From: Cytobacillus dafuensis
GTDB taxonomy: Bacteria; Bacillota; Bacilli; Bacillales; Cytobacillaceae
NCBI RefSeq assembly: GCF_007995155.1
Contig: NZ_CP042593.1
Span: 3,886,001 to 3,950,000, forward strand
Reading direction: 5' to 3'
Length of the DNA: 64,000 nucleotides
The number at the start of each line of letters is the position of its first letter. Within the stretch, counting starts at the first letter, position 1. The position numbers were made by a program, and so were the translations under genes. The notes under the pieces are model-generated. The model did no database searches and was not told where the DNA came from. It saw only the letters and a list, made by a program, of their open reading frames with translations. Shown in pieces: positions 1 to 64,000 of the stretch.

Positions 1-438
1 AACCGTGGAATCTGTTGCACATTCCAATCCACCTAATAAATCATCTGCAAAAAATTTAGACTCTTGGCGAATATCCTGACGGTCAAGCATGCGGAATGGC
101 AGACCAGCTTCTCTTTGACGATCTACCCATTTCTGTGCTGCCTCCATCTCTTCCTCTGACTCACAAACAAGGATGCTCCCTGGAGCACGATATTCAAATT
201 TATGCTCTAATTCTTTGCTTAAATCATCTACTAATTTCTGACTTACTAAAGACATCTGACTGTCAAAGCCCGGATCTTTATCTATGGCGAGGATATTGCC
301 GTCACATCGAGAAGACGTCCCGCTGACAAATTCACCTTTTTCAAGTATTGTTACGTCTTTTCCTGATTTAGAAGTATAATAGGCAATTGAACAGCCTATT
401 ATTCCACCGCCGATGACTAACACATCACAATGTTTCAC
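1..438 (-). CDS. FAD-dependent amino acid dehydrogenase, N-terminal part (runs off window)
   Basis: The reading frame begins at a GTG (438-436) behind the ribosome site AGAAGGGAG and runs open to base 1, giving the first 146 residues. The N-terminus has the dinucleotide fold GGGIIG (residues 10-15) with an acidic residue (E33) ending the second strand, as in DAO/GlyOx-type FAD oxidoreductases (PF01266). It is divergent from the sigma-54 activator and from the 2Fe-2S/FAD genes at 2558-4400. In split D-hydroxyproline or HcnABC-type dehydrogenases such a protein is the substrate-oxidising beta subunit, so I infer it completes that complex. A -24/-12 promoter lies 43 bp upstream. A stand-alone glycine oxidase or D-amino acid dehydrogenase is also possible. 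Confidence 0.85.
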   Translation of the reverse strand, partial: MKHCDVLVIGGGIIGCSIAYYTSKSGKDVTILEKGEFVSGTSSRCDGNILAIDKDPGFDSQMSLVSQKLVDDLSKELEHKFEYRAPGSILVCESEEEMEAAQKWVDRQREAGLPFRMLDRQDIRQESKFFADDLLGGLECATDSTV

Positions 439-480
439 ATAACCAATCTCCCTTCTCTTGGGCTGCCTATCTTCTTTAAT

Positions 481-496
481 GCAAATAGTGTGCCAA
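481..496 (-). promoter_or_regulatory. sigma-54 (-24/-12) promoter for the FAD dehydrogenase
   Basis: On the minus strand the sequence reads TTGGCACACTATTTGC, with the GG and GC elements exactly 10 bases apart. It points at the GTG start at 438. Confidence 0.85.
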
Positions 497-764
497 CAGA
501 ATAATATTTTTTTAGAAAAAATTTACTTTCTTCAATTCCTTACGGCGAATGCCTTCGTTTTTCTTTAAAGCGACTTTATATCATTCATTTCTACTTTTTT
601 ACGCTGAAAAAATATTTTTCCTAAAAACAACAATTCTCTTCTGAGATTAAAATTTTTTCGAAAAATAAATTTCAAGTCACTAGGAATTTTTTAAAAATTT
701 GATAAACTTATGTGTAATATTTTATACAGTGTTTATTTTTTTTTACACTTCTAGGAGGAGAACC

Positions 765-2420
765 ATGTTTTCTTTGCCGACATTAAAAAAAATAATTGAA
801 AATAAATTAATCACGTTATCTTGCGAAGAGGAAATCTCAGAAAAAAATGGAGAATATTTTTTAGGATTATCGAAAGTTCCTAGCACGATTGTATGTATGG
901 ATGATTCATTTGATACATTAGTTCAATTAGCTCAGGCATATCCGACTGTTATTGTTTTGGATGTAAACAAAAAGCCTTTAGGATGTATAACTGCTGCTCA
1001 AATCATTCATTTTCTACATAATTCTTATCATCAATTAAAGGCATTCTATGAGACTGTCATTCGAACAATGGATGCTTCTGTCACGGTTATTGATGCCAAT
1101 GAGCGTGTACGTACATGGACTGAAGGGGCTGAAAAAATCTTTTCAGTGAAACAAAATGAAATCATCGGCAAACCTATTACTGATTTCTTTGAACACAAAG
1201 ACCTTGAAATATTGCAAACTCTTTATAAAGGAAAAAAAATCTCGGGGCAGCATCATCAGCCTCGTTCAGATTTATTTGTCCTAATTAACTCAAATCCTGT
1301 TTATTTTAATGATCAAATTATAGGGGCAGTCGTTTCGGAGACCGATATCACAAATCAAGTCGTATTAAACGAGAAACTATTTAATATGTCTACAGAGGTT
1401 CACCGTTTAGAGCAGGAAGTAGCGCGGTATAAACCTTCCGTCGATCCCTTTAATTTAATTAAAGGAAATAGTGCGGCCTTACAAAGAACGGTGCAGCTTG
1501 CTAAAAAAGTGTGCTCAGTGAAATCAACGGTTTTAATACTAGGTGAAAGCGGTGTAGGCAAAGAGGTGTTTGCCAAAGCAATCCATGAAGCAAGCGAAGT
1601 GGCAAATGCACCTTTTATTTCGATAAACTGCGGAGCAATCCCGGCGTCTTTATTTGAAAGTGAATTCTTTGGATATGAACGCGGAGCCTTTTCAGGTGCT
1701 GATCAGAAAGGAAAGAAAGGAAAAATAGAATTAGCCAAAGGCGGCACCCTGTTTCTAGATGAGATTGGTGAATTGCCTCTTGAGATGCAGGTTAAGCTGC
1801 TGCGAGTTCTACAGGAACGGAAATTTTACAGGGTTGGCGGCGAAAAAGAAATTGATACAGATTTTCGTGTGATTGCTGCCACAAATAGAAATTTAAAAGA
1901 TTTAATGAACGAAGGGCAATTTCGAGAAGATCTTTATTACCGATTAAATGTAGTTAGTATACATATTCCCCCGTTAAGAGAAAGACGAGAGGATATTATT
2001 GAATTAACGCATTATTTTTTAAACGATTTTTCTATGCTGTATCAGAGACCCATTCATCAGTTCTCACAAGAGGTAATGCAGGAAATGCTGCGCTATGATT
2101 GGCCAGGGAATATTCGGGAGCTTCGCAATGTTGTCGAACGTCTTGTCGTCTTTGCGACAGATGGGGCAATTAGAAAGGAATATTTGCCTTTTCATTCTAA
2201 TTCTATCGATAACGAAAATAATAAGCTGACTTCACATTATGACTCGAATGAAATGGACTACAACATTTTACCTTTGCAAGAAGAAATGGATCAGCATGAG
2301 AAAAGAGTACTTGAAAAAGCGCTACAGATCGCTAATGGCAATAAATTAGAATGTGCCAAAAAGCTCGGCATCACCAGGGCGACTTTATATAATCGTTTAA
2401 AGCGTCTTGGAATACATTGA
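765..2420 (+). CDS. sigma-54-dependent activator with CBS-like and PAS domains (PrdR/RocR class)
   Basis: This is an enhancer-binding transcription activator of 551 residues. I place the start at ATG 765 because CTAGGAGGAG precedes it; an in-frame extension back to 699 has no ribosome site. From the N-terminus there is a CBS-like segment (about 35-90), a PAS sensor (about 100-215) and an AAA+ domain with Walker A GESGVGKE (about 259) and Walker B GGTLFLDE. A Fis-type helix-turn-helix ends the protein. The sigma-54 contact loop reads GAFSGA instead of GAFTGA. The CBS-PAS-AAA-HTH order resembles PrdR, the proline-responsive regulator of clostridia. It lies between two sigma-54-promoted dehydrogenase units and is the obvious candidate to activate the six -24/-12 promoters in the first 22.5 kb; the ligand is unknown. 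Confidence 0.9.
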   Translation: MFSLPTLKKIIENKLITLSCEEEISEKNGEYFLGLSKVPSTIVCMDDSFDTLVQLAQAYPTVIVLDVNKKPLGCITAAQIIHFLHNSYHQLKAFYETVIRTMDASVTVIDANERVRTWTEGAEKIFSVKQNEIIGKPITDFFEHKDLEILQTLYKGKKISGQHHQPRSDLFVLINSNPVYFNDQIIGAVVSETDITNQVVLNEKLFNMSTEVHRLEQEVARYKPSVDPFNLIKGNSAALQRTVQLAKKVCSVKSTVLILGESGVGKEVFAKAIHEASEVANAPFISINCGAIPASLFESEFFGYERGAFSGADQKGKKGKIELAKGGTLFLDEIGELPLEMQVKLLRVLQERKFYRVGGEKEIDTDFRVIAATNRNLKDLMNEGQFREDLYYRLNVVSIHIPPLRERREDIIELTHYFLNDFSMLYQRPIHQFSQEVMQEMLRYDWPGNIRELRNVVERLVVFATDGAIRKEYLPFHSNSIDNENNKLTSHYDSNEMDYNILPLQEEMDQHEKRVLEKALQIANGNKLECAKKLGITRATLYNRLKRLGIH

Positions 2421-2471
2421 AACAAACAATCAGTGGGGGTTTTCTCATCCCCCACTGATTGTTTGTTTTTT
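2421..2471 (+). terminator. intrinsic terminator after the sigma-54 activator
   Basis: A perfect 19-bp inverted repeat (arms 2421-2439 and 2449-2467) with a 9-base loop runs into a T tract. The inner stem ATCAGTGGGGG/CCCCCACTGAT is the same as the first hairpin of the long intergenic repeats at 4402 and 63471. Confidence 0.9.
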
Positions 2472-2502
2472 CTTATTGTATTCAAACCTCCACCTTCTAT
2501 AT

Positions 2503-2518
2503 TTGGTACGTTTTTTGC
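2503..2518 (+). promoter_or_regulatory. sigma-54 promoter for the 2Fe-2S/FAD dehydrogenase genes
   Basis: The sequence TTGGTACGTTTTTTGC has GG-N10-GC spacing. It starts 55 bases before the ATG at 2558 and directly follows the terminator of the activator gene. Confidence 0.85.
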
Positions 2519-2557
2519 ATAGTATTTTTATAGCAAGAAAATAGAGGAGGTTTCCAA

Positions 2558-2830
2558 ATGAACAACAATGAAGCAATTGTGGTCTGCCGCTGCGAAGAAG
2601 TTACCTATGGTCAGCTGCGTTTTACGGCAGAAGAACATCAATGCACAGCTAGGGAATTAAAATTACGAACAAGGGCAGGTATGGGTTTTTGCGGAGGGCG
2701 CACATGCAGAATTCCATTGGATAGAATCATAGAAGATGTTGTTTCGAATGTATCTCAAGGTGTTATTCCATTAAAACACCAGCCACCAATTCGACCGGTA
2801 ACATTTGGAACAGTAGGTGAAAAAAAATGA
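2558..2830 (+). CDS. BFD-type (2Fe-2S)-binding subunit
   Basis: This is a 90-residue protein of the bacterioferritin-associated-ferredoxin fold. Four cysteines, C10-x-C12 and C45-x4-C50 (GMGFCGGRTC), match the Fer2_BFD cluster-binding pattern. In many homologous dehydrogenases this domain is fused to the C-terminus of the FAD subunit; here it is a separate protein. A GAGGAGG site sets the start, and the stop overlaps the next ATG by four bases, so the three genes are translationally coupled. I infer it carries electrons within the amino acid dehydrogenase encoded on both sides of the activator. Confidence 0.88.
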   Translation: MNNNEAIVVCRCEEVTYGQLRFTAEEHQCTARELKLRTRAGMGFCGGRTCRIPLDRIIEDVVSNVSQGVIPLKHQPPIRPVTFGTVGEKK

Positions 2831-3159
2831 CTAGAATAATTAATCATCCGATTTTAGGTAAATTAGAAGATAAAAAAGCAGTCCCATTTACTTTTGATGG
2901 AAGGACCTTTGAAGCATTTGAAAATGAAACCATTGCCGCAGCCCTTTTGGCTAACGGAATAAGAAAATTACGAGTTCATGAGGATAGTGGGACACCACGT
3001 GGATTTTATTGCAATATTGGCCATTGCATGGAGTGTCGTGTAACAGTGAATGATCAAGCAAACGTTAGAGCCTGCTTAACAGTTGTAGAAAAAGATATGG
3101 TCATTGAAAGCGGAAAACAGCATCCTAATATTGTGAAAAGGATGGTGGAGCAGCAATGA
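2827..3159 (+). CDS. (2Fe-2S) ferredoxin-like subunit (HcnA / D-Hyp dehydrogenase gamma type)
   Basis: This 110-residue protein has a plant-ferredoxin-like Fer2_4 fold. The cysteines C62, C67, C70 (in GFYCNIGHCMEC) and C83 form the expected ligand set. Stand-alone proteins of this type are the small subunit of hydrogen cyanide synthase, sarcosine oxidase-like and D-hydroxyproline dehydrogenase complexes. It overlaps both neighbours by four bases. The cluster probably relays electrons between the two FAD subunits or to a quinone or electron carrier; the acceptor cannot be read from sequence. Confidence 0.88.
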   Translation: MTRIINHPILGKLEDKKAVPFTFDGRTFEAFENETIAAALLANGIRKLRVHEDSGTPRGFYCNIGHCMECRVTVNDQANVRACLTVVEKDMVIESGKQHPNIVKRMVEQQ

Positions 3160-4400
3160 TGGATGTAATTGTAATTGGTGCGGGACCAGCAGGATTAGCA
3201 GGAGCTATTGCTAGTGCTTCATTTGGCCTGAAAGTAACAGTCATTGATGAATTTGTAAAACCTGGAGGCAGACTAATCGGCCAGCTACATCAGGAGCCGA
3301 CTGGTGAATGGTGGAACGGTATTAAAGAATCTGAGCGCCTTCTTCAAGAAGCAAAAAAATTATCAGTCGACATTCGCTGTGGTGTATCTGTCTATAACTT
3401 AGAAAAAGACGATGATTTATGGAATGTGCATACTAACATTGGGACATTGACTGCTCCCTATGTATTAGTAGCAACGGGAGCAGCAGAGTATCCTATTCCT
3501 CTTCCAGGCTGGACTCTTCCTGGGGTCATGTCCATTGGGGCTGCTCAGGTAATGACAAATGTTCACCGTGTAGAAGTAGGTAAAAAAGGGATCATCATTG
3601 GTGCTAATATTTTAGCCTTTGCTATTTTAAATGAGCTGCAATTGGCTGGCATTCATGTTGATCGAATTGTACTGCCTGAAAAAAGCCCGCTCAGCGGGAA
3701 AGCAGGCGAACCAGAAGAAGTCATGAAATCACTTTTAAATGCAGCACATCTTGCTCCATCACCGCTTTTACGGATGGGAAGCCGCTTCATGAAAAATGAC
3801 TCCTTCCGTAAAATTGGGATGAAATTCTTCCCTAAAAATGGGGTAAAAGTAAATGGTACACCTTTGCTTCTTCGCAAAGCAGCTATAGAAATTATTGGCA
3901 CAGAACAGGTAGAAGGTGTACGTGTCGCTGATACCGATGAGAACGGAAACATCATTCCGGGCTCAGAGAAGATATATGAAGCTGATTTCGTTTGTATTGC
4001 AGGTGGTTTATACCCGCTAGCTGAGCTCGCTGCCGTTTCTGGCTGTCCATTCCAATACATACCTGAACTTGGTGGTCATGTCCCCATCCATTCAGAATTG
4101 ATGGAAACCCCACTTGAAGGTCTCTTTGTTGCCGGCAATATTACCGGGATTGAAAGCGGGAAAATTGCAATGGCCCAAGGAACAACAGCTGGCTACACAA
4201 TTGCAAAACATGCTGGTAAAGGCGGTGCAGCAATAAATAAACAGCTGCAGGAAGCAGTACAAAATGTACGCTCTGTCCGCGAGCAGGCTGCTATTCAATT
4301 TAATCCTGAAATTAATAGCGGGAGAAGAAAGATGTCCGAGCTATGGGAAAGCCTTTATTCAAAGAACACACGTGAAAACTCCCAGATAAAAATTGGCTAA
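3156..4400 (+). CDS. FAD/NAD(P)-dependent oxidoreductase, alpha subunit of split dehydrogenase
   Basis: This 414-residue pyridine-nucleotide-disulfide-type flavoprotein starts with VIGAGPAGLAGAIASA, has a second nucleotide fold near GKKGIIIGAN, and carries the late FAD contact GLFVAGNITGIESG. It resembles the HcnB/SoxA-like alpha subunit but lacks the usual C-terminal BFD domain, which here is the separate protein at 2558. The start could be either of two adjacent ATGs (3156 or 3159). Together with the genes at 2558, 2827 and 1-438 it would make a complete D-amino acid or imino acid dehydrogenase such as D-hydroxyproline dehydrogenase. The substrate is inference. Confidence 0.88.
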   Translation: MMDVIVIGAGPAGLAGAIASASFGLKVTVIDEFVKPGGRLIGQLHQEPTGEWWNGIKESERLLQEAKKLSVDIRCGVSVYNLEKDDDLWNVHTNIGTLTAPYVLVATGAAEYPIPLPGWTLPGVMSIGAAQVMTNVHRVEVGKKGIIIGANILAFAILNELQLAGIHVDRIVLPEKSPLSGKAGEPEEVMKSLLNAAHLAPSPLLRMGSRFMKNDSFRKIGMKFFPKNGVKVNGTPLLLRKAAIEIIGTEQVEGVRVADTDENGNIIPGSEKIYEADFVCIAGGLYPLAELAAVSGCPFQYIPELGGHVPIHSELMETPLEGLFVAGNITGIESGKIAMAQGTTAGYTIAKHAGKGGAAINKQLQEAVQNVRSVREQAAIQFNPEINSGRRKMSELWESLYSKNTRENSQIKIG

Positions 4401-4401
4401 T

Positions 4402-4675
4402 AAAGTGAAACTTCCATCAGTGGGGGGTTTCCGACGCACAGGACGTGCTAGTGCCGACGTTGCCACAGGACGTGGCGTTCTTAGTCGGCCTTCATCCCCC
4501 ACTGATGGTTAGTTGAACCAATCACGCTCAAAACGCCACGTCCTGTGGCTTTCGCCTGACTAGGACATCCTGTCCGTCGTCGGGCCTTTACGGGCAGTTG
4601 ATCCCCCACTTAGGTTTCTTTGATTCTCTCGCAAACTTGTAGTGGGGGTCTTACTGCCCGTTAATCTGCGATAAA
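4402..4675 (+). repeat. long structured intergenic repeat, copy R1
   Basis: This 274-bp element begins AAAGTGAAACTTCCATCAGT and ends TAATCTGCGATAAA. It holds a first hairpin (ATCAGTGGGGG paired with CCCCCACTGAT), a GC-rich middle with repeated GCCACAGGACGTGGC-like stems, and a last hairpin (CCCCCACTT paired with AGTGGGGG, flanked by GGGCAGT and ACTGCCC). A near-identical copy lies at 63471-63746 and shorter relatives at 44635-44796 and 27609-27726. It fills most of the gap between the dehydrogenase and the liv operon. The first hairpin could terminate the upstream operon. Confidence 0.85.
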
Positions 4676-4923
4676 TATTTTTCATAGGATTGATCCGGGT
4701 GTAATCCCCGGGTCATCCTCAAAATAATTTTTGTAATAAGAAAGTTACAAATAAATAAAATTTAATGATATTTATTTTCTGAACATTATTTATTTTCTGA
4801 AAGATATTTTAGTAAAGGAGGTGAATAAATCGTCCTTTTCCTTTTAATCTATTAAAGTATTCCGGGAGAAACCTAGGTAGGAAGTATTGTAATAGAAAAA
4901 ACAAATAATTAGGGGTGTTTCAT

Positions 4924-6069
4924 TTGAAAAAGTATTCCATTATAGCAATCGGTATGTTGCTAATCCTTTCTCTTTTTCTAAGTGCCTGTTCCAGTGAGGG
5001 AAGTTCTGGAGGAAAAAGCAGTTCAGATGAAATATTGGTTGGCGTTCTTTTGCCAGTAACAGGTAATAATGCGACAGACGGAAAAGACATGTTAAATGCC
5101 ATGAAAATGGCTGCCGAGAAAATTAATAATAATGGCGGAGTTCTTGGAAAAAAATTAAAACTGGAAGTAACTGACGATGCCTGTGATCCTCAAACGGCCA
5201 CAACAGCTGCAAATAAACTTGTATCTATGAAGGTAACTGCAGTCGTAGGTGGCTATTGCTCTGGATCCACATTGCCTGCTTCAGGTGTTTTCAATAACGC
5301 TAACATCCCGATGATCGTTGCTGCGGCTAATTCATCAGAATTGCCTGCACAAGGATATGAAAGCCTATTTCTAATTAATGGCCTTGTTCCTGATCAGGCA
5401 AAAACAGGTGCTGATTATTTCAAGGACAAAGGTGCTAAAAACATTGTAATTATTCATGATAATTCAGCTTATGCTAAAAATTTAGCGGATTTCGCCCAGA
5501 AATCTGTTGAGGAAAATGGCGGTAAAGTCATTGGATTTGAAGCCATTAATCCAGAGGAAAAGGATTTTGGTTCATTAATGACTAAGCTAAAATCGCTGAA
5601 TCCTGATGGAACTTATTTTACAGGGTATTATGCAGCTGGAGGACTAATGCTAAAGCAATTTAAAGAGAAAGGCGTTTCAGGATTTTTTATGGTTGGTGAT
5701 GGCAGCTATTCCCCGGACATTATCGAAATCGCTGGAGCGGACAGCGCTGACGGTCTATTAGTGACAGCAACTCCAACAGCGAACTTTATCCCTGGGGCTG
5801 ATGAATTTGTTAAAGAATATAAAAGTAAGTATAACAACTTATCTCCTGGTCCATTCTCTGCCCTATCATACAATGGTATGAATCTATTGGCTGACGCATT
5901 AAAAAGAGCTAATTCAACGAGCAGTGAAGACTTGAAAAAGGCTTTAAAAGAGACAAAAGGGTTCCAAGGTATTGGACAGGTGATTGAATTTAATGACCAA
6001 AACTCTCTAAATCAATCAAACTTCCATGTTATGAAAGTAGTGAATGGTGAATTTACTTTAGAAAAGTAA
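4924..6069 (+). CDS. livK: branched-chain amino acid-type ABC transporter substrate-binding lipoprotein
   Basis: This 381-residue periplasmic-binding-fold protein (Peripla_BP_6) has a lipoprotein signal ending in LLILSLFLSAC. I place the start at TTG 4924, six bases after AGGGGTG; a GTG at 4915 sits inside that ribosome site. It is the first gene of livK-H-M-G-F, an uptake system for hydrophobic or other amino acids. Substrate specificity cannot be told from sequence; next to an amino acid dehydrogenase it may import that enzyme's substrate. No -24/-12 promoter was found in front of it, unlike the neighbouring units. Confidence 0.92.
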   Translation: MKKYSIIAIGMLLILSLFLSACSSEGSSGGKSSSDEILVGVLLPVTGNNATDGKDMLNAMKMAAEKINNNGGVLGKKLKLEVTDDACDPQTATTAANKLVSMKVTAVVGGYCSGSTLPASGVFNNANIPMIVAAANSSELPAQGYESLFLINGLVPDQAKTGADYFKDKGAKNIVIIHDNSAYAKNLADFAQKSVEENGGKVIGFEAINPEEKDFGSLMTKLKSLNPDGTYFTGYYAAGGLMLKQFKEKGVSGFFMVGDGSYSPDIIEIAGADSADGLLVTATPTANFIPGADEFVKEYKSKYNNLSPGPFSALSYNGMNLLADALKRANSTSSEDLKKALKETKGFQGIGQVIEFNDQNSLNQSNFHVMKVVNGEFTLEK

Positions 6070-6144
6070 CTCGCGTTGTTAGAACGTTTAAACCTTTCAT
6101 GCTAAGCATGTATTGTGTTTAACATTCCTCTTTTATGCATATTG

Positions 6145-6227
6145 GAGCTGTCCCATAAACGGGACTGACCTCTTATGTATGAGCATAAGATATATTTCGT
6201 AGAGTCAGCCCCCATGTGGGACAGCCC
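6145..6227 (+). repeat. large hairpin between livK and livH
   Basis: An imperfect inverted repeat has outer arms GCTGTCCCA and TGGGACAGC and inner arms ending in CTGAC and GTCAG. There is no T tract. It lies in the 213-bp gap between the binding-protein gene and the permease genes, where such hairpins commonly stabilise the upstream message or reduce read-through. The outer arms resemble those of the repeats at 29169 and 31131. Confidence 0.7.
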
Positions 6228-6282
6228 GAAATTAGAAGATGCTATCCGCTAAAATTTAGCACAGAGGAGAGTCAAAATAAAT

Positions 6283-7188
6283 ATGGAAATTATTTTACAA
6301 ATACTGATTGATGGACTGGTTATTGGTGCTTTTTATAGTTTAGTCGCTTTAGGATACACGATGGTATACGGGATTATTAAGCTGCTAAACTTTGCCCATG
6401 GTGATCTTTATATGATGGGTGCCTTCATTGGATTTACCTTTCTCTCTATTTTTACAGGAGATGGCGGAGTTAATACTGGCTTATTAGGTGTTGGAATTGT
6501 CTTCATTGGAACGATGGTTATTGTCGGTTTAATTGGGATGGGTGTAGAAAGAATTGCCTATCGCCCCCTTCTTCTAGCACCCAGACTTTCCATCCTCATA
6601 ACAGCAATTGGTGTGTCATTATCACTTGAATATACTTCCATGATCGGATGGGGTGCTTCGTACAAAGTTTACCCTATTAAACTGCCTAATGACGGACTGC
6701 AAATATTAGGAACACAAATCTCTTTTGCTCAAATAGGAATGATCTTACTTTCAGCCTTATTAATGCTCGGACTGCGCCTTTTTATCGATAAAACCATTTA
6801 TGGAAAAGCCATGCGAGCAATTGCTCTCGACCAAAGTGCTTGCAGCTTAATGGGTGTTAATGTACACAAAATTATTGCACTTACATTCTTTATTGGTGCA
6901 TCTTTAGCTGCAGGAGCCGGAATCATGTCAGGTGTTTATTATGGAACAATTAATTTTATGATGGGCTTTATTATTGGTCTGAAAGCTTTTACCGCAGCTG
7001 TTTTAGGAGGAATCGGAAATATTACCGGAGCTATGCTTGGAGGGTTAGTTCTTGGTATCCTAGAGGCTTTTGGCACCTTTTATCTTGGCGGATCGTGGAA
7101 GGATGTACTTGCATTCGGAATTCTTATCCTGTTTTTAGTGTTTAAGCCTACTGGCATACTCGGAGCAAAAGAAATGGAGAGGATGTAA
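6283..7188 (+). CDS. livH: branched-chain amino acid-type ABC transporter permease LivH
   Basis: This 301-residue BPD_transp_2 permease has about eight hydrophobic segments. The N-terminal motif VIGAFYSLVALGYTMVYGI and the segment LNFAHGDLYMMGAF are typical of LivH. The C-terminal region AFTAAVLGGIGNITGAMLGG is the cytoplasmic coupling region. It ends two bases before livM starts, so the two are co-translated. It is the first of two membrane subunits of the transporter. Confidence 0.93.
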   Translation: MEIILQILIDGLVIGAFYSLVALGYTMVYGIIKLLNFAHGDLYMMGAFIGFTFLSIFTGDGGVNTGLLGVGIVFIGTMVIVGLIGMGVERIAYRPLLLAPRLSILITAIGVSLSLEYTSMIGWGASYKVYPIKLPNDGLQILGTQISFAQIGMILLSALLMLGLRLFIDKTIYGKAMRAIALDQSACSLMGVNVHKIIALTFFIGASLAAGAGIMSGVYYGTINFMMGFIIGLKAFTAAVLGGIGNITGAMLGGLVLGILEAFGTFYLGGSWKDVLAFGILILFLVFKPTGILGAKEMERM

Positions 7189-7190
7189 AG

Positions 7191-8168
7191 ATGAAAAAGT
7201 ATAAGAATCAAACCCTTTTGCTGCTCATCATTGCATTATTCATTCTTCCATTTTTCCTGAATAGCTATTGGCTGGATGTTTTAACTCTTGTGCTATTTTA
7301 TGTCGTTCTTACACAAGGATTAAATATAGTAGTCGGATATACAGGCCTGCTCGACCTTGGCTATGCGGCATTTTTTGCTGTTGGGGCCTATACAACTGCA
7401 ATACTTATGACAACTTTTCATTGGTCTTTCTGGCTTACACTTCCTGTCGCCTTTCTATTTGCAGGAATTGCTGGAGTTATAATCGGAACTCCAACTCTCC
7501 GATTAAGAAGTGATTATTTAGCGATTGTTACCCTTGGTTTTGGTGAAATCGTCAAAATATTAGCAACAAATTTAGAAATCACAGGTTCCGCATCTGGAAT
7601 TTATGGAATTCCCAGACCGGCTATTGGCAGCTATATCATGTCCACACAAAAAGATTTTTACTATTTAATTTTAATTGTTGCCATTCTGTCCGTTATTGCC
7701 GTTTACAGGTTAGGCCGTTCAAGAATTGGACGTGCATGGATTTATATTCGTGAAGATGAAGATGCTGCAGAAGCAATGGGAATTAATCGTATTCGGCTAA
7801 AATTGCTTTCATATGCCTCAGGAGCTGTCATCGGCAGTATTGCCGGATCCATTTTCGCTGTCAAAATGAGTGCGATCGCACCATTAAGTTTTAGCTTTTT
7901 ACAATCCGTTATGATCCTTCTCGCTGTTGTATTAGGTGGTCTAGGAAGTATTCCAGGGGTCGTTATTGGTGCTGTTTTAGTCATTGTTCTTCCAGAGCTT
8001 TTACGCGGAGCAGATGATTGGCGCTATTTAATATTCGGGGTCTCCTTAGTAGCTATGATGATTTTCCGGCCTCAAGGAATATGGCCATCTAAAAACGGAA
8101 CCGAAGATGCTGCCGATATGGACGAGAACGAAAAATCAAATGACCCAAATCAATCCATGTCTGTTTAA
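7191..8168 (+). CDS. livM: branched-chain amino acid-type ABC transporter permease LivM
   Basis: This 325-residue integral membrane protein of the LivM branch of BPD_transp_2 permeases carries the family segment NIVVGYTGLLDLGYAAFFAV and the coupling motif EDEDAAEAMGINRIRLKLL. The C-terminus ends in an acidic hydrophilic tail. It starts two bases after livH. It forms the transmembrane channel with LivH. Confidence 0.93.
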   Translation: MKKYKNQTLLLLIIALFILPFFLNSYWLDVLTLVLFYVVLTQGLNIVVGYTGLLDLGYAAFFAVGAYTTAILMTTFHWSFWLTLPVAFLFAGIAGVIIGTPTLRLRSDYLAIVTLGFGEIVKILATNLEITGSASGIYGIPRPAIGSYIMSTQKDFYYLILIVAILSVIAVYRLGRSRIGRAWIYIREDEDAAEAMGINRIRLKLLSYASGAVIGSIAGSIFAVKMSAIAPLSFSFLQSVMILLAVVLGGLGSIPGVVIGAVLVIVLPELLRGADDWRYLIFGVSLVAMMIFRPQGIWPSKNGTEDAADMDENEKSNDPNQSMSV

Positions 8169-8209
8169 ATCTCTATGTATATTTTTACTTCGGAAGAGAG
8201 GAGAATTGG

Positions 8210-8980
8210 ATGTCTCTATTAACTGTAAAAGACTTAAAACTTCAGTTTGGAGGATTACTCGCCGTAAATGATTTATCCTTTACTGTTGAAAAAAACTCTA
8301 TATCTAGTATTATCGGTCCCAATGGTGCGGGGAAAACTTCTGTATTTAATATGATGACAGGCTTTTATCGGCCAACTGGCGGAGAAATTCAATTGGATGG
8401 AATCAGCTTAATAAATAAAAAGCCAAGTCAAATAACGAAATTAGGGATGGCCCGCACATTCCAAAACCTTCGTTTGTTTCCAAACTTATCCGTTTTAGAT
8501 AATGTTAAGTCTGGTATGCATTGCCGTACAAAACAAGCTGTCTGGGGAGCATTGTTTCGAACTAAAAGTCAACAAGAGGAAGAAAGACTAATAGAAAAGG
8601 TTGCTCTAGATTGCATTGAATTTGTAGGAATAACTAAATATATAAAAAGATCAGCAAAGAATCTCCCTTATGGAGCTCAACGCTATTTAGAGATTGCCCG
8701 TGCATTAGCAACTAAACCCAAATTATTGCTTTTAGATGAGCCGGCAGCTGGACTAAATTTTGAAGAAAAACAATATTTAATTCAGCTTATTCGGCGGATT
8801 CGTGATGAATTCAATATTACGGTATTAATGATTGAACATGACATGGCACTTATCAAAGAAATCTCTGAACATATTACCGTCATTGATTATGGATGGAAAA
8901 TTGCGGAAGGCACCCCGGAGGAAGTGCTGAAAAACGAAAAGGTAATTGAAGCATACCTAGGCAAGGAGGAAGTAGTTTGA
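8210..8980 (+). CDS. livG: branched-chain amino acid-type ABC transporter ATPase LivG
   Basis: This 256-residue ABC ATPase has Walker A IIGPNGAGKTS, the LivG-type signature LPYGAQRYLEIARAL (in place of LSGGQ) and Walker B LLLLDEPAAGL, followed by the H-loop in LMIEHDMALI. The C-terminal GTPEEVLKNEKVIEAYLG is diagnostic of the LivG/LivF pair. The site GAGAGGAG sets the ATG start. The stop overlaps the TTG start of livF. Confidence 0.94.
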   Translation: MSLLTVKDLKLQFGGLLAVNDLSFTVEKNSISSIIGPNGAGKTSVFNMMTGFYRPTGGEIQLDGISLINKKPSQITKLGMARTFQNLRLFPNLSVLDNVKSGMHCRTKQAVWGALFRTKSQQEEERLIEKVALDCIEFVGITKYIKRSAKNLPYGAQRYLEIARALATKPKLLLLDEPAAGLNFEEKQYLIQLIRRIRDEFNITVLMIEHDMALIKEISEHITVIDYGWKIAEGTPEEVLKNEKVIEAYLGKEEVV

Positions 8981-9693
8981 AGCCTCTTTTAAAACTGACG
9001 GATGTAAATTCTTACTACGGAAAAATCCATGCACTTAAAAATATAAATTTGGAAATAAACGAAGGAGAAATTGTCGCTTTGCTTGGAAGTAATGGAGCAG
9101 GCAAGAGCACCACCCTAAAAACAATCTCCGGTTTAATAAAACCCAAATCAGGTACTATTGAATGGAATGGTGAGAGTATTGTTGGAGTTCCAGCACATAA
9201 AATTGTCGAAGCTGGAATCATTCATGTTCCAGAAGGAAGACGCATTTTCGGCGGCCTTACAGTTACCGAGAATTTAGAGTTAGGAGCTTTTACATTTAGA
9301 AAAGATAAAAAATGGATAAAAGAAGGAATCGAACGCTCATATGACTTGTTTCCACGTTTAAAGGAACGCAATAAACAACTAGCAGGTACTTTAAGTGGAG
9401 GGGAACAGCAAATGGTTGCGATCAGCCGTGGTCTGATGGGAAATCCAAAGCTGCTTATGCTTGATGAGCCATCGATGGGACTTGCGCCTATTATCGTCCA
9501 AGAAATAATGAGAATCATACAGGAAATCAATAAACAGGGGACTACAATTCTTTTAATTGAGCAAAATGCTAAAGCCGCCCTTCGTCTAGCAAACAGAGGA
9601 TATTTAATTGAAATTGGAAATATTGTTATGCATGATACGGCGGAAGTTCTGCGTGAGGATGATAAAATTATTAAAGCGTACTTAGGTGCTTAA
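8977..9693 (+). CDS. livF: branched-chain amino acid-type ABC transporter ATPase LivF
   Basis: This 238-residue ABC ATPase has Walker A LLGSNGAGKST, signature LSGGEQQMVAISRGL and Walker B LLMLDEPSMGLAP. Translation starts at TTG 8977, overlapping the livG stop, with AAGGAGG immediately upstream. It is the last gene of the liv operon and is followed by a perfect terminator hairpin shared with the convergent peptidase gene. Confidence 0.94.
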   Translation: MKPLLKLTDVNSYYGKIHALKNINLEINEGEIVALLGSNGAGKSTTLKTISGLIKPKSGTIEWNGESIVGVPAHKIVEAGIIHVPEGRRIFGGLTVTENLELGAFTFRKDKKWIKEGIERSYDLFPRLKERNKQLAGTLSGGEQQMVAISRGLMGNPKLLMLDEPSMGLAPIIVQEIMRIIQEINKQGTTILLIEQNAKAALRLANRGYLIEIGNIVMHDTAEVLREDDKIIKAYLGA

Positions 9694-9695
9694 TA

Positions 9696-9740
9696 GTTAA
9701 AAGCAAAAAACCAGCACTGTGCTGGTTTTTTGCTTTTAAC
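9696..9740. terminator. bidirectional terminator between livF and M24 peptidase
   Basis: Perfect 22-bp arms (9696-9717 and 9719-9740) surround a single base, with A and T tracts inside the stem on both strands. The element serves both convergent genes. Confidence 0.92.
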
Positions 9741-9745
9741 GTTAT

Positions 9746-10855
9746 CTAATTTCCAATTCTAATTAATTCAGTCGGAAAGGATGTAAGAAGCTTTCCATTT
9801 CCATCTTCATCAATATATACATTTTCCTCAATGCGAACTCCTCCATAGCCTGGAATATAAATACCTGGCTCAATCGTAAATAGGAGGCCGCTTTCTACTA
9901 TTAAATCATTGTTTTCATGAACTGAAGGTTCTTCATGTACATCAATTCCTAGACCATGCCCAACACGGTTATTGAAATATTGCCCATACCCAGCTTCCTT
10001 AATAACATTACGAGCCGCAATATCAATTTGTCCAACAGGAATCCCCGTTTTACAAGCATTTACTCCTTCTTCCGTTGCTTTACGAACGATATCATAAATT
10101 TCTCTCTGCTTTGACGTTTCTTCCCCAATAACAAAAGTTCTTGTAATATCTGAACAATAGCCATCCACAATTACGCCCATATCAATTAGTAAAAAGTCAC
10201 CATTATTGATCGTTTTACTATCTGGACGGCCATGAGGCAGTGCAGCTTTCGCTCCAGAAAGGACAATAGAAGAAAACGAAGGGCCCTCTGCGCCAAACTT
10301 TCTCATTAAAAACTCAAGTTCTGCTGTTAATTCCTGCTCTGTCATACCCTCTTTAACCTTTTTGATGCCTTCTTCCATTACTTTTTCAATCACATGAATG
10401 GCATGCTGAACCTTTTTGCATTCCTCTTGAGACTTTCTCATTCTCTGTCCAGAAATAAAATCTCCAATATTCTCGTAGCTGAAATCTTGGAAGAAATAAT
10501 CCAGTTGTTCCTGTTGGAATAATGAGATCACCTTTGTTTCTAACCCAATCGTTTTAACACCTTCACCAATTGTATCCCTTAATACTTTATATGGATTGAG
10601 CTCATCTGAAACAGGTATAATTCTTTTAACATACGAATCTCCCTCAGCTATTTCCAAATCTAAGGAAGGCACGAATAAGTATTGGCTTTGTTTTTTTAGA
10701 TCGATTACTAATGCCATAAATCTCTCATGTGGATTAGAATTAAAGCCTGTATAATAGAACACATTTTTAGGATCTTTAATAATGGCTAAATCCACATGCA
10801 GATTCTCCAAATAATTTACTAATGTATTTAATCTACTTTGATATTGTTCTTGCAT
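9746..10855 (-). CDS. M24 family Xaa-Pro peptidase (prolidase-like), copy 1
   Basis: This 369-residue pita-bread metallopeptidase has an N-terminal creatinase-like domain (about 1-135) and a catalytic domain. The five metal ligands are present in LLIDMGV, YCSDITR, GHGLGIDVHE, TIEPGIY and RIEENVY. Enzymes of this group release amino acids from Xaa-Pro dipeptides or from N-terminal Xaa-Pro. It is the second gene after the paralogue at 10891, with a 35-bp gap, and is presumably transcribed from the same sigma-54 promoter. It is cytosolic; no signal peptide is seen. Confidence 0.92.
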   Translation of the reverse strand: MQEQYQSRLNTLVNYLENLHVDLAIIKDPKNVFYYTGFNSNPHERFMALVIDLKKQSQYLFVPSLDLEIAEGDSYVKRIIPVSDELNPYKVLRDTIGEGVKTIGLETKVISLFQQEQLDYFFQDFSYENIGDFISGQRMRKSQEECKKVQHAIHVIEKVMEEGIKKVKEGMTEQELTAELEFLMRKFGAEGPSFSSIVLSGAKAALPHGRPDSKTINNGDFLLIDMGVIVDGYCSDITRTFVIGEETSKQREIYDIVRKATEEGVNACKTGIPVGQIDIAARNVIKEAGYGQYFNNRVGHGLGIDVHEEPSVHENNDLIVESGLLFTIEPGIYIPGYGGVRIEENVYIDEDGNGKLLTSFPTELIRIGN

Positions 10856-10890
10856 ATGTTTACTCCCTTTTATTTCAGTTTTTTCTCTTG

Positions 10891-11970
10891 TTATAAGATT
10901 AATAATTCTTTTGTTGATGGTGTCAATACCTCACGACCATTTTCAGTTATCAGTATAACATCCTCTACCCTTGCACCGCCTACACCTTTAAGGTAAATAC
11001 CAGGCTCAACTGTAATCACCATATTCTCTTCTAGAATCTTATCTTTTAGAATAGAGAAAAGTGGTACTTCGTGTACCTCCAGACCGATACCATGTCCCGT
11101 ACCTGTACCTGAACGTTCATTATAGCCATGCTTTATTATATTTTCCCTCATGAAAGCATCGACCTCTTGATCAGTCAGTCCTGGTCTTAATGCAGATACG
11201 CAATTTTCGAATGAGGTAAGTACAACATCATGTATATGTCTTAGCTCAGATGAAGGTTCTCCAACAGCAATAACCCTAGAAATATCAGCCCAGTAGCCTT
11301 GATAATTTGCACCAAAATCAATCGTAATCATATCGCCTTTTTCAATTATCTTCTCGCTAGCACGGCCATGTGGCAATGAAGAGCGATATCCCGATGCTAC
11401 GATTGGTGAAAAAGATGTAGTCGTACACCCATGTTTATGAATAAATGATTCCAGTTCTTTAGCTACATCCAATTCAGAAATACCGGCTTTGACAAAGTTT
11501 AAGATGTGTAAGTACGCTTGATCCGTAACCTCTGCCGCTACCCTTAACTTTTCAATTTCTTCCTTTGATTTAATCATTCGGAGTTTTTCTATAACATCGC
11601 GAGTAGGTATTAATTCTGCAGAAAAGAGGGCTTCATTTCTGCTAAATAACCCAAATGATAAATGTTCTTGCTCAAAACCAAGTTTACTAATCTTCATTCT
11701 ATTTGCCTGTACAACTACTTCTTCAAAAATTTTTCCCTTATGGCCAGTATGACCAGCATGTAAAACAATCTCGTAATCCTTCGCTTGATTTTGGGCCTGC
11801 TCTACATAACGATAATCAGTAATTAGTTTAGCTTCGTTTTCAGAAATAAGAATAACCCCATTACTTCCCGTAAAGCCAGACATGTATTGTCTGTTCCATG
11901 GATGAACAATCATCATCCCATCTACACCTAATTCATGGAATCTTTCTCGGAGTCTATTAATCTTTTCCAT
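10891..11970 (-). CDS. M24 family Xaa-Pro peptidase (prolidase-like), copy 2
   Basis: This 359-residue paralogue of the next gene has the same creatinase-N plus pita-bread layout. Metal ligands sit in TIDFGAN, YWADISR, GHGIGLEVHE, TVEPGIY and RVEDVIL. I choose the second of two adjacent ATGs (11970) because AGGAGG lies six bases upstream; a GTG at 11985 is inside that ribosome site. A -24/-12 promoter lies about 40 bp upstream, so this pair is probably part of the same sigma-54 regulon as the peptide transporters. Confidence 0.92.
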   Translation of the reverse strand: MEKINRLRERFHELGVDGMMIVHPWNRQYMSGFTGSNGVILISENEAKLITDYRYVEQAQNQAKDYEIVLHAGHTGHKGKIFEEVVVQANRMKISKLGFEQEHLSFGLFSRNEALFSAELIPTRDVIEKLRMIKSKEEIEKLRVAAEVTDQAYLHILNFVKAGISELDVAKELESFIHKHGCTTTSFSPIVASGYRSSLPHGRASEKIIEKGDMITIDFGANYQGYWADISRVIAVGEPSSELRHIHDVVLTSFENCVSALRPGLTDQEVDAFMRENIIKHGYNERSGTGTGHGIGLEVHEVPLFSILKDKILEENMVITVEPGIYLKGVGGARVEDVILITENGREVLTPSTKELLIL

Positions 11971-12010
11971 CATTCTCCTCCTCACGTTAATTATTTCATA
12001 AATTAATAAT

Positions 12011-12026
12011 GCAATTTTTATGCCAT
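12011..12026 (-). promoter_or_regulatory. sigma-54 promoter for the M24 peptidase pair
   Basis: The minus strand reads ATGGCATAAAAATTGC with exact GG-N10-GC spacing, about 40 bases upstream of the chosen start. It is divergent from the promoter at 12210. Confidence 0.78.
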
Positions 12027-12209
12027 GAATGTATATATCCTTTTTTGTATTTCAGTGGCAAGATTAAGAGTGTTATTTTCAATATATTATACACTTTTAA
12101 AATATTTAGACAATTAGTTGTAAAGACTTTTAAACACACTCTATTTATTATTAAAAGAACAATAATAATACTGCTGTTTCTTAACTGCTTCTATTATCAA
12201 TAAGCGTGC

Positions 12210-12225
12210 ATGGCACAATTCTTGC
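12210..12225 (+). promoter_or_regulatory. sigma-54 promoter for the OppA-type gene
   Basis: The sequence ATGGCACAATTCTTGC has GG-N10-GC spacing. It lies 40 bases upstream of the TTG start at 12265. Confidence 0.85.
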
Positions 12226-12264
12226 TTGATATATTTTGAATATTCGAATAAAGGAGGAGTTTAA

Positions 12265-13956
12265 TTGATTAATCGAAAAAGAGCATTTACTTTTCTGCTT
12301 TCTTTATTAATCGCTTTCGCTTTATCAGGCTGTTATGGGAAAAGCAGTGACACCTCTAAGCCTGCAACTTCACCTGAGACGGACGGAAAAGATAAAGACC
12401 AAGTCTCCACACCAACTGAATCCCAAACTTTGAATTTGTATGCCTCAAATGAAATACCTACATTAAAGACAAACGGCGTCATTGATGGCCTGTCAGCAAC
12501 CGTCATGATGAATATTTTGGAGGGACTTTACCGAAAAGATCCAGATCAGAATATTATTCCTGGAATAGCGAAGGAACATGAAGTAAGTGAAGATGGTAAA
12601 ACCTATACCTTCCATTTGCGTAATGATGCAAAATGGAGTAACGGAACACCAGTAACCGCACAGGATTTTGTATTCGCATGGCATCGAGCACTCCATCCAG
12701 ATACCCTTTCTCCACACGCTTATGAACTTGATAACATAGTAAATGCAGTTGAAATCCAAGATAAAGATCATGAGTTATACGGAAAAGTAGATGCTTTAGG
12801 TGTTAAAGCCATTGATGACTTTACTCTGGAAGTAAAGCTTAAAAATGCAATTCCGTATTTCCTTGATACTCTGAATAATATCGTTTTCTATCCACAAAAT
12901 GAGGAATTTGTAACAGCACAAGGTGACAATTATGCATTAGAGCCAGAAAACTTAATCTATAATGGACCATTTCTTCTTGATTCATGGAAACATGAAGAAG
13001 GATGGGTTCTTAAGAAAAATCCAACCTATTGGGATTCTCAAAATGTAAAATTGGAAAACATAAATTTTAAAGTGGTTAAAGATGTATCAACAGGTGTGAA
13101 TCTCTATGAATCAGGATCTGTTGATGTCGCAACCCTATCTTCAGAATTTGTAGATTTGTATCATGAACACGCAGATCTGCATTCCACTTTGAAAAGAGAG
13201 ATGTATTTCATCCGTTTTAACCTTGCAAATAAATATTTAAGCAATGCTAATATCCGCAAAGCCATTGATATGGGATGGAACAAGAAAGAAGCTGCTGAGA
13301 TGATTCTTAAAAACGGTTCTCTCCCAGCTTACTACTTAATTCCTGAGAAACTGGCAACTGCACCTGACGGAAAGGATTTCAGAAGCAAATATGGAAAATT
13401 TAACGCAGAGGGCGTTGAAAAAGCAAATGAATATTGGCAAAAAGGACTTGCTGAGCTAGGTACCGACAAAATTGAACTGGAATTTTTAAGCTACGATGAC
13501 GGTCAGCGCAAGTCCGTTGCTGAATATATTAAAAATCAGCTTGAGAAAAACCTTCCTGGACTTACAGTTAAGATCAACCAGCAGCCGAATAAGCAAAAGC
13601 TTGCCCTTGAAGGAAAACAAGAGTATGACATGACTCATTCCGGCTGGCGCAGTGATATTGCTGATCCAACTGACTTTATGTCTATTCATCTCTCTGATGG
13701 ACCATACAACTGGCAAAGCTATCAAAGTGCTGATTATGATAGGCTTGTAAAAAAAGCACAAGTGGACTTCTCTAATATTGATCAACGTTTTGCAGATTTA
13801 CAAGAGGCCGAAAAGATCCTTATCGAAAAAGATATAGTTATTTCCCCGATGTATCAAGCAAGTGACGCGTACCTTGTAAAGCCATATGTAAAAGGATTAG
13901 TGGCAAATCCGAATTCCACTTATAGCTATCAGTGGACGTATATAGAAGGGAAATAA
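12265..13956 (+). CDS. peptide ABC transporter substrate-binding lipoprotein (OppA/DppE type)
   Basis: This 563-residue SBP_bac_5 family protein has a lipoprotein signal ending in LIAFALSGC. Translation begins at TTG 12265 after AGGAGGAG. Family features include the segments GLYRKDPDQNIIPGIAKE and TYTFHLRNDAKWSNGTPVTA. It stands alone, without permease or ATPase genes, so it probably uses the OppBCDF system at 16.5-20.4 kb or one elsewhere. The sigma-54 promoter immediately upstream ties it to the neighbouring peptidases; the likely ligand is an oligopeptide. Confidence 0.92.
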   Translation: MINRKRAFTFLLSLLIAFALSGCYGKSSDTSKPATSPETDGKDKDQVSTPTESQTLNLYASNEIPTLKTNGVIDGLSATVMMNILEGLYRKDPDQNIIPGIAKEHEVSEDGKTYTFHLRNDAKWSNGTPVTAQDFVFAWHRALHPDTLSPHAYELDNIVNAVEIQDKDHELYGKVDALGVKAIDDFTLEVKLKNAIPYFLDTLNNIVFYPQNEEFVTAQGDNYALEPENLIYNGPFLLDSWKHEEGWVLKKNPTYWDSQNVKLENINFKVVKDVSTGVNLYESGSVDVATLSSEFVDLYHEHADLHSTLKREMYFIRFNLANKYLSNANIRKAIDMGWNKKEAAEMILKNGSLPAYYLIPEKLATAPDGKDFRSKYGKFNAEGVEKANEYWQKGLAELGTDKIELEFLSYDDGQRKSVAEYIKNQLEKNLPGLTVKINQQPNKQKLALEGKQEYDMTHSGWRSDIADPTDFMSIHLSDGPYNWQSYQSADYDRLVKKAQVDFSNIDQRFADLQEAEKILIEKDIVISPMYQASDAYLVKPYVKGLVANPNSTYSYQWTYIEGK

Positions 13957-14011
13957 TATAAAAGAACAAAACGTAGGATATATATTAAACCCTTAAAGTG
14001 GTACCAAGGAA

Positions 14012-14064
14012 AAAACACCTTTAATGTCATATAGATAAACTATATGACATAGAGGTGTTTTTTT
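14012..14064. terminator. bidirectional terminator after the OppA-type gene
   Basis: Nested arms AACACCT/AGGTGTT and ATGTCATATAG/CTATATGACAT have A and T tracts outside, so it can stop both the plus-strand oppA and the minus-strand operon ending at 14193. No gene was seen between 14065 and 14192. Confidence 0.85.
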
Positions 14065-14192
14065 ATGGGGATAAAGGTGCATTATCCCGCTGGATTAAAT
14101 GGAAACTACTAGAATATTTTAGAATGTTGATTCTTTAAATGAAATCAGTTAAATATTAGGGATTATTAAAAGCATCTAAGTAATTAATATTT

Positions 14193-15347
14193 TTAAGACT
14201 TATAAACAATTTCCCCATCAATAATTGTATATTTAACTTTTGCATTTGTATCGAACAATGGCATTCCTTCAAATAAGACAATATCTGCATCTTTTCCAAC
14301 TTTTAATGATCCAACTCTGTCTTCTATACCTAGAATTTTAGCCGCATTGATAGTAATCATTCTTAAGGCACGGTCTACTGAGCAACCCTCTCTCACGGCC
14401 TCACCAGCTTGATGAATAAGACAGTCTACACTTAAAATCGGAGAATCAGTCATTATAGCTACATTGACTCCCCTATTATCAAGTTCGTAAACACTTTCGA
14501 TATCTATTGGATCACATTCCCCAAAGCTTCTCATAACACCAATAGGTCCAAAAACTACATCACATCCACATTGTACTATTTCATCTATAAAATTCTTGGC
14601 ACCCCATGCATGTTCAATCGAAAGCTTTAATTCAAATTTATTTGCTATTTCAATTGCTGTGAGCATATCAAATTGTGTACAGTGAACTTTAAGTTGAATT
14701 TCCTTATTAAAAACAGGCATAAAAGATTCCATTTCTTCATTATATAATGGAAGCTTCTTAGGATTATTTGCATATTCCTCTTTTTTCTTAAAATATTCTT
14801 TAGCTTCTGTAAGTGTATCCATTAGCAATTTTGCAACGGCCATCCTAGTCATTGGAGTATTTCCTTTGCTCCCATATGTCCCAATAGGATTTCCGCCTAA
14901 AGCAACTTTCATTGCTATCGGATTTTTTATAACCATATTAAAAATATTAGCACCGTAAGTTTTTGAAGCTACTCCTAGACCGCCAATAACATTTCCGCTT
15001 CCGGGAATGATAGCGACAGATGTTATTCCATTTGGATAAGTATGTCTAAAATCTTTAGAAGTTAGATCAATACTATATCTAATGTCCAATGAAGGTGTTG
15101 AATGTTTAGTCATTTCATTTGCATCATCACTATATTTATCTTTTTCAAAATTCATAACGCCTATATGTGTATGAGCGTCAATTAAACCAGGTGTCGCAAT
15201 TAATCCTTCTGCATTAATTACAGCTTCATGTTGGTCATTAAGACCAACTCCAATATCTTTTATTTTCCCATTCTCTATTAAAATATCTCCATTTTCAATT
15301 ACCTTTCCAGCCATCGTGTAGATTTTTGCATTTTTTATTAACAGCAT
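14193..15347 (-). CDS. amidohydrolase family metalloenzyme (imidazolonepropionase/prolidase-like)
   Basis: This 384-residue amidohydrolase-superfamily TIM-barrel enzyme keeps its metal ligands: H59-T-H61 in GLIDAHTHIG, His in LKVHC, His in LSIEHAWG and Asp in IMTDSP. Related enzymes include imidazolonepropionase and amidohydrolase-type Xaa-Pro or Xaa-Lys dipeptidases. It is the last gene of the seven-gene peptide transport operon, and its start overlaps the stop of its degenerate paralogue. I infer that it hydrolyses an imported peptide or amide; the exact reaction is not evident. Confidence 0.85.
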   Translation of the reverse strand: MLLIKNAKIYTMAGKVIENGDILIENGKIKDIGVGLNDQHEAVINAEGLIATPGLIDAHTHIGVMNFEKDKYSDDANEMTKHSTPSLDIRYSIDLTSKDFRHTYPNGITSVAIIPGSGNVIGGLGVASKTYGANIFNMVIKNPIAMKVALGGNPIGTYGSKGNTPMTRMAVAKLLMDTLTEAKEYFKKKEEYANNPKKLPLYNEEMESFMPVFNKEIQLKVHCTQFDMLTAIEIANKFELKLSIEHAWGAKNFIDEIVQCGCDVVFGPIGVMRSFGECDPIDIESVYELDNRGVNVAIMTDSPILSVDCLIHQAGEAVREGCSVDRALRMITINAAKILGIEDRVGSLKVGKDADIVLFEGMPLFDTNAKVKYTIIDGEIVYKS

Positions 15348-16489
15348 GATTCTTCCTCCAAAGCTGAATATGCTATTTCTCCACTTATGATTGTGTATGA
15401 AAGTTTTGCATTATAATACTTTATTGGGTCATTTTCAAAAATGACTATATCTGCCTCTTTACCAATCTCAATACTACCTAATGTATCAGCTACTCCTAGC
15501 ATTTTAGCAGGATTTAGTGTAATCATTTCAATGATTTTCTCACTATTGATCCCCGCTCGATACCAATTAATTGCATTCCATAAGAATTGTTCTCTTCCTG
15601 CACTCATAGTATCTGAAGACATAGATATTGCCATTGGTACCCCTGCTTCTTCTAATTTTACTATTCTACTTAAATCTGTTTCGTTATAAATAAGTCTTGA
15701 TAAATAGATGTGTTCTCCTAGTACAAGAGATGCCCCAGAGTCTACTATGCTATCAAAACATCTATCAGCTTGATAGGCATTACAAATAACTAAATTTAGA
15801 TCATATTCTTTCAAAACATAAATCAAAGAGTCTATTTCTACTTTATCATTTGCAGTAACAAACAAAGTCATTTCTCTGTTTAGAACTTTCTTCAATATTT
15901 CTTTCCTATCGTCAACTCTTTCTGGTATTTCCTCCAAAGAATATTCCTTCGCTTCTTCAAACTGCGTTTTTAAAACATTAAAAATTCCCATCTTAGTTTT
16001 AGGGAAAATATTTTTGGCTCCATATGCATCTTTAATTAAATTAATTACGGAGCATTTAAGACCAACAAACTCCTTAACTAGCATTTTTTTAGAGTTTAAG
16101 CCTTTTGTCTTAAATGCAGCCATTTGTCCCCCAATAATATTTGAATTCCCTGGAGATGCTCCCACAGTTGTAATACCAGATTTATATATTTTTTGAAGTT
16201 CCATTTCCTGTGGATTAAATGAATATTTAATATTCATTTCAATCGTTACTGGATTTGTAATTTCATCATTATCATTTATTTTAGAAGATAAATCAAAGCA
16301 ACCTAGCCCGCATACAGGGTCAATAAACCCTGGAAATACATGTTTTCCTGTTGCATTAATTATAGCCACATTATCTATATCGATACTTTCCCTAACACTC
16401 CTAATTTTTCCATTATCAATAAGCACGTCACAATTCTCAAAAACTTCCCCTGTTCCAATATGAACTGTACCATTTTTAATAAGTATCAT
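15338..16489 (-). CDS. amidohydrolase-like protein lacking metal-binding histidines
   Basis: This 383-residue paralogue of the next gene aligns along its whole length, including the start (ILIKNGTVHIGTGEVFEN) and end. The catalytic HxH is replaced: GFIDPVCGLG has V59 and G61 where the partner has H59 and H61. The partner's LKVHC is LFVTA here, and LSIEHAWG is LVICNAYQ. It therefore seems unable to bind the usual metals, yet the frame is intact with a good ribosome site. It may act as a structural or regulatory partner of the active copy, or use different chemistry. Confidence 0.85.
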   Translation of the reverse strand: MILIKNGTVHIGTGEVFENCDVLIDNGKIRSVRESIDIDNVAIINATGKHVFPGFIDPVCGLGCFDLSSKINDNDEITNPVTIEMNIKYSFNPQEMELQKIYKSGITTVGASPGNSNIIGGQMAAFKTKGLNSKKMLVKEFVGLKCSVINLIKDAYGAKNIFPKTKMGIFNVLKTQFEEAKEYSLEEIPERVDDRKEILKKVLNREMTLFVTANDKVEIDSLIYVLKEYDLNLVICNAYQADRCFDSIVDSGASLVLGEHIYLSRLIYNETDLSRIVKLEEAGVPMAISMSSDTMSAGREQFLWNAINWYRAGINSEKIIEMITLNPAKMLGVADTLGSIEIGKEADIVIFENDPIKYYNAKLSYTIISGEIAYSALEEESCC

Positions 16490-16548
16490 GACAGTCTCCT
16501 AAGCTTTCTAAAATATTAATAAGCATTGCTAATTTTTCAGGTTAAACA

Positions 16549-17532
16549 TTAATAAAAACAGCTATACGTATGGTCGTTTCCCTTTTGTACATATTCCGGG
16601 TATGACTCTAAACATTTTTCAGTTGCTTTAAAACATCTTTTTGCAAAGTAACATCCTGGACCCGGATTAATAGGAGTTGGCGGTTCACCATCTATTCTTA
16701 TTGGTACCTCATTCTCACTAATATCTATAGATGCGCAATTAGAAATTAATGCTTTCGTATAAGGATGTTGAGGATTTTGAATTACTTCATCTGTTTCTCC
16801 CATTTCAACAATTTTACCTAAATACATAACAGCGATTTTATCAGATATATATCTAGCAGCAGCAATATCATGACTAATAAATACCATTGCAGTATTGTTT
16901 TCCTTTTTAAGGTTTATGAGCATATTAATAATATCAGCTCTAACAGAAACATCTAGCATAGATACCGGTTCATCTGCCACTAAAAAGGAGGGCTTAAGCA
17001 ACATAGACCTTAATATTGAAATTCTTTGTAATTGCCCTCCAGAAAGTTCGTGGGGATATCTCTCTAAGTAATCGTCCGCGGGTCTTAATCCTGCCTTTTC
17101 TAAAGTACTTTTACAAATTTCATATCTTTCTTCCTGGGACGAGCCAACATTGTGAATTTCCAATGGCCGCATCATGATTTTTGCAATTGTATGTCTTGGA
17201 GCGAATGTATCAAAAGGATTTTGAAATACCATCTGGGCATTCCTTCTAAAAATTTTAGAATCTCTTTTCATTAATTCTGTAGAAGGTTCTCCTTTTAGAA
17301 ATATTTCACCACTCGTTGGGCTTTCTAATTGAACGAGTACTTTCCCTAAAGTTGATTTCCCACACCCACTCTCTCCAATCACTCCAAGAACTTCTCCTTC
17401 ATTTAATGTAAAGGTTACACCATCAACAGATTTAACCCACTTTTTTTCGCCTAAATTAAAGAATGAATTTCTTTGTGGAAACCATTTGCTAATATTTTTC
17501 ACTTCCAACACAGTTTGATTGTTTCCATTCAA
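16549..17532 (-). CDS. oppF: oligopeptide ABC transporter ATPase (OppF type)
   Basis: This 327-residue ABC ATPase has Walker A GESGCGKSTLGK, signature LSGGQLQRISILRSM and a Walker B ending FLVADEPVSMLDV. The C-terminal oligopeptide/dipeptide domain has PGPGCYFAKRC and a late Cys. It overlaps the OppD gene by four bases. It pairs with OppD to power the permease OppBC. In this operon the two amidohydrolase genes follow directly. Confidence 0.93.
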   Translation of the reverse strand: MNGNNQTVLEVKNISKWFPQRNSFFNLGEKKWVKSVDGVTFTLNEGEVLGVIGESGCGKSTLGKVLVQLESPTSGEIFLKGEPSTELMKRDSKIFRRNAQMVFQNPFDTFAPRHTIAKIMMRPLEIHNVGSSQEERYEICKSTLEKAGLRPADDYLERYPHELSGGQLQRISILRSMLLKPSFLVADEPVSMLDVSVRADIINMLINLKKENNTAMVFISHDIAAARYISDKIAVMYLGKIVEMGETDEVIQNPQHPYTKALISNCASIDISENEVPIRIDGEPPTPINPGPGCYFAKRCFKATEKCLESYPEYVQKGNDHTYSCFY

Positions 17533-18497
17533 TTGAAATCACCCCCATATATATGACAAGCAGAGAAGTGGCCATGTGTAATTTCAATCTCCTTTGGTAC
17601 TTCCTTATGACATTTCTCCTTCGCGAAACTACATCTTGGAGCAAAAATACAACCTTTATTTTGATCTGCTAAGTTTGGCATAAAACCCGGTATTCCACGA
17701 AGTTCTGTTTTTTCTCCCTTTAAAGATGGGAAAGACTTCATAAGACCTTGTGTGTAAGGATGAGTAGGTTTAAGTAATACATCTTGAACCTTTCCAACTT
17801 CCATTACTTTTCCTGCATACATTACAACAACCTTTTTACAAGCTGTAGCAACGACAGACATATCATGAGTAATCATTATTCTAGTCATCTTAATTTTTTC
17901 TTCTAATTTTTGAATTTCACTTAAAATTTGACCTTGTGTCACGACATCTAAGGCTGTAGTAGCTTCATCCAATATGAGTATTGGTGGTTGATGAATTAGA
18001 CTAAGAGCAATTGAAACCCTTTGTAACATCCCACCAGATAATTCATGTGGATACAGATTATAGACTCTTTCCGATAAATTTACTAATTTAAAAAGAGAAA
18101 GTATTTTCTCTTTTACTTTTTGTTTAGATATTTTAGGAACGTGTACACGATATATATCCTCAATCTGACTCCCAATTTTATGAATTGGACTAAGTCCATT
18201 CATTGATTTTTGGAAAACAACTGCTAGTTCCTTCCACCTAATCTCATTAAATTCACCTGTACTCATTTTCAATAAATCTTTACCTTTATAATCGATCGTT
18301 CCAGTTATTTCAGTACTGCTTTCTGGCAAAAGTCTTAATATAGCCATTGCTAATGTTGATTTTCCTGATCCGCTCTCTCCGACAATTCCCACTGAATCCC
18401 CTTCATTTATAGAAAGAGATACATTATTAACAGCAAAAACTTGCTTTTCTTTATTTTTATACGCCACATTTAAATTTTTTATTTCCAGGACCTTCAT
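17529..18497 (-). CDS. oppD: oligopeptide ABC transporter ATPase (OppD type)
   Basis: This 322-residue ABC ATPase has Walker A GESGSGKSTLAM, signature LSGGMLQRVSIALSL and Walker B PILILDEATTALDV. The C-terminal OppD/DppD domain includes GCIFAPRCSFAKEKC, where some family members bind an Fe-S cluster. GTAGGAGG sets the ATG start. It lies between OppC and OppF in the order normal for Opp/Dpp systems. Confidence 0.93.
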   Translation of the reverse strand: MKVLEIKNLNVAYKNKEKQVFAVNNVSLSINEGDSVGIVGESGSGKSTLAMAILRLLPESSTEITGTIDYKGKDLLKMSTGEFNEIRWKELAVVFQKSMNGLSPIHKIGSQIEDIYRVHVPKISKQKVKEKILSLFKLVNLSERVYNLYPHELSGGMLQRVSIALSLIHQPPILILDEATTALDVVTQGQILSEIQKLEEKIKMTRIMITHDMSVVATACKKVVVMYAGKVMEVGKVQDVLLKPTHPYTQGLMKSFPSLKGEKTELRGIPGFMPNLADQNKGCIFAPRCSFAKEKCHKEVPKEIEITHGHFSACHIYGGDFN

Positions 18498-18507
18498 CCC
18501 GTACCTC

Positions 18508-19368
18508 CTACTTCCTAACTTTTAGTTTAGGATTAAGAATTGTATTCAACCCATCGCCAATTAAATAAAAACTTACAACAAGAATAACTGTCGCTAGCCC
18601 AGAGAATGTTGAAATCCACCAAGCTGATGTCATGTAGGATTTTCCTTCAAAAATCATCTGTCCCCAACTTATTAAGTTTGGATCCCCTAATCCTAAAAAG
18701 CTTAATCCCGCTTCCGTTAGGATTGCTCCAGCTACACTTAATGTGGTATTCGCAATGACTGGAAATATTCCATTAGGTATAATGTACCTGAATAATATTG
18801 TTCCATGGCTTTCTCCCATAGCTTCTACGCTTTTTACAAATACTCGTTTTTTCAGACTCATCGCCTGAACTCTCATTAATCTTGCATTACTTGGCCATGA
18901 AGTAAGCCCAATGACTATCATTACATTGACTAGACTGCTTCCGAACAAGGCTACAATGATTAATATTAAAAAGAAAGTAGGTATCATTAGAAAAATATTT
19001 ATGATCTCTGATATAATCCGATCCACTTTACCCCCAAAATAGCCGGCAATACCACCAATTACAGTACCTATAATTCCGGAAATAAGAGCCGAAACGATTC
19101 CGATCAAAAGTGAAGTTCTAGCACCATATACAAGCATACTGTATACATCCCTGCCAAGTCCGTCTGTTCCTAACCAATGCTCTTTACTAGGAGGTGTTAA
19201 TAATTCACCATCTAGCTCATAGGGATTATGTGTAGCAAAAATTGGGGCAAAAGCTACTATTATTAGAATAAAAGTTAATATTAAACAACCATATTTTAAT
19301 AGTGAATTAGTTTTCAATGTTTCAATAAGAGTTTTAAAAACAATATTTTTCCTATTGGTTGGATTCAT
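18508..19368 (-). CDS. oppC: oligopeptide ABC transporter permease (OppC type)
   Basis: This 286-residue BPD_transp_1 permease has an N-terminal OppC_N segment. HWLGTDGLGRDVYSMLVYGAR is the family hallmark for OppC/DppC, and LTEAGLSFLGLGDPNLISWG is the ATPase-coupling region near the C-terminus. About six membrane segments are seen. The ribosome site CAGGGAGG precedes the ATG. Confidence 0.93.
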   Translation of the reverse strand: MNPTNRKNIVFKTLIETLKTNSLLKYGCLILTFILIIVAFAPIFATHNPYELDGELLTPPSKEHWLGTDGLGRDVYSMLVYGARTSLLIGIVSALISGIIGTVIGGIAGYFGGKVDRIISEIINIFLMIPTFFLILIIVALFGSSLVNVMIVIGLTSWPSNARLMRVQAMSLKKRVFVKSVEAMGESHGTILFRYIIPNGIFPVIANTTLSVAGAILTEAGLSFLGLGDPNLISWGQMIFEGKSYMTSAWWISTFSGLATVILVVSFYLIGDGLNTILNPKLKVRK

Positions 19369-19435
19369 AGCATAACCTCCCTGTTAATCTCAAAAAATGA
19401 GATTTTATAAAGCATTTTAATGCTAATACTTTTAA

Positions 19436-20401
19436 TTATTTGTATCTTATTCTCGGGTCAATAAATGCATAGACAATATCTGTTATGACCATCATAACTG
19501 CGATTGAAATTGACATGATTAGATAGATACCCATAAGTAACGGATAGTCTCTTCTCATAATCGCATCCAGCATAAGACGCCCAGTACCTGGCCATGCAAA
19601 AACAGTCTCGACTAGCGCTGAACCAGTTACAATATAAGCTAGTGAAATACCAAATACAGTAATTGTAGGAAGTAAAGCATTTTTTAATACATACTTATAA
19701 AAAATTTTCTTTTCACTCATCCCTGTTGCCTTAAAGGTTGTAATAAAATCTTCTGAAGTTACTTGTAAAACCGTCGTTTGAGCTAGCTTAAAATAAGTAG
19801 GTATTTGGATAAGCGAAAGTGTTGCTACTGGCAAAATTAAATGCTTTAAAATATCTATATAATAGGGTAGACCTGTATAATTCGCTCTTAAATCAAGCAT
19901 TCCAGAGGTTGGTAAGATTTTTAACCATGAGGCAAAAATCATAATTAACATAATCCCTAGCCAAAATGAAGGCATCGCATTGAATAAATAAGCTAAACCT
20001 GAAAAAAATGTATCTATTTTTGATCCCTGATGCCTAGAAGCATAAAGTCCGAGCAAAGTTCCTATTATTAAAGCTAAAATTGCTCCAGAAAGAGCAAGTA
20101 GTAACGATGGACCCATAGTATGACCAATCAGACTCATTACCGGCTCGTTGTACAAAATTGACTGACCAAAATCACCTTGGATTACATTCTTTAAGTAGGA
20201 AACTAATTGTAAATATATCGGTTGATCAAGCCCATATTTTTTTTGTAGTTCTACTATCATTTCCTCGGAGGGATTATCTCTTCCCGCTAAAATTCTTATC
20301 GGATCACCTGGCGCTGCATGAATAACAAAGAAATTGAGCACTAATACGACTACTACCGCCAGTATTCCTGTTAGTACTCGTTTTAATATATATTGTTTCA
20401 T
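19436..20401 (-). CDS. oppB: oligopeptide ABC transporter permease (OppB type)
   Basis: This 321-residue permease starts MKQYILKRVLTGILAV, typical of OppB/DppB. The ATG at 20401 is preceded by AGAGAGGAGGCG; a longer frame to 20428 would begin upstream of that site. It has about six membrane segments and the conserved ETVFAWPGTGRLMLDAI near the C-terminus. It is the first permease gene after the binding protein. Confidence 0.93.
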   Translation of the reverse strand: MKQYILKRVLTGILAVVVVLVLNFFVIHAAPGDPIRILAGRDNPSEEMIVELQKKYGLDQPIYLQLVSYLKNVIQGDFGQSILYNEPVMSLIGHTMGPSLLLALSGAILALIIGTLLGLYASRHQGSKIDTFFSGLAYLFNAMPSFWLGIMLIMIFASWLKILPTSGMLDLRANYTGLPYYIDILKHLILPVATLSLIQIPTYFKLAQTTVLQVTSEDFITTFKATGMSEKKIFYKYVLKNALLPTITVFGISLAYIVTGSALVETVFAWPGTGRLMLDAIMRRDYPLLMGIYLIMSISIAVMMVITDIVYAFIDPRIRYK

Positions 20402-20506
20402 CGTTTCGCCTCCTCTCTTTAAATACAAAACGAAGTATTAAACATTCCATAATTTATCAAAGGCAATACAATGCTGCATTGCCTTTGATAGATTACTATT
20501 ATTGTT

Positions 20507-22090
20507 TTATTTATTTACATCTAAAATTGAATACTCTGCTCCTCCAACCTTACCGATACCATCGTCAATTGGATGTCCAGAGATATAATCTTTCATGACA
20601 AAAATATACATCCATTCTGTTAATGGCAGTACAGGATATTCTTCTGACATGATCTTTTGAATTTCTTTGTAAATGACTGCACGCTCATCTTGATCAGCAG
20701 TCTTCAATCCTTCTGCTAATAGTCTATCTATTTCTGGATTGCTATAGTGCATTAAGTTCATAGCACCCCCAGTACCAACCCTTACAAATAAACCTTCTGG
20801 ATCAATTCCATGATTACCACCAAGTATAGTAAGTTCAAAATCACCATTTCTAACTTTTTCATCCCATGCCGAATATTCTAAAGTTGATATTGTCGTTTCT
20901 ATTCCAATCTCTTTTAAGTTTGACTGAACAACTTTTGCGATATCTGTAAATACCGGGAACTGGAATATTAATATCTCAATATCTTTTAACCTCACACCAT
21001 TTTTGTCAGGTGTTAATCCAGCTTCGTCAAGCAACTGTTTTGCTTTTTCAACATCCCTCTCAGGCATTACATCTTTGTCATTGTATGCCCACTCAACTGC
21101 TGGAGTATAAAAACCTTCAGCTCTCCATGCATATCCTTTATGTGCCTTCTTAACGAGTTCATCACGATCGATCGCATATGCTAATGCTTCTCTAACCCTT
21201 ACATCATTCCAAGGCTTTTTCTCTAAATTAGCTATCATATACTGTCTTGAGTTCGAAAGAGTTTTAACAACTTTTACTCCTTCTGTTTTTTCCAATGAAG
21301 GAACAGCAGCTGGTGTAATTGCAGAGCTATAATCAATGACATCAACTTCACCATTTAAGAAGGATTGAACAACCGTATTTTCATCAGGAATGACAGAAAA
21401 AACTAATTTGTCAATTTTAGGTGCACCTTTAAAATAATCTTTATTTGCTTCTAATGTCACACTAATACCTCGTTTATGCTCAACAAACTTAAAAGGCCCT
21501 GTCCCAATTGGATGCTGATTTACTGAATTCTCCACCCAGTCAGTTCCCTCATAAAGATGGGATGGCATGATTACTGCGCCTGATAAAATACTTAGAATTG
21601 CTGCATTAGGCTCTTTCAATTCTATAACTACTGTTTGATCATCCGGACAGGTTATCTCTTTAATAGAACCTAATTGGTTAACGATAAAACCTTTCTTCTC
21701 AATAATTTCATCTATAGTCCACTTAACATCCTTAGATTTAAATGGTTCTCCATCATGCCACTTCACATCTTTTTGCAAGTGGAAAGTATAAATTTTCCCA
21801 TCTTCTGAGATATCCCATGATTCTGCCAGATCAGGTAATATATTAAATCCATCATCTTGAGTTATTAAGGAACTCAAAACGTTTGATGTAACATAACCTG
21901 AACCTCCATCCCCAACATTTGGGTTAAAATGTACAGGATCGGAACCTAATGCTATGACAGCAGTCTTCTCATTCTTTTTCTCAGAACTTTCATTAGTTGA
22001 ACTTTGAGTATTACTAGAGGAAGAATCCGTACATCCTACTATAGAAATAAACATCACTGTTACTAACATTAAAAACATTATCCTTTTCAT
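20507..22090 (-). CDS. oligopeptide ABC transporter substrate-binding lipoprotein
   Basis: This 527-residue SBP_bac_5 protein has a lipoprotein signal ending in MFISIVGC and a Ser-rich linker. It is the first gene of a minus-strand operon (binding protein, OppB, OppC, OppD, OppF and two amidohydrolases) driven by a sigma-54 promoter at 22209-22224. Its sequence differs clearly from the OppA at 12265, so the two probably bind different peptides. CAAGGGGG gives the start. Confidence 0.93.
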   Translation of the reverse strand: MKRIMFLMLVTVMFISIVGCTDSSSSNTQSSTNESSEKKNEKTAVIALGSDPVHFNPNVGDGGSGYVTSNVLSSLITQDDGFNILPDLAESWDISEDGKIYTFHLQKDVKWHDGEPFKSKDVKWTIDEIIEKKGFIVNQLGSIKEITCPDDQTVVIELKEPNAAILSILSGAVIMPSHLYEGTDWVENSVNQHPIGTGPFKFVEHKRGISVTLEANKDYFKGAPKIDKLVFSVIPDENTVVQSFLNGEVDVIDYSSAITPAAVPSLEKTEGVKVVKTLSNSRQYMIANLEKKPWNDVRVREALAYAIDRDELVKKAHKGYAWRAEGFYTPAVEWAYNDKDVMPERDVEKAKQLLDEAGLTPDKNGVRLKDIEILIFQFPVFTDIAKVVQSNLKEIGIETTISTLEYSAWDEKVRNGDFELTILGGNHGIDPEGLFVRVGTGGAMNLMHYSNPEIDRLLAEGLKTADQDERAVIYKEIQKIMSEEYPVLPLTEWMYIFVMKDYISGHPIDDGIGKVGGAEYSILDVNK

Positions 22091-22208
22091 AAACTTTCCC
22101 CCTTGTATAATTTTCTAATTTCTTTGTTTTGTAGAAATGATTATAAATTCCCCCTATTATTATTTTTTCTTTTAATCACCTCTCTTAAAATTTCCCTATA
22201 AACGTATT

Positions 22209-22224
22209 GCACGAATTGTGCCAA
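22209..22224 (-). promoter_or_regulatory. sigma-54 promoter for the peptide transport/amidohydrolase operon
   Basis: The minus strand reads TTGGCACAATTCGTGC, with GG and GC 10 bases apart, 119 bp upstream of the ATG. The 473-bp gap 22091-22563 holds this promoter, the divergent one at 22508 and AT-rich DNA where an activator could bind. I could not define a convincing activator site. Confidence 0.83.
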
Positions 22225-22507
22225 TTATACAAAAAATAAAAAAATCCTATTTTATAGGACCATAATCCTGAATAAGATGAAATACTTCTAGTAAAAAAGA
22301 GCAATTGAATAATTTATTAATATTAAAATTTTTAAATGTGCATATGTTTTTATACATTGGAACAAATAATGTAAAATTATTTTGAATTTTCGAAAATGTA
22401 TGCAATACACCCTGTATTTCACTTTATTGTAAATCTCCACTTTTTTATTATTCCAAAAATGATGTATAAAAAATTAAACACATATGATCCATAAAATAAA
22501 ATCTCGG

Positions 22508-22523
22508 TTGGCACGATAGTTGC
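22508..22523 (+). promoter_or_regulatory. sigma-54 promoter for prolyl oligopeptidase
   Basis: TTGGCACGATAGTTGC is a near-perfect consensus -24/-12 element, 41 bases upstream of the ATG at 22564. Confidence 0.9.
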
Positions 22524-22563
22524 AAGTTTATTTTGTTGATTCTTTAAAAAAGGAGGCATATTT

Positions 22564-24606
22564 ATGACAATATTAAAGACGGAAATAGAAGATAATTTTC
22601 ACGGTACCATTGTTAATGACCCCTTTCGTTGGTTAGAAAACTCAGATTCACTTCAAACGAAAGAATGGGATTCACAGCAAATGCTGGCAACAGAACAGTA
22701 TATTGAGGCAATTCCACAAAGAGATATCATAAAAGATAGACTAGAAAACCTTTGGGATTATCCTAAATATTTTGTTCCGAAAAAACACGGGGACTATTAT
22801 TATTATTTAAAAAATTGCGGTTCAAATAATCAGCCTAATCTTTATCGCTCAAAAAATTTAGAAGCCATTGAAGAAACAGAAGAAGTAATCATTGATGTCA
22901 ATTCATTGAGTAATGATGGAACGATCGCTATTACCAATCTCTCATTTCATTCCAATGGTACGTTACTTGCCTATGCACTTTCTGAAAAGGGAAGTGACTG
23001 GCAGGAATTCCAAATATTAAATTTAAAGTCTTTGGAGCATTATTCTGAAAAGATTGTGTGGTGCAAATTTTCGAGTATCGCATGGGAAAAAGATGGAAAT
23101 GGATTTTATTATAATCGCTATCCAGAGGCACATAATGAATTGAATGACGAAAATCACTTTAATAAAGTGTATTGGCATTCGTTGAATACAGATCAGCGTG
23201 CGGATGAGGTTATCTTTGAGTACCTCGAAGATCAGCAAATGCTGTTTTATCCTTCCATTACAAGTGATAATTCTTATTTAATTCTTCATGCAGGCAGGGG
23301 GACAGAACATAGAAGCAGATATCTTTATAAAGATTTATCAACTCCAAATAGTAAATTTAAGTGGCTTTTAAAAGATGGGGATGCCCTTTATTCATTTATT
23401 GGCAAAAAAGAAAATCAATTGTATTTTTTTACGGATAAAGAAGCTCCAAATGGCCAGATCATTAGTATTTCAATTGATTCGCCAGAAAATGAGAATTGGA
23501 AGGTCGTTATCCCTGAGATGGACGAGTCCATTTCTTCTATAGAAATCATAGCTGATCACTTAGTTGTTTCCTATATTCGTCACGCATCCTATTGTTTAAA
23601 GGTCTTCACTACGTCTGGAAATTTTATAAAAGAAATTCCTATGCCTGAACTAGGAACGATTGTTGAGTTTCATGGGAAAGAAGAGGACGATGAGCTTTAT
23701 TTTAGTTTTACATCCTTTTTATCACCTACTTCCATTTACAAATATAGTTTTGAAACTGGACAAGTTACTGCTGTATTCAAGTCTTCCTTTCAGCTTGATC
23801 CTTCTGAATACAAAACTGAACAAGTCTTTTATCATTCAAAAGACGGTACAAAAATACCGATGTTTTTAACATATAAAAAGGGAATGAAACGGGATGGACA
23901 AAATCCAGCTCTTCTGTATGGATATGGTGGATATCATATCTCCTTAACCCCTTCATTTTCAGCATCAAATCTATTATGGCTGGAAAACGGAGGCATATAT
24001 GCAGTTGCGAATATTCGCGGAGGAGGCGAATATGGACTTTCCTGGCATGAAGCTGGTATGAAGGAAAAAAAGCAGAATGTGTTTGATGACTTTATTGCTG
24101 CAGCGGAATATTTAATTTCAGAGGGATATACGAATTCAGCAAAATTAGCAATAATGGGGGGCAGTAATGGTGGACTGCTTGTAGCTGCTTGTATGATACA
24201 AAGACCAGAACTTTTTGGTGCAATAATCTGTAATGTTCCAGTTTTAGACATGCTCCGTTTTCAAAAATTTACAGTTGGAAGGTTTTGGGTTACAGAATTT
24301 GGTGACCCAGAAGCAACGCGTGAGGAATTCGAAGTTTTATATGCATACTCACCATTGCATAATATTGAGAATAGAGTTCAGTACCCACCAATATTAATTA
24401 CAACTGCCGATTCAGATGACCGTGTCGTCCCTGCGCATGCCCGTAAGTTTACGGCAGCATTACAGGATGCAAATCCACAAGCTACTAAGCCAATATTATT
24501 AAGAATCGAGAAAGGCGCAGGCCATGGGTTAGGAAAGCCCTTAGAAAAAATAATTGGTGAACATACTGATATTTTTGCTTTTCTATTTAAACACTTAGAG
24601 GTATAA
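22564..24606 (+). CDS. prolyl oligopeptidase (S9A family)
   Basis: This 680-residue serine peptidase has an N-terminal seven-bladed propeller (about 60-400) and an alpha/beta-hydrolase domain. The nucleophile is S534 in GGSNGGLL, with Asp in DSDDRVVP and His in GAGHGLGKP. The N-terminal motif DPFRWLEN is typical of the family. It cuts short peptides after proline in the cytosol. It is divergent from the peptide-uptake operon, with back-to-back sigma-54 promoters, which suggests import and proline-specific cleavage are induced together. Confidence 0.95.
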   Translation: MTILKTEIEDNFHGTIVNDPFRWLENSDSLQTKEWDSQQMLATEQYIEAIPQRDIIKDRLENLWDYPKYFVPKKHGDYYYYLKNCGSNNQPNLYRSKNLEAIEETEEVIIDVNSLSNDGTIAITNLSFHSNGTLLAYALSEKGSDWQEFQILNLKSLEHYSEKIVWCKFSSIAWEKDGNGFYYNRYPEAHNELNDENHFNKVYWHSLNTDQRADEVIFEYLEDQQMLFYPSITSDNSYLILHAGRGTEHRSRYLYKDLSTPNSKFKWLLKDGDALYSFIGKKENQLYFFTDKEAPNGQIISISIDSPENENWKVVIPEMDESISSIEIIADHLVVSYIRHASYCLKVFTTSGNFIKEIPMPELGTIVEFHGKEEDDELYFSFTSFLSPTSIYKYSFETGQVTAVFKSSFQLDPSEYKTEQVFYHSKDGTKIPMFLTYKKGMKRDGQNPALLYGYGGYHISLTPSFSASNLLWLENGGIYAVANIRGGGEYGLSWHEAGMKEKKQNVFDDFIAAAEYLISEGYTNSAKLAIMGGSNGGLLVAACMIQRPELFGAIICNVPVLDMLRFQKFTVGRFWVTEFGDPEATREEFEVLYAYSPLHNIENRVQYPPILITTADSDDRVVPAHARKFTAALQDANPQATKPILLRIEKGAGHGLGKPLEKIIGEHTDIFAFLFKHLEV

Positions 24607-24613
24607 GTAAAAT

Positions 24614-24638
24614 CGGGGCGTGGAAATTACTCGCCCCG
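24614..24638 (+). terminator. GC-rich hairpin after prolyl oligopeptidase
   Basis: CGGGGCG and CGCCCCG arms flank an 11-base loop, directly after the stop codon. The T tract is poor, so termination may be weak. A run of nine C at 24682-24690 and a small TTTCCCT/AGGGAAA hairpin follow. Confidence 0.55.
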
Positions 24639-24882
24639 GTATTCAATTTATTACAATATAAAACTGTTGACCTCAATCTCGCCCCCCCCCTGTTTCCCTT
24701 ACAGGGAAATCCTTGTGCAGCAATTTTCCTCTAATAAAGAAAGATTCACAAAGATTAAACCTTTCTTCACAATACACTTTTAAGTCTTACAAAAGTGTAA
24801 GAGAAATTGTAAGATAAACAAATTTTTAATAATGAACGAATTCACTATAATTCTCTCTAATAACACATATGGAGGAGTAATA

Positions 24883-25482
24883 ATGAATTTGTCGGAATTG
24901 AATATTGATTTGTTTAGAATAATTAATAATCTAGGTAAACATTCCACGTACATAAATCCCACTATGACTTTCATTGCTGAATATATGGTGTTTTTCTTAG
25001 TATTAAGTGTCTTAATATTTTGGTTTACAAGAAGTAACACAAATAGAATTATGGTCATTTGTGCATCGATTACTTTTGCAGTTGCTGAAATAGCAGGTAA
25101 AATTGCTGGAAAACTTCATTCAAATAACCAGCCGTTCGCTGAACTGTCTAATGTTAATAAGCTCATCGATCATGCAGTAGATAATTCATTTCCAAGTGAT
25201 CATACCCTTTTGTTCTTTTCATTTTGTATGACTTTCTATCTCTTTAGAAGAAGATGGGGATTTTTATGGATTTTATTAGCATTCCTTGTAGGTCTTTCAC
25301 GTATTTGGGTGGGGGTACATTATCCAGCAGATGTTATTGTTGGAGCTGTTATAAGTATATTCATAGCAATAATCGTTTATCGAGTTGTACCTAAATTAAG
25401 TATCACTAAAAAGATGTTGGGTGTTTATGAGAAAGGTGAACAATTAATCCTACCAATAAAAACTAAATCTAAAGAACAATAG
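24883..25482 (+). CDS. bcrC: PAP2-type undecaprenyl pyrophosphate phosphatase (BcrC-like)
   Basis: This 199-residue membrane phosphatase probably recycles undecaprenyl pyrophosphate for cell wall synthesis. PAP2 motifs are visible: SFPSDHT (motif 2) and SRIWVGVHYPADV (motif 3). The first motif, usually ending in RPF, reads NNQPF here, so its arginine is replaced. Four to five membrane segments are seen. The start at 24883 follows GGAGGAG; a longer frame from 24832 has no ribosome site. It resembles B. subtilis BcrC (YwoA) in length and layout. Confidence 0.85.
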   Translation: MNLSELNIDLFRIINNLGKHSTYINPTMTFIAEYMVFFLVLSVLIFWFTRSNTNRIMVICASITFAVAEIAGKIAGKLHSNNQPFAELSNVNKLIDHAVDNSFPSDHTLLFFSFCMTFYLFRRRWGFLWILLAFLVGLSRIWVGVHYPADVIVGAVISIFIAIIVYRVVPKLSITKKMLGVYEKGEQLILPIKTKSKEQ

Positions 25483-25617
25483 TTCACTATATAAATTTTT
25501 CAGCATTGTTTTTTAGAAAACTACTGTAAAATTTGTTAATAAACTCTAGGACAATGTATTTTCTCAAACCTTCAAAATATGTTTTTAAAGACGACATTTT
25601 TGAAAGGAGATTAGGCC

Positions 25618-26466
25618 ATGACTGGGCATGAAGAAATTTCAGATCGTGATACCCAAATCAATCCAGCCTTGTTTGTTTCACGGTCTTTAGACGAAATTCG
25701 TTTTTGGTCTAGGATTATGAAGGAGCATTCGCTATTTCTTAGATTAGGCTTTAGATGCGAGGATACACAGTTAATAGCGGAAGCGAATAATTTTTATCAT
25801 GTATTTGAACAAATTGAACAACGGTCTCATGCTTTTAATAATCAAACATCACCAGAAGTAATAAGAAAATTTAATAGTGAAGTTCAACAAGCTGCAACAA
25901 ATATATTTGCTTTTAAGCGTAAAGTGTTAGGATTAATACTTACTTGCAAATTGCCTGGTGCAAATAACTTTCCGCTTTTAGTTGATCATACCAGCAGGGA
26001 GGCCAATTATTTTCGAAAACGATTAATCGAATTAAATGAAGGAAAATTGAAACCACTTCCAGACGCGATAATAAAAGAAAATGTTTTCTTCTTAAGAATA
26101 ATGGCTGATCACGCTAAATTTATCGGACATCTCCTTGATCCATCAGAAAGAAAGCTGGTTGATTTGGCCAGAAATTTCAGTAATGACTTTGATGAATTAG
26201 TTTTTCAAGCTAGAGATATAGAATCTATGAGTCCACAGTCTAAGACCGTACCACTTTTAGATCAATTCCTAGATCAAAATCGTGTGTCAGTTGTTTCTCT
26301 TAAGGACTTTAAGAAAACAGCACGAGAATTAATCGAAGAATGTAAAATTAAGAGCATCATCCACCCTCTGCTGGCTGACCATGTTTTCCGAGAGGCTGAA
26401 AGATTTCTTGAAATTATTGATATGTTCGAAAGACATCTCACAGGGGTAAAACCACGCTCTATTTAA
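25618..26466 (+). CDS. DUF2935 family helical-bundle protein
   Basis: This 282-residue soluble protein of unknown function belongs to DUF2935. It has an internal duplication: segments around LLVDHTSREANYFRKRL and LLADHVFREAERFLEII are homologous, as are FWSRIMKEHSLFLRL and FFLRIMADHAKFIGH. The repeated His and Glu positions are reminiscent of haemerythrin-like metal-binding four-helix bundles, which is an inference. The ATG follows GAAAGGAG. It is convergent with the CDF transporter. Confidence 0.85.
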   Translation: MTGHEEISDRDTQINPALFVSRSLDEIRFWSRIMKEHSLFLRLGFRCEDTQLIAEANNFYHVFEQIEQRSHAFNNQTSPEVIRKFNSEVQQAATNIFAFKRKVLGLILTCKLPGANNFPLLVDHTSREANYFRKRLIELNEGKLKPLPDAIIKENVFFLRIMADHAKFIGHLLDPSERKLVDLARNFSNDFDELVFQARDIESMSPQSKTVPLLDQFLDQNRVSVVSLKDFKKTARELIEECKIKSIIHPLLADHVFREAERFLEIIDMFERHLTGVKPRSI

Positions 26467-26480
26467 TTCATTATTCATAT

Positions 26481-26528
26481 ATAGTCTAACGGTGCCTTAT
26501 TTTTAACCAATTTATTCCGTTAGACTAT
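26481..26528. terminator. bidirectional terminator between DUF2935 gene and CDF transporter
   Basis: 12-bp arms ATAGTCTAACGG and CCGTTAGACTAT flank an AT-rich loop. The right arm lies within the last codons of the minus-strand gene. Confidence 0.75.
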
Positions 26529-27435
26529 TTTCTTTTCTTAACGAATTTTTTTCCGTTCTAATTACAGAGTTTGGTTCAACATGCACATGCACAGCGTACA
26601 CTTCATGCTCTTTATATAAAACCTTCTCTACTGTTGTAGATATATCATGTGCATCTTCTAGATTTAAATTTGAATTTACTAGGATAACCACGTCTACAAC
26701 CGTGTTGTTTCCATAGTTTCTAGCCTTTAATTCCTCAATCCCTTTTACCCCATTGATATGTAGAATGGTTTCTTTAAAATCCTCTAACAATTTTTCATCG
26801 AAGCCATCTGTCAAATGATGGGAAGCCTCTCTAAAAATATCCCAAGCTGTTTTACAAATGAGCAGGCCTACAATAACAGCTGCCAGTGGATCGAGCCACG
26901 GGAGATTAAATTGTGAGCCAATAATTCCAACAGCTGCCCCAATACTTACCCAAGCATCTGATAAATTATCCTTTGCTGCAGCCATAACCGATTGACTATT
27001 GATTTTGTTTGCAAGCTTTTTATTATATCGATAAACAAAATACATAATAACAGCACAAAAAATCCCAGTCCATGCAGCAACTAGGTCCGGAGCTTCTTTT
27101 TCCAAATGAAAGAAAGAGGTTATCGCCTCGAATAATACTTGAATTCCAACTGCCATCATAATGAAGGAGGCCACAAGTGTTGCAACATTTTCAGCCTTCC
27201 AATGTCCATATGGATGGTCTTTATCTGCAGGTTTTTGAGAGAGCTTTAACCCAATTAGAACAGCAATAGAGGCAATAATATCTGTCATATTGTTCATCCC
27301 ATCTGCCTTTAAAGCTTCTGAGTTAGACATATAGCCAATCATTAACTTAAGAGCGGATAGACAAATATAAGCCACGATGCTTATTATAGCCCCACGCTCT
27401 CCCATTTTTAATTGTTCATATCTTTGTTGTTCCAT
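26512..27435 (-). CDS. cation diffusion facilitator, MneS/YeaB-type
   Basis: This 307-residue CDF exporter has six predicted membrane segments and a C-terminal ZT_dimer domain. Metal-site motifs are ALKADGMNNMTD and DHPYGHWKAE in the membrane part and SDAWVS in the second half of the pore. It resembles B. subtilis YeaB (MneS), a manganese exporter, along its whole length. AGATGGAGGG sets the ATG. No metal-responsive operator was recognised. Confidence 0.9.
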   Translation of the reverse strand: MEQQRYEQLKMGERGAIISIVAYICLSALKLMIGYMSNSEALKADGMNNMTDIIASIAVLIGLKLSQKPADKDHPYGHWKAENVATLVASFIMMAVGIQVLFEAITSFFHLEKEAPDLVAAWTGIFCAVIMYFVYRYNKKLANKINSQSVMAAAKDNLSDAWVSIGAAVGIIGSQFNLPWLDPLAAVIVGLLICKTAWDIFREASHHLTDGFDEKLLEDFKETILHINGVKGIEELKARNYGNNTVVDVVILVNSNLNLEDAHDISTTVEKVLYKEHEVYAVHVHVEPNSVIRTEKNSLRKENSLTE

Positions 27436-27608
27436 GTTGGACCCTCCATCTGTAACTTCTTGATTATCTTATCAACCAGATAGCGTGTGGGTCTAGAGCA
27501 ACGTTTTTTCATTCGTTTATAAAAATAACAAGCTTACAAAAAAGTTTACCGAGGCAAATTGCTTAAAAAGTATGAAAAAATAAGGAGTCGAATAACTACA
27601 ATGTTCAC

Positions 27609-27726
27609 GCACTACATGTGGCGGCGTTACAGGGCATTTACGGGTAGTTGATCACCCACTTAGAATTTATTGTTCCCTCAACCTCTTTTGGTTAAGGTTC
27701 TTATCCCCCGTTAATCTACGATAGAT
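27609..27726 (+). repeat. degenerate copy R2 of the long intergenic repeat
   Basis: Only fragments of the element remain: CATTTACGGGTAGTTGATC, CACCCACTTAG, TTATCCCCCGTTAATCTACG. It lies in the 470-bp gap between the CDF gene and the M20 hydrolase (27436-27905), which otherwise holds nothing I can recognise. Confidence 0.6.
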
Positions 27727-27905
27727 TAGCTTAAGCATAAAACGCATCTCATTAGTTCATTTTTTCTTTTAGAAACTGTAAATAATAGATATAATGAAGG
27801 TCTACATGAAACGACTACTCCGTCAATTTAAATACTATTTCTATTAAAAATGCTAATTAAAACATTAAACATAAATTGATATTACTATTAATAGGAGATA
27901 CTTAT

Positions 27906-29153
27906 ATGGAATCCAAACAAAGATACGAAATGCTCTTAAATAATATGAATCAATACAATTCAGGAAACAGGGGTATTACAAGGGTAGCTTACACAAATGA
28001 AGAACAAGCTGGTACCCATGCTTTCATGCGGTTTTGCAAGTCTGAAAATTTAGATATCCGTCTTGATCCTTGTGGAAACTTGATTGCTAGAAGAGAGGGT
28101 AAAAATAATACGCTTCCACCAGTTGTCATGGGGTCTCACTTGGATACTGTTTACCAAGGGGGAAAATATGATGGAATTGTAGGAGTAACAGCGGGTCTGG
28201 AAGTGATCAAACGACTGAATGACAAAGGGATTGAAACAGATCACCCAATTGAGGTTATTTCATTTGCCTGTGAGGAATCATCAAGATTTGGCGTATCGAC
28301 TGTCGGAAGCAAGGCGATGGCTGGATTAATTGACAAGGAGAAATACCGAAATTTAAAGGATCGTGATGGGATTACGATGGAAAAGGCATTTGCCTTATGT
28401 GCGCTTGATTTTAATAGTATCGACGAAGCAAATAGAGCGAATGAAGGATTTAAGGCATATTTCGAATTGCATGTCGAACAAGGCCCTGTCCTTATAAATA
28501 ATAATAATAAAATTGGGATTGTTACTGGTATTGCAGCACCAGTCAGATTATTACTCAAAATCTTTGGGGTAGCTTCTCATTCAGGAACAACGCCGATGAA
28601 TATGAGAAAAGACGCTCTTCTTGGAGCCTCAGAGATTGCTTTAGAACTTGAAAAGGCGGCAAAACTAGAACAAGCTCATGGCACTGTTGGTACTATCGGA
28701 GTATTAGATATTCCTACTGGTGCAATGAATGTCGTTCCAGGTGAGGTAGAGCTAAAAATCGATATCCGATCAACCTCAACCGACTCGAGAGAGCGAGTGT
28801 TAAAACACATCTATGAAACCATTTCTTCAGTTAAAGAAAAGAGGCAGCTTGAAATCGATTACAAGGTCATTAGTTTAGAAGAACCTGTCCTTCTTTCTTC
28901 AGAACTAATAGAAGGAATAAGAAACATATGTGAGAGCAAGGAACTATCTTACGAAGTAATGCAGAGTGGTGCAGGGCATGATGCGATGAATATGACAAGA
29001 CTTGGTCCAACAGGATTAATTTTTGTACCTTCTGTAGATGGATTAAGCCATCATCCAGATGAATACACCGATCTTGACGACATAATGATTGGGATTGATG
29101 TTTTAGAAGAAGTTGTTATTCAATTTGCAAAAGCAGTAGAAATCACAAAGTAA
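27906..29153 (+). CDS. M20 family Zn-dependent hydrolase (N-carbamoyl amino acid / allantoate amidohydrolase type)
   Basis: This 415-residue enzyme belongs to the amidase, hydantoinase/carbamoylase family. Zn-binding and catalytic motifs are seen in GSHLDTVYQGGKYDG, CEESSRFG, ELHVEQGPVL, SHSGTTPM and SHHPDEYTD. Such enzymes split N-carbamoyl-L-amino acids, allantoate or ureidoglycolate, giving ammonia and CO2. The start at 27906 follows TAGGAGA; an upstream TTG in frame lacks a ribosome site. With the permeases, deaminase and carbamoyltransferase genes downstream it suggests breakdown of a ureide or ring-opened nucleobase. The exact substrate is unresolved. Confidence 0.88.
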   Translation: MESKQRYEMLLNNMNQYNSGNRGITRVAYTNEEQAGTHAFMRFCKSENLDIRLDPCGNLIARREGKNNTLPPVVMGSHLDTVYQGGKYDGIVGVTAGLEVIKRLNDKGIETDHPIEVISFACEESSRFGVSTVGSKAMAGLIDKEKYRNLKDRDGITMEKAFALCALDFNSIDEANRANEGFKAYFELHVEQGPVLINNNNKIGIVTGIAAPVRLLLKIFGVASHSGTTPMNMRKDALLGASEIALELEKAAKLEQAHGTVGTIGVLDIPTGAMNVVPGEVELKIDIRSTSTDSRERVLKHIYETISSVKEKRQLEIDYKVISLEEPVLLSSELIEGIRNICESKELSYEVMQSGAGHDAMNMTRLGPTGLIFVPSVDGLSHHPDEYTDLDDIMIGIDVLEEVVIQFAKAVEITK

Positions 29154-29168
29154 TTAGAACATATTTAA

Positions 29169-29283
29169 GGGGTTGTCCCATAAGGTGTCTAGCATCCACA
29201 TAATACAAATCTAGAATCTCACTCGCTTTATTGATACTAGATATTGTTCGTGGTGCCTGACACCTTTGCATTGGGACAACCCC
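29169..29283. repeat. hairpin repeat H1 (GGGGTTGTCCCA ends)
   Basis: This 115-bp element is bounded by GGGGTTGTCCCA and TGGGACAACCCC, with an inner AAGGTGTCTAG and GGTGCCTGACACCT. It can fold into one long cruciform and probably ends both flanking convergent genes. A second copy is at 31131-31246. Confidence 0.85.
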
Positions 29284-29311
29284 TTCATTTATAATAGGAA
29301 GGAATATTTTT

Positions 29312-30016
29312 TTATTTCGCTCCAGCCTTCAGTAAAATTTCTTTTATCTCCTTAAAACCTCTTTCTTCTGCATGTTGAAGTGGTGTGACCCCTCCTGAAT
29401 CTGGAATGTTTACATCTGCTCCATGCTCAATTAATATTTTTATTGTTTCCTGCTGTTTTTTCCCGCCGTTACTTAAAACAATAGCCTCCATTAAGGCTGT
29501 CCAACCTAAATTATTGATATGATTCACATCGACATCAGTCTGTTCCAAAAGCACTTTTACGACTTCTATATATCCGTGCTCGGAAGCCGGAATAAGTGCT
29601 GTACCTCCAAATCGGTTTACGATTTTTGGATCCGCTCCCGCTTCAACCGTAAGCTTTAATATCTCAAGATACCCTTCGGCACCAGCATAAAGAAAGGGAC
29701 TATTTTTCATATTATCTTGAATATTAACGTCTGCACCCTTTTCAATTAATGCCTTAACCATTTCAGCATTATTCGCATACGTAGCAATCATAACCGCGGT
29801 CCTACCCTGATTGTCTCTGCTATTTACATCTATCCCCTGCTCTAGCAGCTCATTCACTTTCGCAATATTTCCTTGATCAGCTGCTTTAAAAAATTGACTT
29901 TTCATATCATCCCTCTTCTCTACTTTTATTTCCTTTGATTTCTCAGTTATATTAGGATTCTGACATCCTATTAAAATAAGTATCATCATCCAGATAGAAA
30001 GTCGTACAATTGCCAT
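29312..30016 (-). CDS. ankyrin-repeat lipoprotein
   Basis: This 234-residue protein has a lipoprotein signal ending in MILILIGC and then about five ankyrin repeats (for example NSRDNQGRTAVMIATYANN and VNIPDSGGVTPLQHAEERG). The start at 30016 follows GAGGG; the frame extends to a GTG at 30031. Its repeats resemble those of the ankyrin-TPR protein at 36173: VNRFGGTAL and NNLGW occur at equivalent places. The function is unknown; it is presumably a membrane-anchored protein-binding domain outside the cell. Confidence 0.88.
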   Translation of the reverse strand: MAIVRLSIWMMILILIGCQNPNITEKSKEIKVEKRDDMKSQFFKAADQGNIAKVNELLEQGIDVNSRDNQGRTAVMIATYANNAEMVKALIEKGADVNIQDNMKNSPFLYAGAEGYLEILKLTVEAGADPKIVNRFGGTALIPASEHGYIEVVKVLLEQTDVDVNHINNLGWTALMEAIVLSNGGKKQQETIKILIEHGADVNIPDSGGVTPLQHAEERGFKEIKEILLKAGAK

Positions 30017-30159
30017 GCTCACAACCCTCACTTGAAATAAGATTTTTTACTCATTTTCAATTTTCCCATAATGACCTATTTTTATCTTTTTGATATACTG
30101 TATATCGTATTATTCACATACAAATACTAAACATAATTTCCTTACTGGATTGGACGTGA

Positions 30160-31041
30160 ATGAAAAAAATGAGTCATACCGTTATCTACAAAGAAAATGA
30201 ACACTTTGCAATTAAGGCTGATTTCTACGAGACTAACCATAATAACGCCCCAGTTGTTGTATATATTCATGGAGGCGGTCTACTTTGGGGAACAAGAAAA
30301 GAGCTTAGCGAAGAAATGATACAACTATATACCAATAATGGTTTTTGCGTATTTTCTATCGACTATAGACTAGCTCCTGAGACAAAACTTCCAGACATCC
30401 TTGAGGACATGCAGGATGCTCTTCTATGGTTAGAATCTGAAGGAACTAAGCAGTTTTCTATAGATCCTAAAAGAATAGCAGTAGTGGGAAGTTCCGCAGG
30501 TGGTTTTCTTGCTCTTAGTACAGGAACATTTAAAAATAAGCCACGTGCCATTGTTTCCTTCTATGGATATGGAGACATTAGTGCCAAATGGGCAACAAGT
30601 CCAAACAAATTCTATTGCCAAAAAGATAAAGTATCGAAAGAAATAACAAATACCCTTGTTTCCGATCAAATTATCACTGAAGGATCTGTTGAAGATCGAT
30701 TTCTTCTATATTTATATGTGAGACAAACAGGTGAATGGATTCCATTCATAACTGGAATTAATCCATTATTTGATCAAGAAGAAATTCTAAAATTCTGCCC
30801 TATGTATAATATTTCGAAAGAATATCCCCCTACCTTATTTCTCCACGGTACGAAAGACGTGGATGTTCCATACGAACAATCTGCTTTTATGCGCGGGGCT
30901 TTAATAAAAGAAGGAATCGAAGCTAAATTAATTACAATTCCAAATGGAGAGCATGTTTTTGATAAGGATTTCCATAACCCTGTTGTTCAAAACGCCCTGA
31001 AGCAGGTCATTGAATTTCTTCAGGTTCATTTATCAATATAA
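30160..31041 (+). CDS. alpha/beta hydrolase (HSL-type esterase)
   Basis: This 293-residue hydrolase has the oxyanion motif HGGG (VVVYIHGGGLLWG), nucleophile in GSSAGG, Asp in HGTKDVDVP and His in NGEHVF. The fold and motifs match hormone-sensitive-lipase-type carboxylesterases. No signal peptide is seen. The start is either 30160 or the ATG nine bases later; the ribosome site is weak. The natural ester substrate cannot be predicted. Confidence 0.88.
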   Translation: MKKMSHTVIYKENEHFAIKADFYETNHNNAPVVVYIHGGGLLWGTRKELSEEMIQLYTNNGFCVFSIDYRLAPETKLPDILEDMQDALLWLESEGTKQFSIDPKRIAVVGSSAGGFLALSTGTFKNKPRAIVSFYGYGDISAKWATSPNKFYCQKDKVSKEITNTLVSDQIITEGSVEDRFLLYLYVRQTGEWIPFITGINPLFDQEEILKFCPMYNISKEYPPTLFLHGTKDVDVPYEQSAFMRGALIKEGIEAKLITIPNGEHVFDKDFHNPVVQNALKQVIEFLQVHLSI

Positions 31042-31130
31042 TTTAAACGTTAATTAGTCGGGATTCCATTACACAGGACAGCTAGTTTTTAGCCTGTCTT
31101 CATTCCCCATTTTTTTCGATTGAATATAGT

Positions 31131-31246
31131 GGTTGTCCCATAAGGTGTCTGGTATCCACTTAATACATATATCTAGAATTCCACTCGCTTATTGATACTA
31201 GATATTATTCGTGGTGCCTGACAACTTTGCTTTTGGGACAGCCCCC
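31131..31246. repeat. hairpin repeat H2 (GGTTGTCCCA ends)
   Basis: The second copy of the 29169 element has the same internal order (AAGGTGTCTGG, ATCTAGAAT, CACTCGCTT, GATACTAGATATT, GGTGCCTGACA) and ends in TGGGACAGCCCC. It again sits between convergent genes. Confidence 0.85.
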
Positions 31247-31317
31247 TATTAAATTCAGTAATGAAATGGAAACTAATCAGTATAACTGAGAACATTATCA
31301 AATTAGTTAGCTAAAAA

Positions 31318-32598
31318 TTATTTATCCTTCCAAAGCTGATCAATGGTTATGGCAACAAAAGTCCCGATAAGTAACCCATTATGGAAAATATTCTGGATGA
31401 TATTTGGTAACCCGCTAAACGTTTCCTCTGGTAAAAACATAATGCCCATACCAATAAGAAATGCGACACCAATAATGGTCAAATTTCGTTCATTTAAAGA
31501 TTGTTTTGTCAGAGAACGAAGTGCAATTCCCAACATCTCAATGAGTGTCGCCAATAGAGCAGCACTGGCAACAGGCAAAGGTAATGAAGACAATAAGCCT
31601 ACAATGCTTGGAAATATTGAGATCGTGATTAGTATTCCGCAAGCGGTCAAGAACGGCAGAATGCGGTATTGCTTTGTTAGCTTTACAAATCCAGCAGTGG
31701 CAGGCAAAGGAACAACAGCAATCGTGGAGAACATAGCTGATAGAAAATGGGATATGCCTCCTGCCCATGTTCCTGAATTAAGTCTTTCTTGTAAAGATTT
31801 TTTATTATGAGGGACCACTTCCTCTGCTGAGGTTATGGCCGCAAATGTGTTGGAAAGCAGCAGAAATGTAAATAAAATGGCTGTAACTATAATACCACCA
31901 TTAAATTTTGGCAGCCCCCAAGCAAAAGCCTCAGGCAATCTTATTAGATCAGATGAAATGGTCAACGTTGTTTGGCTTTTGCCTAATACAGCAAATATGC
32001 TCCAGCCAAACAATATTCCGATAAGGATAGCGTAACTCTTTAACCATCCTTTCCCTTTTGTATTTAAGAATATAATAAGTAAAAAGACGAGCAGGGATAG
32101 TAAAAAGCTCAGTACATCCAAATGACCAGCACGATTACTGCTTGAGACCATCCCATTAAAAAATACACCACTTAATTGAATCGCTAATATAAATAGAAAG
32201 GTTCCGGTAACGATTGGTGTAAAGAGAAAGAGCAGATGCTGAACCCATTTTGTTATTCCTAATAAAAACAATGCCAAGCCTGCAATTAATAATCCCGCCT
32301 CAAGAATTTGCAGTGTCTCCATCATGGTGTTACCTTGCTGCAACCCTACACTTGCATAAATAACAAATATACTAACCCAAGAGCCAGCTGGACCATCTGC
32401 TATTGGATAACGGTGACCAAATTTCGCCTGAATGAACGAACTGAGACCAACGATAAAGAATGTTCTTTGCATTAGAGACGATATTTCTTGTTCAGAAAGC
32501 TGATACACATTTCCAATAACGATGGGAAGAGCAACTGAATTAGCAAGTAAATAAACAAACCATTGAAATGTACTTATATATTTATTTTCTGAGTTCAT
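31318..32598 (-). CDS. NCS2 family uracil/xanthine-type permease
   Basis: This 426-residue membrane protein has about 12 to 14 hydrophobic segments and belongs to the xanthine/uracil permease family (PF00860). A conserved N-terminal region YPIADGPAGSWVSIFVIYA and the middle segment NTFAAITSAEEVVP are family-like. It is one of two NCS2 permeases in this locus; the other at 33231 is only distantly similar. The substrate is probably a purine, pyrimidine or related ring compound. GGAAGGAA precedes the ATG. Confidence 0.87.
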   Translation of the reverse strand: MNSENKYISTFQWFVYLLANSVALPIVIGNVYQLSEQEISSLMQRTFFIVGLSSFIQAKFGHRYPIADGPAGSWVSIFVIYASVGLQQGNTMMETLQILEAGLLIAGLALFLLGITKWVQHLLFLFTPIVTGTFLFILAIQLSGVFFNGMVSSSNRAGHLDVLSFLLSLLVFLLIIFLNTKGKGWLKSYAILIGILFGWSIFAVLGKSQTTLTISSDLIRLPEAFAWGLPKFNGGIIVTAILFTFLLLSNTFAAITSAEEVVPHNKKSLQERLNSGTWAGGISHFLSAMFSTIAVVPLPATAGFVKLTKQYRILPFLTACGILITISIFPSIVGLLSSLPLPVASAALLATLIEMLGIALRSLTKQSLNERNLTIIGVAFLIGMGIMFLPEETFSGLPNIIQNIFHNGLLIGTFVAITIDQLWKDK

Positions 32599-32648
32599 TA
32601 ATTGTTTTAATTCCTTCCATGAAAGCAGCCTAATAAAAAAATGCTAAA

Positions 32649-32675
32649 ATCCGGCACCAGAAATTAGTGCCGGAT
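32649..32675 (-). terminator. terminator after the deaminase gene
   Basis: Arms ATCCGGCAC and GTGCCGGAT (9 bp, 9-base loop) are followed on the minus strand by TTTTAGCATTTTTTT. It closes the permease-deaminase unit. Confidence 0.85.
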
Positions 32676-32708
32676 AAGTGACGTTAGTGTACTCATTTAT
32701 TGAGAATA

Positions 32709-33164
32709 TTATTTCTCTTCATTTAGCTTGTGGAAATGCTCCCATAGGTAATCGCAATCTTCTCTGTTTTCAACCTTAATCATGTTAACAACGCTATCGT
32801 CTTCACCTTTTAAATAAGCTCGAAGATGTTTGTCAGAGAAACCATGCTTAGCGGCATCTTCATTAGTGCTGCAGTAGTAAACATTTTTAATACCAGCCCA
32901 GATAATTGCTCCTACACACATTGGGCAAGGCTCACAAGTTGCGTAAATTTCGCAATCTGATAAGTCGAATGTTCCCAATTTTTTAGTAGCCTCACGAATA
33001 GCAACCATTTCTGCATGTGCCGACACATCAGTGTCTCTCATCATTGTATTTCCAACAGCAGCAATTACTTCACCGTTACGAACGATAGTTGAGCCGAATG
33101 GTCCTCCATGTTTTTTATTCATGCCTTCGATTGTAGCATCTACAGCTAGTTTCATGTAATCCAT
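32709..33164 (-). CDS. CDA-fold nucleoside/nucleobase deaminase (guanine deaminase-like)
   Basis: This 151-residue zinc deaminase has the active-site motifs SAHAEMVAIRE and CEPCPMCVGAI (HAE and PCxxC). Similarity is to the GuaD/TadA-like group, so guanine or another aminated ring is the plausible substrate. The start at 33164 follows GCGGAGG, which lies inside a longer TTG-started frame. It is co-transcribed with the NCS2 permease upstream (67-bp gap). Import plus deamination of a nucleobase-like compound is the simplest reading. Confidence 0.87.
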   Translation of the reverse strand: MDYMKLAVDATIEGMNKKHGGPFGSTIVRNGEVIAAVGNTMMRDTDVSAHAEMVAIREATKKLGTFDLSDCEIYATCEPCPMCVGAIIWAGIKNVYYCSTNEDAAKHGFSDKHLRAYLKGEDDSVVNMIKVENREDCDYLWEHFHKLNEEK

Positions 33165-33230
33165 ATCAAAAATCCTCCGCAATTTTGGTTATATAAATTT
33201 TTTGGATAACTGTATGCACGAGCTTCCATT

Positions 33231-34772
33231 TTACTCTGTAACAGGACCAATATTTTCTTTCTTATTTACATAAAGCTTGTACGCTAAAAATGCTGCAATT
33301 AGTAGATATCCCCAAACGAAAGGCATAGCAATATCTTGTGCAAGTCCGAGAGTGCTTGTATGAATAGCACCAACAAAAGTTAAAGCGGCTCCAAGCACAG
33401 CAGCTATTATTCCTCCAATAGGCGTGTTACGGATAGTAAATACAGCTATACAACCCCAAAGCACACTCGTAATAGGAGCACCATTACCTAGAGCAAGCAA
33501 ACCATCGTAGAAAAGTCCAGCATTGTGAAGGGCAAGTGAAGAAACTTGATCGGCACCCTCCCCTACCGACATACCAGTAGCCGAAATTGCATTATTAACA
33601 GCAGTAAGTGCCCAAGTAGCAACCCATGGGAAGAAACATACAAAGATTGCCGGAGCTTCAAATTTCGGACTTTCTTTAACAACTTGATGTCCTGTTACAA
33701 TCGCAATAAACACGAGCATCGGAACAATAGCGGCAATTGGGACAACAGCTAGTAAAAGACCCATAAGACTAAAAATTGATATCAGGAATATTGCAACAGA
33801 GCTAGCAATAGAATAGCCTAATCCAGCACCAACTTCTTTCCATCCAGCATGTCCTACATATACTGTTACTGGGAATGGGTTACCACAAAGGCCACCAATT
33901 GCAGAACAAACACCGTTTGTAATCATAACGTCTCTAGTTTTGTATTCGTCTCCACAAACAGCAGCAGCTTCAACGTTTTCTAGATTAAAAATGTAGTTTG
34001 ATAACCCTAGAGGTACAGCAGTTAATAAATATGGTAAAGCAGCGTTAAAACTGTCGGCAAAACCATCTAAATGTAACATAGGAGGATTAAAGCCAAATGA
34101 TTTTAGAGCTTCAGTAACATCAGCAGGATTTTGATAACCAGCTATCCAAGCAATTGCAGTTCCAACTACTATCAATAATAAACCTGTAGGTATTTTCTTG
34201 AATAGAGGATGCTTACTTAACCAGTTCATGAAAATAATTATTAATGCAACAAATGCTACTACAGGCATTTCAAAAGATTGTAGCATTGGGTTCATACCTA
34301 AGAATACAAATGCCAAACCTGCCAAGGCTGCTAGCAATACTGTTCTTGGAACGAGCTTTCGAATAGTTTCACCTAAAAATGCACCTATTAATAAAATGAT
34401 AGCCTCAACGAAGACCCAAAGGATCGCAACTGTTGTAGTAAAAGCAGCATCCTGTGTTTGATGATATAGAGGAAGCATAATCACAAATACGATAAGAAAA
34501 ATACCAGGTGAACTAGAACCTGATGGTAGAGCGGTAATGTCATTTCTACCTGTTTTCTTAGCTAATTTATAAGCAAAATAAGCAAACATAATACCAGATA
34601 GCAATACAGCAAATCCAAAGCCAGGAACAATTTGTTTATAAACGAATTCTTTTGGCATACCTACTACACCAATTAATAATGAAATCATAACCAAAAAGTC
34701 TGTCAAAACGTTAACGAACAAACCGAAGGAAGCAGCAAAATCTCCCTTTTTCCAAAAAGTCACGTTTCCCAT
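33231..34772 (-). CDS. NCS2/AzgA-like permease
   Basis: This 513-residue integral membrane protein has about 12 to 14 membrane segments. It is a distant xanthine/uracil permease relative: the TALPSGSSSPGIFLIVFVI region and GGLCGNPFPVTVYVGHAGW fit the family's substrate-binding loops. The site CAAGGAG precedes the ATG. The upstream gap (34773-35158) contains two copies of a TTTGTGCA/TTTTGTACAAA motif that also occurs before the PucR gene. It is expected to import the ring compound that feeds the deaminase. Confidence 0.87.
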   Translation of the reverse strand: MGNVTFWKKGDFAASFGLFVNVLTDFLVMISLLIGVVGMPKEFVYKQIVPGFGFAVLLSGIMFAYFAYKLAKKTGRNDITALPSGSSSPGIFLIVFVIMLPLYHQTQDAAFTTTVAILWVFVEAIILLIGAFLGETIRKLVPRTVLLAALAGLAFVFLGMNPMLQSFEMPVVAFVALIIIFMNWLSKHPLFKKIPTGLLLIVVGTAIAWIAGYQNPADVTEALKSFGFNPPMLHLDGFADSFNAALPYLLTAVPLGLSNYIFNLENVEAAAVCGDEYKTRDVMITNGVCSAIGGLCGNPFPVTVYVGHAGWKEVGAGLGYSIASSVAIFLISIFSLMGLLLAVVPIAAIVPMLVFIAIVTGHQVVKESPKFEAPAIFVCFFPWVATWALTAVNNAISATGMSVGEGADQVSSLALHNAGLFYDGLLALGNGAPITSVLWGCIAVFTIRNTPIGGIIAAVLGAALTFVGAIHTSTLGLAQDIAMPFVWGYLLIAAFLAYKLYVNKKENIGPVTE

Positions 34773-34982
34773 GATTTACACTCCTTGCTTTTTATTAAAA
34801 AGCCTGTTTAAATTTTGCTCCAAAGCGAGGATCCATTCGCTTGTTAGCGTTTTCATTTCGCACAATATTTCCATGCGCCTATAGGTCTCTAAATAATACT
34901 TTGAATTAATTAATTCGACATTTTGGAAAGGCTTATTTCAATGCCTTAATTTAGGCATTTGCACTAAACCTTACAAGCTAAG

Positions 34983-35003
34983 TTTATACAAAATGCACAA
35001 AAT
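34983..35003 (-). promoter_or_regulatory. candidate operator A for the PucR-type regulator
   Basis: The minus strand reads TTTGTGCATTTTGTATAAA, matching 17 of 19 bases with the site at 41458-41476. It lies upstream of the NCS2 permease-deaminase unit. Confidence 0.5.
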
Positions 35004-35062
35004 CGTCATTGTATATCAAATCCAAAAAAATGTGTTTATTATTAGGCAAGTTATACAATGTA

Positions 35063-35074
35063 TTTTGTACAAAA
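35063..35074. promoter_or_regulatory. candidate operator B (TTTTGTACAAAA palindrome)
   Basis: A perfect 12-bp palindrome matching the right half of the shared motif lies about 70 bp from operator A in the same intergenic region. Confidence 0.4.
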
Positions 35075-35158
35075 TGAGACCATGATTTATAGTGAATGAG
35101 AACAAAGTCCTATTTGCATAAATAATGGAGAAAACACTCATGCATTCTTAATCATTTA

Positions 35159-35182
35159 GGCCGACCCAAATTAAGGTCGGCC
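35159..35182 (-). terminator. hairpin after carbamate kinase gene
   Basis: 8-bp perfect arms GGCCGACC and GGTCGGCC have an 8-base loop and no strong T tract. It separates the carbamoyltransferase operon from the permease unit. Confidence 0.6.
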
Positions 35183-35197
35183 ATTAGTGATTATTCA

Positions 35198-36148
35198 TTA
35201 TTTAACAATATGTGTACCTGCTTTTTCATTAATAGCATCTTTTAAGCTTTCTGGATCCGTAATAATTACTCTAGAACCACTTTTTTCAATGAAGCTTAAA
35301 CTTGCTTCGATTTTAGGAAGCATGCTTCCTGCTGGAAAGTGGCCTTCCTCCATATATTGTTTTGTTTCTTCAACAGTAATTTTCTCAAGCGCCTTTTGGT
35401 TAGGCTTACCAAAGTTGATGCAAACTCTTGAAACACCTGTTGTAATGATTAATGTTTCTGCATTCACTTGTTCTGCTAAAAGGCTTGTCGCAAAATCCTT
35501 ATCAATAACAGCATCAATACCTTCGTAAGTGTTGTTCTCAGATTTCACTACTGGAATGCCGCCGCCGCCAACAGCAATGACTACAAAACCAGCATCAATT
35601 AATGACTTAATAGCGTCTTTTTCAACGATATCAATTGGTCTTGGTGAAGGCACAACTCTGCGATATCCACGTCCGGAATCTTCAATGAAAATCCAATCTG
35701 GATGTTCCTTTTTCATTTCTTCCATTTGCTCAAGTGAAAAGAAGGAGCCTACAGGTTTTGTAGGATTTTTAAAATTAGGGTCGTCCTTGCTAACCTCGAC
35801 CTGGGTAATAACAGTAGCAACCTTTTTATTAATTCCTCTTTTTGCAAACTCACTCGTTAAGGATTGTTGAATTTGGTATCCAATTCCGCCTTGTGTATCC
35901 GCTACACAATTTACTAGAGGCATTATAGGCATACCCGCAACTTCATTGGCAATTTCAGATCGTCTTAAGCCAAAGCCTACTTGAGGACCATTTCCATGCG
36001 TAACAACAACATTGTAGCCCTCTTCTACCATATCAGTGATATTGACAACTGTTTCTTGTACTGCTTCATATTGGTCTTGAACGGAGTCACGACCGTTTTC
36101 TTTAACTAGTGCATTGCCTCCGATAGCAACAATAATTACCTCTCCCAC
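35198..36148 (-). CDS. arcC: carbamate kinase
   Basis: This 316-residue amino acid kinase-fold enzyme converts carbamoyl phosphate and ADP to ATP plus carbamate. Characteristic segments are IVAIGGNALV, VVTHGNGPQVG, PRPIDIVE and VIAVGGGGIPV. Translation starts at GTG behind ATAGGAGG. No arginine deiminase or ornithine carbamoyltransferase is nearby; instead it closes the operon with AllH, FdrA and AllG homologues, as AllK (YbcF) does in E. coli. It should harvest ATP from the carbamoyl phosphate they release. Confidence 0.93.
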   Translation of the reverse strand: MGEVIIVAIGGNALVKENGRDSVQDQYEAVQETVVNITDMVEEGYNVVVTHGNGPQVGFGLRRSEIANEVAGMPIMPLVNCVADTQGGIGYQIQQSLTSEFAKRGINKKVATVITQVEVSKDDPNFKNPTKPVGSFFSLEQMEEMKKEHPDWIFIEDSGRGYRRVVPSPRPIDIVEKDAIKSLIDAGFVVIAVGGGGIPVVKSENNTYEGIDAVIDKDFATSLLAEQVNAETLIITTGVSRVCINFGKPNQKALEKITVEETKQYMEEGHFPAGSMLPKIEASLSFIEKSGSRVIITDPESLKDAINEKAGTHIVK

Positions 36149-36172
36149 TTGTTTACCTCCTATAATTAACGA

Positions 36173-37348
36173 TTATCTTCTTTTATCTTTTTCTAGTAAT
36201 TCAATGGATTGCTCCTTGTGCAATTGATATAAAGGATTGGTTGGATCATTGGCAATCGCATTCTCGATTGCTTCAATAGCTTCTTCATGTTTGCCTAAAG
36301 ATCTTAGGCTGTTTGCCTTATGAAAAGAGAAATCATATCGATGATGCTGAAGAGCTAGCAGCTTATCCATTTCAATGACAGCTTCCTTATGCCTGCCAAG
36401 CTCTCTTAAATAATTTGATTTATGATATCGATAGAATGTATCACTAGGATTTAGCCCACAAGCCTTTTCATATTCCATTAGGGCTTCCTCGGGTTTTTTC
36501 CACAATCTATAACAATTAGCTGTGTAGAAATAAAAATCAAGATCTTTTGGATCAAGAGCTAAGGCTTTTTCGTATTCTTGAATAGCTTCCGCGTATTTTT
36601 TTAGCTCTTGTAAGAAATAGCCTTTATAATAAATCAAATCAAGATTTTGACCATCTGTTTCTAAGGCTTTATTTATTTCAGCAATCGCTTCTTCATAATG
36701 ATCGTTCTTAGCAAGTGACTTAGCCTTCATGATTGATTCATTTGTCTCTTTAAATTCTTTATTCAGAATTTTAACGACCTTATGCTGATTAAGCTCTTTA
36801 GCATGCTGACTGGAGGACTTTCCATCTCTATCAGGCAAATTCACATCTGCTCCTGCATCTACAAGTGTTTGAATAATGTCAGCGTATAGACGACCGCCAT
36901 TTCCTAAAATGACAGCTTCTAAAAGAGCAGACCAGCCTAAATTATTTACATGATTAACTGGAACTCCAGCATCAATACAAATTTGAACCGTTTTTAAATA
37001 GCCTTTTTCACTAGAAGGTAATAAAGCTGTTCCTCCAAAACGATTCACACTAGGTAAATCAGCTCCGCCAGCTATCATTAAACGCAATATTTCGTGAAAT
37101 CCATTTGCAGCGGAACAAATAAATGGAGATAATTGCGTGATGTCTCTGGTATTAACGTCACTTCCCGCTTCAATTAGCATTTTTACAGCTGCAACTTGAT
37201 TTTTTTGTGTAGCTGCCATTAAGGCTGTACGGCCTTCAGCATCTTTATAATTTAGGCTAGCGCCTTGTTTTAATAAATGCTCAATAGCAGATAAATCTCC
37301 CTGTTCACTTGCAAGAAGAAGTTCGGTGTTCAAGGATTGATTTTCCAC
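36173..37348 (-). CDS. ankyrin-repeat / TPR fusion protein
   Basis: This 391-residue protein has about five ankyrin repeats (residues 7-200, for example NYKDAEGRTALMAATQKNQ) followed by about five TPR units (205-391, for example AEAIQEYEKALALDPKD). GTG start after AAAGGAG. It has no signal peptide, unlike the related ankyrin lipoprotein at 29312. It is embedded between allG and carbamate kinase with short gaps, so it is co-expressed with a multi-subunit carbamoyltransferase. I infer a scaffold or assembly role; E. coli has no counterpart in its all locus that I know of. Confidence 0.9.
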   Translation of the reverse strand: MENQSLNTELLLASEQGDLSAIEHLLKQGASLNYKDAEGRTALMAATQKNQVAAVKMLIEAGSDVNTRDITQLSPFICSAANGFHEILRLMIAGGADLPSVNRFGGTALLPSSEKGYLKTVQICIDAGVPVNHVNNLGWSALLEAVILGNGGRLYADIIQTLVDAGADVNLPDRDGKSSSQHAKELNQHKVVKILNKEFKETNESIMKAKSLAKNDHYEEAIAEINKALETDGQNLDLIYYKGYFLQELKKYAEAIQEYEKALALDPKDLDFYFYTANCYRLWKKPEEALMEYEKACGLNPSDTFYRYHKSNYLRELGRHKEAVIEMDKLLALQHHRYDFSFHKANSLRSLGKHEEAIEAIENAIANDPTNPLYQLHKEQSIELLEKDKRR

Positions 37349-37431
37349 AACTATTCTCTCCTTTTGTTGTTATCTATTAGAAAAACTTGGCGTTCGCCAA
37401 GTCCTTAATTATTGAGTCATCCTCTTTGGTA

Positions 37432-38859
37432 TTATTGAATGTTTTCTGCTAAAGCAAGTAATGCTTTTTCATATGCTTCAACAGGAGGATACGTAATACC
37501 AGCACCAATCATTCCAATGCCTGGATCTTTATGTGCAATGGCTGTATTGATTATTGGCATAATGCCTGTTTGAATAACTTTACGAACATCAATTCCTGTA
37601 GGAACACCCATGAAATCTAGTAACGGAATTGTTACATTTGGATTTTCATCTGTTGTGATTTCCTTCATTTTTGTCGTAAAGCCAATTGCTTCTTCAACTG
37701 TTCCACCAACAAGAGCAACAATTGCAGGTGCAGCCGCCATTGCAAATCCACCGATGCCATAAGTCTCAGTGATCGCACTGTCACCAATATCAAGACCAGA
37801 ATCTTCTGGCTTATAACCAGCGAACATTGGGCCAATTACCTTTTGAGCTGGGCCTGTAAACCAAGTGTTTCCAGCCATGCCACTTACACGGATTCCAAAT
37901 TCAACACCATTACGTGCCATTGTAGTAACAACTGTACTGTTCTCAATGCCATGAGCAGCATCAAGCGCACATTTGCTCATAGCCATCCAAGTTGGACCAG
38001 AGAAGTAATCACTGCTTGCTACGAATTCAAATACTTCACGCTTCTGCTCAATCGTATAATCTGTTTGTAAAATATATGGCGTTAACGCTTGAATTAATAG
38101 AGTAGTTCCCGCAACGTTACGGTTATGACACTCATCACCCATATGAAGAGCTTGAGCAAGCATTAAACGAAGGTCAATTCCATTTGGATTTAACTTCATT
38201 GCATCTCGTAAAATTGGACCAAATACATCACGCATCCAAATTAAACGATTTATAACACTTTCATCGTTCGCACCCATACGAAGGATTTTTGATAATTGCT
38301 CACTTAAGTTTGTATAAGCAATGTTTCCGTATGTTTTGTTTTCAACAATGTGCATGAACATAGATGCAGATGTTACTCCTGCCATTGAACCAACACAGTT
38401 GTGCTCATGACATGGTGCAAATGTAATAGCACCAGAAGCTGCAACTTCCTCTGCTTCTTCAATTGTTTTTGCTAAGCCTTCGAATACGATAGCACCTGTA
38501 ACGGCACCTTTCATAGGTCCATTCATTTTATCCCAAGTAATAGGAGGACCTGCATGAAGGATAGTTGTTTTTGTCATACCTGGTACACAGTTGATCGCTT
38601 GGTCATAGCCAATTAAAACTGGCTTAGAGTTAATAATTCTTTCAACTGCCAATTTGTTAGCTTCCTCAATTTTCGCCATAATTGCAGGATTTTCAAGCTT
38701 ATCAAGTGCTGCAATTAGGCTTGGGTTCCCACGGCCTGGAGGAGTCCAATCTAAATGAGTAACTTCTGCGTTTTGCTCTAACATATCATCTTTAAAAGAC
38801 TCAATTCCAACATTGATAACATTAAGCTTATTATTAAAAAGTTCGTTAATTTTGCTCAT
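37432..38859 (-). CDS. allG: DUF1116 protein, AllG/YlbE-type carbamoyltransferase subunit
   Basis: This 475-residue protein belongs to DUF1116, the family of E. coli YlbE, a subunit of the AllFGH oxamate carbamoyltransferase. Conserved segments include VTHLDWTPPGRGNP near the N-terminus, ITFAPCHEHNCVGSMAG in the middle and AMAAAPAIVALVGG late. It directly follows fdrA (2-bp gap). The enzyme moves a carbamoyl group between oxalurate-like ureides and phosphate; which acceptor is used here is unknown. Confidence 0.9.
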   Translation of the reverse strand: MSKINELFNNKLNVINVGIESFKDDMLEQNAEVTHLDWTPPGRGNPSLIAALDKLENPAIMAKIEEANKLAVERIINSKPVLIGYDQAINCVPGMTKTTILHAGPPITWDKMNGPMKGAVTGAIVFEGLAKTIEEAEEVAASGAITFAPCHEHNCVGSMAGVTSASMFMHIVENKTYGNIAYTNLSEQLSKILRMGANDESVINRLIWMRDVFGPILRDAMKLNPNGIDLRLMLAQALHMGDECHNRNVAGTTLLIQALTPYILQTDYTIEQKREVFEFVASSDYFSGPTWMAMSKCALDAAHGIENSTVVTTMARNGVEFGIRVSGMAGNTWFTGPAQKVIGPMFAGYKPEDSGLDIGDSAITETYGIGGFAMAAAPAIVALVGGTVEEAIGFTTKMKEITTDENPNVTIPLLDFMGVPTGIDVRKVIQTGIMPIINTAIAHKDPGIGMIGAGITYPPVEAYEKALLALAENIQ

Positions 38860-38861
38860 GA

Positions 38862-40409
38862 CTATTCCCCTTTCACAACGAATTCTCTAGCCAATAGACC
38901 AGCATTCTGACTGCTGCTTGCATGTGTTACACCAGCAGCTAATAATTTATTCACTTGATCATCAAGGTTTTGTCTATCTAATTCTGTTCCAAGAACGTAT
39001 CCGATGATTTCTAAATGTCTGCCTTCTTGTTCAGCATTTTGTTTTGCTTCAATCATAGCTGGAAGCATTGCTCCAACAGGATCTTCATGTGCACCGAAGC
39101 CTAATACGAAGTCCATAACAATAACACCAACTGATGGATCCTTCGCTTCTTGGATGAATCTCTCAATACGGGTAGATGGGTCAATCATTGGATGTGGCTT
39201 ACCTTGTGTAAATTCATCATCACCGAAATCGATGAAAGTGTGCTCATTGCTAGTATTTCTATCTTTTAAGCGATATTCTGGATTTCTTGAAATGTTACTG
39301 TATACATTATCAAACTTTTCCATAGCTGCATGCATTGCCTCATCACATAGCGTACCGCCACTAAATAATCCGCGAATATATTTTTGCTCTGGCTTTAACT
39401 TTGTACGAACTTCCTCGATTAAAGGAATGTTTAGGGCACGTTTGTTAAGCTTGCTTTCGTCTGCACCAGCTAATACGACAGCTTTAATTGCAGCTTCTTT
39501 TGACATTTTTGCAAAATGGCCTCCAGCTTCTGTTACTTTCGTTTCGTCTCCGCCAATAAACCAAACAACAACTGGCTTGCTGCACTGCTTGATTTTCGCT
39601 AAAACCTTCTCTTCTACACTTGGTGCAGGTGGCTTAGATACGAGAACAATAACTTTCGTTGCTTCATCATCTTCAAGTGCTTGAATTCCATCAAGCATCA
39701 TAATTCCGCCAACTTCTTCTTTCAGGTCTCTTCCGCCTGTGCCGATTAATTGTGAAATGCCTCCTCCAAATTCATGAATTCGAACGCTGACTTCTTGGCT
39801 TCCTGTTCCAGAAGCACCGACGATACCAATATTGCCTTTTCTTACTGCGTTCGCAAAACATAGGGCAACATTTCCAATAATTGCCGTCCCACAGTCAGGA
39901 CCCATCATTAATAATCCTTTTTCATGGGCTAAATTCTTTAACGCAATTTCATCTTCAACACTTACATTATCGCTAAATAGCATAACGTTTAAGTCATTTT
40001 CAAGCGCTTTTCTTGCTTCTCTAGCTGCATACATTCCATTTACAGCAATAACTGCTAAGTTTGCTTCAGGAATATTTTCCGCTGCAGAAGAGATAGTAGA
40101 AAATTTAACTTCGCTCTTTCCTTTAGAAGGACCCTTCTTTTTCGTCAATAATTCATCAATACCAACGAAAGCGTTTTCACATAATTCATCTGATGCCACT
40201 TTAACAACAATGATCAAATCGCTTGTTCCTGCTTCTTCAATTTCTGGCGTCAATAATCCGACGTTTTTCATTACCTCTTTATTCATTTCAGTACCCATTG
40301 CAATAATGGCTTGCTCAACGCCTTCGATTTGATTCGCTTTCGTTGATAAAGACATTAATGATACTGAATCGAAATATGTGTTTGGCTTGATTACAGCTTG
40401 TACAGTCAT
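38862..40409 (-). CDS. fdrA: FdrA (AllF) family carbamoyltransferase subunit
   Basis: This 515-residue protein has the succinyl-CoA-synthetase-alpha-like fold of FdrA. Phosphate or nucleotide loop motifs include GPDCGTAII, GIVGASGTGSQEVS and GTGGRDL. In E. coli FdrA is AllF of the oxamate carbamoyltransferase complex. Its ATG overlaps the allH stop by four bases and it is followed by allG. GGAGG is the ribosome site. Older database names call it an acyl-CoA synthetase, but the gene set here supports carbamoyl transfer. Confidence 0.92.
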   Translation of the reverse strand: MTVQAVIKPNTYFDSVSLMSLSTKANQIEGVEQAIIAMGTEMNKEVMKNVGLLTPEIEEAGTSDLIIVVKVASDELCENAFVGIDELLTKKKGPSKGKSEVKFSTISSAAENIPEANLAVIAVNGMYAAREARKALENDLNVMLFSDNVSVEDEIALKNLAHEKGLLMMGPDCGTAIIGNVALCFANAVRKGNIGIVGASGTGSQEVSVRIHEFGGGISQLIGTGGRDLKEEVGGIMMLDGIQALEDDEATKVIVLVSKPPAPSVEEKVLAKIKQCSKPVVVWFIGGDETKVTEAGGHFAKMSKEAAIKAVVLAGADESKLNKRALNIPLIEEVRTKLKPEQKYIRGLFSGGTLCDEAMHAAMEKFDNVYSNISRNPEYRLKDRNTSNEHTFIDFGDDEFTQGKPHPMIDPSTRIERFIQEAKDPSVGVIVMDFVLGFGAHEDPVGAMLPAMIEAKQNAEQEGRHLEIIGYVLGTELDRQNLDDQVNKLLAAGVTHASSSQNAGLLAREFVVKGE

Positions 40410-41290
40410 AATTTACCTCCAGCTTTTATATTGGCTTCCAATCCGCAGACAAGTCCTAAGGCTATATCTGTCCCTGATGAAGAGCCTATGTTTAATACTT
40501 TATTTAAAGAGAGAATTAATTCTTCGTCTTTCCCTTTCATAATGGCATGGACGAGCTGAATAATAGATTCTCTTACTTTACCAATAGAAGCTTTTTTTAA
40601 AGCCATATAGCTAATATCATTCGTTAATGCTTTGGCTTTCTTAACCACTTCTTCGCAAAATGATTGATTTGAAAACAAATAGCAATTTTTTATATTCATG
40701 ATGGTAAATAATCCAACTAGAAAATCATCTCCAGAAGGTGTTAAGCCAGGACCAAGTCCAATTAGTGAAACCGCATAATTTAATGCATTCGAAATTCTGC
40801 CATTTAGCAATTCATGTATAAGCTTTCGAGATTGTTCATCAAGAATTCTTGAAACTTCTTTAGAAAATAGGAGATTAGATGCTGAATCTGGTTTTACCCC
40901 TCCGCTTTTTCCATGAACTTCAATATAATCCTTTACGATATTTAAATTTCTTTTAACCATTTCTATTTCTTTAGGAAAATCAGGTAAAATACTCTCCCAT
41001 TTTTCACAATCTCTAATAGAGATATGAAGCTTATCACCGATGTGTAAAGATTTTTTCATAACCATAACTGGATCATTTACTTCAATGCTGGTATTTTTAA
41101 AGTCCTCTACATCTACAACTAATGTATTGGGGCCATTGTCTGTTTTTTTGCACACTATCGTGAACAATTCATCACTTTCTAGGTTTCGAATATTAAATGT
41201 ACAATTGAATACACTGTGAACAAAACCACGAAAACTACAATCCTCTATTCTTTCAATGAATTCATCATCTCCAGATATCGCTAATTTCAT
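40406..41290 (-). CDS. allH: DUF2877 protein, AllH/YlbF-type carbamoyltransferase subunit
   Basis: This 294-residue protein belongs to DUF2877, with the signature GLGPGLTPSGDDFLVGLF in the C-terminal half. The start at ATG 41290 follows AGAGGTG; a GTG nine bases upstream lies in that site. It is the first gene of the minus-strand operon allH-fdrA-allG-ankTPR-arcC and is divergent from the PucR-type regulator. In E. coli this family is the third subunit of oxamate carbamoyltransferase. Confidence 0.9.
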   Translation of the reverse strand: MKLAISGDDEFIERIEDCSFRGFVHSVFNCTFNIRNLESDELFTIVCKKTDNGPNTLVVDVEDFKNTSIEVNDPVMVMKKSLHIGDKLHISIRDCEKWESILPDFPKEIEMVKRNLNIVKDYIEVHGKSGGVKPDSASNLLFSKEVSRILDEQSRKLIHELLNGRISNALNYAVSLIGLGPGLTPSGDDFLVGLFTIMNIKNCYLFSNQSFCEEVVKKAKALTNDISYMALKKASIGKVRESIIQLVHAIMKGKDEELILSLNKVLNIGSSSGTDIALGLVCGLEANIKAGGKL

Positions 41291-41456
41291 TTGAGTCACC
41301 TCTTTAGTCTGGAATGCTCACAGATTTGTCTAACTTTACGAGGCCTCCTTTTCATAATAAAAATAACTATTTGACAATGAACCAGCATTACGAGATTATT
41401 TTATATAAATTGCCTATGAGCGTCATCGTTTAATGAAACCAAAAACATATAAAGTC

Positions 41457-41477
41457 ATTTGTGCAATTTGTACAAAG
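41457..41477 (+). promoter_or_regulatory. candidate operator C for the PucR-type regulator
   Basis: ATTTGTGCAATTTGTACAAAG lies in the 224-bp divergent region between allH and the regulator, with its inner 19 bases matching operator A at 17 positions. The same region has a TTGACA at about 41371 that could be a -35 element. Confidence 0.5.
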
Positions 41478-41514
41478 AGCTGTGTTAAATTTATGTCATA
41501 GGAGTTGAGAATAA

Positions 41515-43221
41515 ATGCTTACAGTAAAAGATCTTTTACAAGTTAAAGCGATAGATGGAATCAAAGTGGTTGCTGGGGAAAAAGGGATTAATAATGTCAT
41601 TTCGATTGTTAATATTATGGAAAATCCAGATGCATTCGACTGGCTATCCTCTAATGAACTCCTTTTATCTACAGGGTATATTTTTAAGGATAATGAGCAG
41701 CTGCAAGATCAAATCATAAAGGAATTATCAGAGATAAATTGTTCCGGACTTGTAATCAAGATGAAGCGATATTTTGATAAAATCCCTCAAAATATGATTA
41801 ATCAAGCAAACAAGTATGGACTTCCCCTATTAGAATTACCCTTTGAATACACCTTGTCTAAGGTAATCTCCATTATCAATGAGAAGGCTTCAGGAAGATA
41901 TGATTTACTAAATCGAAAAACACTAGACATGCATAATATTCTTTTTCGAATTGCACTAGAAGGAGGAGGAATTGAACGAATTTCCTCCATGTTGGCTGAT
42001 ACAGTAAACAATCCAATTCTTCTTTTAGACAAGGATTGGAAATTATTACACTATAAAGAATATGTTGAAAATAAAATTCCTTTAGCTTATTGCCTTGATC
42101 TCGTAAAAAATAGACCTACTTTTAATAAGGAATTTACCGATTTAATTCCTCAGGATATCAGTGAAATGAAGAAGCTGATTAAACGTATTTATCGAGTAGA
42201 AGATTTGGAGGTAAAATGCCGTATCCTGCCGATCGGCGTAACAAATGAGATTTTGGGATATATTGTTGTTTGGCAAACCGTTCGTGAGCTTACTGAATTC
42301 GACTATATCACTTTAGAACAAGCCTCAACAATCATTGCCCTCGAATTAATTAAAGAGAAAGAGATTGAGGATGTTAAATTAAAGATTAGGCAAGATTTCT
42401 TCGATGATTTACTGACAGGTAAAATAACATCTACAGAAACCATTCAGACTCTTTGCAGCTTACATGGATTAAATCCTAATTATATGTATCATTGTATGGT
42501 TATTAATATGGAATCAAGTGAGCTAGAAAAGTACGAGGATATGGTCGCAAGGAAATATAAACTTGAAGGCAAATTAAAAAAATGTGTGAATTTAGTATAT
42601 GAAAATTCGAAAAAAGAAGATGGGGAAATAACGTGCTTCCATCGAAATAATCGAATCATAATATTATTTGGAAAAAATGAAACAAGACCATCCATTTCCA
42701 TTAATGAAGCTAAACAATTTGCTAGTGATATTCAAAAAATATTATCAAATCATATTCTTAATACAGAATTTATTATAGGGATTGGCAGGCAATATAGCCC
42801 TATTAGTTCTCTTTATAAAAGTTTTTCCGAAGCAAACGAGGCCATAAGGCTAATGCAAAGGTTTGAGGATCGAGATGGAATAGCCCACTTTGATGATCAT
42901 TCAGTCTATCATTTATTAGACTCAAATATTAAAGATGCGGAATTAGAAGATTTTTTCCTAAAAAGTCTTGGAAATTTATATGAACATGACTCTTTACATG
43001 GGACAAGTTATATTATTACTTTAGAAAATTATTTCATTAATAATCAAAACATTAGTGAAACAGCTAAAGCAATGTTTTTGCACAGAAACACCCTTATTTA
43101 TCGAATAGAAAAAATTAAAGAAATTTTGAATAGCGATCTAAAAAACTCAGAAGAATTACTCAGAATCCAAATATCCCTGAAAATATTTAGACTGTTAAAT
43201 AAAAATCATCTGGAGCATTAA
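41515..43221 (+). CDS. PucR family transcriptional regulator
   Basis: This 568-residue regulator has an N-terminal PucR domain (1-125, MLTVKDLLQVKAIDGIKVVA), a middle GGDEF-like region and a C-terminal helix-turn-helix (HTH_30) with AKAMFLHRNTLIYRIEKI. PucR in B. subtilis controls purine degradation in response to allantoin-type ligands. Here it is divergent from the carbamoyltransferase operon, and a shared motif before its gene and before the permease unit suggests it controls both. The ligand is unknown. Confidence 0.93.
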   Translation: MLTVKDLLQVKAIDGIKVVAGEKGINNVISIVNIMENPDAFDWLSSNELLLSTGYIFKDNEQLQDQIIKELSEINCSGLVIKMKRYFDKIPQNMINQANKYGLPLLELPFEYTLSKVISIINEKASGRYDLLNRKTLDMHNILFRIALEGGGIERISSMLADTVNNPILLLDKDWKLLHYKEYVENKIPLAYCLDLVKNRPTFNKEFTDLIPQDISEMKKLIKRIYRVEDLEVKCRILPIGVTNEILGYIVVWQTVRELTEFDYITLEQASTIIALELIKEKEIEDVKLKIRQDFFDDLLTGKITSTETIQTLCSLHGLNPNYMYHCMVINMESSELEKYEDMVARKYKLEGKLKKCVNLVYENSKKEDGEITCFHRNNRIIILFGKNETRPSISINEAKQFASDIQKILSNHILNTEFIIGIGRQYSPISSLYKSFSEANEAIRLMQRFEDRDGIAHFDDHSVYHLLDSNIKDAELEDFFLKSLGNLYEHDSLHGTSYIITLENYFINNQNISETAKAMFLHRNTLIYRIEKIKEILNSDLKNSEELLRIQISLKIFRLLNKNHLEH

Positions 43222-43333
43222 TAAAAAAATGCAGACTTTTGTCTTTTTCTCAGAACCTTTGTCGAATCTATTTCGTATTTAGAAATATCTCCTATAATAA
43301 TATTAATGACAACTTTAATAGGGGAAGAGTAAA

Positions 43334-43498
43334 ATGAATAAGGCGTCAATTGAACAATTAGTACTAAAAAGAATTAACAAAATGAGAAAAGAAATGATAC
43401 GAATAGCACACGAAACAGGGATAAATAGTAAAGAAACACTAACTTATAGCCAAAAATTAGATAGGCTAATTTATTTGCATATTCTTCATTTTTCCTAA
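43334..43498 (+). CDS. Spo0E-like aspartyl-phosphate phosphatase
   Basis: This 54-residue protein is too short for ordinary ORF cut-offs. It contains the family motif SQKLDRLI (residues 39-46, usually SQ-LD--I) after an N-terminal helix. Spo0E-like proteins dephosphorylate Spo0A-P and delay sporulation. The start follows GGGGAAGAG. It lies alone between the PucR gene and the potassium channel. Confidence 0.88.
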   Translation: MNKASIEQLVLKRINKMRKEMIRIAHETGINSKETLTYSQKLDRLIYLHILHFS

Positions 43499-43651
43499 TT
43501 GAGCTAGAGATTCTAGCTTTTTTTTATTTTACTAGAAATAAGATAGGAGATTTTTCATTTAGGAACCGTTGAGGATTTATTTCGAGCATTATTATGAAAC
43601 CGCTAAAATTGGTTAATAATGAACTAATAATCAATATTAGGGGTGTCATTC

Positions 43652-44641
43652 TTGCCATACAATTTGTTTACAAGCTTCGCACGATTACCGCTTATTTTTA
43701 GAATACTTATTATTTCTCTTATTTTCATTTTTACATTTGGATGGATTGTACACATAATAGAGCCTGACCAATTTCCTACTTTATTTGAGGGAGTCTGGTG
43801 GGCAATCGTTACAGCTGCTACGGTTGGATATGGTGATTATGCACCGAAAACAGTAGGTGGAAGATTAGCTGGAATCGCTTTAATCATGGTTGGTGCTGGT
43901 TTTTTAGCCTCTTATTTTGTCACATTAGCTGCTATTGCAGTCACAAAACAAAATGATTTGCTTAAAGGGAGAAACGTATTCAAAGGAAAAAAGCATATTA
44001 TTGTCATTGGGTGGAACGAAAGGTCGAGAGAAATCCTCCAAACGCTTGGGAATCACAATAAAGACCAGTCATTTACTTTAATCGATGAAACACTTAGATT
44101 GAATCCCTTACCAAACATGAATGTTCATTTTATTCAAGGTTGTTCTAATTTAGATCATGTTCTTATAAAGGCAAATGTTTTTGATGCAAGCAAGGTCATC
44201 ATTACGGCGGACCCAAACAAAGGAGAGCGTCAAGCAGATATGGGTTCTATTTTAACATTACTGACAGTGAAAGGGCTAAATCCTAATGTCCAATGTATTG
44301 TTGAAATTTTAACATCCGAGCAGGTCGCTAATGCCAAAAGGGCGGGTGCTGATGAAATTGTGCAAACAAACATTCTAACGAGCTTCGTTATGATTAATAG
44401 TATTTCTTCACACGAGCTTGTCACTTCCTTATTGGACTTATTAAACCAGCTTGATAAAAGAAAATTAACCTTTAAGCCTGCAACTTCTGAAATTACTAAT
44501 ATGACTTTTTTGGAGCTTAGTCAATTATTAATCAAAGATAGTGTTCTTTTACTAGGAATTAAAAGGGGTGAGGAAACTTTACTAAATCCGCCGCACCCTT
44601 TTAAAATAATTCCTCAGGATCAGCTAATTGTAATAAAGTGA
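43652..44641 (+). CDS. yugO: two-TM potassium channel with RCK domain (YugO)
   Basis: This 329-residue protein has two membrane segments around the selectivity filter TVGYGDYAPKT and a C-terminal TrkA-N/RCK regulatory domain (IIVIGWNERSREIL) with a TrkA-C end. It matches B. subtilis YugO, the potassium channel involved in biofilm electrical signalling, in length and layout. I choose TTG 43652, six bases after AGGGGTG, over the GTG in the ribosome site. The yugN gene next door confirms synteny. Confidence 0.92.
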   Translation: MPYNLFTSFARLPLIFRILIISLIFIFTFGWIVHIIEPDQFPTLFEGVWWAIVTAATVGYGDYAPKTVGGRLAGIALIMVGAGFLASYFVTLAAIAVTKQNDLLKGRNVFKGKKHIIVIGWNERSREILQTLGNHNKDQSFTLIDETLRLNPLPNMNVHFIQGCSNLDHVLIKANVFDASKVIITADPNKGERQADMGSILTLLTVKGLNPNVQCIVEILTSEQVANAKRAGADEIVQTNILTSFVMINSISSHELVTSLLDLLNQLDKRKLTFKPATSEITNMTFLELSQLLIKDSVLLLGIKRGEETLLNPPHPFKIIPQDQLIVIK

Positions 44642-44796
44642 AACTTCAAGCAGTGGTGGTTCTTTCCATCCCCCACTGCTTGTTAGTTGAACCAATCACG
44701 CTCAAAACACCACGTCCTGTGTTGATCCCCACTTAGCCTCTTTAGTTCACTTAAAGTCTTGAAGTGGGGACCTTACTGCCCGTTAATTCGGGATAA
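44635..44796 (+). repeat. short copy R3 of the long intergenic repeat
   Basis: It begins AAAGTGAAACTTCAAGCAGT over the yugO stop codon, keeps the first hairpin (GCAGTGG...CCCCCACTGC) and the last (CCCCACTTAG...AAGTGGGG), and ends CTTACTGCCCGTTAATTCGG. Most of the middle part of R1 is missing. Confidence 0.8.
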
Positions 44797-44800
44797 AAAA

Positions 44801-45208
44801 TTAGCGGTTCAATAATACAGACTCTAGTTCTTTTACTAAGGATTTTCCGACCCTTACATACTCTTCAGGAAAACGTGCATCTTTATCAACAGGCTCAGAG
44901 AACTGATTAAATGATCCTGAAAATACAGCAGTGCTCGTTTGGTCATCCAATCCCTCTTCATATTGATGAGAGAGCAGGAACGGCCTTCCTAATGCAACCG
45001 TACAGCCCCTTTCATCCAGCTGTCCATCAATTGCAGTAAATGGAAGACGTAAAAATTGATAGCCATCTTTACTATCAATTTTATAATCGAATGAGCCCTT
45101 GTCATAATCCCAATTTCCGCCGATTGAATATCCAATCGGCTTAAGTACTTGTTCCAGCTTATATAAATCGTAACTTTTTCCTTCAACCTCTGAAGGTATT
45201 TCAATCAT
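44801..45208 (-). CDS. yugN: YugN-like family protein
   Basis: This 135-residue soluble protein of unknown function (YugN-like, PF08868) begins MIEIPSEVEGKSYDLYKLEQ and has the family segment GGNWDYDKGSFDYKI. It is convergent with yugO, as in B. subtilis. The ribosome site AAAGGGAG precedes the ATG. Confidence 0.9.
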   Translation of the reverse strand: MIEIPSEVEGKSYDLYKLEQVLKPIGYSIGGNWDYDKGSFDYKIDSKDGYQFLRLPFTAIDGQLDERGCTVALGRPFLLSHQYEEGLDDQTSTAVFSGSFNQFSEPVDKDARFPEEYVRVGKSLVKELESVLLNR

Positions 45209-45344
45209 TACGACACTCCCTTTCCTTATTTTTTCTTAGTTTCTCCAAATGAAAGGGTTTCATGATTATTTTCAATCCAAAAACTTCTCTAACATCCTTA
45301 CCCGCGAGTTTTGTTTCATTTTGAATTTTTCATTGTCCGTTATT

Positions 45345-45617
45345 TCAAACTTTGTCATCTCTCAAGCAGTATTCGCATTGGCCACGCCTACGATAATAGT
45401 AGGAAACTGTTGCAAGTCCTAAAGCTATTCCCCAAGGCATCCATGAAAACATCGGCCCAATTGTCCTTCCAATTTTACTTAAAACAATCCCCTCAGACGG
45501 AACGACCTGAAGTGTTATCGCGAAAAAGCCAAAGGTAAAGATAAACCCAGCAGATTTTCAAAATGAAAATGAATGGAGCAGAAAAGCTGAAATTTCGTTA
45601 TTTACTACATTATTCAT
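45345..45617 (-). pseudogene. broken duplicate of the adjacent membrane protein gene
   Basis: A 91-codon frame from ATG 45617 (behind GGAGG) to TGA 45345 is interrupted by TGA at 45560-45558 (codon 20). The downstream part reads FSWMPWGIALGLATVSYYYR and then RRGQCEYC. This is homologous to the C-terminus of the intact protein at 45625 (LSWFFWGVSLGAATLSYYLR, RRSQCRYC). It is a truncated tandem duplicate of that gene. Confidence 0.82.
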
Positions 45618-45624
45618 ATTCTTT

Positions 45625-46689
45625 TTATCCTCCAATTCCACAATATCTGCACTGACTACGTCTTCGTAAATAATAGCTTAGAGTTGCAGCACCTAGTGAT
45701 ACGCCCCAAAAAAACCAAGATAAAGCAGGCAGTAATTCTCCCCAATTGGCACTATTAATGGAACCATCTAAAATTCCCATAATGATAACCGGACTCACCT
45801 TAAGACCTGCTATGGTCAAAAGAATAGACGCAATCGCCGCAGGAATGACCGCAAACCAAATGGGAACCCGTTTACCAGCTATAATTAGACACCAACGAGG
45901 AAAGACTTCCCCCCACTTCTGTATTAAACCTAATGTGAGGATGGCACCCATAATAGGTAATCCCCCAAGAAAAGCTTCGACCAACCTGCCAGTAAGTGTC
46001 ATATCGATCTCGGGAGTACCCAATGGTAAACCTGCTGCCCATGCCAAACGAACAATTCCGTAGGGAAGTGCCATTATCACCGCAATTAAGGTAGACCACT
46101 TCCCCCATTTAGTGAGCTTAGTTTTGTTCGTATCACCTTCAATCCTACCGCAATCCACACAAGCTCCCGCTGAACGACGCTGGTAAAACAAAGCCGTTGC
46201 ACCCCATAGGATTCCCCCAACTATGCATAAGAGTTGCTGTAAGACAGGCCAGTCAAACAACTCGAAATAGAACATGAGCGCATAAACAAAGTTCTGCAAT
46301 ACTCGCGTATCCGGAATAACCACAAGAAGTATCACACATAACGTCCATGAGAAAGTAAGAAAAAAGACTCTCCACCACTTTTGTTGGATCAAAGAATGAT
46401 TCATTGCCAAAGCTACGAACGTTCCTGTAAATCCGATAATTGCGAACGCCAGCCCTCCAACATCTGCTTTCAAATTAGAAAGAAAAGACCCCATCATCAC
46501 TCCTCGAGAATCACCTTCACCGAACGGAAACCCTGCTCCTCCAATTGCCCAGTAAAGACCTATTATTCCATATAAAAATGACCAAACAGCCGCCGCAGCT
46601 CCTGCATGTCGAAGCCAATTTGACAGCCTAAAAGTTCGTCTACGTTTCCATTTCCCTTCAGATAGTATCTGTACTGGTTTTACATCCAT
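45625..46689 (-). CDS. polytopic membrane protein with two CxxC sites
   Basis: This 354-residue protein is of a family I do not recognise. About eight hydrophobic segments form two similar halves: each contains a GxPxG loop (GGAGFPFGEG, AAGLPLGTPE) and ends with a basic, cysteine-pair motif (CVDCGRIEG and QCRYCGIGG). Such paired Cys may bind metal. A truncated duplicate follows it, and remnants of an oxidoreductase and a SigJ-type sigma factor lie just upstream, so it may once have belonged to a stress-response locus. Confidence 0.75.
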   Translation of the reverse strand: MDVKPVQILSEGKWKRRRTFRLSNWLRHAGAAAAVWSFLYGIIGLYWAIGGAGFPFGEGDSRGVMMGSFLSNLKADVGGLAFAIIGFTGTFVALAMNHSLIQQKWWRVFFLTFSWTLCVILLVVIPDTRVLQNFVYALMFYFELFDWPVLQQLLCIVGGILWGATALFYQRRSAGACVDCGRIEGDTNKTKLTKWGKWSTLIAVIMALPYGIVRLAWAAGLPLGTPEIDMTLTGRLVEAFLGGLPIMGAILTLGLIQKWGEVFPRWCLIIAGKRVPIWFAVIPAAIASILLTIAGLKVSPVIIMGILDGSINSANWGELLPALSWFFWGVSLGAATLSYYLRRRSQCRYCGIGG

Positions 46690-46881
46690 CTATAACAGCC
46701 CCCTTTTAATCAACATAGAAATAAACCCCACTTTTATACTAACTACTGAAAGTTAAATAAAAGTGAGGTCATTTTTAAATTCTGTTTAAAATTTCCCCTT
46801 AAATGTCAATTATTTATTTTGTTAGAACAGATTCACTCCCTCATCCGTTTTATTAGTAAATAATCGAAAAGGATGATAAAG

Positions 46882-47243
46882 ATGACAAAATATGAAGTGG
46901 TTATTGTAGGTGGAGGGAAAGCTCGAATATGCAATGGTTAATTAAATTCGGAAAAATGGATACTTGTATCTGGAATCAGATCAGTATACGCTATTGGATT
47001 GAAACTTAATTGCATGATCCGATTTTGCGAAACTTGTTCTATTCATTGCTTCGAACATCCAGCTATGTGCTTGTTACCTGATTTACAGGCGGCAGGTCCT
47101 GCCTTAAAGCAGCTTCAACGTTCATTACAAGGTGTCTTGTATCTAGATAGAGGCTGGGGGACACTTATTGAAGGACTTCGTGAACTTTCCATCCAACATG
47201 GAGTGGAACTGATCACTGGTTGGAAAGGTATGTCGGACCATGG
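46882..47243 (+). pseudogene. remnant of FAD/NAD(P)-binding oxidoreductase
   Basis: The start MTKYEVVIVGGG is a flavoprotein N-terminus that stops after 19 codons. A later fragment in the same region (from 46999) reads LQGVLYLDRGWGTLIEGLRE, typical of phytoene-dehydrogenase-like proteins. The middle and end are missing, and the frame runs into SigJ-like sequence near 47220. Confidence 0.7.
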
Positions 47244-47486
47244 CATCCGGAACCATTGCTTAAAATAGTGAATTCTCCCAACGATCCTTCGCAAGTATTT
47301 TTACAACAAGAATCAATCTCTACCGCCTATTTGCTATTATTACAACAACTAAATGCGATTGAACGAGCCGTCTTTATGCTTCGTGAAGTCTATTGGGATG
47401 GAACTACTTGTAATAAGATTAATAAAATGACTAGTAAAGCCGATAAAAGCACCCTTCTAGGGTGCTTTATTGTAGTACAAATATAG
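47220..47486 (+). pseudogene. 3' remnant of a SigJ/ECF41-type sigma factor
   Basis: The frame reads YVGPWHPEPLLKI followed by LLLLQQLNAIERAVFMLREV, which are the region 2-4 linker (usually VGPWLPEP) and region 4 start of ECF41 sigma factors. Region 2 and most of region 4 are absent. It joins the oxidoreductase remnant directly, as if a deletion removed the ends of both genes. Confidence 0.72.
47446..47468. terminator. terminator hairpin before pgi
   Basis: Arms AAAGCACCC and GGGTGCTTT have a 5-base loop. It is usable by both the remnant on the plus strand and pgi on the minus strand. Confidence 0.8.
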
Positions 47487-47539
47487 TTGATGAGATACCA
47501 AAAAGTTGGTGCTCGCCACATGACGAACTCTTCTTTTAC

Positions 47540-48889
47540 TTATTTTAATCGCTTTTCAAGTTCTGCTTTTTTCCCTTCAAATCCTGGCTTTCCTAAAAGC
47601 GCGAACATATTTACCTTATATTCCTCTACTCCTGGCTGGTCAAATGGATTTACTCCAAGCAAATAGCCGCTCATTGCACATGCTTTCTCAAAGAAATAAA
47701 CAAGGTATCCGAATGTATATGCATCTAGTTCAGGAATGGAGAGAATTAAATTAGGAACTCCTCCATCGGTATGCGCCAGCATTGCTCCTTCGAATGCTTT
47801 ATTATTGACAAAATCAACCGTTTTTCCTGCTAGATAATTTAATCCATCTTGATCATTATCGGATTTTTCAATCGCAAGTTCATGACGTGGCTGTTCTACC
47901 TTCAAAATCGTTTCAAATAGATCGCGGCGTCCTTCTTGTACATACTGGCCTAACGAATGGAGATCTGTTGAGAAGTTTGCAGATGAAGGAAAAATTCCTT
48001 TTTGATCCTTTCCTTCACTTTCTCCAAATAATTGCTTCCACCATTCAGCAAAGTATTGCAATGAAGGCTCATAGTTAATGAGCATTTCAATCGTTTTTCC
48101 CTTATTATATAGGATATTGCGGATGGAAGCATATTGATAAGCAGCATTTTCCATTAGCTCTGAACTGCTGAAATCCTCACGTGCCTGTTCTGCTCCATTC
48201 ATAATCTCTGCAATATTTACACCACTCACTGCTATAGGCAGTAAGCCCACTGCTGTTAGAACAGAATAGCGGCCACCTATATCATCAGGAATCACAAAAG
48301 ATTCATAGCCCTCTTCATCTGCAACTGTTTTTAATGCACCACGTTTTTTATCAGTTGTTGCATAAATTCTTCTACGCGCTTCATCCTTTCCGTACTTATC
48401 CTCTAAAATCTTGTTGAAAATACGAAAAGCAATTGCTGGTTCTGTTGTCGTACCTGATTTTGAAATTACATTAATGGAGAAGTCCTTCCCATTAAGTACA
48501 TCAATGACGTCCCTCATGTAAGTGGAGCTAATATTATTTCCGACAAATATTACTTGTGGCGTTCCTCGCTTCTTCTTCGAAAGAGCATTATAAAAACTGT
48601 GATTAAGCATTTCAATCGCAGCTCGGGCACCTAAATAAGAGCCGCCTATTCCAATAACTAGCAGAATATCAGAATCACTCTTTATTTTATCTGCTGATTT
48701 TTGAATCCGGAAAAATTCATCCTTATCATAATTAACCGGAAGATCGATCCAGCCTAAAAATTCATTTCCCGCCCCTGTCTGCTCATGTAAAGAATGATGT
48801 GCAACCTTAACAGCATCCTGTAAATATGTAAGTTCGTGTTCACCAAAAAATGATAGTGCGTTTGAGTAATCAAAACGAACATGCGTCAT
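47540..48889 (-). CDS. pgi: glucose-6-phosphate isomerase
   Basis: This 449-residue glycolytic enzyme interconverts glucose 6-phosphate and fructose 6-phosphate. Family motifs are [24 protein letters not shown] and [12 protein letters not shown]. Length equals that of Bacillus Pgi. AAGGGAGG precedes the ATG. It lies near yugN/yugO as in B. subtilis. Confidence 0.97.
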
Positions 48890-49151
48890 ATCTGATCCTC
48901 CCTTATATAAAGTTTTTAGTTATGTATTGAATACTTTCAATTTCCTTTTGAATCTACTTCTTTTCTTATATCACTTTAACGAAAAGCACAATCATAATCA
49001 AGAAACATTGCTTAATGTAAGTGTAAACTTATTGACATGTTTTTTATACCTGAATGAAGATTGACGAATTTACTAGAAAAAATACTATTACGTTTTTTTA
49101 GAAAAAGTGTTTTATAAACTCTCTTTGAGACACTATTCAATAAGCGCAAAA

Positions 49152-49178
49152 AATCCTTGCACTAGCCGTGCAAGGATT
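49152..49178 (-). terminator. terminator after rocD
   Basis: 11-bp arms AATCCTTGCAC and GTGCAAGGATT have a 5-base loop. The T tract on the minus strand continues into TTTTGCGC. Confidence 0.88.
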
Positions 49179-49188
49179 TTCCTTTTCA

Positions 49189-50388
49189 TTAGCCTAAAAC
49201 TTTATTTATACGTTCAATTGCCCAATCTAATTCTTCCTCTGTAATGACAAGCGGAGGAGCAAAACGGATAACTGTATCATGAGTTTCTTTGCATAATAAG
49301 CCTTCTTCTTTTAATGCTTCACAATATTTACGTGCAGGTTCTGTAAGTTCTACTCCAATAAATAAGCCGCGGCCGCGAACTTCTTTGATCATAGGATTTT
49401 TGATTTCTCTTAATTTATTGACGAAGTGCTCTCCTAGCTTAAAAGAACGATCTGCTAGCTTTTCATCAACAAGAACATCTAGAGCCGCTATAGAAACAGC
49501 ACATGCCATAGGATTTCCGCCAAAGGTTGATCCGTGTGATCCTGGGTTAAAGACACCTAGAACATCTTTATTAGCAACCACGCAAGAAATTGGGAAAACT
49601 CCCCCGCCTAATGCTTTACCTAGAATATACATATCTGGGTCTACATCTTCCCATTCACATGCGAACATTTTACCAGATCGAGCAAGTCCTGCTTGAATTT
49701 CATCAGCAATAAATAATACATTGTTTTCTTTACAAGTTTCGTATGCTTGTTTCATGAAACCTTCTTGTGGAATGATAATTCCAGCTTCCCCTTGAATCGG
49801 CTCTATTAAGAAGGCTGCAGTATTTTCAGTAATAGCATTTTTCAACGCGTCCAGGTCTCCGTATGGTATTAATTTAATTCCTGGGAGCATTGGACCAAAT
49901 CCACGCTTATATTCTTCCTCAGAAGAAAGAGAAACTGCTAGCATTGTACGGCCATGGAAGTTGCCTACACATGCAATGATTTCAGCTTGGTTATCAGCAA
50001 CCCCTTTGACATCGTATGCCCAGCGGCGAGCAGCCTTAATAGCTGTTTCAACTGCTTCAGCACCTGTGTTCATCGGTAATGCCATTTCTTTATTCGTCAG
50101 CTTACATACTTTTTCATACCATGGACCAAGCTGGTCATTATGAAAAGCACGTGAAGTTAAGGTAACGCGGTCTGCTTGGTCTTTTAATGCTTGAATGATT
50201 TTTGGATGACGATGTCCTTGGTTGACTGCTGAATAAGCACTCAGCATATCCATATATTTATTACCTTCTGGATCCTCAACCCATACACCCTCCGCATTTG
50301 AAATGACGATTGGAAGCGGATGATAATTATTCGCACCATATTTTTCAGTCTGTTCAATTAATGAATTCGTTTTTAATGCTTCTGTCAT
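49189..50388 (-). CDS. rocD: ornithine aminotransferase
   Basis: This 399-residue PLP enzyme converts ornithine to glutamate semialdehyde in arginine catabolism. Class III aminotransferase motifs include [30 protein letters not shown] and the PLP lysine in [10 protein letters not shown]. It is highly similar to B. subtilis RocD. I place the start at 50388, eight bases after GGGAGGAA, over an in-frame ATG 30 bases upstream. It follows rocA by 127 bp with no terminator or -24/-12 promoter in the gap, so it is probably co-transcribed from the rocA promoter. Confidence 0.95.
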
Positions 50389-50515
50389 GTCAATCATTCC
50401 TCCCATTTGCGTGTTCATCTTTTACATTGTATCGCTAAGTGATTGTAATTTAAACCAAAAAGGGTTTTATTGCCGATTTAAGGGCTTTCCCCCCCTTGAT
50501 CGAAATTCCACTTAA

Positions 50516-52063
50516 TTAAAACATTTCAGAAGTTGTTTTCGCTTGCATATGAAGCATGATGTAGTCAGGGCCGCCCGCTTTTGAGTCTGTTCCTGACATG
50601 TTAAATCCACCAAATGGCTGGTAGCCTACGATCGCGCCTGTACAGCCGCGGTTGAAGTATAGGTTTCCGACATGGAAATCTTCACGTGCTTTTTGGATGT
50701 TTTCACGGTTATTTGTGATAACGGCACCTGTTAAGCCGTATTCTGTGTCGTTCGCAATTTCAATCGCATGATCGAAATCTTTTGCTTTTGTGAAACCGAC
50801 AACAGGGCCGAAGATTTCTTCCTTCATGATGCGAGCATCTGGTGAAAGGTCAGCGAATACAGTCGGTTTAATGAAGTAGCCTTTAGAATCGTCTCCCTCT
50901 CCACCTGTCATAAGCTTTCCTTCTTGCTTACCAATCTCGATATAGCTCATGATTTTATCAAATGCATTTTGGTCAATAACAGTTGCCATGTAATTGCTTG
51001 GATCTACAGGATCACCTTGTGTTAATTCTTTTGTTAATTCAACAACACGATTTAACACTTGATCGTATACATCCTCAACGATTACAGCACGAGAACATGC
51101 AGAACATTTTTGACCAGAGAAGCCGAATGCAGAAGCAACAATAGAAGTTGCAGCTAATTCAAGATCTGCTTCCTTGTCTACTACGATTGTATCTTTTCCG
51201 CCCATTTCTGCGATTAAACGCTTCATCCAAATTTGACCTTCGTTTACTTTTGATGAACGTTCGAAAATGCGTAGACCAACATCACGAGAACCTGTGAAGC
51301 TGATAAAACGAGTATCTTTATGGTCAACTAAATAGTCGCCCACTTCAGCACCGCTTCCTGGTACGAAGTTAAGAACGCCTTTTGGCAGACCTGCTTCTTC
51401 CATTACTTCAACGAATTTCGCTGCTACAACTGGTGTAGTAGACGCTGGTTTTAATAGAACTGTATTTCCTGCCACGATTGCCGCAACAGTTGTTCCAGCC
51501 ATGATCGCTAATGGGAAGTTCCAAGGAGAAATGATGATTCCTACTCCTAACGGAATATAGTCATAACGGTTATATTCATTCGGACGGCTGTTTACAGGCA
51601 CACCGTCTTTTATTTTAAGCATTTGACGTGCGTAGAATTCTAAGAAGTCAATAGCTTCTGCTGTATCTGCATCAGCCTCATTCCATGGCTTCCCTGCTTC
51701 TTTTGTTAAAAGGGCAGAGAACTCATGCTTGCGGCGACGGATGATCGCAGCTGCCTTGAATAAAACATCAGCACGTGTTTCTGTCTTCACTTTTTTCCAT
51801 GTTTTGAAAGCTTCTACAGCCTCTTGCATCGCTTTTTCAGCAAGGTCGCGATTTGCTTTTGATACACGTCCAATGACTTCTGTTTTATTAGCTGGGTTAT
51901 AAGAGACGATTTTATCTTCCGTTGAGATACGCTCTCCACCGATTACTAAATCATAATCTTGTCCTAAATAGCCTTCAACTGTCTTCAAACCAGCTAAATA
52001 GGCTTGACGATTTTCGTCTAATTTAAAATTAGTAAATGGTTCATGTTTGTAAGGTTGTACCAT
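50516..52063 (-). CDS. rocA: 1-pyrroline-5-carboxylate dehydrogenase
   Basis: This 515-residue NAD-dependent aldehyde dehydrogenase oxidises pyrroline-5-carboxylate/glutamate semialdehyde to glutamate, the last step of both proline and arginine breakdown. The catalytic Cys lies in [12 protein letters not shown] and the Glu in [11 protein letters not shown] -24/-12 promoter and two dyad activator sites lie upstream, as known for RocR-regulated genes in B. subtilis. CAGGGGGA precedes the ATG. Confidence 0.96.
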
Positions 52064-52111
52064 GATTCCAATCCCCCTGAAATAATATTTTCATTATCAC
52101 TATTTATCTTT

Positions 52112-52127
52112 GCAAGAATTATGCCAA
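52112..52127 (-). promoter_or_regulatory. sigma-54 promoter for rocA
   Basis: The minus strand reads TTGGCATAATTCTTGC with GG-N10-GC spacing, 48 bp upstream of the rocA ATG. Confidence 0.9.
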
Positions 52128-52166
52128 TTATAAAAAAGCCGAATTATTCAACATTTTTAGCTCAAT

Positions 52167-52185
52167 ATGCAAATATTCTTTGCAT
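52167..52185. promoter_or_regulatory. probable RocR upstream activating site 1
   Basis: ATGCAAA-TATTC-TTTGCAT is a perfect 7-bp dyad. It sits about 40-75 bp upstream of the rocA -24/-12 element, as expected for an enhancer site. Confidence 0.7.
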
Positions 52186-52198
52186 CCTTCATATGAAC

Positions 52199-52217
52199 AT
52201 GCAAAAATTAATTGCAC
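52199..52217. promoter_or_regulatory. probable RocR upstream activating site 2
   Basis: ATGCAAA-AATTA-ATTGCAC is an imperfect copy of site 1, its centre 32 bp away, about three helical turns. Confidence 0.6.
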
Positions 52218-52265
52218 TTAACCTACACCAAGTTTACACTTTAATTGGCTATGTAAAACTTTCCT

Positions 52266-52455
52266 GTTGATTTCCGTTGCAGGTACTTAGCGATCGCGGG
52301 CGGTCCGGAAGCCTCCTCGTCGAAGATCGCTCCTGCGGGGTCTCCCTTTGACTCGCTTTTCCCGCAGGACGTTGAATAATCTTCCACGAATAAACACCGC
52401 ACGAAGGAAATGCGAATGCATTTTCGAGGATCTCGTGCCTTCCGCTCCAATCAAC
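52266..52455. repeat. GC-rich Bacillus dispersed repeat (MITE-like)
   Basis: This 190-bp element starts GTTGATTTCCGTTGCAGG and ends CTCCAATCAAC, with GTTGATT/AATCAAC terminal inverted ends. The interior contains CTCCTGCGGGGTCTCCCTT and TTTTCCCGCAGGA, a pattern I know from intergenic repeats in many Bacillus genomes. It is far richer in GC than its surroundings and separates the rocA activator sites from rocR. No protein-coding function is apparent. Confidence 0.8.
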
Positions 52456-52526
52456 AACAAAATAGCATTATCAACACTGAGCTTAACACAGACTTAATTT
52501 AAAGAATGATGAAGGAGTTGAAGTAA

Positions 52527-53945
52527 ATGGATGAAAAGGATATCAAACATATTCAATTGCTTAATAGACTTTTTCAACAAATACTTAAAGAAATTGATAT
52601 AGGTGTCCACGTTGTCAACCACGAAGGGAAAACTCTTATTTATAATAAAAAAATGGCTGAAATGGAAGAAATGAATTTCTCAGACGTCCTAGATAAAGAT
52701 CTATTAGATGTATTCACCTTTCACAAAAATGAAGATAGCACACTCTTAAAGGCCCTCACAAAGGGGGATAAAACAATTAACGCGAAGCAAACCTATTTTA
52801 ATAATAAAGGGCAAGAAATTACGACGATTAATAATACTTTCCCAATTATTGAAGATGGTGTTTGTATCGGTGCGATGGAAATCGCCCGCGATGTAACAAA
52901 ATTAGAAAAGCTGATTAGGGAAAATATGAATAAAAAAGGGGATACCCGCTACACCTTCGATAGTATTATTGGAAGCAGCGAGCAAATTCAAGAGCTTATT
53001 GAAGCAAGCAAAAGAGCAACTAGAACAAGCTCTTCTGTCCTGATCATCGGTGATACTGGTACAGGAAAGGAATTATTTGCTCAAAGCATCCACAATGGAA
53101 GCAGCAGATCCTCTAAGCCCTTCATTTCACAAAATTGCGCAGCCCTTCCAGATAGTCTTATTGAAGGGTTGATATTTGGAACAAAGAAAGGGGCGTTTAC
53201 TGGTTCAATCGAAAGACCAGGGCTTTTCGAACAGGCAGAAGGCGGAACATTGCTTCTAGATGAAATCAATTCGCTAAATCCATCCCTGCAAGCTAAGCTA
53301 TTACGCGTTCTACAAGAAAGAACTGTTAGACGCATAGGCGATACAAACGATCGGAAAATCGATGTCCGAATTATTGCGACCATTAATGAAGATCCTATCG
53401 ATGCTATTTCTCAAGGCAGACTCCGAAAAGATTTGTATTATCGACTTAGTGTAGTGTCGCTGTTTATTCCGCCATTACGTGACAGAAAAAGTGATATTCG
53501 GGAATTAGTACATTTTTTTATTGAAAAATATAATCATTTATTTGGGATGCATGTTCAAGGGATTGCTGAGGATGTTCAAAACATATTCGAACAATACGAT
53601 TGGCCAGGAAATATTCGTGAGCTTGAACATGTGATAGAAGGGGCTATGAATCTAATCGTTCACGAGGAAAGAATAAACTATTTACATTTGCCTATTCAAT
53701 TTCGTAATAAACCGCAAATTAAGAGTGATGAACCTAAGTTTATTGAACATTTTATTGACCTTAACAGCCAATTTAAGCCTTTGGAGCAATATATCGAAGA
53801 GGCAGAAAGACATTATTTACAAAAAGTATTAAACCATCACGATCACAATATAACCCAAGCAGCAAAATCCCTCGGGATGAGTCGGCAAAATCTCCAATAC
53901 AGAATGAAAAAATATCAAATCAATAGAAAAATTCGACTTAAATAA
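52527..53945 (+). CDS. rocR: sigma-54-dependent activator RocR
   Basis: This 472-residue enhancer-binding protein has an N-terminal PAS domain (about 10-130), an AAA+ domain with IIGDTGTGKELFAQ, the sigma-54 loop GAFTGS and Walker B GGTLLLDEIN, and a Fis-type helix-turn-helix ending AAKSLGMSRQNLQYRMKKY. It is divergent from rocA and matches RocR, the ornithine/citrulline-responsive activator. ATGAAGGAG precedes the ATG. Confidence 0.93.
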   Translation: MDEKDIKHIQLLNRLFQQILKEIDIGVHVVNHEGKTLIYNKKMAEMEEMNFSDVLDKDLLDVFTFHKNEDSTLLKALTKGDKTINAKQTYFNNKGQEITTINNTFPIIEDGVCIGAMEIARDVTKLEKLIRENMNKKGDTRYTFDSIIGSSEQIQELIEASKRATRTSSSVLIIGDTGTGKELFAQSIHNGSSRSSKPFISQNCAALPDSLIEGLIFGTKKGAFTGSIERPGLFEQAEGGTLLLDEINSLNPSLQAKLLRVLQERTVRRIGDTNDRKIDVRIIATINEDPIDAISQGRLRKDLYYRLSVVSLFIPPLRDRKSDIRELVHFFIEKYNHLFGMHVQGIAEDVQNIFEQYDWPGNIRELEHVIEGAMNLIVHEERINYLHLPIQFRNKPQIKSDEPKFIEHFIDLNSQFKPLEQYIEEAERHYLQKVLNHHDHNITQAAKSLGMSRQNLQYRMKKYQINRKIRLK

Positions 53946-53959
53946 ACTTATAAAATAAG

Positions 53960-54001
53960 AAGGCTAAAAACCATTTCGCCTTGAAAAAGGTTTTTAGCCT
54001 T
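53960..54001. terminator. bidirectional terminator after rocR
   Basis: 13-bp perfect arms AAGGCTAAAAACC and GGTTTTTAGCCTT have a 16-base loop between convergent genes. Confidence 0.85.
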
Positions 54002-54028
54002 TGTAGTTTTCAGCTTCAAAAATTTCCC

Positions 54029-54394
54029 TTATTGATACAATATATCATCTCGAAGTGTATTAACTTTCGTTAATGCTTGATCAATATCTTCTTCACTAAC
54101 ACCAAAATGAGCGAGTGCATCGTGGAGATGTTTGGCAATGGCGTTAAAATGCTCTGGCTGCAGATTCATGCCTTTATGTGCCTTGGACATTGATGTACCT
54201 GTATATTGATTAGGTCCACCTAATGCAAAGCTGATAAACTTTGTTTGGTGGCGACGCTGTTTCTCCATATCCGTATGCTCAAAAAAGTGATTGACGGTTG
54301 GATCTTTTAACACTAATTCAGAATAAAAATAATCGACCACTTTTTCAATCGCCTGTTCTCCGCCGACTTTTTCAAAAAGTGTTTGTTCCGTCAT
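54029..54394 (-). CDS. group 1 truncated haemoglobin
   Basis: This 121-residue protein of the GlbN type has the FFEHTD and QRRHQTKFISFALGG region, with the proximal His in AKHLHDALAHFG. I place the start at 54394 after AAGGGGGA; the frame extends 25 codons upstream without a ribosome site. Group 1 globins bind oxygen or nitric oxide; no partner gene is adjacent. Confidence 0.9.
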   Translation of the reverse strand: MTEQTLFEKVGGEQAIEKVVDYFYSELVLKDPTVNHFFEHTDMEKQRRHQTKFISFALGGPNQYTGTSMSKAHKGMNLQPEHFNAIAKHLHDALAHFGVSEEDIDQALTKVNTLRDDILYQ

Positions 54395-54489
54395 TTTCTT
54401 TCCCCCTTGGTTATTTTTCAAAGACAAAGTTATTATTTGAAAGGAAAGAAAACGATATCCGATATTCATTCATCCAAAATAATGAAAAA

Positions 54490-54512
54490 AAAACCGAGCA
54501 TAGCCCGGTTTT
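54490..54512 (-). terminator. terminator after yugI
   Basis: Arms AAAACCGAGC and GCCCGGTTTT (one mismatch) are followed on the minus strand by a run of nine T. Confidence 0.85.
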
Positions 54513-54530
54513 CTCATTACTTTTCAAGTA

Positions 54531-54914
54531 TTACGCTTTAGATTGGTCGATCCATTCTTGAAGCTTATCTTTTAATGTATTAAAACCTTGAGTAGAATCA
54601 CTTTCTACTTTAATTGGGGCAGCTTGACGTTTGCGAGGCTTTTTCGCCTTAACCTCCATTGCAGCAGGTGCTTCTTGTGTTGCACGAATAGATAATCCAA
54701 TCTTGCCTGCTCCTTCATCAACAGATAATACTTTAACCTCTACTTCATCTCCAACTTTAAGGTGCTCATTAATATCTTTAACAAATCCATGAGTAACCTC
54801 GGAAATATGAACAAGCCCTTGAGTAGTTTCATTTAGTGCAACGAACGCACCATATGCTTGAACTCCTGTCACCTTACCTGTAATTACACTGCCTACTTCG
54901 ATTTTTTCTGACAT
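54531..54914 (-). CDS. yugI: S1 RNA-binding domain protein (YugI, general stress protein 13)
   Basis: This 127-residue protein has an S1 domain (residues 3-80: GSVITGKVTGVQAYGAFVAL, GLVHISEVTHGFV) followed by a basic linker and a C-terminal NTLKDKLQEWI helix. It matches B. subtilis YugI over its length; that protein associates with ribosomes. GGAGTG sets the ATG. Synteny with yugF and yugE supports the call. Confidence 0.93.
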   Translation of the reverse strand: MSEKIEVGSVITGKVTGVQAYGAFVALNETTQGLVHISEVTHGFVKDINEHLKVGDEVEVKVLSVDEGAGKIGLSIRATQEAPAAMEVKAKKPRKRQAAPIKVESDSTQGFNTLKDKLQEWIDQSKA

Positions 54915-55168
54915 GAAAACACTCCTAATTTATATTATATTTATCCTATTTATTCGCAATTTAAAATTATACCATAGTCTAGTTAAACTTTCAAAAATTA
55001 TTTTTCAGCAGGTGATAACTCTATTCTGCTCTTAAACCATATTATTATTTATGTAGCGAAGAAAGGATTACTAAGACAAAGAAATTTTTTTATCAATTAT
55101 GTATAAAAGCTATTCAACTTGGACAGGCTTGTTTTATAAAGCTTTCTAGTATTCCCCCTTTTTGAAGT

Positions 55169-55197
55169 GGACAATCCTTATGGGTTGTCCTTTTTTT
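55169..55197 (+). terminator. orphan intrinsic terminator
   Basis: Arms GGACAATCC and GGGTTGTCC (one weak pair) with a 4-base loop run into seven T. No protein gene ends upstream of it on this strand; the 381-bp gap 54915-55295 is otherwise without recognisable features. It may end a small RNA. Confidence 0.7.
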
Positions 55198-55295
55198 AGG
55201 TTATACTTATAAATAATATTGTTGAAAAAAACTGTGGGATAGCATGTACACTCATGGAGAAAATATTGAATATTTAGCTAATGAGGGGGATCAAA

Positions 55296-56138
55296 ATGAC
55301 GCATACAAGCTTAAGTAAAAAAATAAATATGAATGGTACAGATGTTTATTATGAAAGCTACCCAAATGATTCTTCTAAAGAAACGATAATATTAATACAC
55401 GGATTCCTTTCATCCAGTTTTAGTTTCCGGCGCCTCATTCCTTTTTTAACACATGAATATAATATTATTTCCATTGATCTGCCCCCTTTTGGAAAAAGCG
55501 GCAAATCACGGGGTTTTCTTTACTCTTATCATAATCTAGCAACAACAGTGATTCAGATTGCAGAAAAACTGCATCTAAACAAAATCACTCTCATTGGCCA
55601 TTCCATGGGTGGGCAAATTGCTTTACATATCGGGTATTTACGCCCTGATCTTGTTAGTGAAGTAATACTATTATGCAGCTCTGCATATTTAAAAAAATCA
55701 AAGCCATTGCTCATATTCGCTAGTTATATTCCCTTTTTCCATATCTTTGTGAAGCGTTGGCTAGGGCGTTCAGGGGTAGAGAAAAACTTGCAGCTAGTTG
55801 TTCACGACCAATCATTGATTGATAAAGATATGGAAGAGGGCTATCTAGCTCCCTTTCTGGAAGATGATATATTCCCAGCTTTAACGAAGATGATTCGGGA
55901 TCGTGAGGGGGATTTATCTAAAGAGATTCTACATGAAATTGATATTCCTTGCTTATTGATATGGGGAGAGCATGATAAGGTCGTTCCGCTTAGCGTAGGG
56001 AAACAATTAAATAAGGATTTGAAAAATTCGAAGCTCATCATCTTAAAGGAAACTGGCCATCTCGTTCCAGAGGAGAAACCCGAGGAGGTTTTTCTTTATA
56101 TCAAGCAATTTGCAAATAAGACGGCAGACTCTTGTTAG
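55296..56138 (+). CDS. yugF: alpha/beta hydrolase YugF
   Basis: This 280-residue hydrolase has oxyanion region LIHGFLSSSFSFR, nucleophile in GHSMGGQ, Asp in WGEHDKVVPL and His in TGHLVPEEKP. The start at 55296 follows GAGGGGG; an ATG 15 bases upstream lies in that site. It corresponds to B. subtilis YugF by position and length. Substrate unknown. Confidence 0.9.
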   Translation: MTHTSLSKKINMNGTDVYYESYPNDSSKETIILIHGFLSSSFSFRRLIPFLTHEYNIISIDLPPFGKSGKSRGFLYSYHNLATTVIQIAEKLHLNKITLIGHSMGGQIALHIGYLRPDLVSEVILLCSSAYLKKSKPLLIFASYIPFFHIFVKRWLGRSGVEKNLQLVVHDQSLIDKDMEEGYLAPFLEDDIFPALTKMIRDREGDLSKEILHEIDIPCLLIWGEHDKVVPLSVGKQLNKDLKNSKLIILKETGHLVPEEKPEEVFLYIKQFANKTADSC

Positions 56139-56146
56139 ACTGCCGC

Positions 56147-56407
56147 TTATAACGTGCATGCTCCCCCATCTTTTATCGCTAATAATTTTGCGGCAATCTC
56201 TTTGCACTGATTTAGATGGAGTAACTTTTCAAAGGAAAACTCAAAGATAGCCTGTATTTTCCTTGCTAGATTTTTTTCATCATCTAAATCATGAACTGCC
56301 TGAACAATATCAGCAATTTCTGTATCATAATTTCCTGCACCAATACCGAAAGGATCCCATTCATTTAATAGATCCACCAGCTGAAGATTCAGTTCTTGAA
56401 TTTGCAT
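56147..56407 (-). CDS. yugE: DUF1871 protein YugE
   Basis: This 86-residue protein of unknown function has family segments NEWDPFGIGAGNYDTEIADI and a C-terminal helix. B. subtilis YugE has the same length and neighbour (yugF). AAAAGGTG precedes the ATG. Confidence 0.9.
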   Translation of the reverse strand: MQIQELNLQLVDLLNEWDPFGIGAGNYDTEIADIVQAVHDLDDEKNLARKIQAIFEFSFEKLLHLNQCKEIAAKLLAIKDGGACTL

Positions 56408-56488
56408 ATAATCACCTTTTGTTTTAACTTTTTGCTTCCGTATCTTATTATAGGGTAAAGATCATTTAAAAGAAAAGGTGGGGATATA

Positions 56489-57661
56489 ATGAATAAATAT
56501 GATTTTCATGAGATCGTCAATCGGGAAAACACTTCCTCAGTAAAATGGGGATCAACCAAGGAGGTATTTGGAACGGATGACGTACTGCCAATGTGGGTTG
56601 CGGATATGGACTTTCAACCTCCAACTGAAGTGAAGGAGGCCGTCCAGAAAAGAGTTTAGCATGGAATTTTCGGCTATACCCATGCCCCAACTTCCACTCC
56701 AGAATCAATCAAGCAGTGGCTAGCGAAAAAGCATGGCTGGCAAATTGAAAGTGACTGGATTCTTTATCATCACGGAGTTGTTCCTTCCATCGCAGCAGCA
56801 ATCGAGGCATACACAGCACCAGGAGATAAAGTATTACTTCAAGCACCTGTATATGCTCCATTTTTTGACATGATTAAGAAAAATAATAGGGTAGTTATAA
56901 ACTCACCATTAACATTAACGAATAACAGCTATGTCATTGATTTCTTTGACTTTGAAGAAAAGTTAAAAATGGGCGTGAAGTTATTTCTGTTATGTAACCC
57001 TCATAATCCTAGCGGAAGAGTTTGGAGGAAAGAGGAATTACAAAAGATTGGAGAGCTCTGTTATCAATATAACTGTTTAATTCTTTCCGATGAGATTCAC
57101 TCTGACCTTATTTTCAGCCCAAATACTCATATTCCTATCGCCTCTCTGGATGAAAAATGGAAGGATCTCGTTATTACTTGCATAGCACCAACAAAAACAT
57201 TTAACCTTGCTGGATTGCAGGCTTCAGCCGTTATCATTCCAAACAAACAACACCGGACAGCATTTGAAATGGTTCAAGCAAGACAAGGCTTTCATTCCTT
57301 ATCGACGTTTGGCTTTATCGGGATGGAAGCTGCCTATCGTTATGGAGAACAATGGCTTGAAGAGCTGCTGGAATATTTACATGAAAATATTCAAATAACA
57401 AGGAACTTCATCGAAGAGCATTTACCATCGATAAAAATGATGGAACCTGAAGGAACTTATTTAATTTGGCTTAATTGCCGTAATCTTGGATTAAATGATC
57501 ATCAAATAAGAGATCAATTATTAAACAAAGGCAAACTTGCACTTGAACCGGGAACAAAGTATGGGCAAGGCGGCGAAGGATTTGTCCGAATGAATATTGC
57601 CTGCCCAAGAGAAATACTGCTAGATGGATTGGAAAGATTAAAAAGGGCATTTGATCACTAA
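56489..57661 (+). pseudogene. patB: PatB-like cystathionine beta-lyase/aminotransferase with in-frame amber codon
   Basis: A 391-codon frame starts at ATG 56489 (after GGTGGGG), and only one TAG at 56657-56659 (codon 57) interrupts it. On both sides the sequence is a normal fold-type I PLP enzyme: DDVLPMWVADMDFQPP before, HGIFGYTHAP directly after, and CNPHNPSGR, SDEIHSDLIF and the PLP lysine in APTKTFNLAG later. B. subtilis PatB has Asp where the TAG stands. It is a recent nonsense mutation, a sequencing error, or a suppressed codon. The next ATG (56870) would give only 263 residues, lacking part of the active site. Confidence 0.88.
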
Positions 57662-57666
57662 CAGAG

Positions 57667-57711
57667 AAGGGCTACCTCATAGTCGAAAATTCGACTCATG
57701 AAATAGCCCTT
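57667..57711. terminator. bidirectional terminator after patB
   Basis: Arms AAGGGCTA and TAGCCCTT flank an inner TCGA/TCGA stem, between patB and the convergent SOD gene. Confidence 0.75.
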
Positions 57712-57721
57712 TGTTATGTAG

Positions 57722-58246
57722 TTACTCCTCTTTTTTATCCTTAGAAATGGATCCACAAGCAATCCGATCACCGGAATCTCCAGCTGGCTGCGACATTCCA
57801 TCATCCTTCCCTTCATGAATAACGATCGATGTACCATCTTTTGTAAATAAGGATTTTTTTCCCTCTTGTAATGTAACCTGTGGTGCCATTAACTCTTCCT
57901 TCACTTTCCCGTCATCGCCCACAATAAGGTTAGGAAGATCACCAGAATGTGCGCCTTTTGGATGAAGCAGGCCATGCTCTTTATTTTCAGGATTAAAATG
58001 ATCGCCTGCCGATTTGAAATCAGGTGGTTCACATTTTCCATTATCATGAATATGGATCGCATGTTCACCTGCAGGCAAACCTTTTAAATCAACATTCAAC
58101 TTTACTCCCTTTGCTTGTTCCTCTAATTTGATCGTTCCTAAAGAATCCCCGTCAGCATTATACATTTCAACATCTAATCTTCTAATATTTTCTTCTGCAC
58201 ATCCTGTAAGAATAAGAAAAGGAAGTAGAATCCATGCCTTTTTCAT
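57722..58246 (-). CDS. Cu/Zn superoxide dismutase family lipoprotein (YojM-like)
   Basis: This 174-residue protein has a lipoprotein signal (LLPFLILTGC). The SOD fold motifs are present: HAIHIHDNGKC, GDHFNPENKEHG, HPKGAHSGDLPN and SIVIHEGKDD, with the disulfide Cys in RIACGSI. The Cu and Zn histidines appear complete, so it may be active, unlike some Bacillus YojM proteins reported to lack copper ligands. It is anchored outside the membrane. GGAGG sets the start. Confidence 0.9.
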   Translation of the reverse strand: MKKAWILLPFLILTGCAEENIRRLDVEMYNADGDSLGTIKLEEQAKGVKLNVDLKGLPAGEHAIHIHDNGKCEPPDFKSAGDHFNPENKEHGLLHPKGAHSGDLPNLIVGDDGKVKEELMAPQVTLQEGKKSLFTKDGTSIVIHEGKDDGMSQPAGDSGDRIACGSISKDKKEE

Positions 58247-58311
58247 TAGTAAAATCCTCCATCAGACAATTTGTCCAATAGTATTCCCAATATGATCCTC
58301 CAGTAAACAAA

Positions 58312-58343
58312 AAAAGAACAGCCTTTGGATTAGCTGTTCTTTT
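58312..58343 (-). terminator. terminator overlapping the end of the small membrane protein gene
   Basis: 11-bp arms AAAAGAACAGC and GCTGTTCTTTT have a 10-base loop, with a long T tract on the minus strand. Confidence 0.85.
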
Positions 58344-58542
58344 CGCTGCTATTAATTTCATTCATAATTTGATCTTCTAGCTCTTTTGCCTTTATCGCTT
58401 GTCGATTAGATACACGAAGAATAAATCGGAAGGTTAAAACACATAAGATAAAAAAGATCGTAAAGCTTATCGCAGCAGGGATATATTCTGTTTTATCTTC
58501 AGGAAAATATAAAAATAACGACATGATATACGATTCCAACAT
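58330..58542 (-). CDS. small single-pass membrane protein
   Basis: This 70-residue hypothetical protein has one clear hydrophobic segment (about residues 22-44, AAISFTIFFILCVLTFRFIL) followed by a charged tail rich in Glu, Lys and Asn. AAAGGATAG precedes the ATG. I do not recognise the family. It stands between the SOD and cyclophilin genes with its own terminator. Confidence 0.7.
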   Translation of the reverse strand: MLESYIMSLFLYFPEDKTEYIPAAISFTIFFILCVLTFRFILRVSNRQAIKAKELEDQIMNEINSSEKNS

Positions 58543-58726
58543 ATTATCTATCCTTTCTGCTGAAAAGCAGTGACTGGTTCAATATGTTATTATATCAACA
58601 ATAAAGGAACGATCCAATCTTTTTGCAATTAGATTTCTTTCTAAAGAAATATCGTTTCAAAAAAAATTCGAGTTAGAAAATGATCTAGCTCCGCAAGGAA
58701 GGCTGCGATGCTTACTCTTTTCTCAT

Positions 58727-59422
58727 TTACTTTACTACTTTAATCTTTTTAATCACGACATCCTCAACTGGCTTATCACCTGCCCCGGTTTCCGTGGTTG
58801 CAATTTTATCCACAATATCCATCCCATCAATGACTTGTCCAAAAACGGTATGTTTAGAATCTAACCATGGCGTACCACCCTTTTCATATGCTTTGATAAT
58901 TTCCTCAGGATAGCCCGCCTTTTCCATTTCTTGCTTTAAACTTTCGTCAACCGTACTATTTTGTACGATAAAAAATTGACTGCCATTCGTATTTGGACCA
59001 GCATTAGCCATAGATAAAGCACCACGAAGATTAAAAAGTTTATCAGAAAACTCATCCTCGAAAGGACCTCCATATATGCTTTCTCCCCCCATGCCAGTTC
59101 CTTGTGGGTCTCCTCCTTGAATCATAAAGTCCTGCATAACTCGGTGAAAAGTCAATCCGTCGTAGTAGCCTTCCTCACTATGTGTAATAAAATTTTCAAC
59201 AGCCTTTGGCGCATACTCTGGGAATAATTTGATCTTTATCGTCCCCATTGAAGTTTCCATTTCAACTAGTCTTTCATTCTCTTGAACTTCCTTCACTAAT
59301 TGAGGATATTCTGATTTTTTATTTGCAGCGTTTTGACTGCCTTCCTCTTTACTTGCCCCTGTCCCGCATGCAGCTAGTAATAACATAATAGCCACTGCAG
59401 GGAGAAATAATTTTAACTTCAT
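58727..59422 (-). CDS. cyclophilin-type peptidyl-prolyl isomerase lipoprotein
   Basis: This 231-residue protein has a lipoprotein signal (IMLLLAAC) and a cyclophilin domain (about 60-231) with [35 protein letters not shown] and [12 protein letters not shown]. It probably assists folding of exported proteins outside the membrane. The start at 59422 follows GGAGGAA; a longer frame to 59458 has no ribosome site. Confidence 0.92.
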
Positions 59423-59579
59423 TCCATTCTTCCTCCAATTCTTGCCCAGATTTTCCAATGATCTTTCTTTAGATTACATGATTTCAAATTTTTTTGCACT
59501 TTGTTTTTCTTCGATTCTAGTTCATAATGGGGACATGACGAAGGAATGAGGAAAAATACTTTAGGAAGGAGATTTTATT

Positions 59580-59957
59580 ATGAATGAAATGAAAGTCGGA
59601 GACATTGTAACAGCAATCTATAAGACGGGGAAGTATGTTGGAGAAGTAACAGATATTCGACCACAGCATTATCTAGTCAGAGTGCTAGCAGTAGTCAAGC
59701 ATCCGATGCAGGGTGATTTGCATAACCCAAAGGAAGCCGATGTACTCTTTTTTCATGAACGCCGGGCGTTAGCATATAGAGAGCAAACCAATGTCCCTAA
59801 ACAGATGGTAAAACCATTTACTGATGAAACACCTGATTATACAACTTCTTTACGAGCATCATTAGAGAAAATGAAGCAAGAACTGAAAGAAGCTGGCACA
59901 CCATGGGCAGAACAAAGCTTAAAAAATATAACATCACTTGAAAAGGATTATTTTTGA
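59580..59957 (+). CDS. kapB: kinase-associated protein KapB
   Basis: This 125-residue KapB family protein (GDIVTAIYKTGKYVGEV, RVLAVVKHPMQGDLHNP) lacks a lipoprotein signal here. In B. subtilis KapB is needed for KinB-dependent sporulation and its gene follows kinB. No KinB gene is present upstream in this window; cyclophilin, SOD and a small membrane protein occupy the place. GGAAGGAG precedes the ATG. Confidence 0.92.
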   Translation: MNEMKVGDIVTAIYKTGKYVGEVTDIRPQHYLVRVLAVVKHPMQGDLHNPKEADVLFFHERRALAYREQTNVPKQMVKPFTDETPDYTTSLRASLEKMKQELKEAGTPWAEQSLKNITSLEKDYF

Positions 59958-60000
59958 ATCCCACGCATTCGCTAAATCCTTTTTAGTGAATGCAAAGAAA

Positions 60001-60030
60001 GCCAAATCGCTTGAAATACGATTTGGCTTT
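60001..60030. terminator. bidirectional terminator between kapB and kapD
   Basis: Arms AGCCAAATCG and CGATTTGGCT with a 9-base loop are preceded by a second hairpin (GCATTCGCTAAA/TTTAGTGAATGC, 59969-59995). The two genes are convergent. Confidence 0.8.
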
Positions 60031-60031
60031 T

Positions 60032-60652
60032 CTATGCGAATTTATTCAAAAGTTTTGAAAAATCAACTCGGTCCCCAATTGTCGTAGGCTCTGGCCTTTC
60101 TAGATATCTTTTATCCTTCTCCACTAGCCGAAATATATTATAAGTGGTCATGGCATCATCTAGAGCACGATGATGTTTTCCAGTACCTTCCTTTCCGTAT
60201 TCCTGGACAGCCTTCCATAAGCCAGTTTGATTCTGATCTCCAAAGAACCTTTTATACTCCATGGAGAAGTCCACTTCTTTCCCCTTAAATGGAAATGGAA
60301 GTCCAGCCTGTTGACAATTATTCCTTAATACCCTCATATCCATATTTCCCCATGTAATAATGGAGCACGATTGATTTCCGCTCATTTCTTTCATTTTATT
60401 AACCAACTCATGAAAGGAAATTCCTTGATCTACCTGCTCCTGTGATATATGAAGAAATGCTTTGCAGCGTTCTGTTAATTTCGGGAAACGAACCGGAGAA
60501 ACATAGGAGGAAAACTGATCACATATACGATCATTTGCCACAGAAACGATTCCAGCTTCAATAATCTCTGGATAAAAGCCTTTAGACCGTTTTCCCTTCT
60601 CAGGCATCGTAAATTCAAAATCGATAAACAAATACCGAAGCTCATTCCCCAT
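60032..60652 (-). CDS. kapD: KapD, DEDD-type 3'-5' exonuclease-family inhibitor of KinA pathway
   Basis: This 206-residue protein has exonuclease motifs DFEFTMPE (Exo I), WGNMDMRVL (Exo II) and HHRALDDAM (Exo III, H-x4-D). It matches B. subtilis KapD, which inhibits KinA-dependent sporulation initiation. The second of two adjacent ATGs (60652) has the better spacing from GAAGG and gives the B. subtilis length; the frame extends to 60685. Confidence 0.92.
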   Translation of the reverse strand: MGNELRYLFIDFEFTMPEKGKRSKGFYPEIIEAGIVSVANDRICDQFSSYVSPVRFPKLTERCKAFLHISQEQVDQGISFHELVNKMKEMSGNQSCSIITWGNMDMRVLRNNCQQAGLPFPFKGKEVDFSMEYKRFFGDQNQTGLWKAVQEYGKEGTGKHHRALDDAMTTYNIFRLVEKDKRYLERPEPTTIGDRVDFSKLLNKFA

Positions 60653-60894
60653 CATTACACCTTCTTTCAAAAATGATTTACGCACATAATGACTTATATT
60701 ATTATAACATGGAATATTTTAATTTTTCTGTGTAAATTTGCTTTTGAATGGATTTTTATTTATGTTCTAAAACCAATGAAAAAAACTACGATAAAATACG
60801 TATAGGCAGAAAAGTGAAAGACGAGACGACACTAATACTTCTTGTAAATTGGAGCTAGACATTTCTATAACTAAATCTTCAAAAAGAAAGGAAA

Positions 60895-62772
60895 GTGGGG
60901 CAATTGCGTACATTCGCTGGATATTTCATCATCGCTGCTTTGCTTCCCGTCTTTTTGATCCTTATTTTGAAAACGGGGTCAGAAATAAATGAAGTACAAA
61001 GCTTTCATTCTGTATTAGAAGAAAAGATCCAATTAAAAGAAATTTCTTTGCCACAAACGAGCTATATCAAGGCAAGGGATGGCTCCATTGTTTCAGAAAT
61101 CCACCGTCCTCAAAACAGAGTGAATCTTGAATCGGAGCAAATCCCATCCTTTCTAAAAGAATTATTCATTATTTCAGAGGATCAGCATTTTTATGAACAT
61201 TCCGGTTTTGACTTGTCATCAATCGGCCGGGCGCTTGCTATTAATATGAAATCTAATGGTATTGAGCAGGGTGCCAGCACCATAACCCAGCAGCTTGCAA
61301 GAAACCTATACTTAAACAATGAAAAAACCTATAATCGCAAGCTAAGTGAGCTTCTATATGCCTATGAAATTGAACGCTATTATTCAAAAGAGGAAATTCT
61401 TGAGCTATATATTAATACAATCTATTTTCAAAATGGTGCTTACGGAATTGAGGCTGCTGCAAGAACTTATTTTCAAAAGCAGACGAGTGAGCTTTCAAAA
61501 GCAGAGCTGGCATTCTTGGCTGCAATTCCAAATAACCCCACTCTTTATGATCCGTTCAAAAACTTCAAGCATACAAAGGAACGGCAGGAAAGGCTTATTG
61601 ATCAATTAACACAGAAACAATACCTAGGACCAGAAGAAGCAGAAAACATAAAAAAAGAGCCCATTCATTTAAAAAATAATAAACGGATTGATTTATTTCC
61701 TGATTATGCAACTTATGTTGAAGCTGAGCTAAAAGATCTAATTAGTCAACAGGATGGCTTTGAAAAAAAACGACTTGCAGCTAAATCAAAGCAAGAAAAA
61801 GAAAAGGTTGAAGCTGAACTTGATAAAAGATTTGAAGAGGTAATGGCATCAGGGATCATAATCGAAACCGCTCTTGAACCAAGCATACAAACAGTAGCAA
61901 AATCAGCAACTGTTCAAAGATTACCCTATAAAGAAGTTGAGGGATCTGTAGCCGTTATTGATCATTCTAGTCATCAGCTTATTGCTCTTGTTGGAGGAAA
62001 ACAGTATAAAAAATATGATTTCAATAGAGCCTATCAAGCCTATAGGCAGCCAGGTTCAGCCATCAAGCCGCTGCTTGTGTATGCTCCTTATCTTGAACGC
62101 ACTCATGCTTCATTAGGAAAAAAAATTAGTGCGAATTCCTTTTGCAAGAACGGCTATTGCCCACAAAACTATGGTGGAGCAAGTTATGGAATGGTATCGA
62201 TCGAACAAGCATTTATTCACTCCTATAACACACCAGCAGTACGAATCTTAGATTCAATTGGGATTGAGAATGGGTTCCATGATCTATCAAACTTTCAATT
62301 TAGCAAGGTTTCTTCAAGTGATTATTCACTTGCTGCTGCAATTGGAGGATTTTCAAGTGGTATGACACCACTTGAGTTAACATCAGCCTATACGGTGTTT
62401 GCAAATGATGGTCTGTATCAGCCCTCAAGAGCAATCCAAAAAGTGACGAATCAAAATGGAGAGCTTCTCTACAGCTGGAATGATACGCCTGTTCAAATAT
62501 GGAGCAAAGAAACGACCGATAAAATTAATCATTTAATGAGAAAAACTGTTCAAGCTGGTACTGCCCAGAAAGCTCAATTACCTTCTGGATATGCAGGCGG
62601 AAAAACAGGAACGACTAATGATTATAAGGACTACTGGTTTATCGGACTCACCGATCAATATACGGCAGGAGTTTGGGTAGGAAAGGATAAACCAGAAAAT
62701 ATGGCCTCCATTGAGTCATCCGCCCCGCAACAGCTAATTTGGAAGGATATTATGTTAAAACTATTAAAATAG
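60895..62772 (+). CDS. pbpD: class A penicillin-binding protein 4 (PbpD)
   Basis: This 625-residue bifunctional peptidoglycan synthase has an N-terminal membrane anchor. A GT51 glycosyltransferase domain (EDQHFYEHSGFD, QGASTITQQLARNLYL) precedes a transpeptidase domain with SxxK in PGSAIKPLLVY, SYN in HSYNTPA and KTG in GGKTGTTNDYKD. Position beside kapD matches B. subtilis pbpD. The start is GTG 60895 or TTG 60904; the ribosome site does not decide. Confidence 0.95.
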   Translation: MGQLRTFAGYFIIAALLPVFLILILKTGSEINEVQSFHSVLEEKIQLKEISLPQTSYIKARDGSIVSEIHRPQNRVNLESEQIPSFLKELFIISEDQHFYEHSGFDLSSIGRALAINMKSNGIEQGASTITQQLARNLYLNNEKTYNRKLSELLYAYEIERYYSKEEILELYINTIYFQNGAYGIEAAARTYFQKQTSELSKAELAFLAAIPNNPTLYDPFKNFKHTKERQERLIDQLTQKQYLGPEEAENIKKEPIHLKNNKRIDLFPDYATYVEAELKDLISQQDGFEKKRLAAKSKQEKEKVEAELDKRFEEVMASGIIIETALEPSIQTVAKSATVQRLPYKEVEGSVAVIDHSSHQLIALVGGKQYKKYDFNRAYQAYRQPGSAIKPLLVYAPYLERTHASLGKKISANSFCKNGYCPQNYGGASYGMVSIEQAFIHSYNTPAVRILDSIGIENGFHDLSNFQFSKVSSSDYSLAAAIGGFSSGMTPLELTSAYTVFANDGLYQPSRAIQKVTNQNGELLYSWNDTPVQIWSKETTDKINHLMRKTVQAGTAQKAQLPSGYAGGKTGTTNDYKDYWFIGLTDQYTAGVWVGKDKPENMASIESSAPQQLIWKDIMLKLLK

Positions 62773-62800
62773 GGAATGGTCATAGACCATTCCCTATTTT
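62766..62800. terminator. bidirectional terminator between pbpD and yufK
   Basis: Perfect 16-bp arms AAAATAGGGAATGGTC and GACCATTCCCTATTTT with a 3-base loop overlap the pbpD stop codon. Confidence 0.92.
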
Positions 62801-62809
62801 AATACCAAA

Positions 62810-63367
62810 TTATATAGGCAAGCTCGCCATAATACTGTTATACACTTTAATAACAAGAAAAATAACACCTGTGATTAAAGTTGACCAAATCAGCACTTGG
62901 AAAAAGATAATTCCTATAAGACCGCTTATGGAAAGGGAATTACTCACCTTGTGAACAAAATACATAAAATAAACAACTGTCGTTGCCGCAAAAATGATTC
63001 CAATTCCTATAAAGCTATTCATACTTATTAAAGACAGCGCACTTCCAATAAAATATATAGAAGCCCCACTTCGAATTTGCTTTAAGATTTCCCCCTCAGA
63101 GTCCTTTGAAAAGAAAAGAAGGGATAACTCGTTAATCGTATTTGCAATCAGCTTTAATGCAGCAAACACCATAAAAAATATGAGCAATAGAAGAACTAGC
63201 AATGATAGCTTAATGCCGCCCTCGGAAAAAAACTCGAGCATACCGACATATATCCCATTTTCCTTCAAAAAATCAAGCAAAAGATTTTCAACCTTAACAG
63301 AGAGTGATAAGCTAAACAAAATAATGGAAAGGAGAGGAAAATAACTCGTAAAATATGTGTTTTTCAT
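62810..63367 (-). CDS. yufK: DUF5366 membrane protein (YufK-like)
   Basis: This 185-residue protein has five predicted membrane segments. The segments LKLIANTINELSLLFFS and the C-terminus LKVYNSIMASLPI match the YufK family. Length equals B. subtilis YufK, which also lies near pbpD. Function unknown. Confidence 0.87.
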   Translation of the reverse strand: MKNTYFTSYFPLLSIILFSLSLSVKVENLLLDFLKENGIYVGMLEFFSEGGIKLSLLVLLLLIFFMVFAALKLIANTINELSLLFFSKDSEGEILKQIRSGASIYFIGSALSLISMNSFIGIGIIFAATTVVYFMYFVHKVSNSLSISGLIGIIFFQVLIWSTLITGVIFLVIKVYNSIMASLPI

Positions 63368-63470
63368 TTATACCCCATTCGCCTTCTTATTTCCTTAGGA
63401 ATTATTAGGAAAATCTAATATTAACTTCTCCATTATCACGGATTCCATCTTTTTAGACAATAGCAAGAAT

Positions 63471-63746
63471 AAAGTGAAACTTCCATCAGTGGGGGTTTTT
63501 CGACGCACAGGACGTGCTAGTGCCGACGTTGCCACAGGACGTGGCGTTCTTAGTTGGCCTTCATCCCCCACTGATGGTTAGTTGCGGCCCACAGGAAGTG
63601 GGTCACGCAGACGTTGCCACACGATGTGGCGCTTTTAGTCTGTGTTCATTTTACGGGCCTTTACGGGCAGTAAGACCCCCACTTACTCTTCTTTGTATAC
63701 GCGAATCCTTGAAGTGGGGGTCTTACTGCCCGATAATCTGCGATAA
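63471..63746 (+). repeat. long structured intergenic repeat, copy R4
   Basis: It is near-identical to R1 for its first 120 bases (AAAGTGAAACTTCCATCAGT to CCCCCACTGATGGTTAGTTG). It then diverges in the GC-rich middle and matches again at the last hairpin (CCCCCACTTA and AAGTGGGGG inside GGGCAGTAAG and CTTACTGCCC). The gap 63368-63967 holds this element and an AT-rich stretch with no gene I can support. Confidence 0.85.
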
Positions 63747-63967
63747 AGTAAGACTTTAGAAAAAGCACATTACATTAGAAATGTCTATGATTTGTATATT
63801 TCTAAGTTTCATAGCATAGATTTAGTACTAGATTTATTGTGTCATTTCTTTTAGAAAGGAGTATGAGCATGAAGCAGTCATAATATACAGTAAAGTTGAG
63901 TTTTAGTGGGGAATTTCAATCCTTCCACAACTGGCAGGATAATAAAATCGAAAAGAGAGGAAAGCGA

Positions 63968-64000
63968 ATGAAAAAACTGATTGCTTTAGCTTTCTGTATG
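63968..64000 (+). CDS. start of an exported protein (runs off window)
   Basis: ATG at 63968 behind GAGAGGAAA begins MKKLIALAFCM, the charged and hydrophobic start of a signal peptide, and is cut by the window end. By synteny it could be the YufN/NupN-type (BmpA family) lipoprotein, but 11 residues cannot prove that. Confidence 0.55.
   Translation, partial: MKKLIALAFCM

Follow-up and report, generated by a model that had tools for sequence, protein, structure and literature searches.

A yah-type carbamoyltransferase operon in Cytobacillus dafuensis that probably serves a nitrogen-rich compound other than allantoin

Our analysis of a 64,000-nucleotide stretch of the Cytobacillus dafuensis genome (hereafter the window) indicates that its AllFGH-type operon is, judged by sequence, the counterpart of yahD-yahE-yahF-yahG-yahI of Escherichia coli, and that its probable role is to draw ammonia and ATP from a nitrogen-rich compound that is not allantoin. 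The reading that we favor, with a probability of roughly 0.55, is that of a yah-type catabolic module in which a deaminase leads to a carboxy-acylurea that would be converted to carbamoyl phosphate and then to ATP, the substrate not being allantoin.

HMM searches covered the ten genes surrounding the operon along with two amidohydrolase ORFs (14193-16489), and the remaining window ORFs (from lists with lower limits of 90 and 150 aa) were read as translations; the features are collected in Table 1. Family models matched all five genes that a preliminary description of this DNA had named as an allH-fdrA-allG-ankTPR-arcC operon, and that description is upheld: the genes stand in tandem on the minus strand from 41299 to 35198, with successive gaps of -4, 2, 83 and 24 bases, so that the arrangement is operon-like. 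The features of the AllFGH-type family are there, namely the three subunits AllF, AllG and AllH and the carbamate kinase partner, and since at least 8000 relatives of AllG exist, an operon of this type is not a product of chance. A gap of 425 bases separates ArcC from a 513-aa protein, with which the permease-deaminase part begins; this membrane protein is followed by a CDA-fold deaminase and one NCS2 permease. A stretch upstream of AllH is conserved between the window and the related loci L035, L103 and L036. Promoter-like sites numbered below shuffles (37 versus 46.9, sd 6.5) and terminator-like sites somewhat above them (13 versus 8.0, sd 3.0).

Table 1. Genes of the operon and its surroundings, in window coordinates
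Feature	Position	Strand	Support
AllH/YahE-like subunit, 297 aa, GTG start, first gene of the operon	40406..41299	-	PF11392, 101 bits
AllF/YahF-like subunit, 515 aa	38862..40409	-	NF004760 FdrA, 503 bits (cut-off 433)
AllG/YahG-like subunit, 475 aa	37432..38859	-	PF06545, 296 bits
Ankyrin-TPR protein, 391 aa, YahD counterpart	36173..37348	-	Ank_2, 82 bits, and TPR matches
Carbamate kinase ArcC, 316 aa, YahI counterpart	35198..36148	-	TIGR00746, 379 bits (cut-off 358)
Membrane protein, 513 aa, unclassified family, candidate transporter	33231..34772	-	Relatives in 33/69 yah-type loci
CDA-fold zinc deaminase, 157 aa	32709..33182	-	PF00383, 89 bits
NCS2 purine/pyrimidine permease, YbbY-like	31318..32598	-	PF00860, 197 bits; NF037981, 388 (cut-off 40)
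PucR-type regulator, divergent from the operon	41515..43221	+	PF07905, 113 bits
M20 hydantoinase/carbamoylase-family amidase, possible accessory	27876..29153	+	TIGR01879, 405 (cut-off 204)
Second ankyrin protein, 239 aa, lipobox-like N-terminus, possible accessory	29312..30031	-	Ank_2, 173 bits
Alpha/beta hydrolase, possible accessory or ring-opening enzyme	30160..31041	+	PF20434/PF07859

The operon had been equated with the allantoin module allFGHK of E. coli, an equation that fails, as within E. coli it is the yah genes that come closest to it. AllF, AllG and ArcC of the window are 65, 75 and 57% identical to YahF, YahG and YahI, versus 37, 45 and 35% to AllF, AllG and AllK; the ankyrin-TPR protein is 37% identical to YahD and the AllH-like subunit 26% to YahE, and the counterparts of YahE, YahF, YahG and YahI lie together in one operon. 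In a tree of AllG with 83 rows, 68 rows form a yah-type clade (support 100/100) with allantoin-type AllG outside it, and the window AllG is 73% identical to the chain of PDB 3clq. Thus, the operon type is already known as a sequence in E. coli, where yahDEFG-IJ (NC_000913, 335280-342507) has in common with the window an ankyrin protein, AllH-, AllF- and AllG-type subunits and a carbamate kinase. The two loci differ in their regulator (LysR there, PucR here), in the fusion of the ankyrin protein to TPR here, in the presence of permeases here and in the deaminase: E. coli has YahJ, an amidohydrolase with a Tat-like signal, whereas no YahJ-type amidohydrolase is found at the window locus and a CDA-fold deaminase takes its place, as in 13 of the 14 other CDA loci. 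YahH was considered as a permease remnant and set aside, as it shows no similarity.

The allFGHK genes, too, encode AllF-, AllG- and AllH-family subunits together with a carbamate kinase, and it is to them that the proven activity belongs: the purified paralogue AllFGH is described as an oxamate carbamoyltransferase with no similarity to known transcarbamylases (PMC11326118). The E. coli all system is embedded in allantoin genes, unlike the window operon, and its AllG is without a stretch of about 58 residues found at the N-terminus of the window AllG, the first part of which corresponds to the C-terminus of the FdrA model. By analogy with this characterised paralogue, the window complex would also catalyse a transcarbamylase reaction. 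The main text of the allFGH paper (PMC11326118) makes no mention of yahE, yahF or yahG, and the literature found, in the parts available, states no function for yahD-yahJ.

For the favored pathway, we infer the substrate class and the order of the steps as follows. The permease would import a nitrogen-rich ring compound or ureide, not allantoin, in which the zinc deaminase would convert an acylguanidine-type group (-CO-N-C(NH2)=N-) into an acylurea; ring opening, where needed, would then yield a carboxy-acylurea of the oxalurate type (HOOC-...-CO-NH-CO-NH2), which the AllF-AllG-AllH complex would phosphorolyse to a carboxamide and carbamoyl phosphate, and ArcC would use the latter with ADP to form ATP, CO2 and ammonia. 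The arginine and agmatine deiminase pathways are described as likewise leading, by a deiminase, a carbamoyltransferase and a carbamate kinase, from a ureido compound to carbamoyl phosphate and ATP (PMC514541, PMC3282769), although their deiminase and carbamoyltransferase families are unrelated to those of the window. Neither the window operon nor its E. coli yah counterpart was found to encode a ring-opening enzyme, so a cyclic substrate would need one from elsewhere; cyanuric acid hydrolase (AtzD) is likely absent from the window genome, where a search that detected no control either gave no match. Creatinine was considered as a substrate; judged by title, none of the papers found deals with this. 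The earlier idea of a different ureide or ring compound whose carbamoyl group is recovered as ATP keeps its core, in that an AllFGH-family enzyme stands with a carbamate kinase and is probably not fed by allantoin, and loses its identity with the E. coli allantoin module.

Among the flanking genes, the CDA-fold deaminase and the M20 carbamoylase of the preliminary description were confirmed by family models (Table 1), and of its two NCS2 permeases one was. The YbbY-like permease matches PF00860 and NF037981 and scores 249 on PRK11412, under the cut-off of 370; the 513-aa membrane protein is without NCS2 sequence similarity. It reached the cut-off of no Pfam or NCBIfam family, its profile matched no PDB chain, and comparison with NCS2, AzgA, NCS1 and CodB profiles gave probabilities of 0.2-1.7%, versus 92% for the control pair NCS2-AzgA, so its NCS2 identity was dropped as unsupported by either family models or profile comparison. 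Since the NCS2 and NCS1 profiles themselves compare at 0.1%, these low values are compatible with a shared fold. The closest solved relatives of the CDA-fold deaminase are guanine and guanosine deaminases, and its zinc motif HAE ... PCxxC is invariant in 13 of 13 aligned sequences. A divergent PucR gene is also found at related Bacillota loci. The M20 amidase lies inside the locus in 4 of the 69 other yah-type loci and the alpha/beta hydrolase in 8 of the 80 other loci, in 7 of these at 61-78% identity.

These neighborhoods were compared over 80 loci (69 yah-type loci and an intermediate group of 11), which are the best matches to the window and not an even sample. The yah-type module is present in Bacillota, Pseudomonadota and Actinomycetota, with ArcC in 57 of the 69 loci, the ankyrin protein in 54 (0/11 in the others) and any of the permeases sought in 55. 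A deaminase of one of two unrelated folds accompanies 43 of them: the CDA type in 14, spread over several families and with NCS1 also present in 13 of the 14, and the YahJ type in 30 (four at just 29-33% identity), L035 having both. The folds exchange even within Neobacillus (L033 versus L034 and L103). No deaminase was found in 26 of the 69 loci, 20 of these belonging to the 58 full-length loci, and the deaminase distribution is confounded by phylogeny. The permeases and deaminases of the relatives suggest a substrate that probably undergoes deamination and enters by NCS1/NCS2-type transporters or related ones; these relatives supply what the E. coli yah operon is without, namely permeases and an alternative deaminase fold. 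Against the proposed pathway count the missing ring-opening enzyme, the loci without a detected deaminase, the yah-type locus of E. faecalis with neither deaminase nor ankyrin nor ArcC gene nearby, the gap downstream of ArcC and the match of the M20 protein to an allantoate amidohydrolase model.

The intermediate group has AllF-AllG, often with AllH, like the window, together with NCS2 in 6 loci, PucR in 9 and ArcC in 6. Its AllG proteins are 52-59% identical to that of the window, and it differs in that a candidate ring-opening enzyme is present in 7 of the 11 loci: AtzD lies beside the module in L101, L104 and L112 (563 bits in L101 and 575 in L112, cut-off 360), and a Mo-hydroxylase with a cyclase in L100, L102, L105 and L109, the last of which also has malonate decarboxylase alpha, delta and beta genes that pass their cut-offs. 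Genes for an ankyrin protein or for a deaminase of the CDA or YahJ type were not found in any of these 11 loci. The AtzD or Mo-hydroxylase/cyclase context fits carboxy-acylurea substrates.

The best-placed alternative, which we regard as unlikely, is that the substrate is oxalurate derived from parabanate or its 2-amino analogue rather than from allantoin: the deaminase would make parabanate, which would open by itself to oxalurate and enter a long-known pathway. A ring-opening enzyme would then be unnecessary, and older titles cited in PMC11326118 agree with it, one of 1965 reportedly on parabanic acid as inducer of an oxamate transcarbamylase in a Streptococcus and one of 1986 reportedly on a third carbamate kinase, in an oxalurate pathway of S. 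faecalis. Two AllG loci are present in E. faecalis. At the allantoin-type one (L210), with ArcC and with AllD over cut-off, a YahJ-like deaminase and an ankyrin protein adjoin upstream of an AllF-AllG fusion, AllH and ArcC, which also favors this alternative, but the yah-type locus has no ArcC, deaminase or ankyrin gene nearby. The old enzyme was therefore more likely that of L210, and a link between the E. faecalis oxamate carbamoyltransferase of the 1960s-80s and the yah type was dropped as unproven. Moreover, alongside the all system a further enzyme for oxalurate would be superfluous, and the amino precursor is hypothetical as a natural compound.

A role of the operon in the breakdown of allantoin or purines, for which other parts of the genome would supply the missing steps, appears improbable. 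The listed ORFs of the window include none recognised as an allantoinase, ureidoglycolate dehydrogenase or glyoxylate gene; in the complete genome, no uricase was found (controls detected) and no ureidoglycolate dehydrogenase (AllD) reached cut-off, the sole Ldh_2 protein scoring 186 and 200 bits against cut-offs of 496 and 356. The search for allantoin genes elsewhere did yield a cyclic amidohydrolase (G000:C1:2314075) that passes the allantoinase model TIGR03178 by 5 bits (363 over 358), but it falls far below two others (365 under 631, 289 under 688). Of 398 sampled genomes, 11 have this cyclic amidohydrolase (E up to 1e-120) and 18 a yah-type AllG (at least 66% to the 3clq chain); the window genome is the only one of these 18 with an allantoinase-like protein, and the purine cluster at G000:C1:2.30-2.33 Mb was rejected as a feeder, its cyclic amidohydrolase and yah-type AllG occurring together in that genome only. 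A PucR-type regulator beside the operon, three molybdenum-hydroxylase genes of the xanthine dehydrogenase family (PF02738) in the genome and the M20 protein, which passes the allantoate amidohydrolase model NF006771 (468 over 399; 277 under 598 on the AllC equivalog), point the other way, and with the M20 enzyme an allantoate step is conceivable. E. coli K-12, however, holds both yah-type and allantoin-type systems, and genome G700 has, beside yah-type genes with NCS1 and CDA (L198), a full allantoin-type cluster (L212; AllC 716/598, AllE 346/200, two AllD 624 and 613/496, score/cut-off) that brings AllFGH and ArcC of its own. The 12 sequences compared, out of 23 class-V aminotransferase places in the window genome, include no close relative of the L212 aminotransferase, the best reaching 24% over 204 residues. 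With no uricase, no ureidoglycolate dehydrogenase at cut-off and both systems in other genomes, allantoin feeding of the window operon is unlikely. Least probable is that the deaminase is a guanine deaminase forming with its permease a separate unit next to AllFGH-ArcC by chance: the 425-base gap and a single-sequence search with guanine deaminase GuaD as best solved relative (116 bits) agree with this, but the CDA gene recurs in 14 yah-type loci of several families and in 0/11 others, and the genome already has an amidohydrolase-type guanine deaminase (415 over 375).

To return to the yah-type module with a substrate other than allantoin, a wider reading may tentatively be put forward, which we hold to be possible though short of even odds: in Bacillus and E. 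coli K-12 the operon would be an undescribed energy-conserving route that starts from an acylguanidine with an amino substituent (in the class of ammelide, aminobarbiturate or amino-imidazoledione), uses one or the other of two unrelated enzymes to deaminate it and leads through a carboxy-acylurea to carbamoyl phosphate and ATP; all AllFGH enzymes would then act as carboxy-acylurea phosphorylases, to which different front ends can be attached. If true, another AllFGH branch would ferment uracil via barbiturate, malonurate and malonate decarboxylation. The yah genes are a long-standing set without assigned function, for which a new carbamoyltransferase reaction is conceivable, and in E. coli K-12 their operon has the look of an entire orphan pathway.

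In Bacillota, this operon corresponds to the orphan yah operon known from E. coli K-12. Although the preliminary description had likened it to E. coli allFGHK, direct comparison placed its proteins nearest to YahF, YahG, YahI and YahD (65%, 75%, 57% and 37% identity), with lower identity to the allantoin paralogues AllF (37%), AllG (45%) and AllK (35%). In a midpoint-rooted AllG tree of 83 sequences, in which several branches, including E. coli AllG, were flagged as long by the program, the yah-type clade comprised 68 rows with support of 100/100, among them the window protein, YahG and the protein of PDB entry 3clq, and E. coli AllG clustered with allantoin-type copies from three genomes of the E. 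faecalis order. We take 3clq to be an E. faecalis protein; the genome G719 was accordingly treated as E. faecalis, given that it holds a protein matching the 3clq chain at 100% and a neighbouring protein 99% identical to one named E. faecalis. A limited literature search found no function for the yah genes in print, and neither yah gene names nor Bacillus occur in the text of PMC9843812. The operon is real, widely distributed, and a variant of the AllFGH carbamoyltransferase kind.

The window (G000:C1:3886001-3950000) lies in a genome of one contig (4.92 Mb, estimated completeness 100%), and its AllG shares 95% identity with a copy from Bacillus sp. DTU_2020_1000418 and 92% with a Fredinandcohnia salidurans copy. 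From AllH through carbamate kinase the intergenic spacings are -4, 2, 83 and 24 bases; 425 bases further downstream follow, on the same strand, a 513-aa membrane protein, a CDA-fold deaminase and an NCS2 permease. Past the permease come an alpha/beta hydrolase, a second ankyrin protein, whose N-terminus is lipobox-like, and an M20 amidase. Over its residues 6-55, AllG aligns with the end of the FdrA model (positions 505-554 of 555); the aligned piece seems to form the AllF C-terminus in E. coli and the AllG N-terminus in the window. Elsewhere in the window, two adjoining amidohydrolase-family ORFs, for which no NCBIfam model reached its cut-off, lie beside an oligopeptide-type ABC transporter, and there are three Bacillaceae-1 RNAs.

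Features of the window and their positions
Feature	Position	Strand
AllH	40406-41299	-
AllF	38862-40409	-
AllG	37432-38859	-
Ankyrin-TPR protein	36173-37348	-
Carbamate kinase (ArcC)	35198-36148	-
PucR-type regulator	start 41515	divergent from operon
513-aa membrane protein	33231-34772	-
Alpha/beta hydrolase	30160-31041	
M20 amidase	27876-29153	+
Two amidohydrolase-family ORFs	14193-16489	-
Bacillaceae-1 RNA (RF01690)	4435-4500	-
Bacillaceae-1 RNA (RF01690)	63504-63569	-
Bacillaceae-1 RNA (RF01690)	63588-63654	-

Distribution was assessed on the best 80 of 572 confirmed loci from a genome-collection scan, a sample biased toward the closest relatives, which split into 69 yah-type loci, with AllG identities of 68% or more, and 11 at 52-59%, the latter a grade rather than a single clade in the AllG tree. 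Partners were sought by tblastn (1e-10) in up to 10 kb of flanking sequence on either side; among the 69 yah-type loci, 11 were shorter than full length. Among these best-80 yah-type loci, AllF was present in 69/69, ArcC in 57, ankyrin proteins in 54 and AllH in 49, the last count probably being too low since AllH diverges fast; the 513-aa family occurred in 33, PucR in 19 and M20 in four, and the transporters were NCS1 (17/69), CodB-like (11/69) or NCS2 (1/69). Within the same distance, ankyrin, CDA and YahJ-type genes were found in 0 of the 11 other loci; as ankyrin proteins accompany most yah-type loci, their absence from the 11 points to a role for them particular to that type.

The deaminases belong to two folds. 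In the same sample, a YahJ-type amidohydrolase was found in 30 of the 69 yah-type loci and a CDA in 14, so that 43 have either fold, a single locus (L035) has both and 26 have neither. Fold largely tracks phylogeny, Enterobacteriaceae having the YahJ type and Bacilli, with some Actinomycetota, the CDA, but within Neobacillus the two swap. Most enterobacterial YahJ-type proteins start with a Tat-like signal, and deamination there is therefore probably extracytoplasmic. The nearest solved relatives are N-isopropylammelide hydrolases for the YahJ type (155 bits) and guanine and guanosine deaminases for the CDA protein. Deaminases of such kinds act on acylguanidine groups, hence the chemistry proposed here. 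All 13 aligned CDA sequences keep the same arginine near the conserved GFxD motif, and this residue might, at a guess, bind an anionic substrate.

We propose that the substrate would be taken up, that its acylguanidine would be deaminated to an acylurea, with ring opening if the substrate is cyclic, and that AllF-AllG-AllH would phosphorolyse the acylurea, allowing ArcC to make ATP. The AllF-AllG-AllH reaction is inferred by analogy with the E. coli AllFGH paralogue, which has been purified (PMC11326118). No ring-opening gene is evident in the window operon; in Bacilli, the alpha/beta hydrolase is a candidate only by virtue of its recurrence, 8 of the other 80 loci (best 80 of 572) having it, seven of them at 61-78% identity. 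Near Trichococcus yah-type genes lies a 443-aa protein with three RidA-type matches (L068:15165-16493), and similar ORFs occur in the loci L071 and L196. Since AtzD is described as made up of concatenated YjgF-type monomers (PMC3758960), this protein could be a ring-opening enzyme.

The suspicion that the pathway is not that of allantoin is probably correct. Uricase (PF01014) is absent from the genome, two control genomes being positive; the single Ldh_2 protein falls far below the ureidoglycolate dehydrogenase cut-offs; and both systems coexist elsewhere. The one cyclic amidohydrolase is barely over one allantoinase model and under two others, and the window M20 enzyme is over a subfamily model named allantoate amidohydrolase and under the AllC equivalog. 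Class-V aminotransferases were also checked because ureidoglycine aminotransferases can yield oxalurate. All five genomes of the E. faecalis order picked for carrying the yah type have at least two AllG copies, and in the three examined further (E. faecalis, G647 and G700) a second copy proved to be allantoin-type. In G700, one locus (L212) holds AllC, AllE and two AllD genes over cut-offs, together with an aminotransferase, AllFGH and ArcC, and another (L198) a yah-type set with NCS1 and CDA; E. coli K-12 likewise has both types. Given this coexistence in G700 and E. coli K-12, the yah type likely has a separate role. The arrangement in E. faecalis, however, counts against it: the yah-type locus is pared down to PucR, AllH, AllF, AllG and one membrane protein, and an ankyrin gene with an N-terminus resembling a lipobox and a YahJ-like amidohydrolase lie upstream of the allantoin-type AllF-AllG fusion (L210:1838-3913), which suggests that the two systems work on related chemistry.

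Outside the window, a cyclic amidohydrolase, an isochorismatase-family hydrolase, UbiX and UbiD stand in tandem (L025:75-4078; G000:C1:2314075-2318078) adjoining a xanthine dehydrogenase cluster (L024). The clostridial purine route runs through ureido- and amino-imidazolecarboxylate, which this set would suit; such a route, if true, would be unusual for a Bacillus. A further tandem (L125:1146-12184; G000:C1:1518145-1529183) comprises PdxA-like and creatininase-like proteins, an ABC transporter, an FAD oxidase, two cytosine-deaminase-like amidohydrolases, a DeoR-type regulator and a DUF1537-like kinase; the creatininase-like protein is below both cut-offs, and names other than creatininase-like and cytosine-deaminase-like were assigned by reading the sequence, not by HMM.

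The 11 loci at 52-59% hold other partners. In [Clostridium] ultunense (L101) and Tissierella pigra (L104), PucR, AtzD cyanuric acid hydrolase, a cytosine-deaminase-like enzyme and an unclassified 417-aa protein precede NCS2, AllH, AllF, AllG and ArcC on one strand, and Paenibacillus tepidiphilus (L112) has PucR, AtzD, NCS2, AllHFG and ArcC. The AtzD model scored 563 bits in L101 and 575 in L112 (cut-off 360). The stretches that hold AtzD, NCS2, AllHFG and carbamate kinase on a single strand (L101:2510-12356, L104:2506-12337, L112:4940-12332) make an ATP-yielding cyanuric acid route possible. In L100, L102, L105 and L109, AtzD gives way to a Mo-hydroxylase and a cyclase (PF04199 checked in L105), and ArcC was not found in these four. 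Further along L109, past an M42 peptidase, lie a sodium-pump subunit of the OadB type and the alpha, delta and beta proteins of malonate decarboxylase, which exceed their cut-offs (887/789, 94/84, 339/228); in L105, MmdA-like (below cut-off), OadG, biotin-carrier and OadB proteins lie between AllH and AllF. In the stretches covered for L100 and L102, reading of the translations showed no such decarboxylase or Oad-type genes. The simplest reading of the gene context in L109 is a route from uracil to malonate, in which the Mo-hydroxylase would convert uracil to barbiturate, the cyclase barbiturate to malonurate, and AllFGH malonurate to malonamate and carbamoyl phosphate; malonamate would give malonate in a step with no assigned gene, and malonate would then be decarboxylated. 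An energy-conserving uracil or barbiturate fermentation is possible in L109 and L105, where AllFGH stands next to Mo-hydroxylase, cyclase and decarboxylase genes of the malonate or methylmalonyl type (L109:449-17991 and L105:958-16172). Malonurate and 1-carboxybiuret resemble oxalurate in being carboxy-acylureas, and we therefore propose, from gene context, that the AllFGH family may phosphorolyse carboxy-acylureas as a class.
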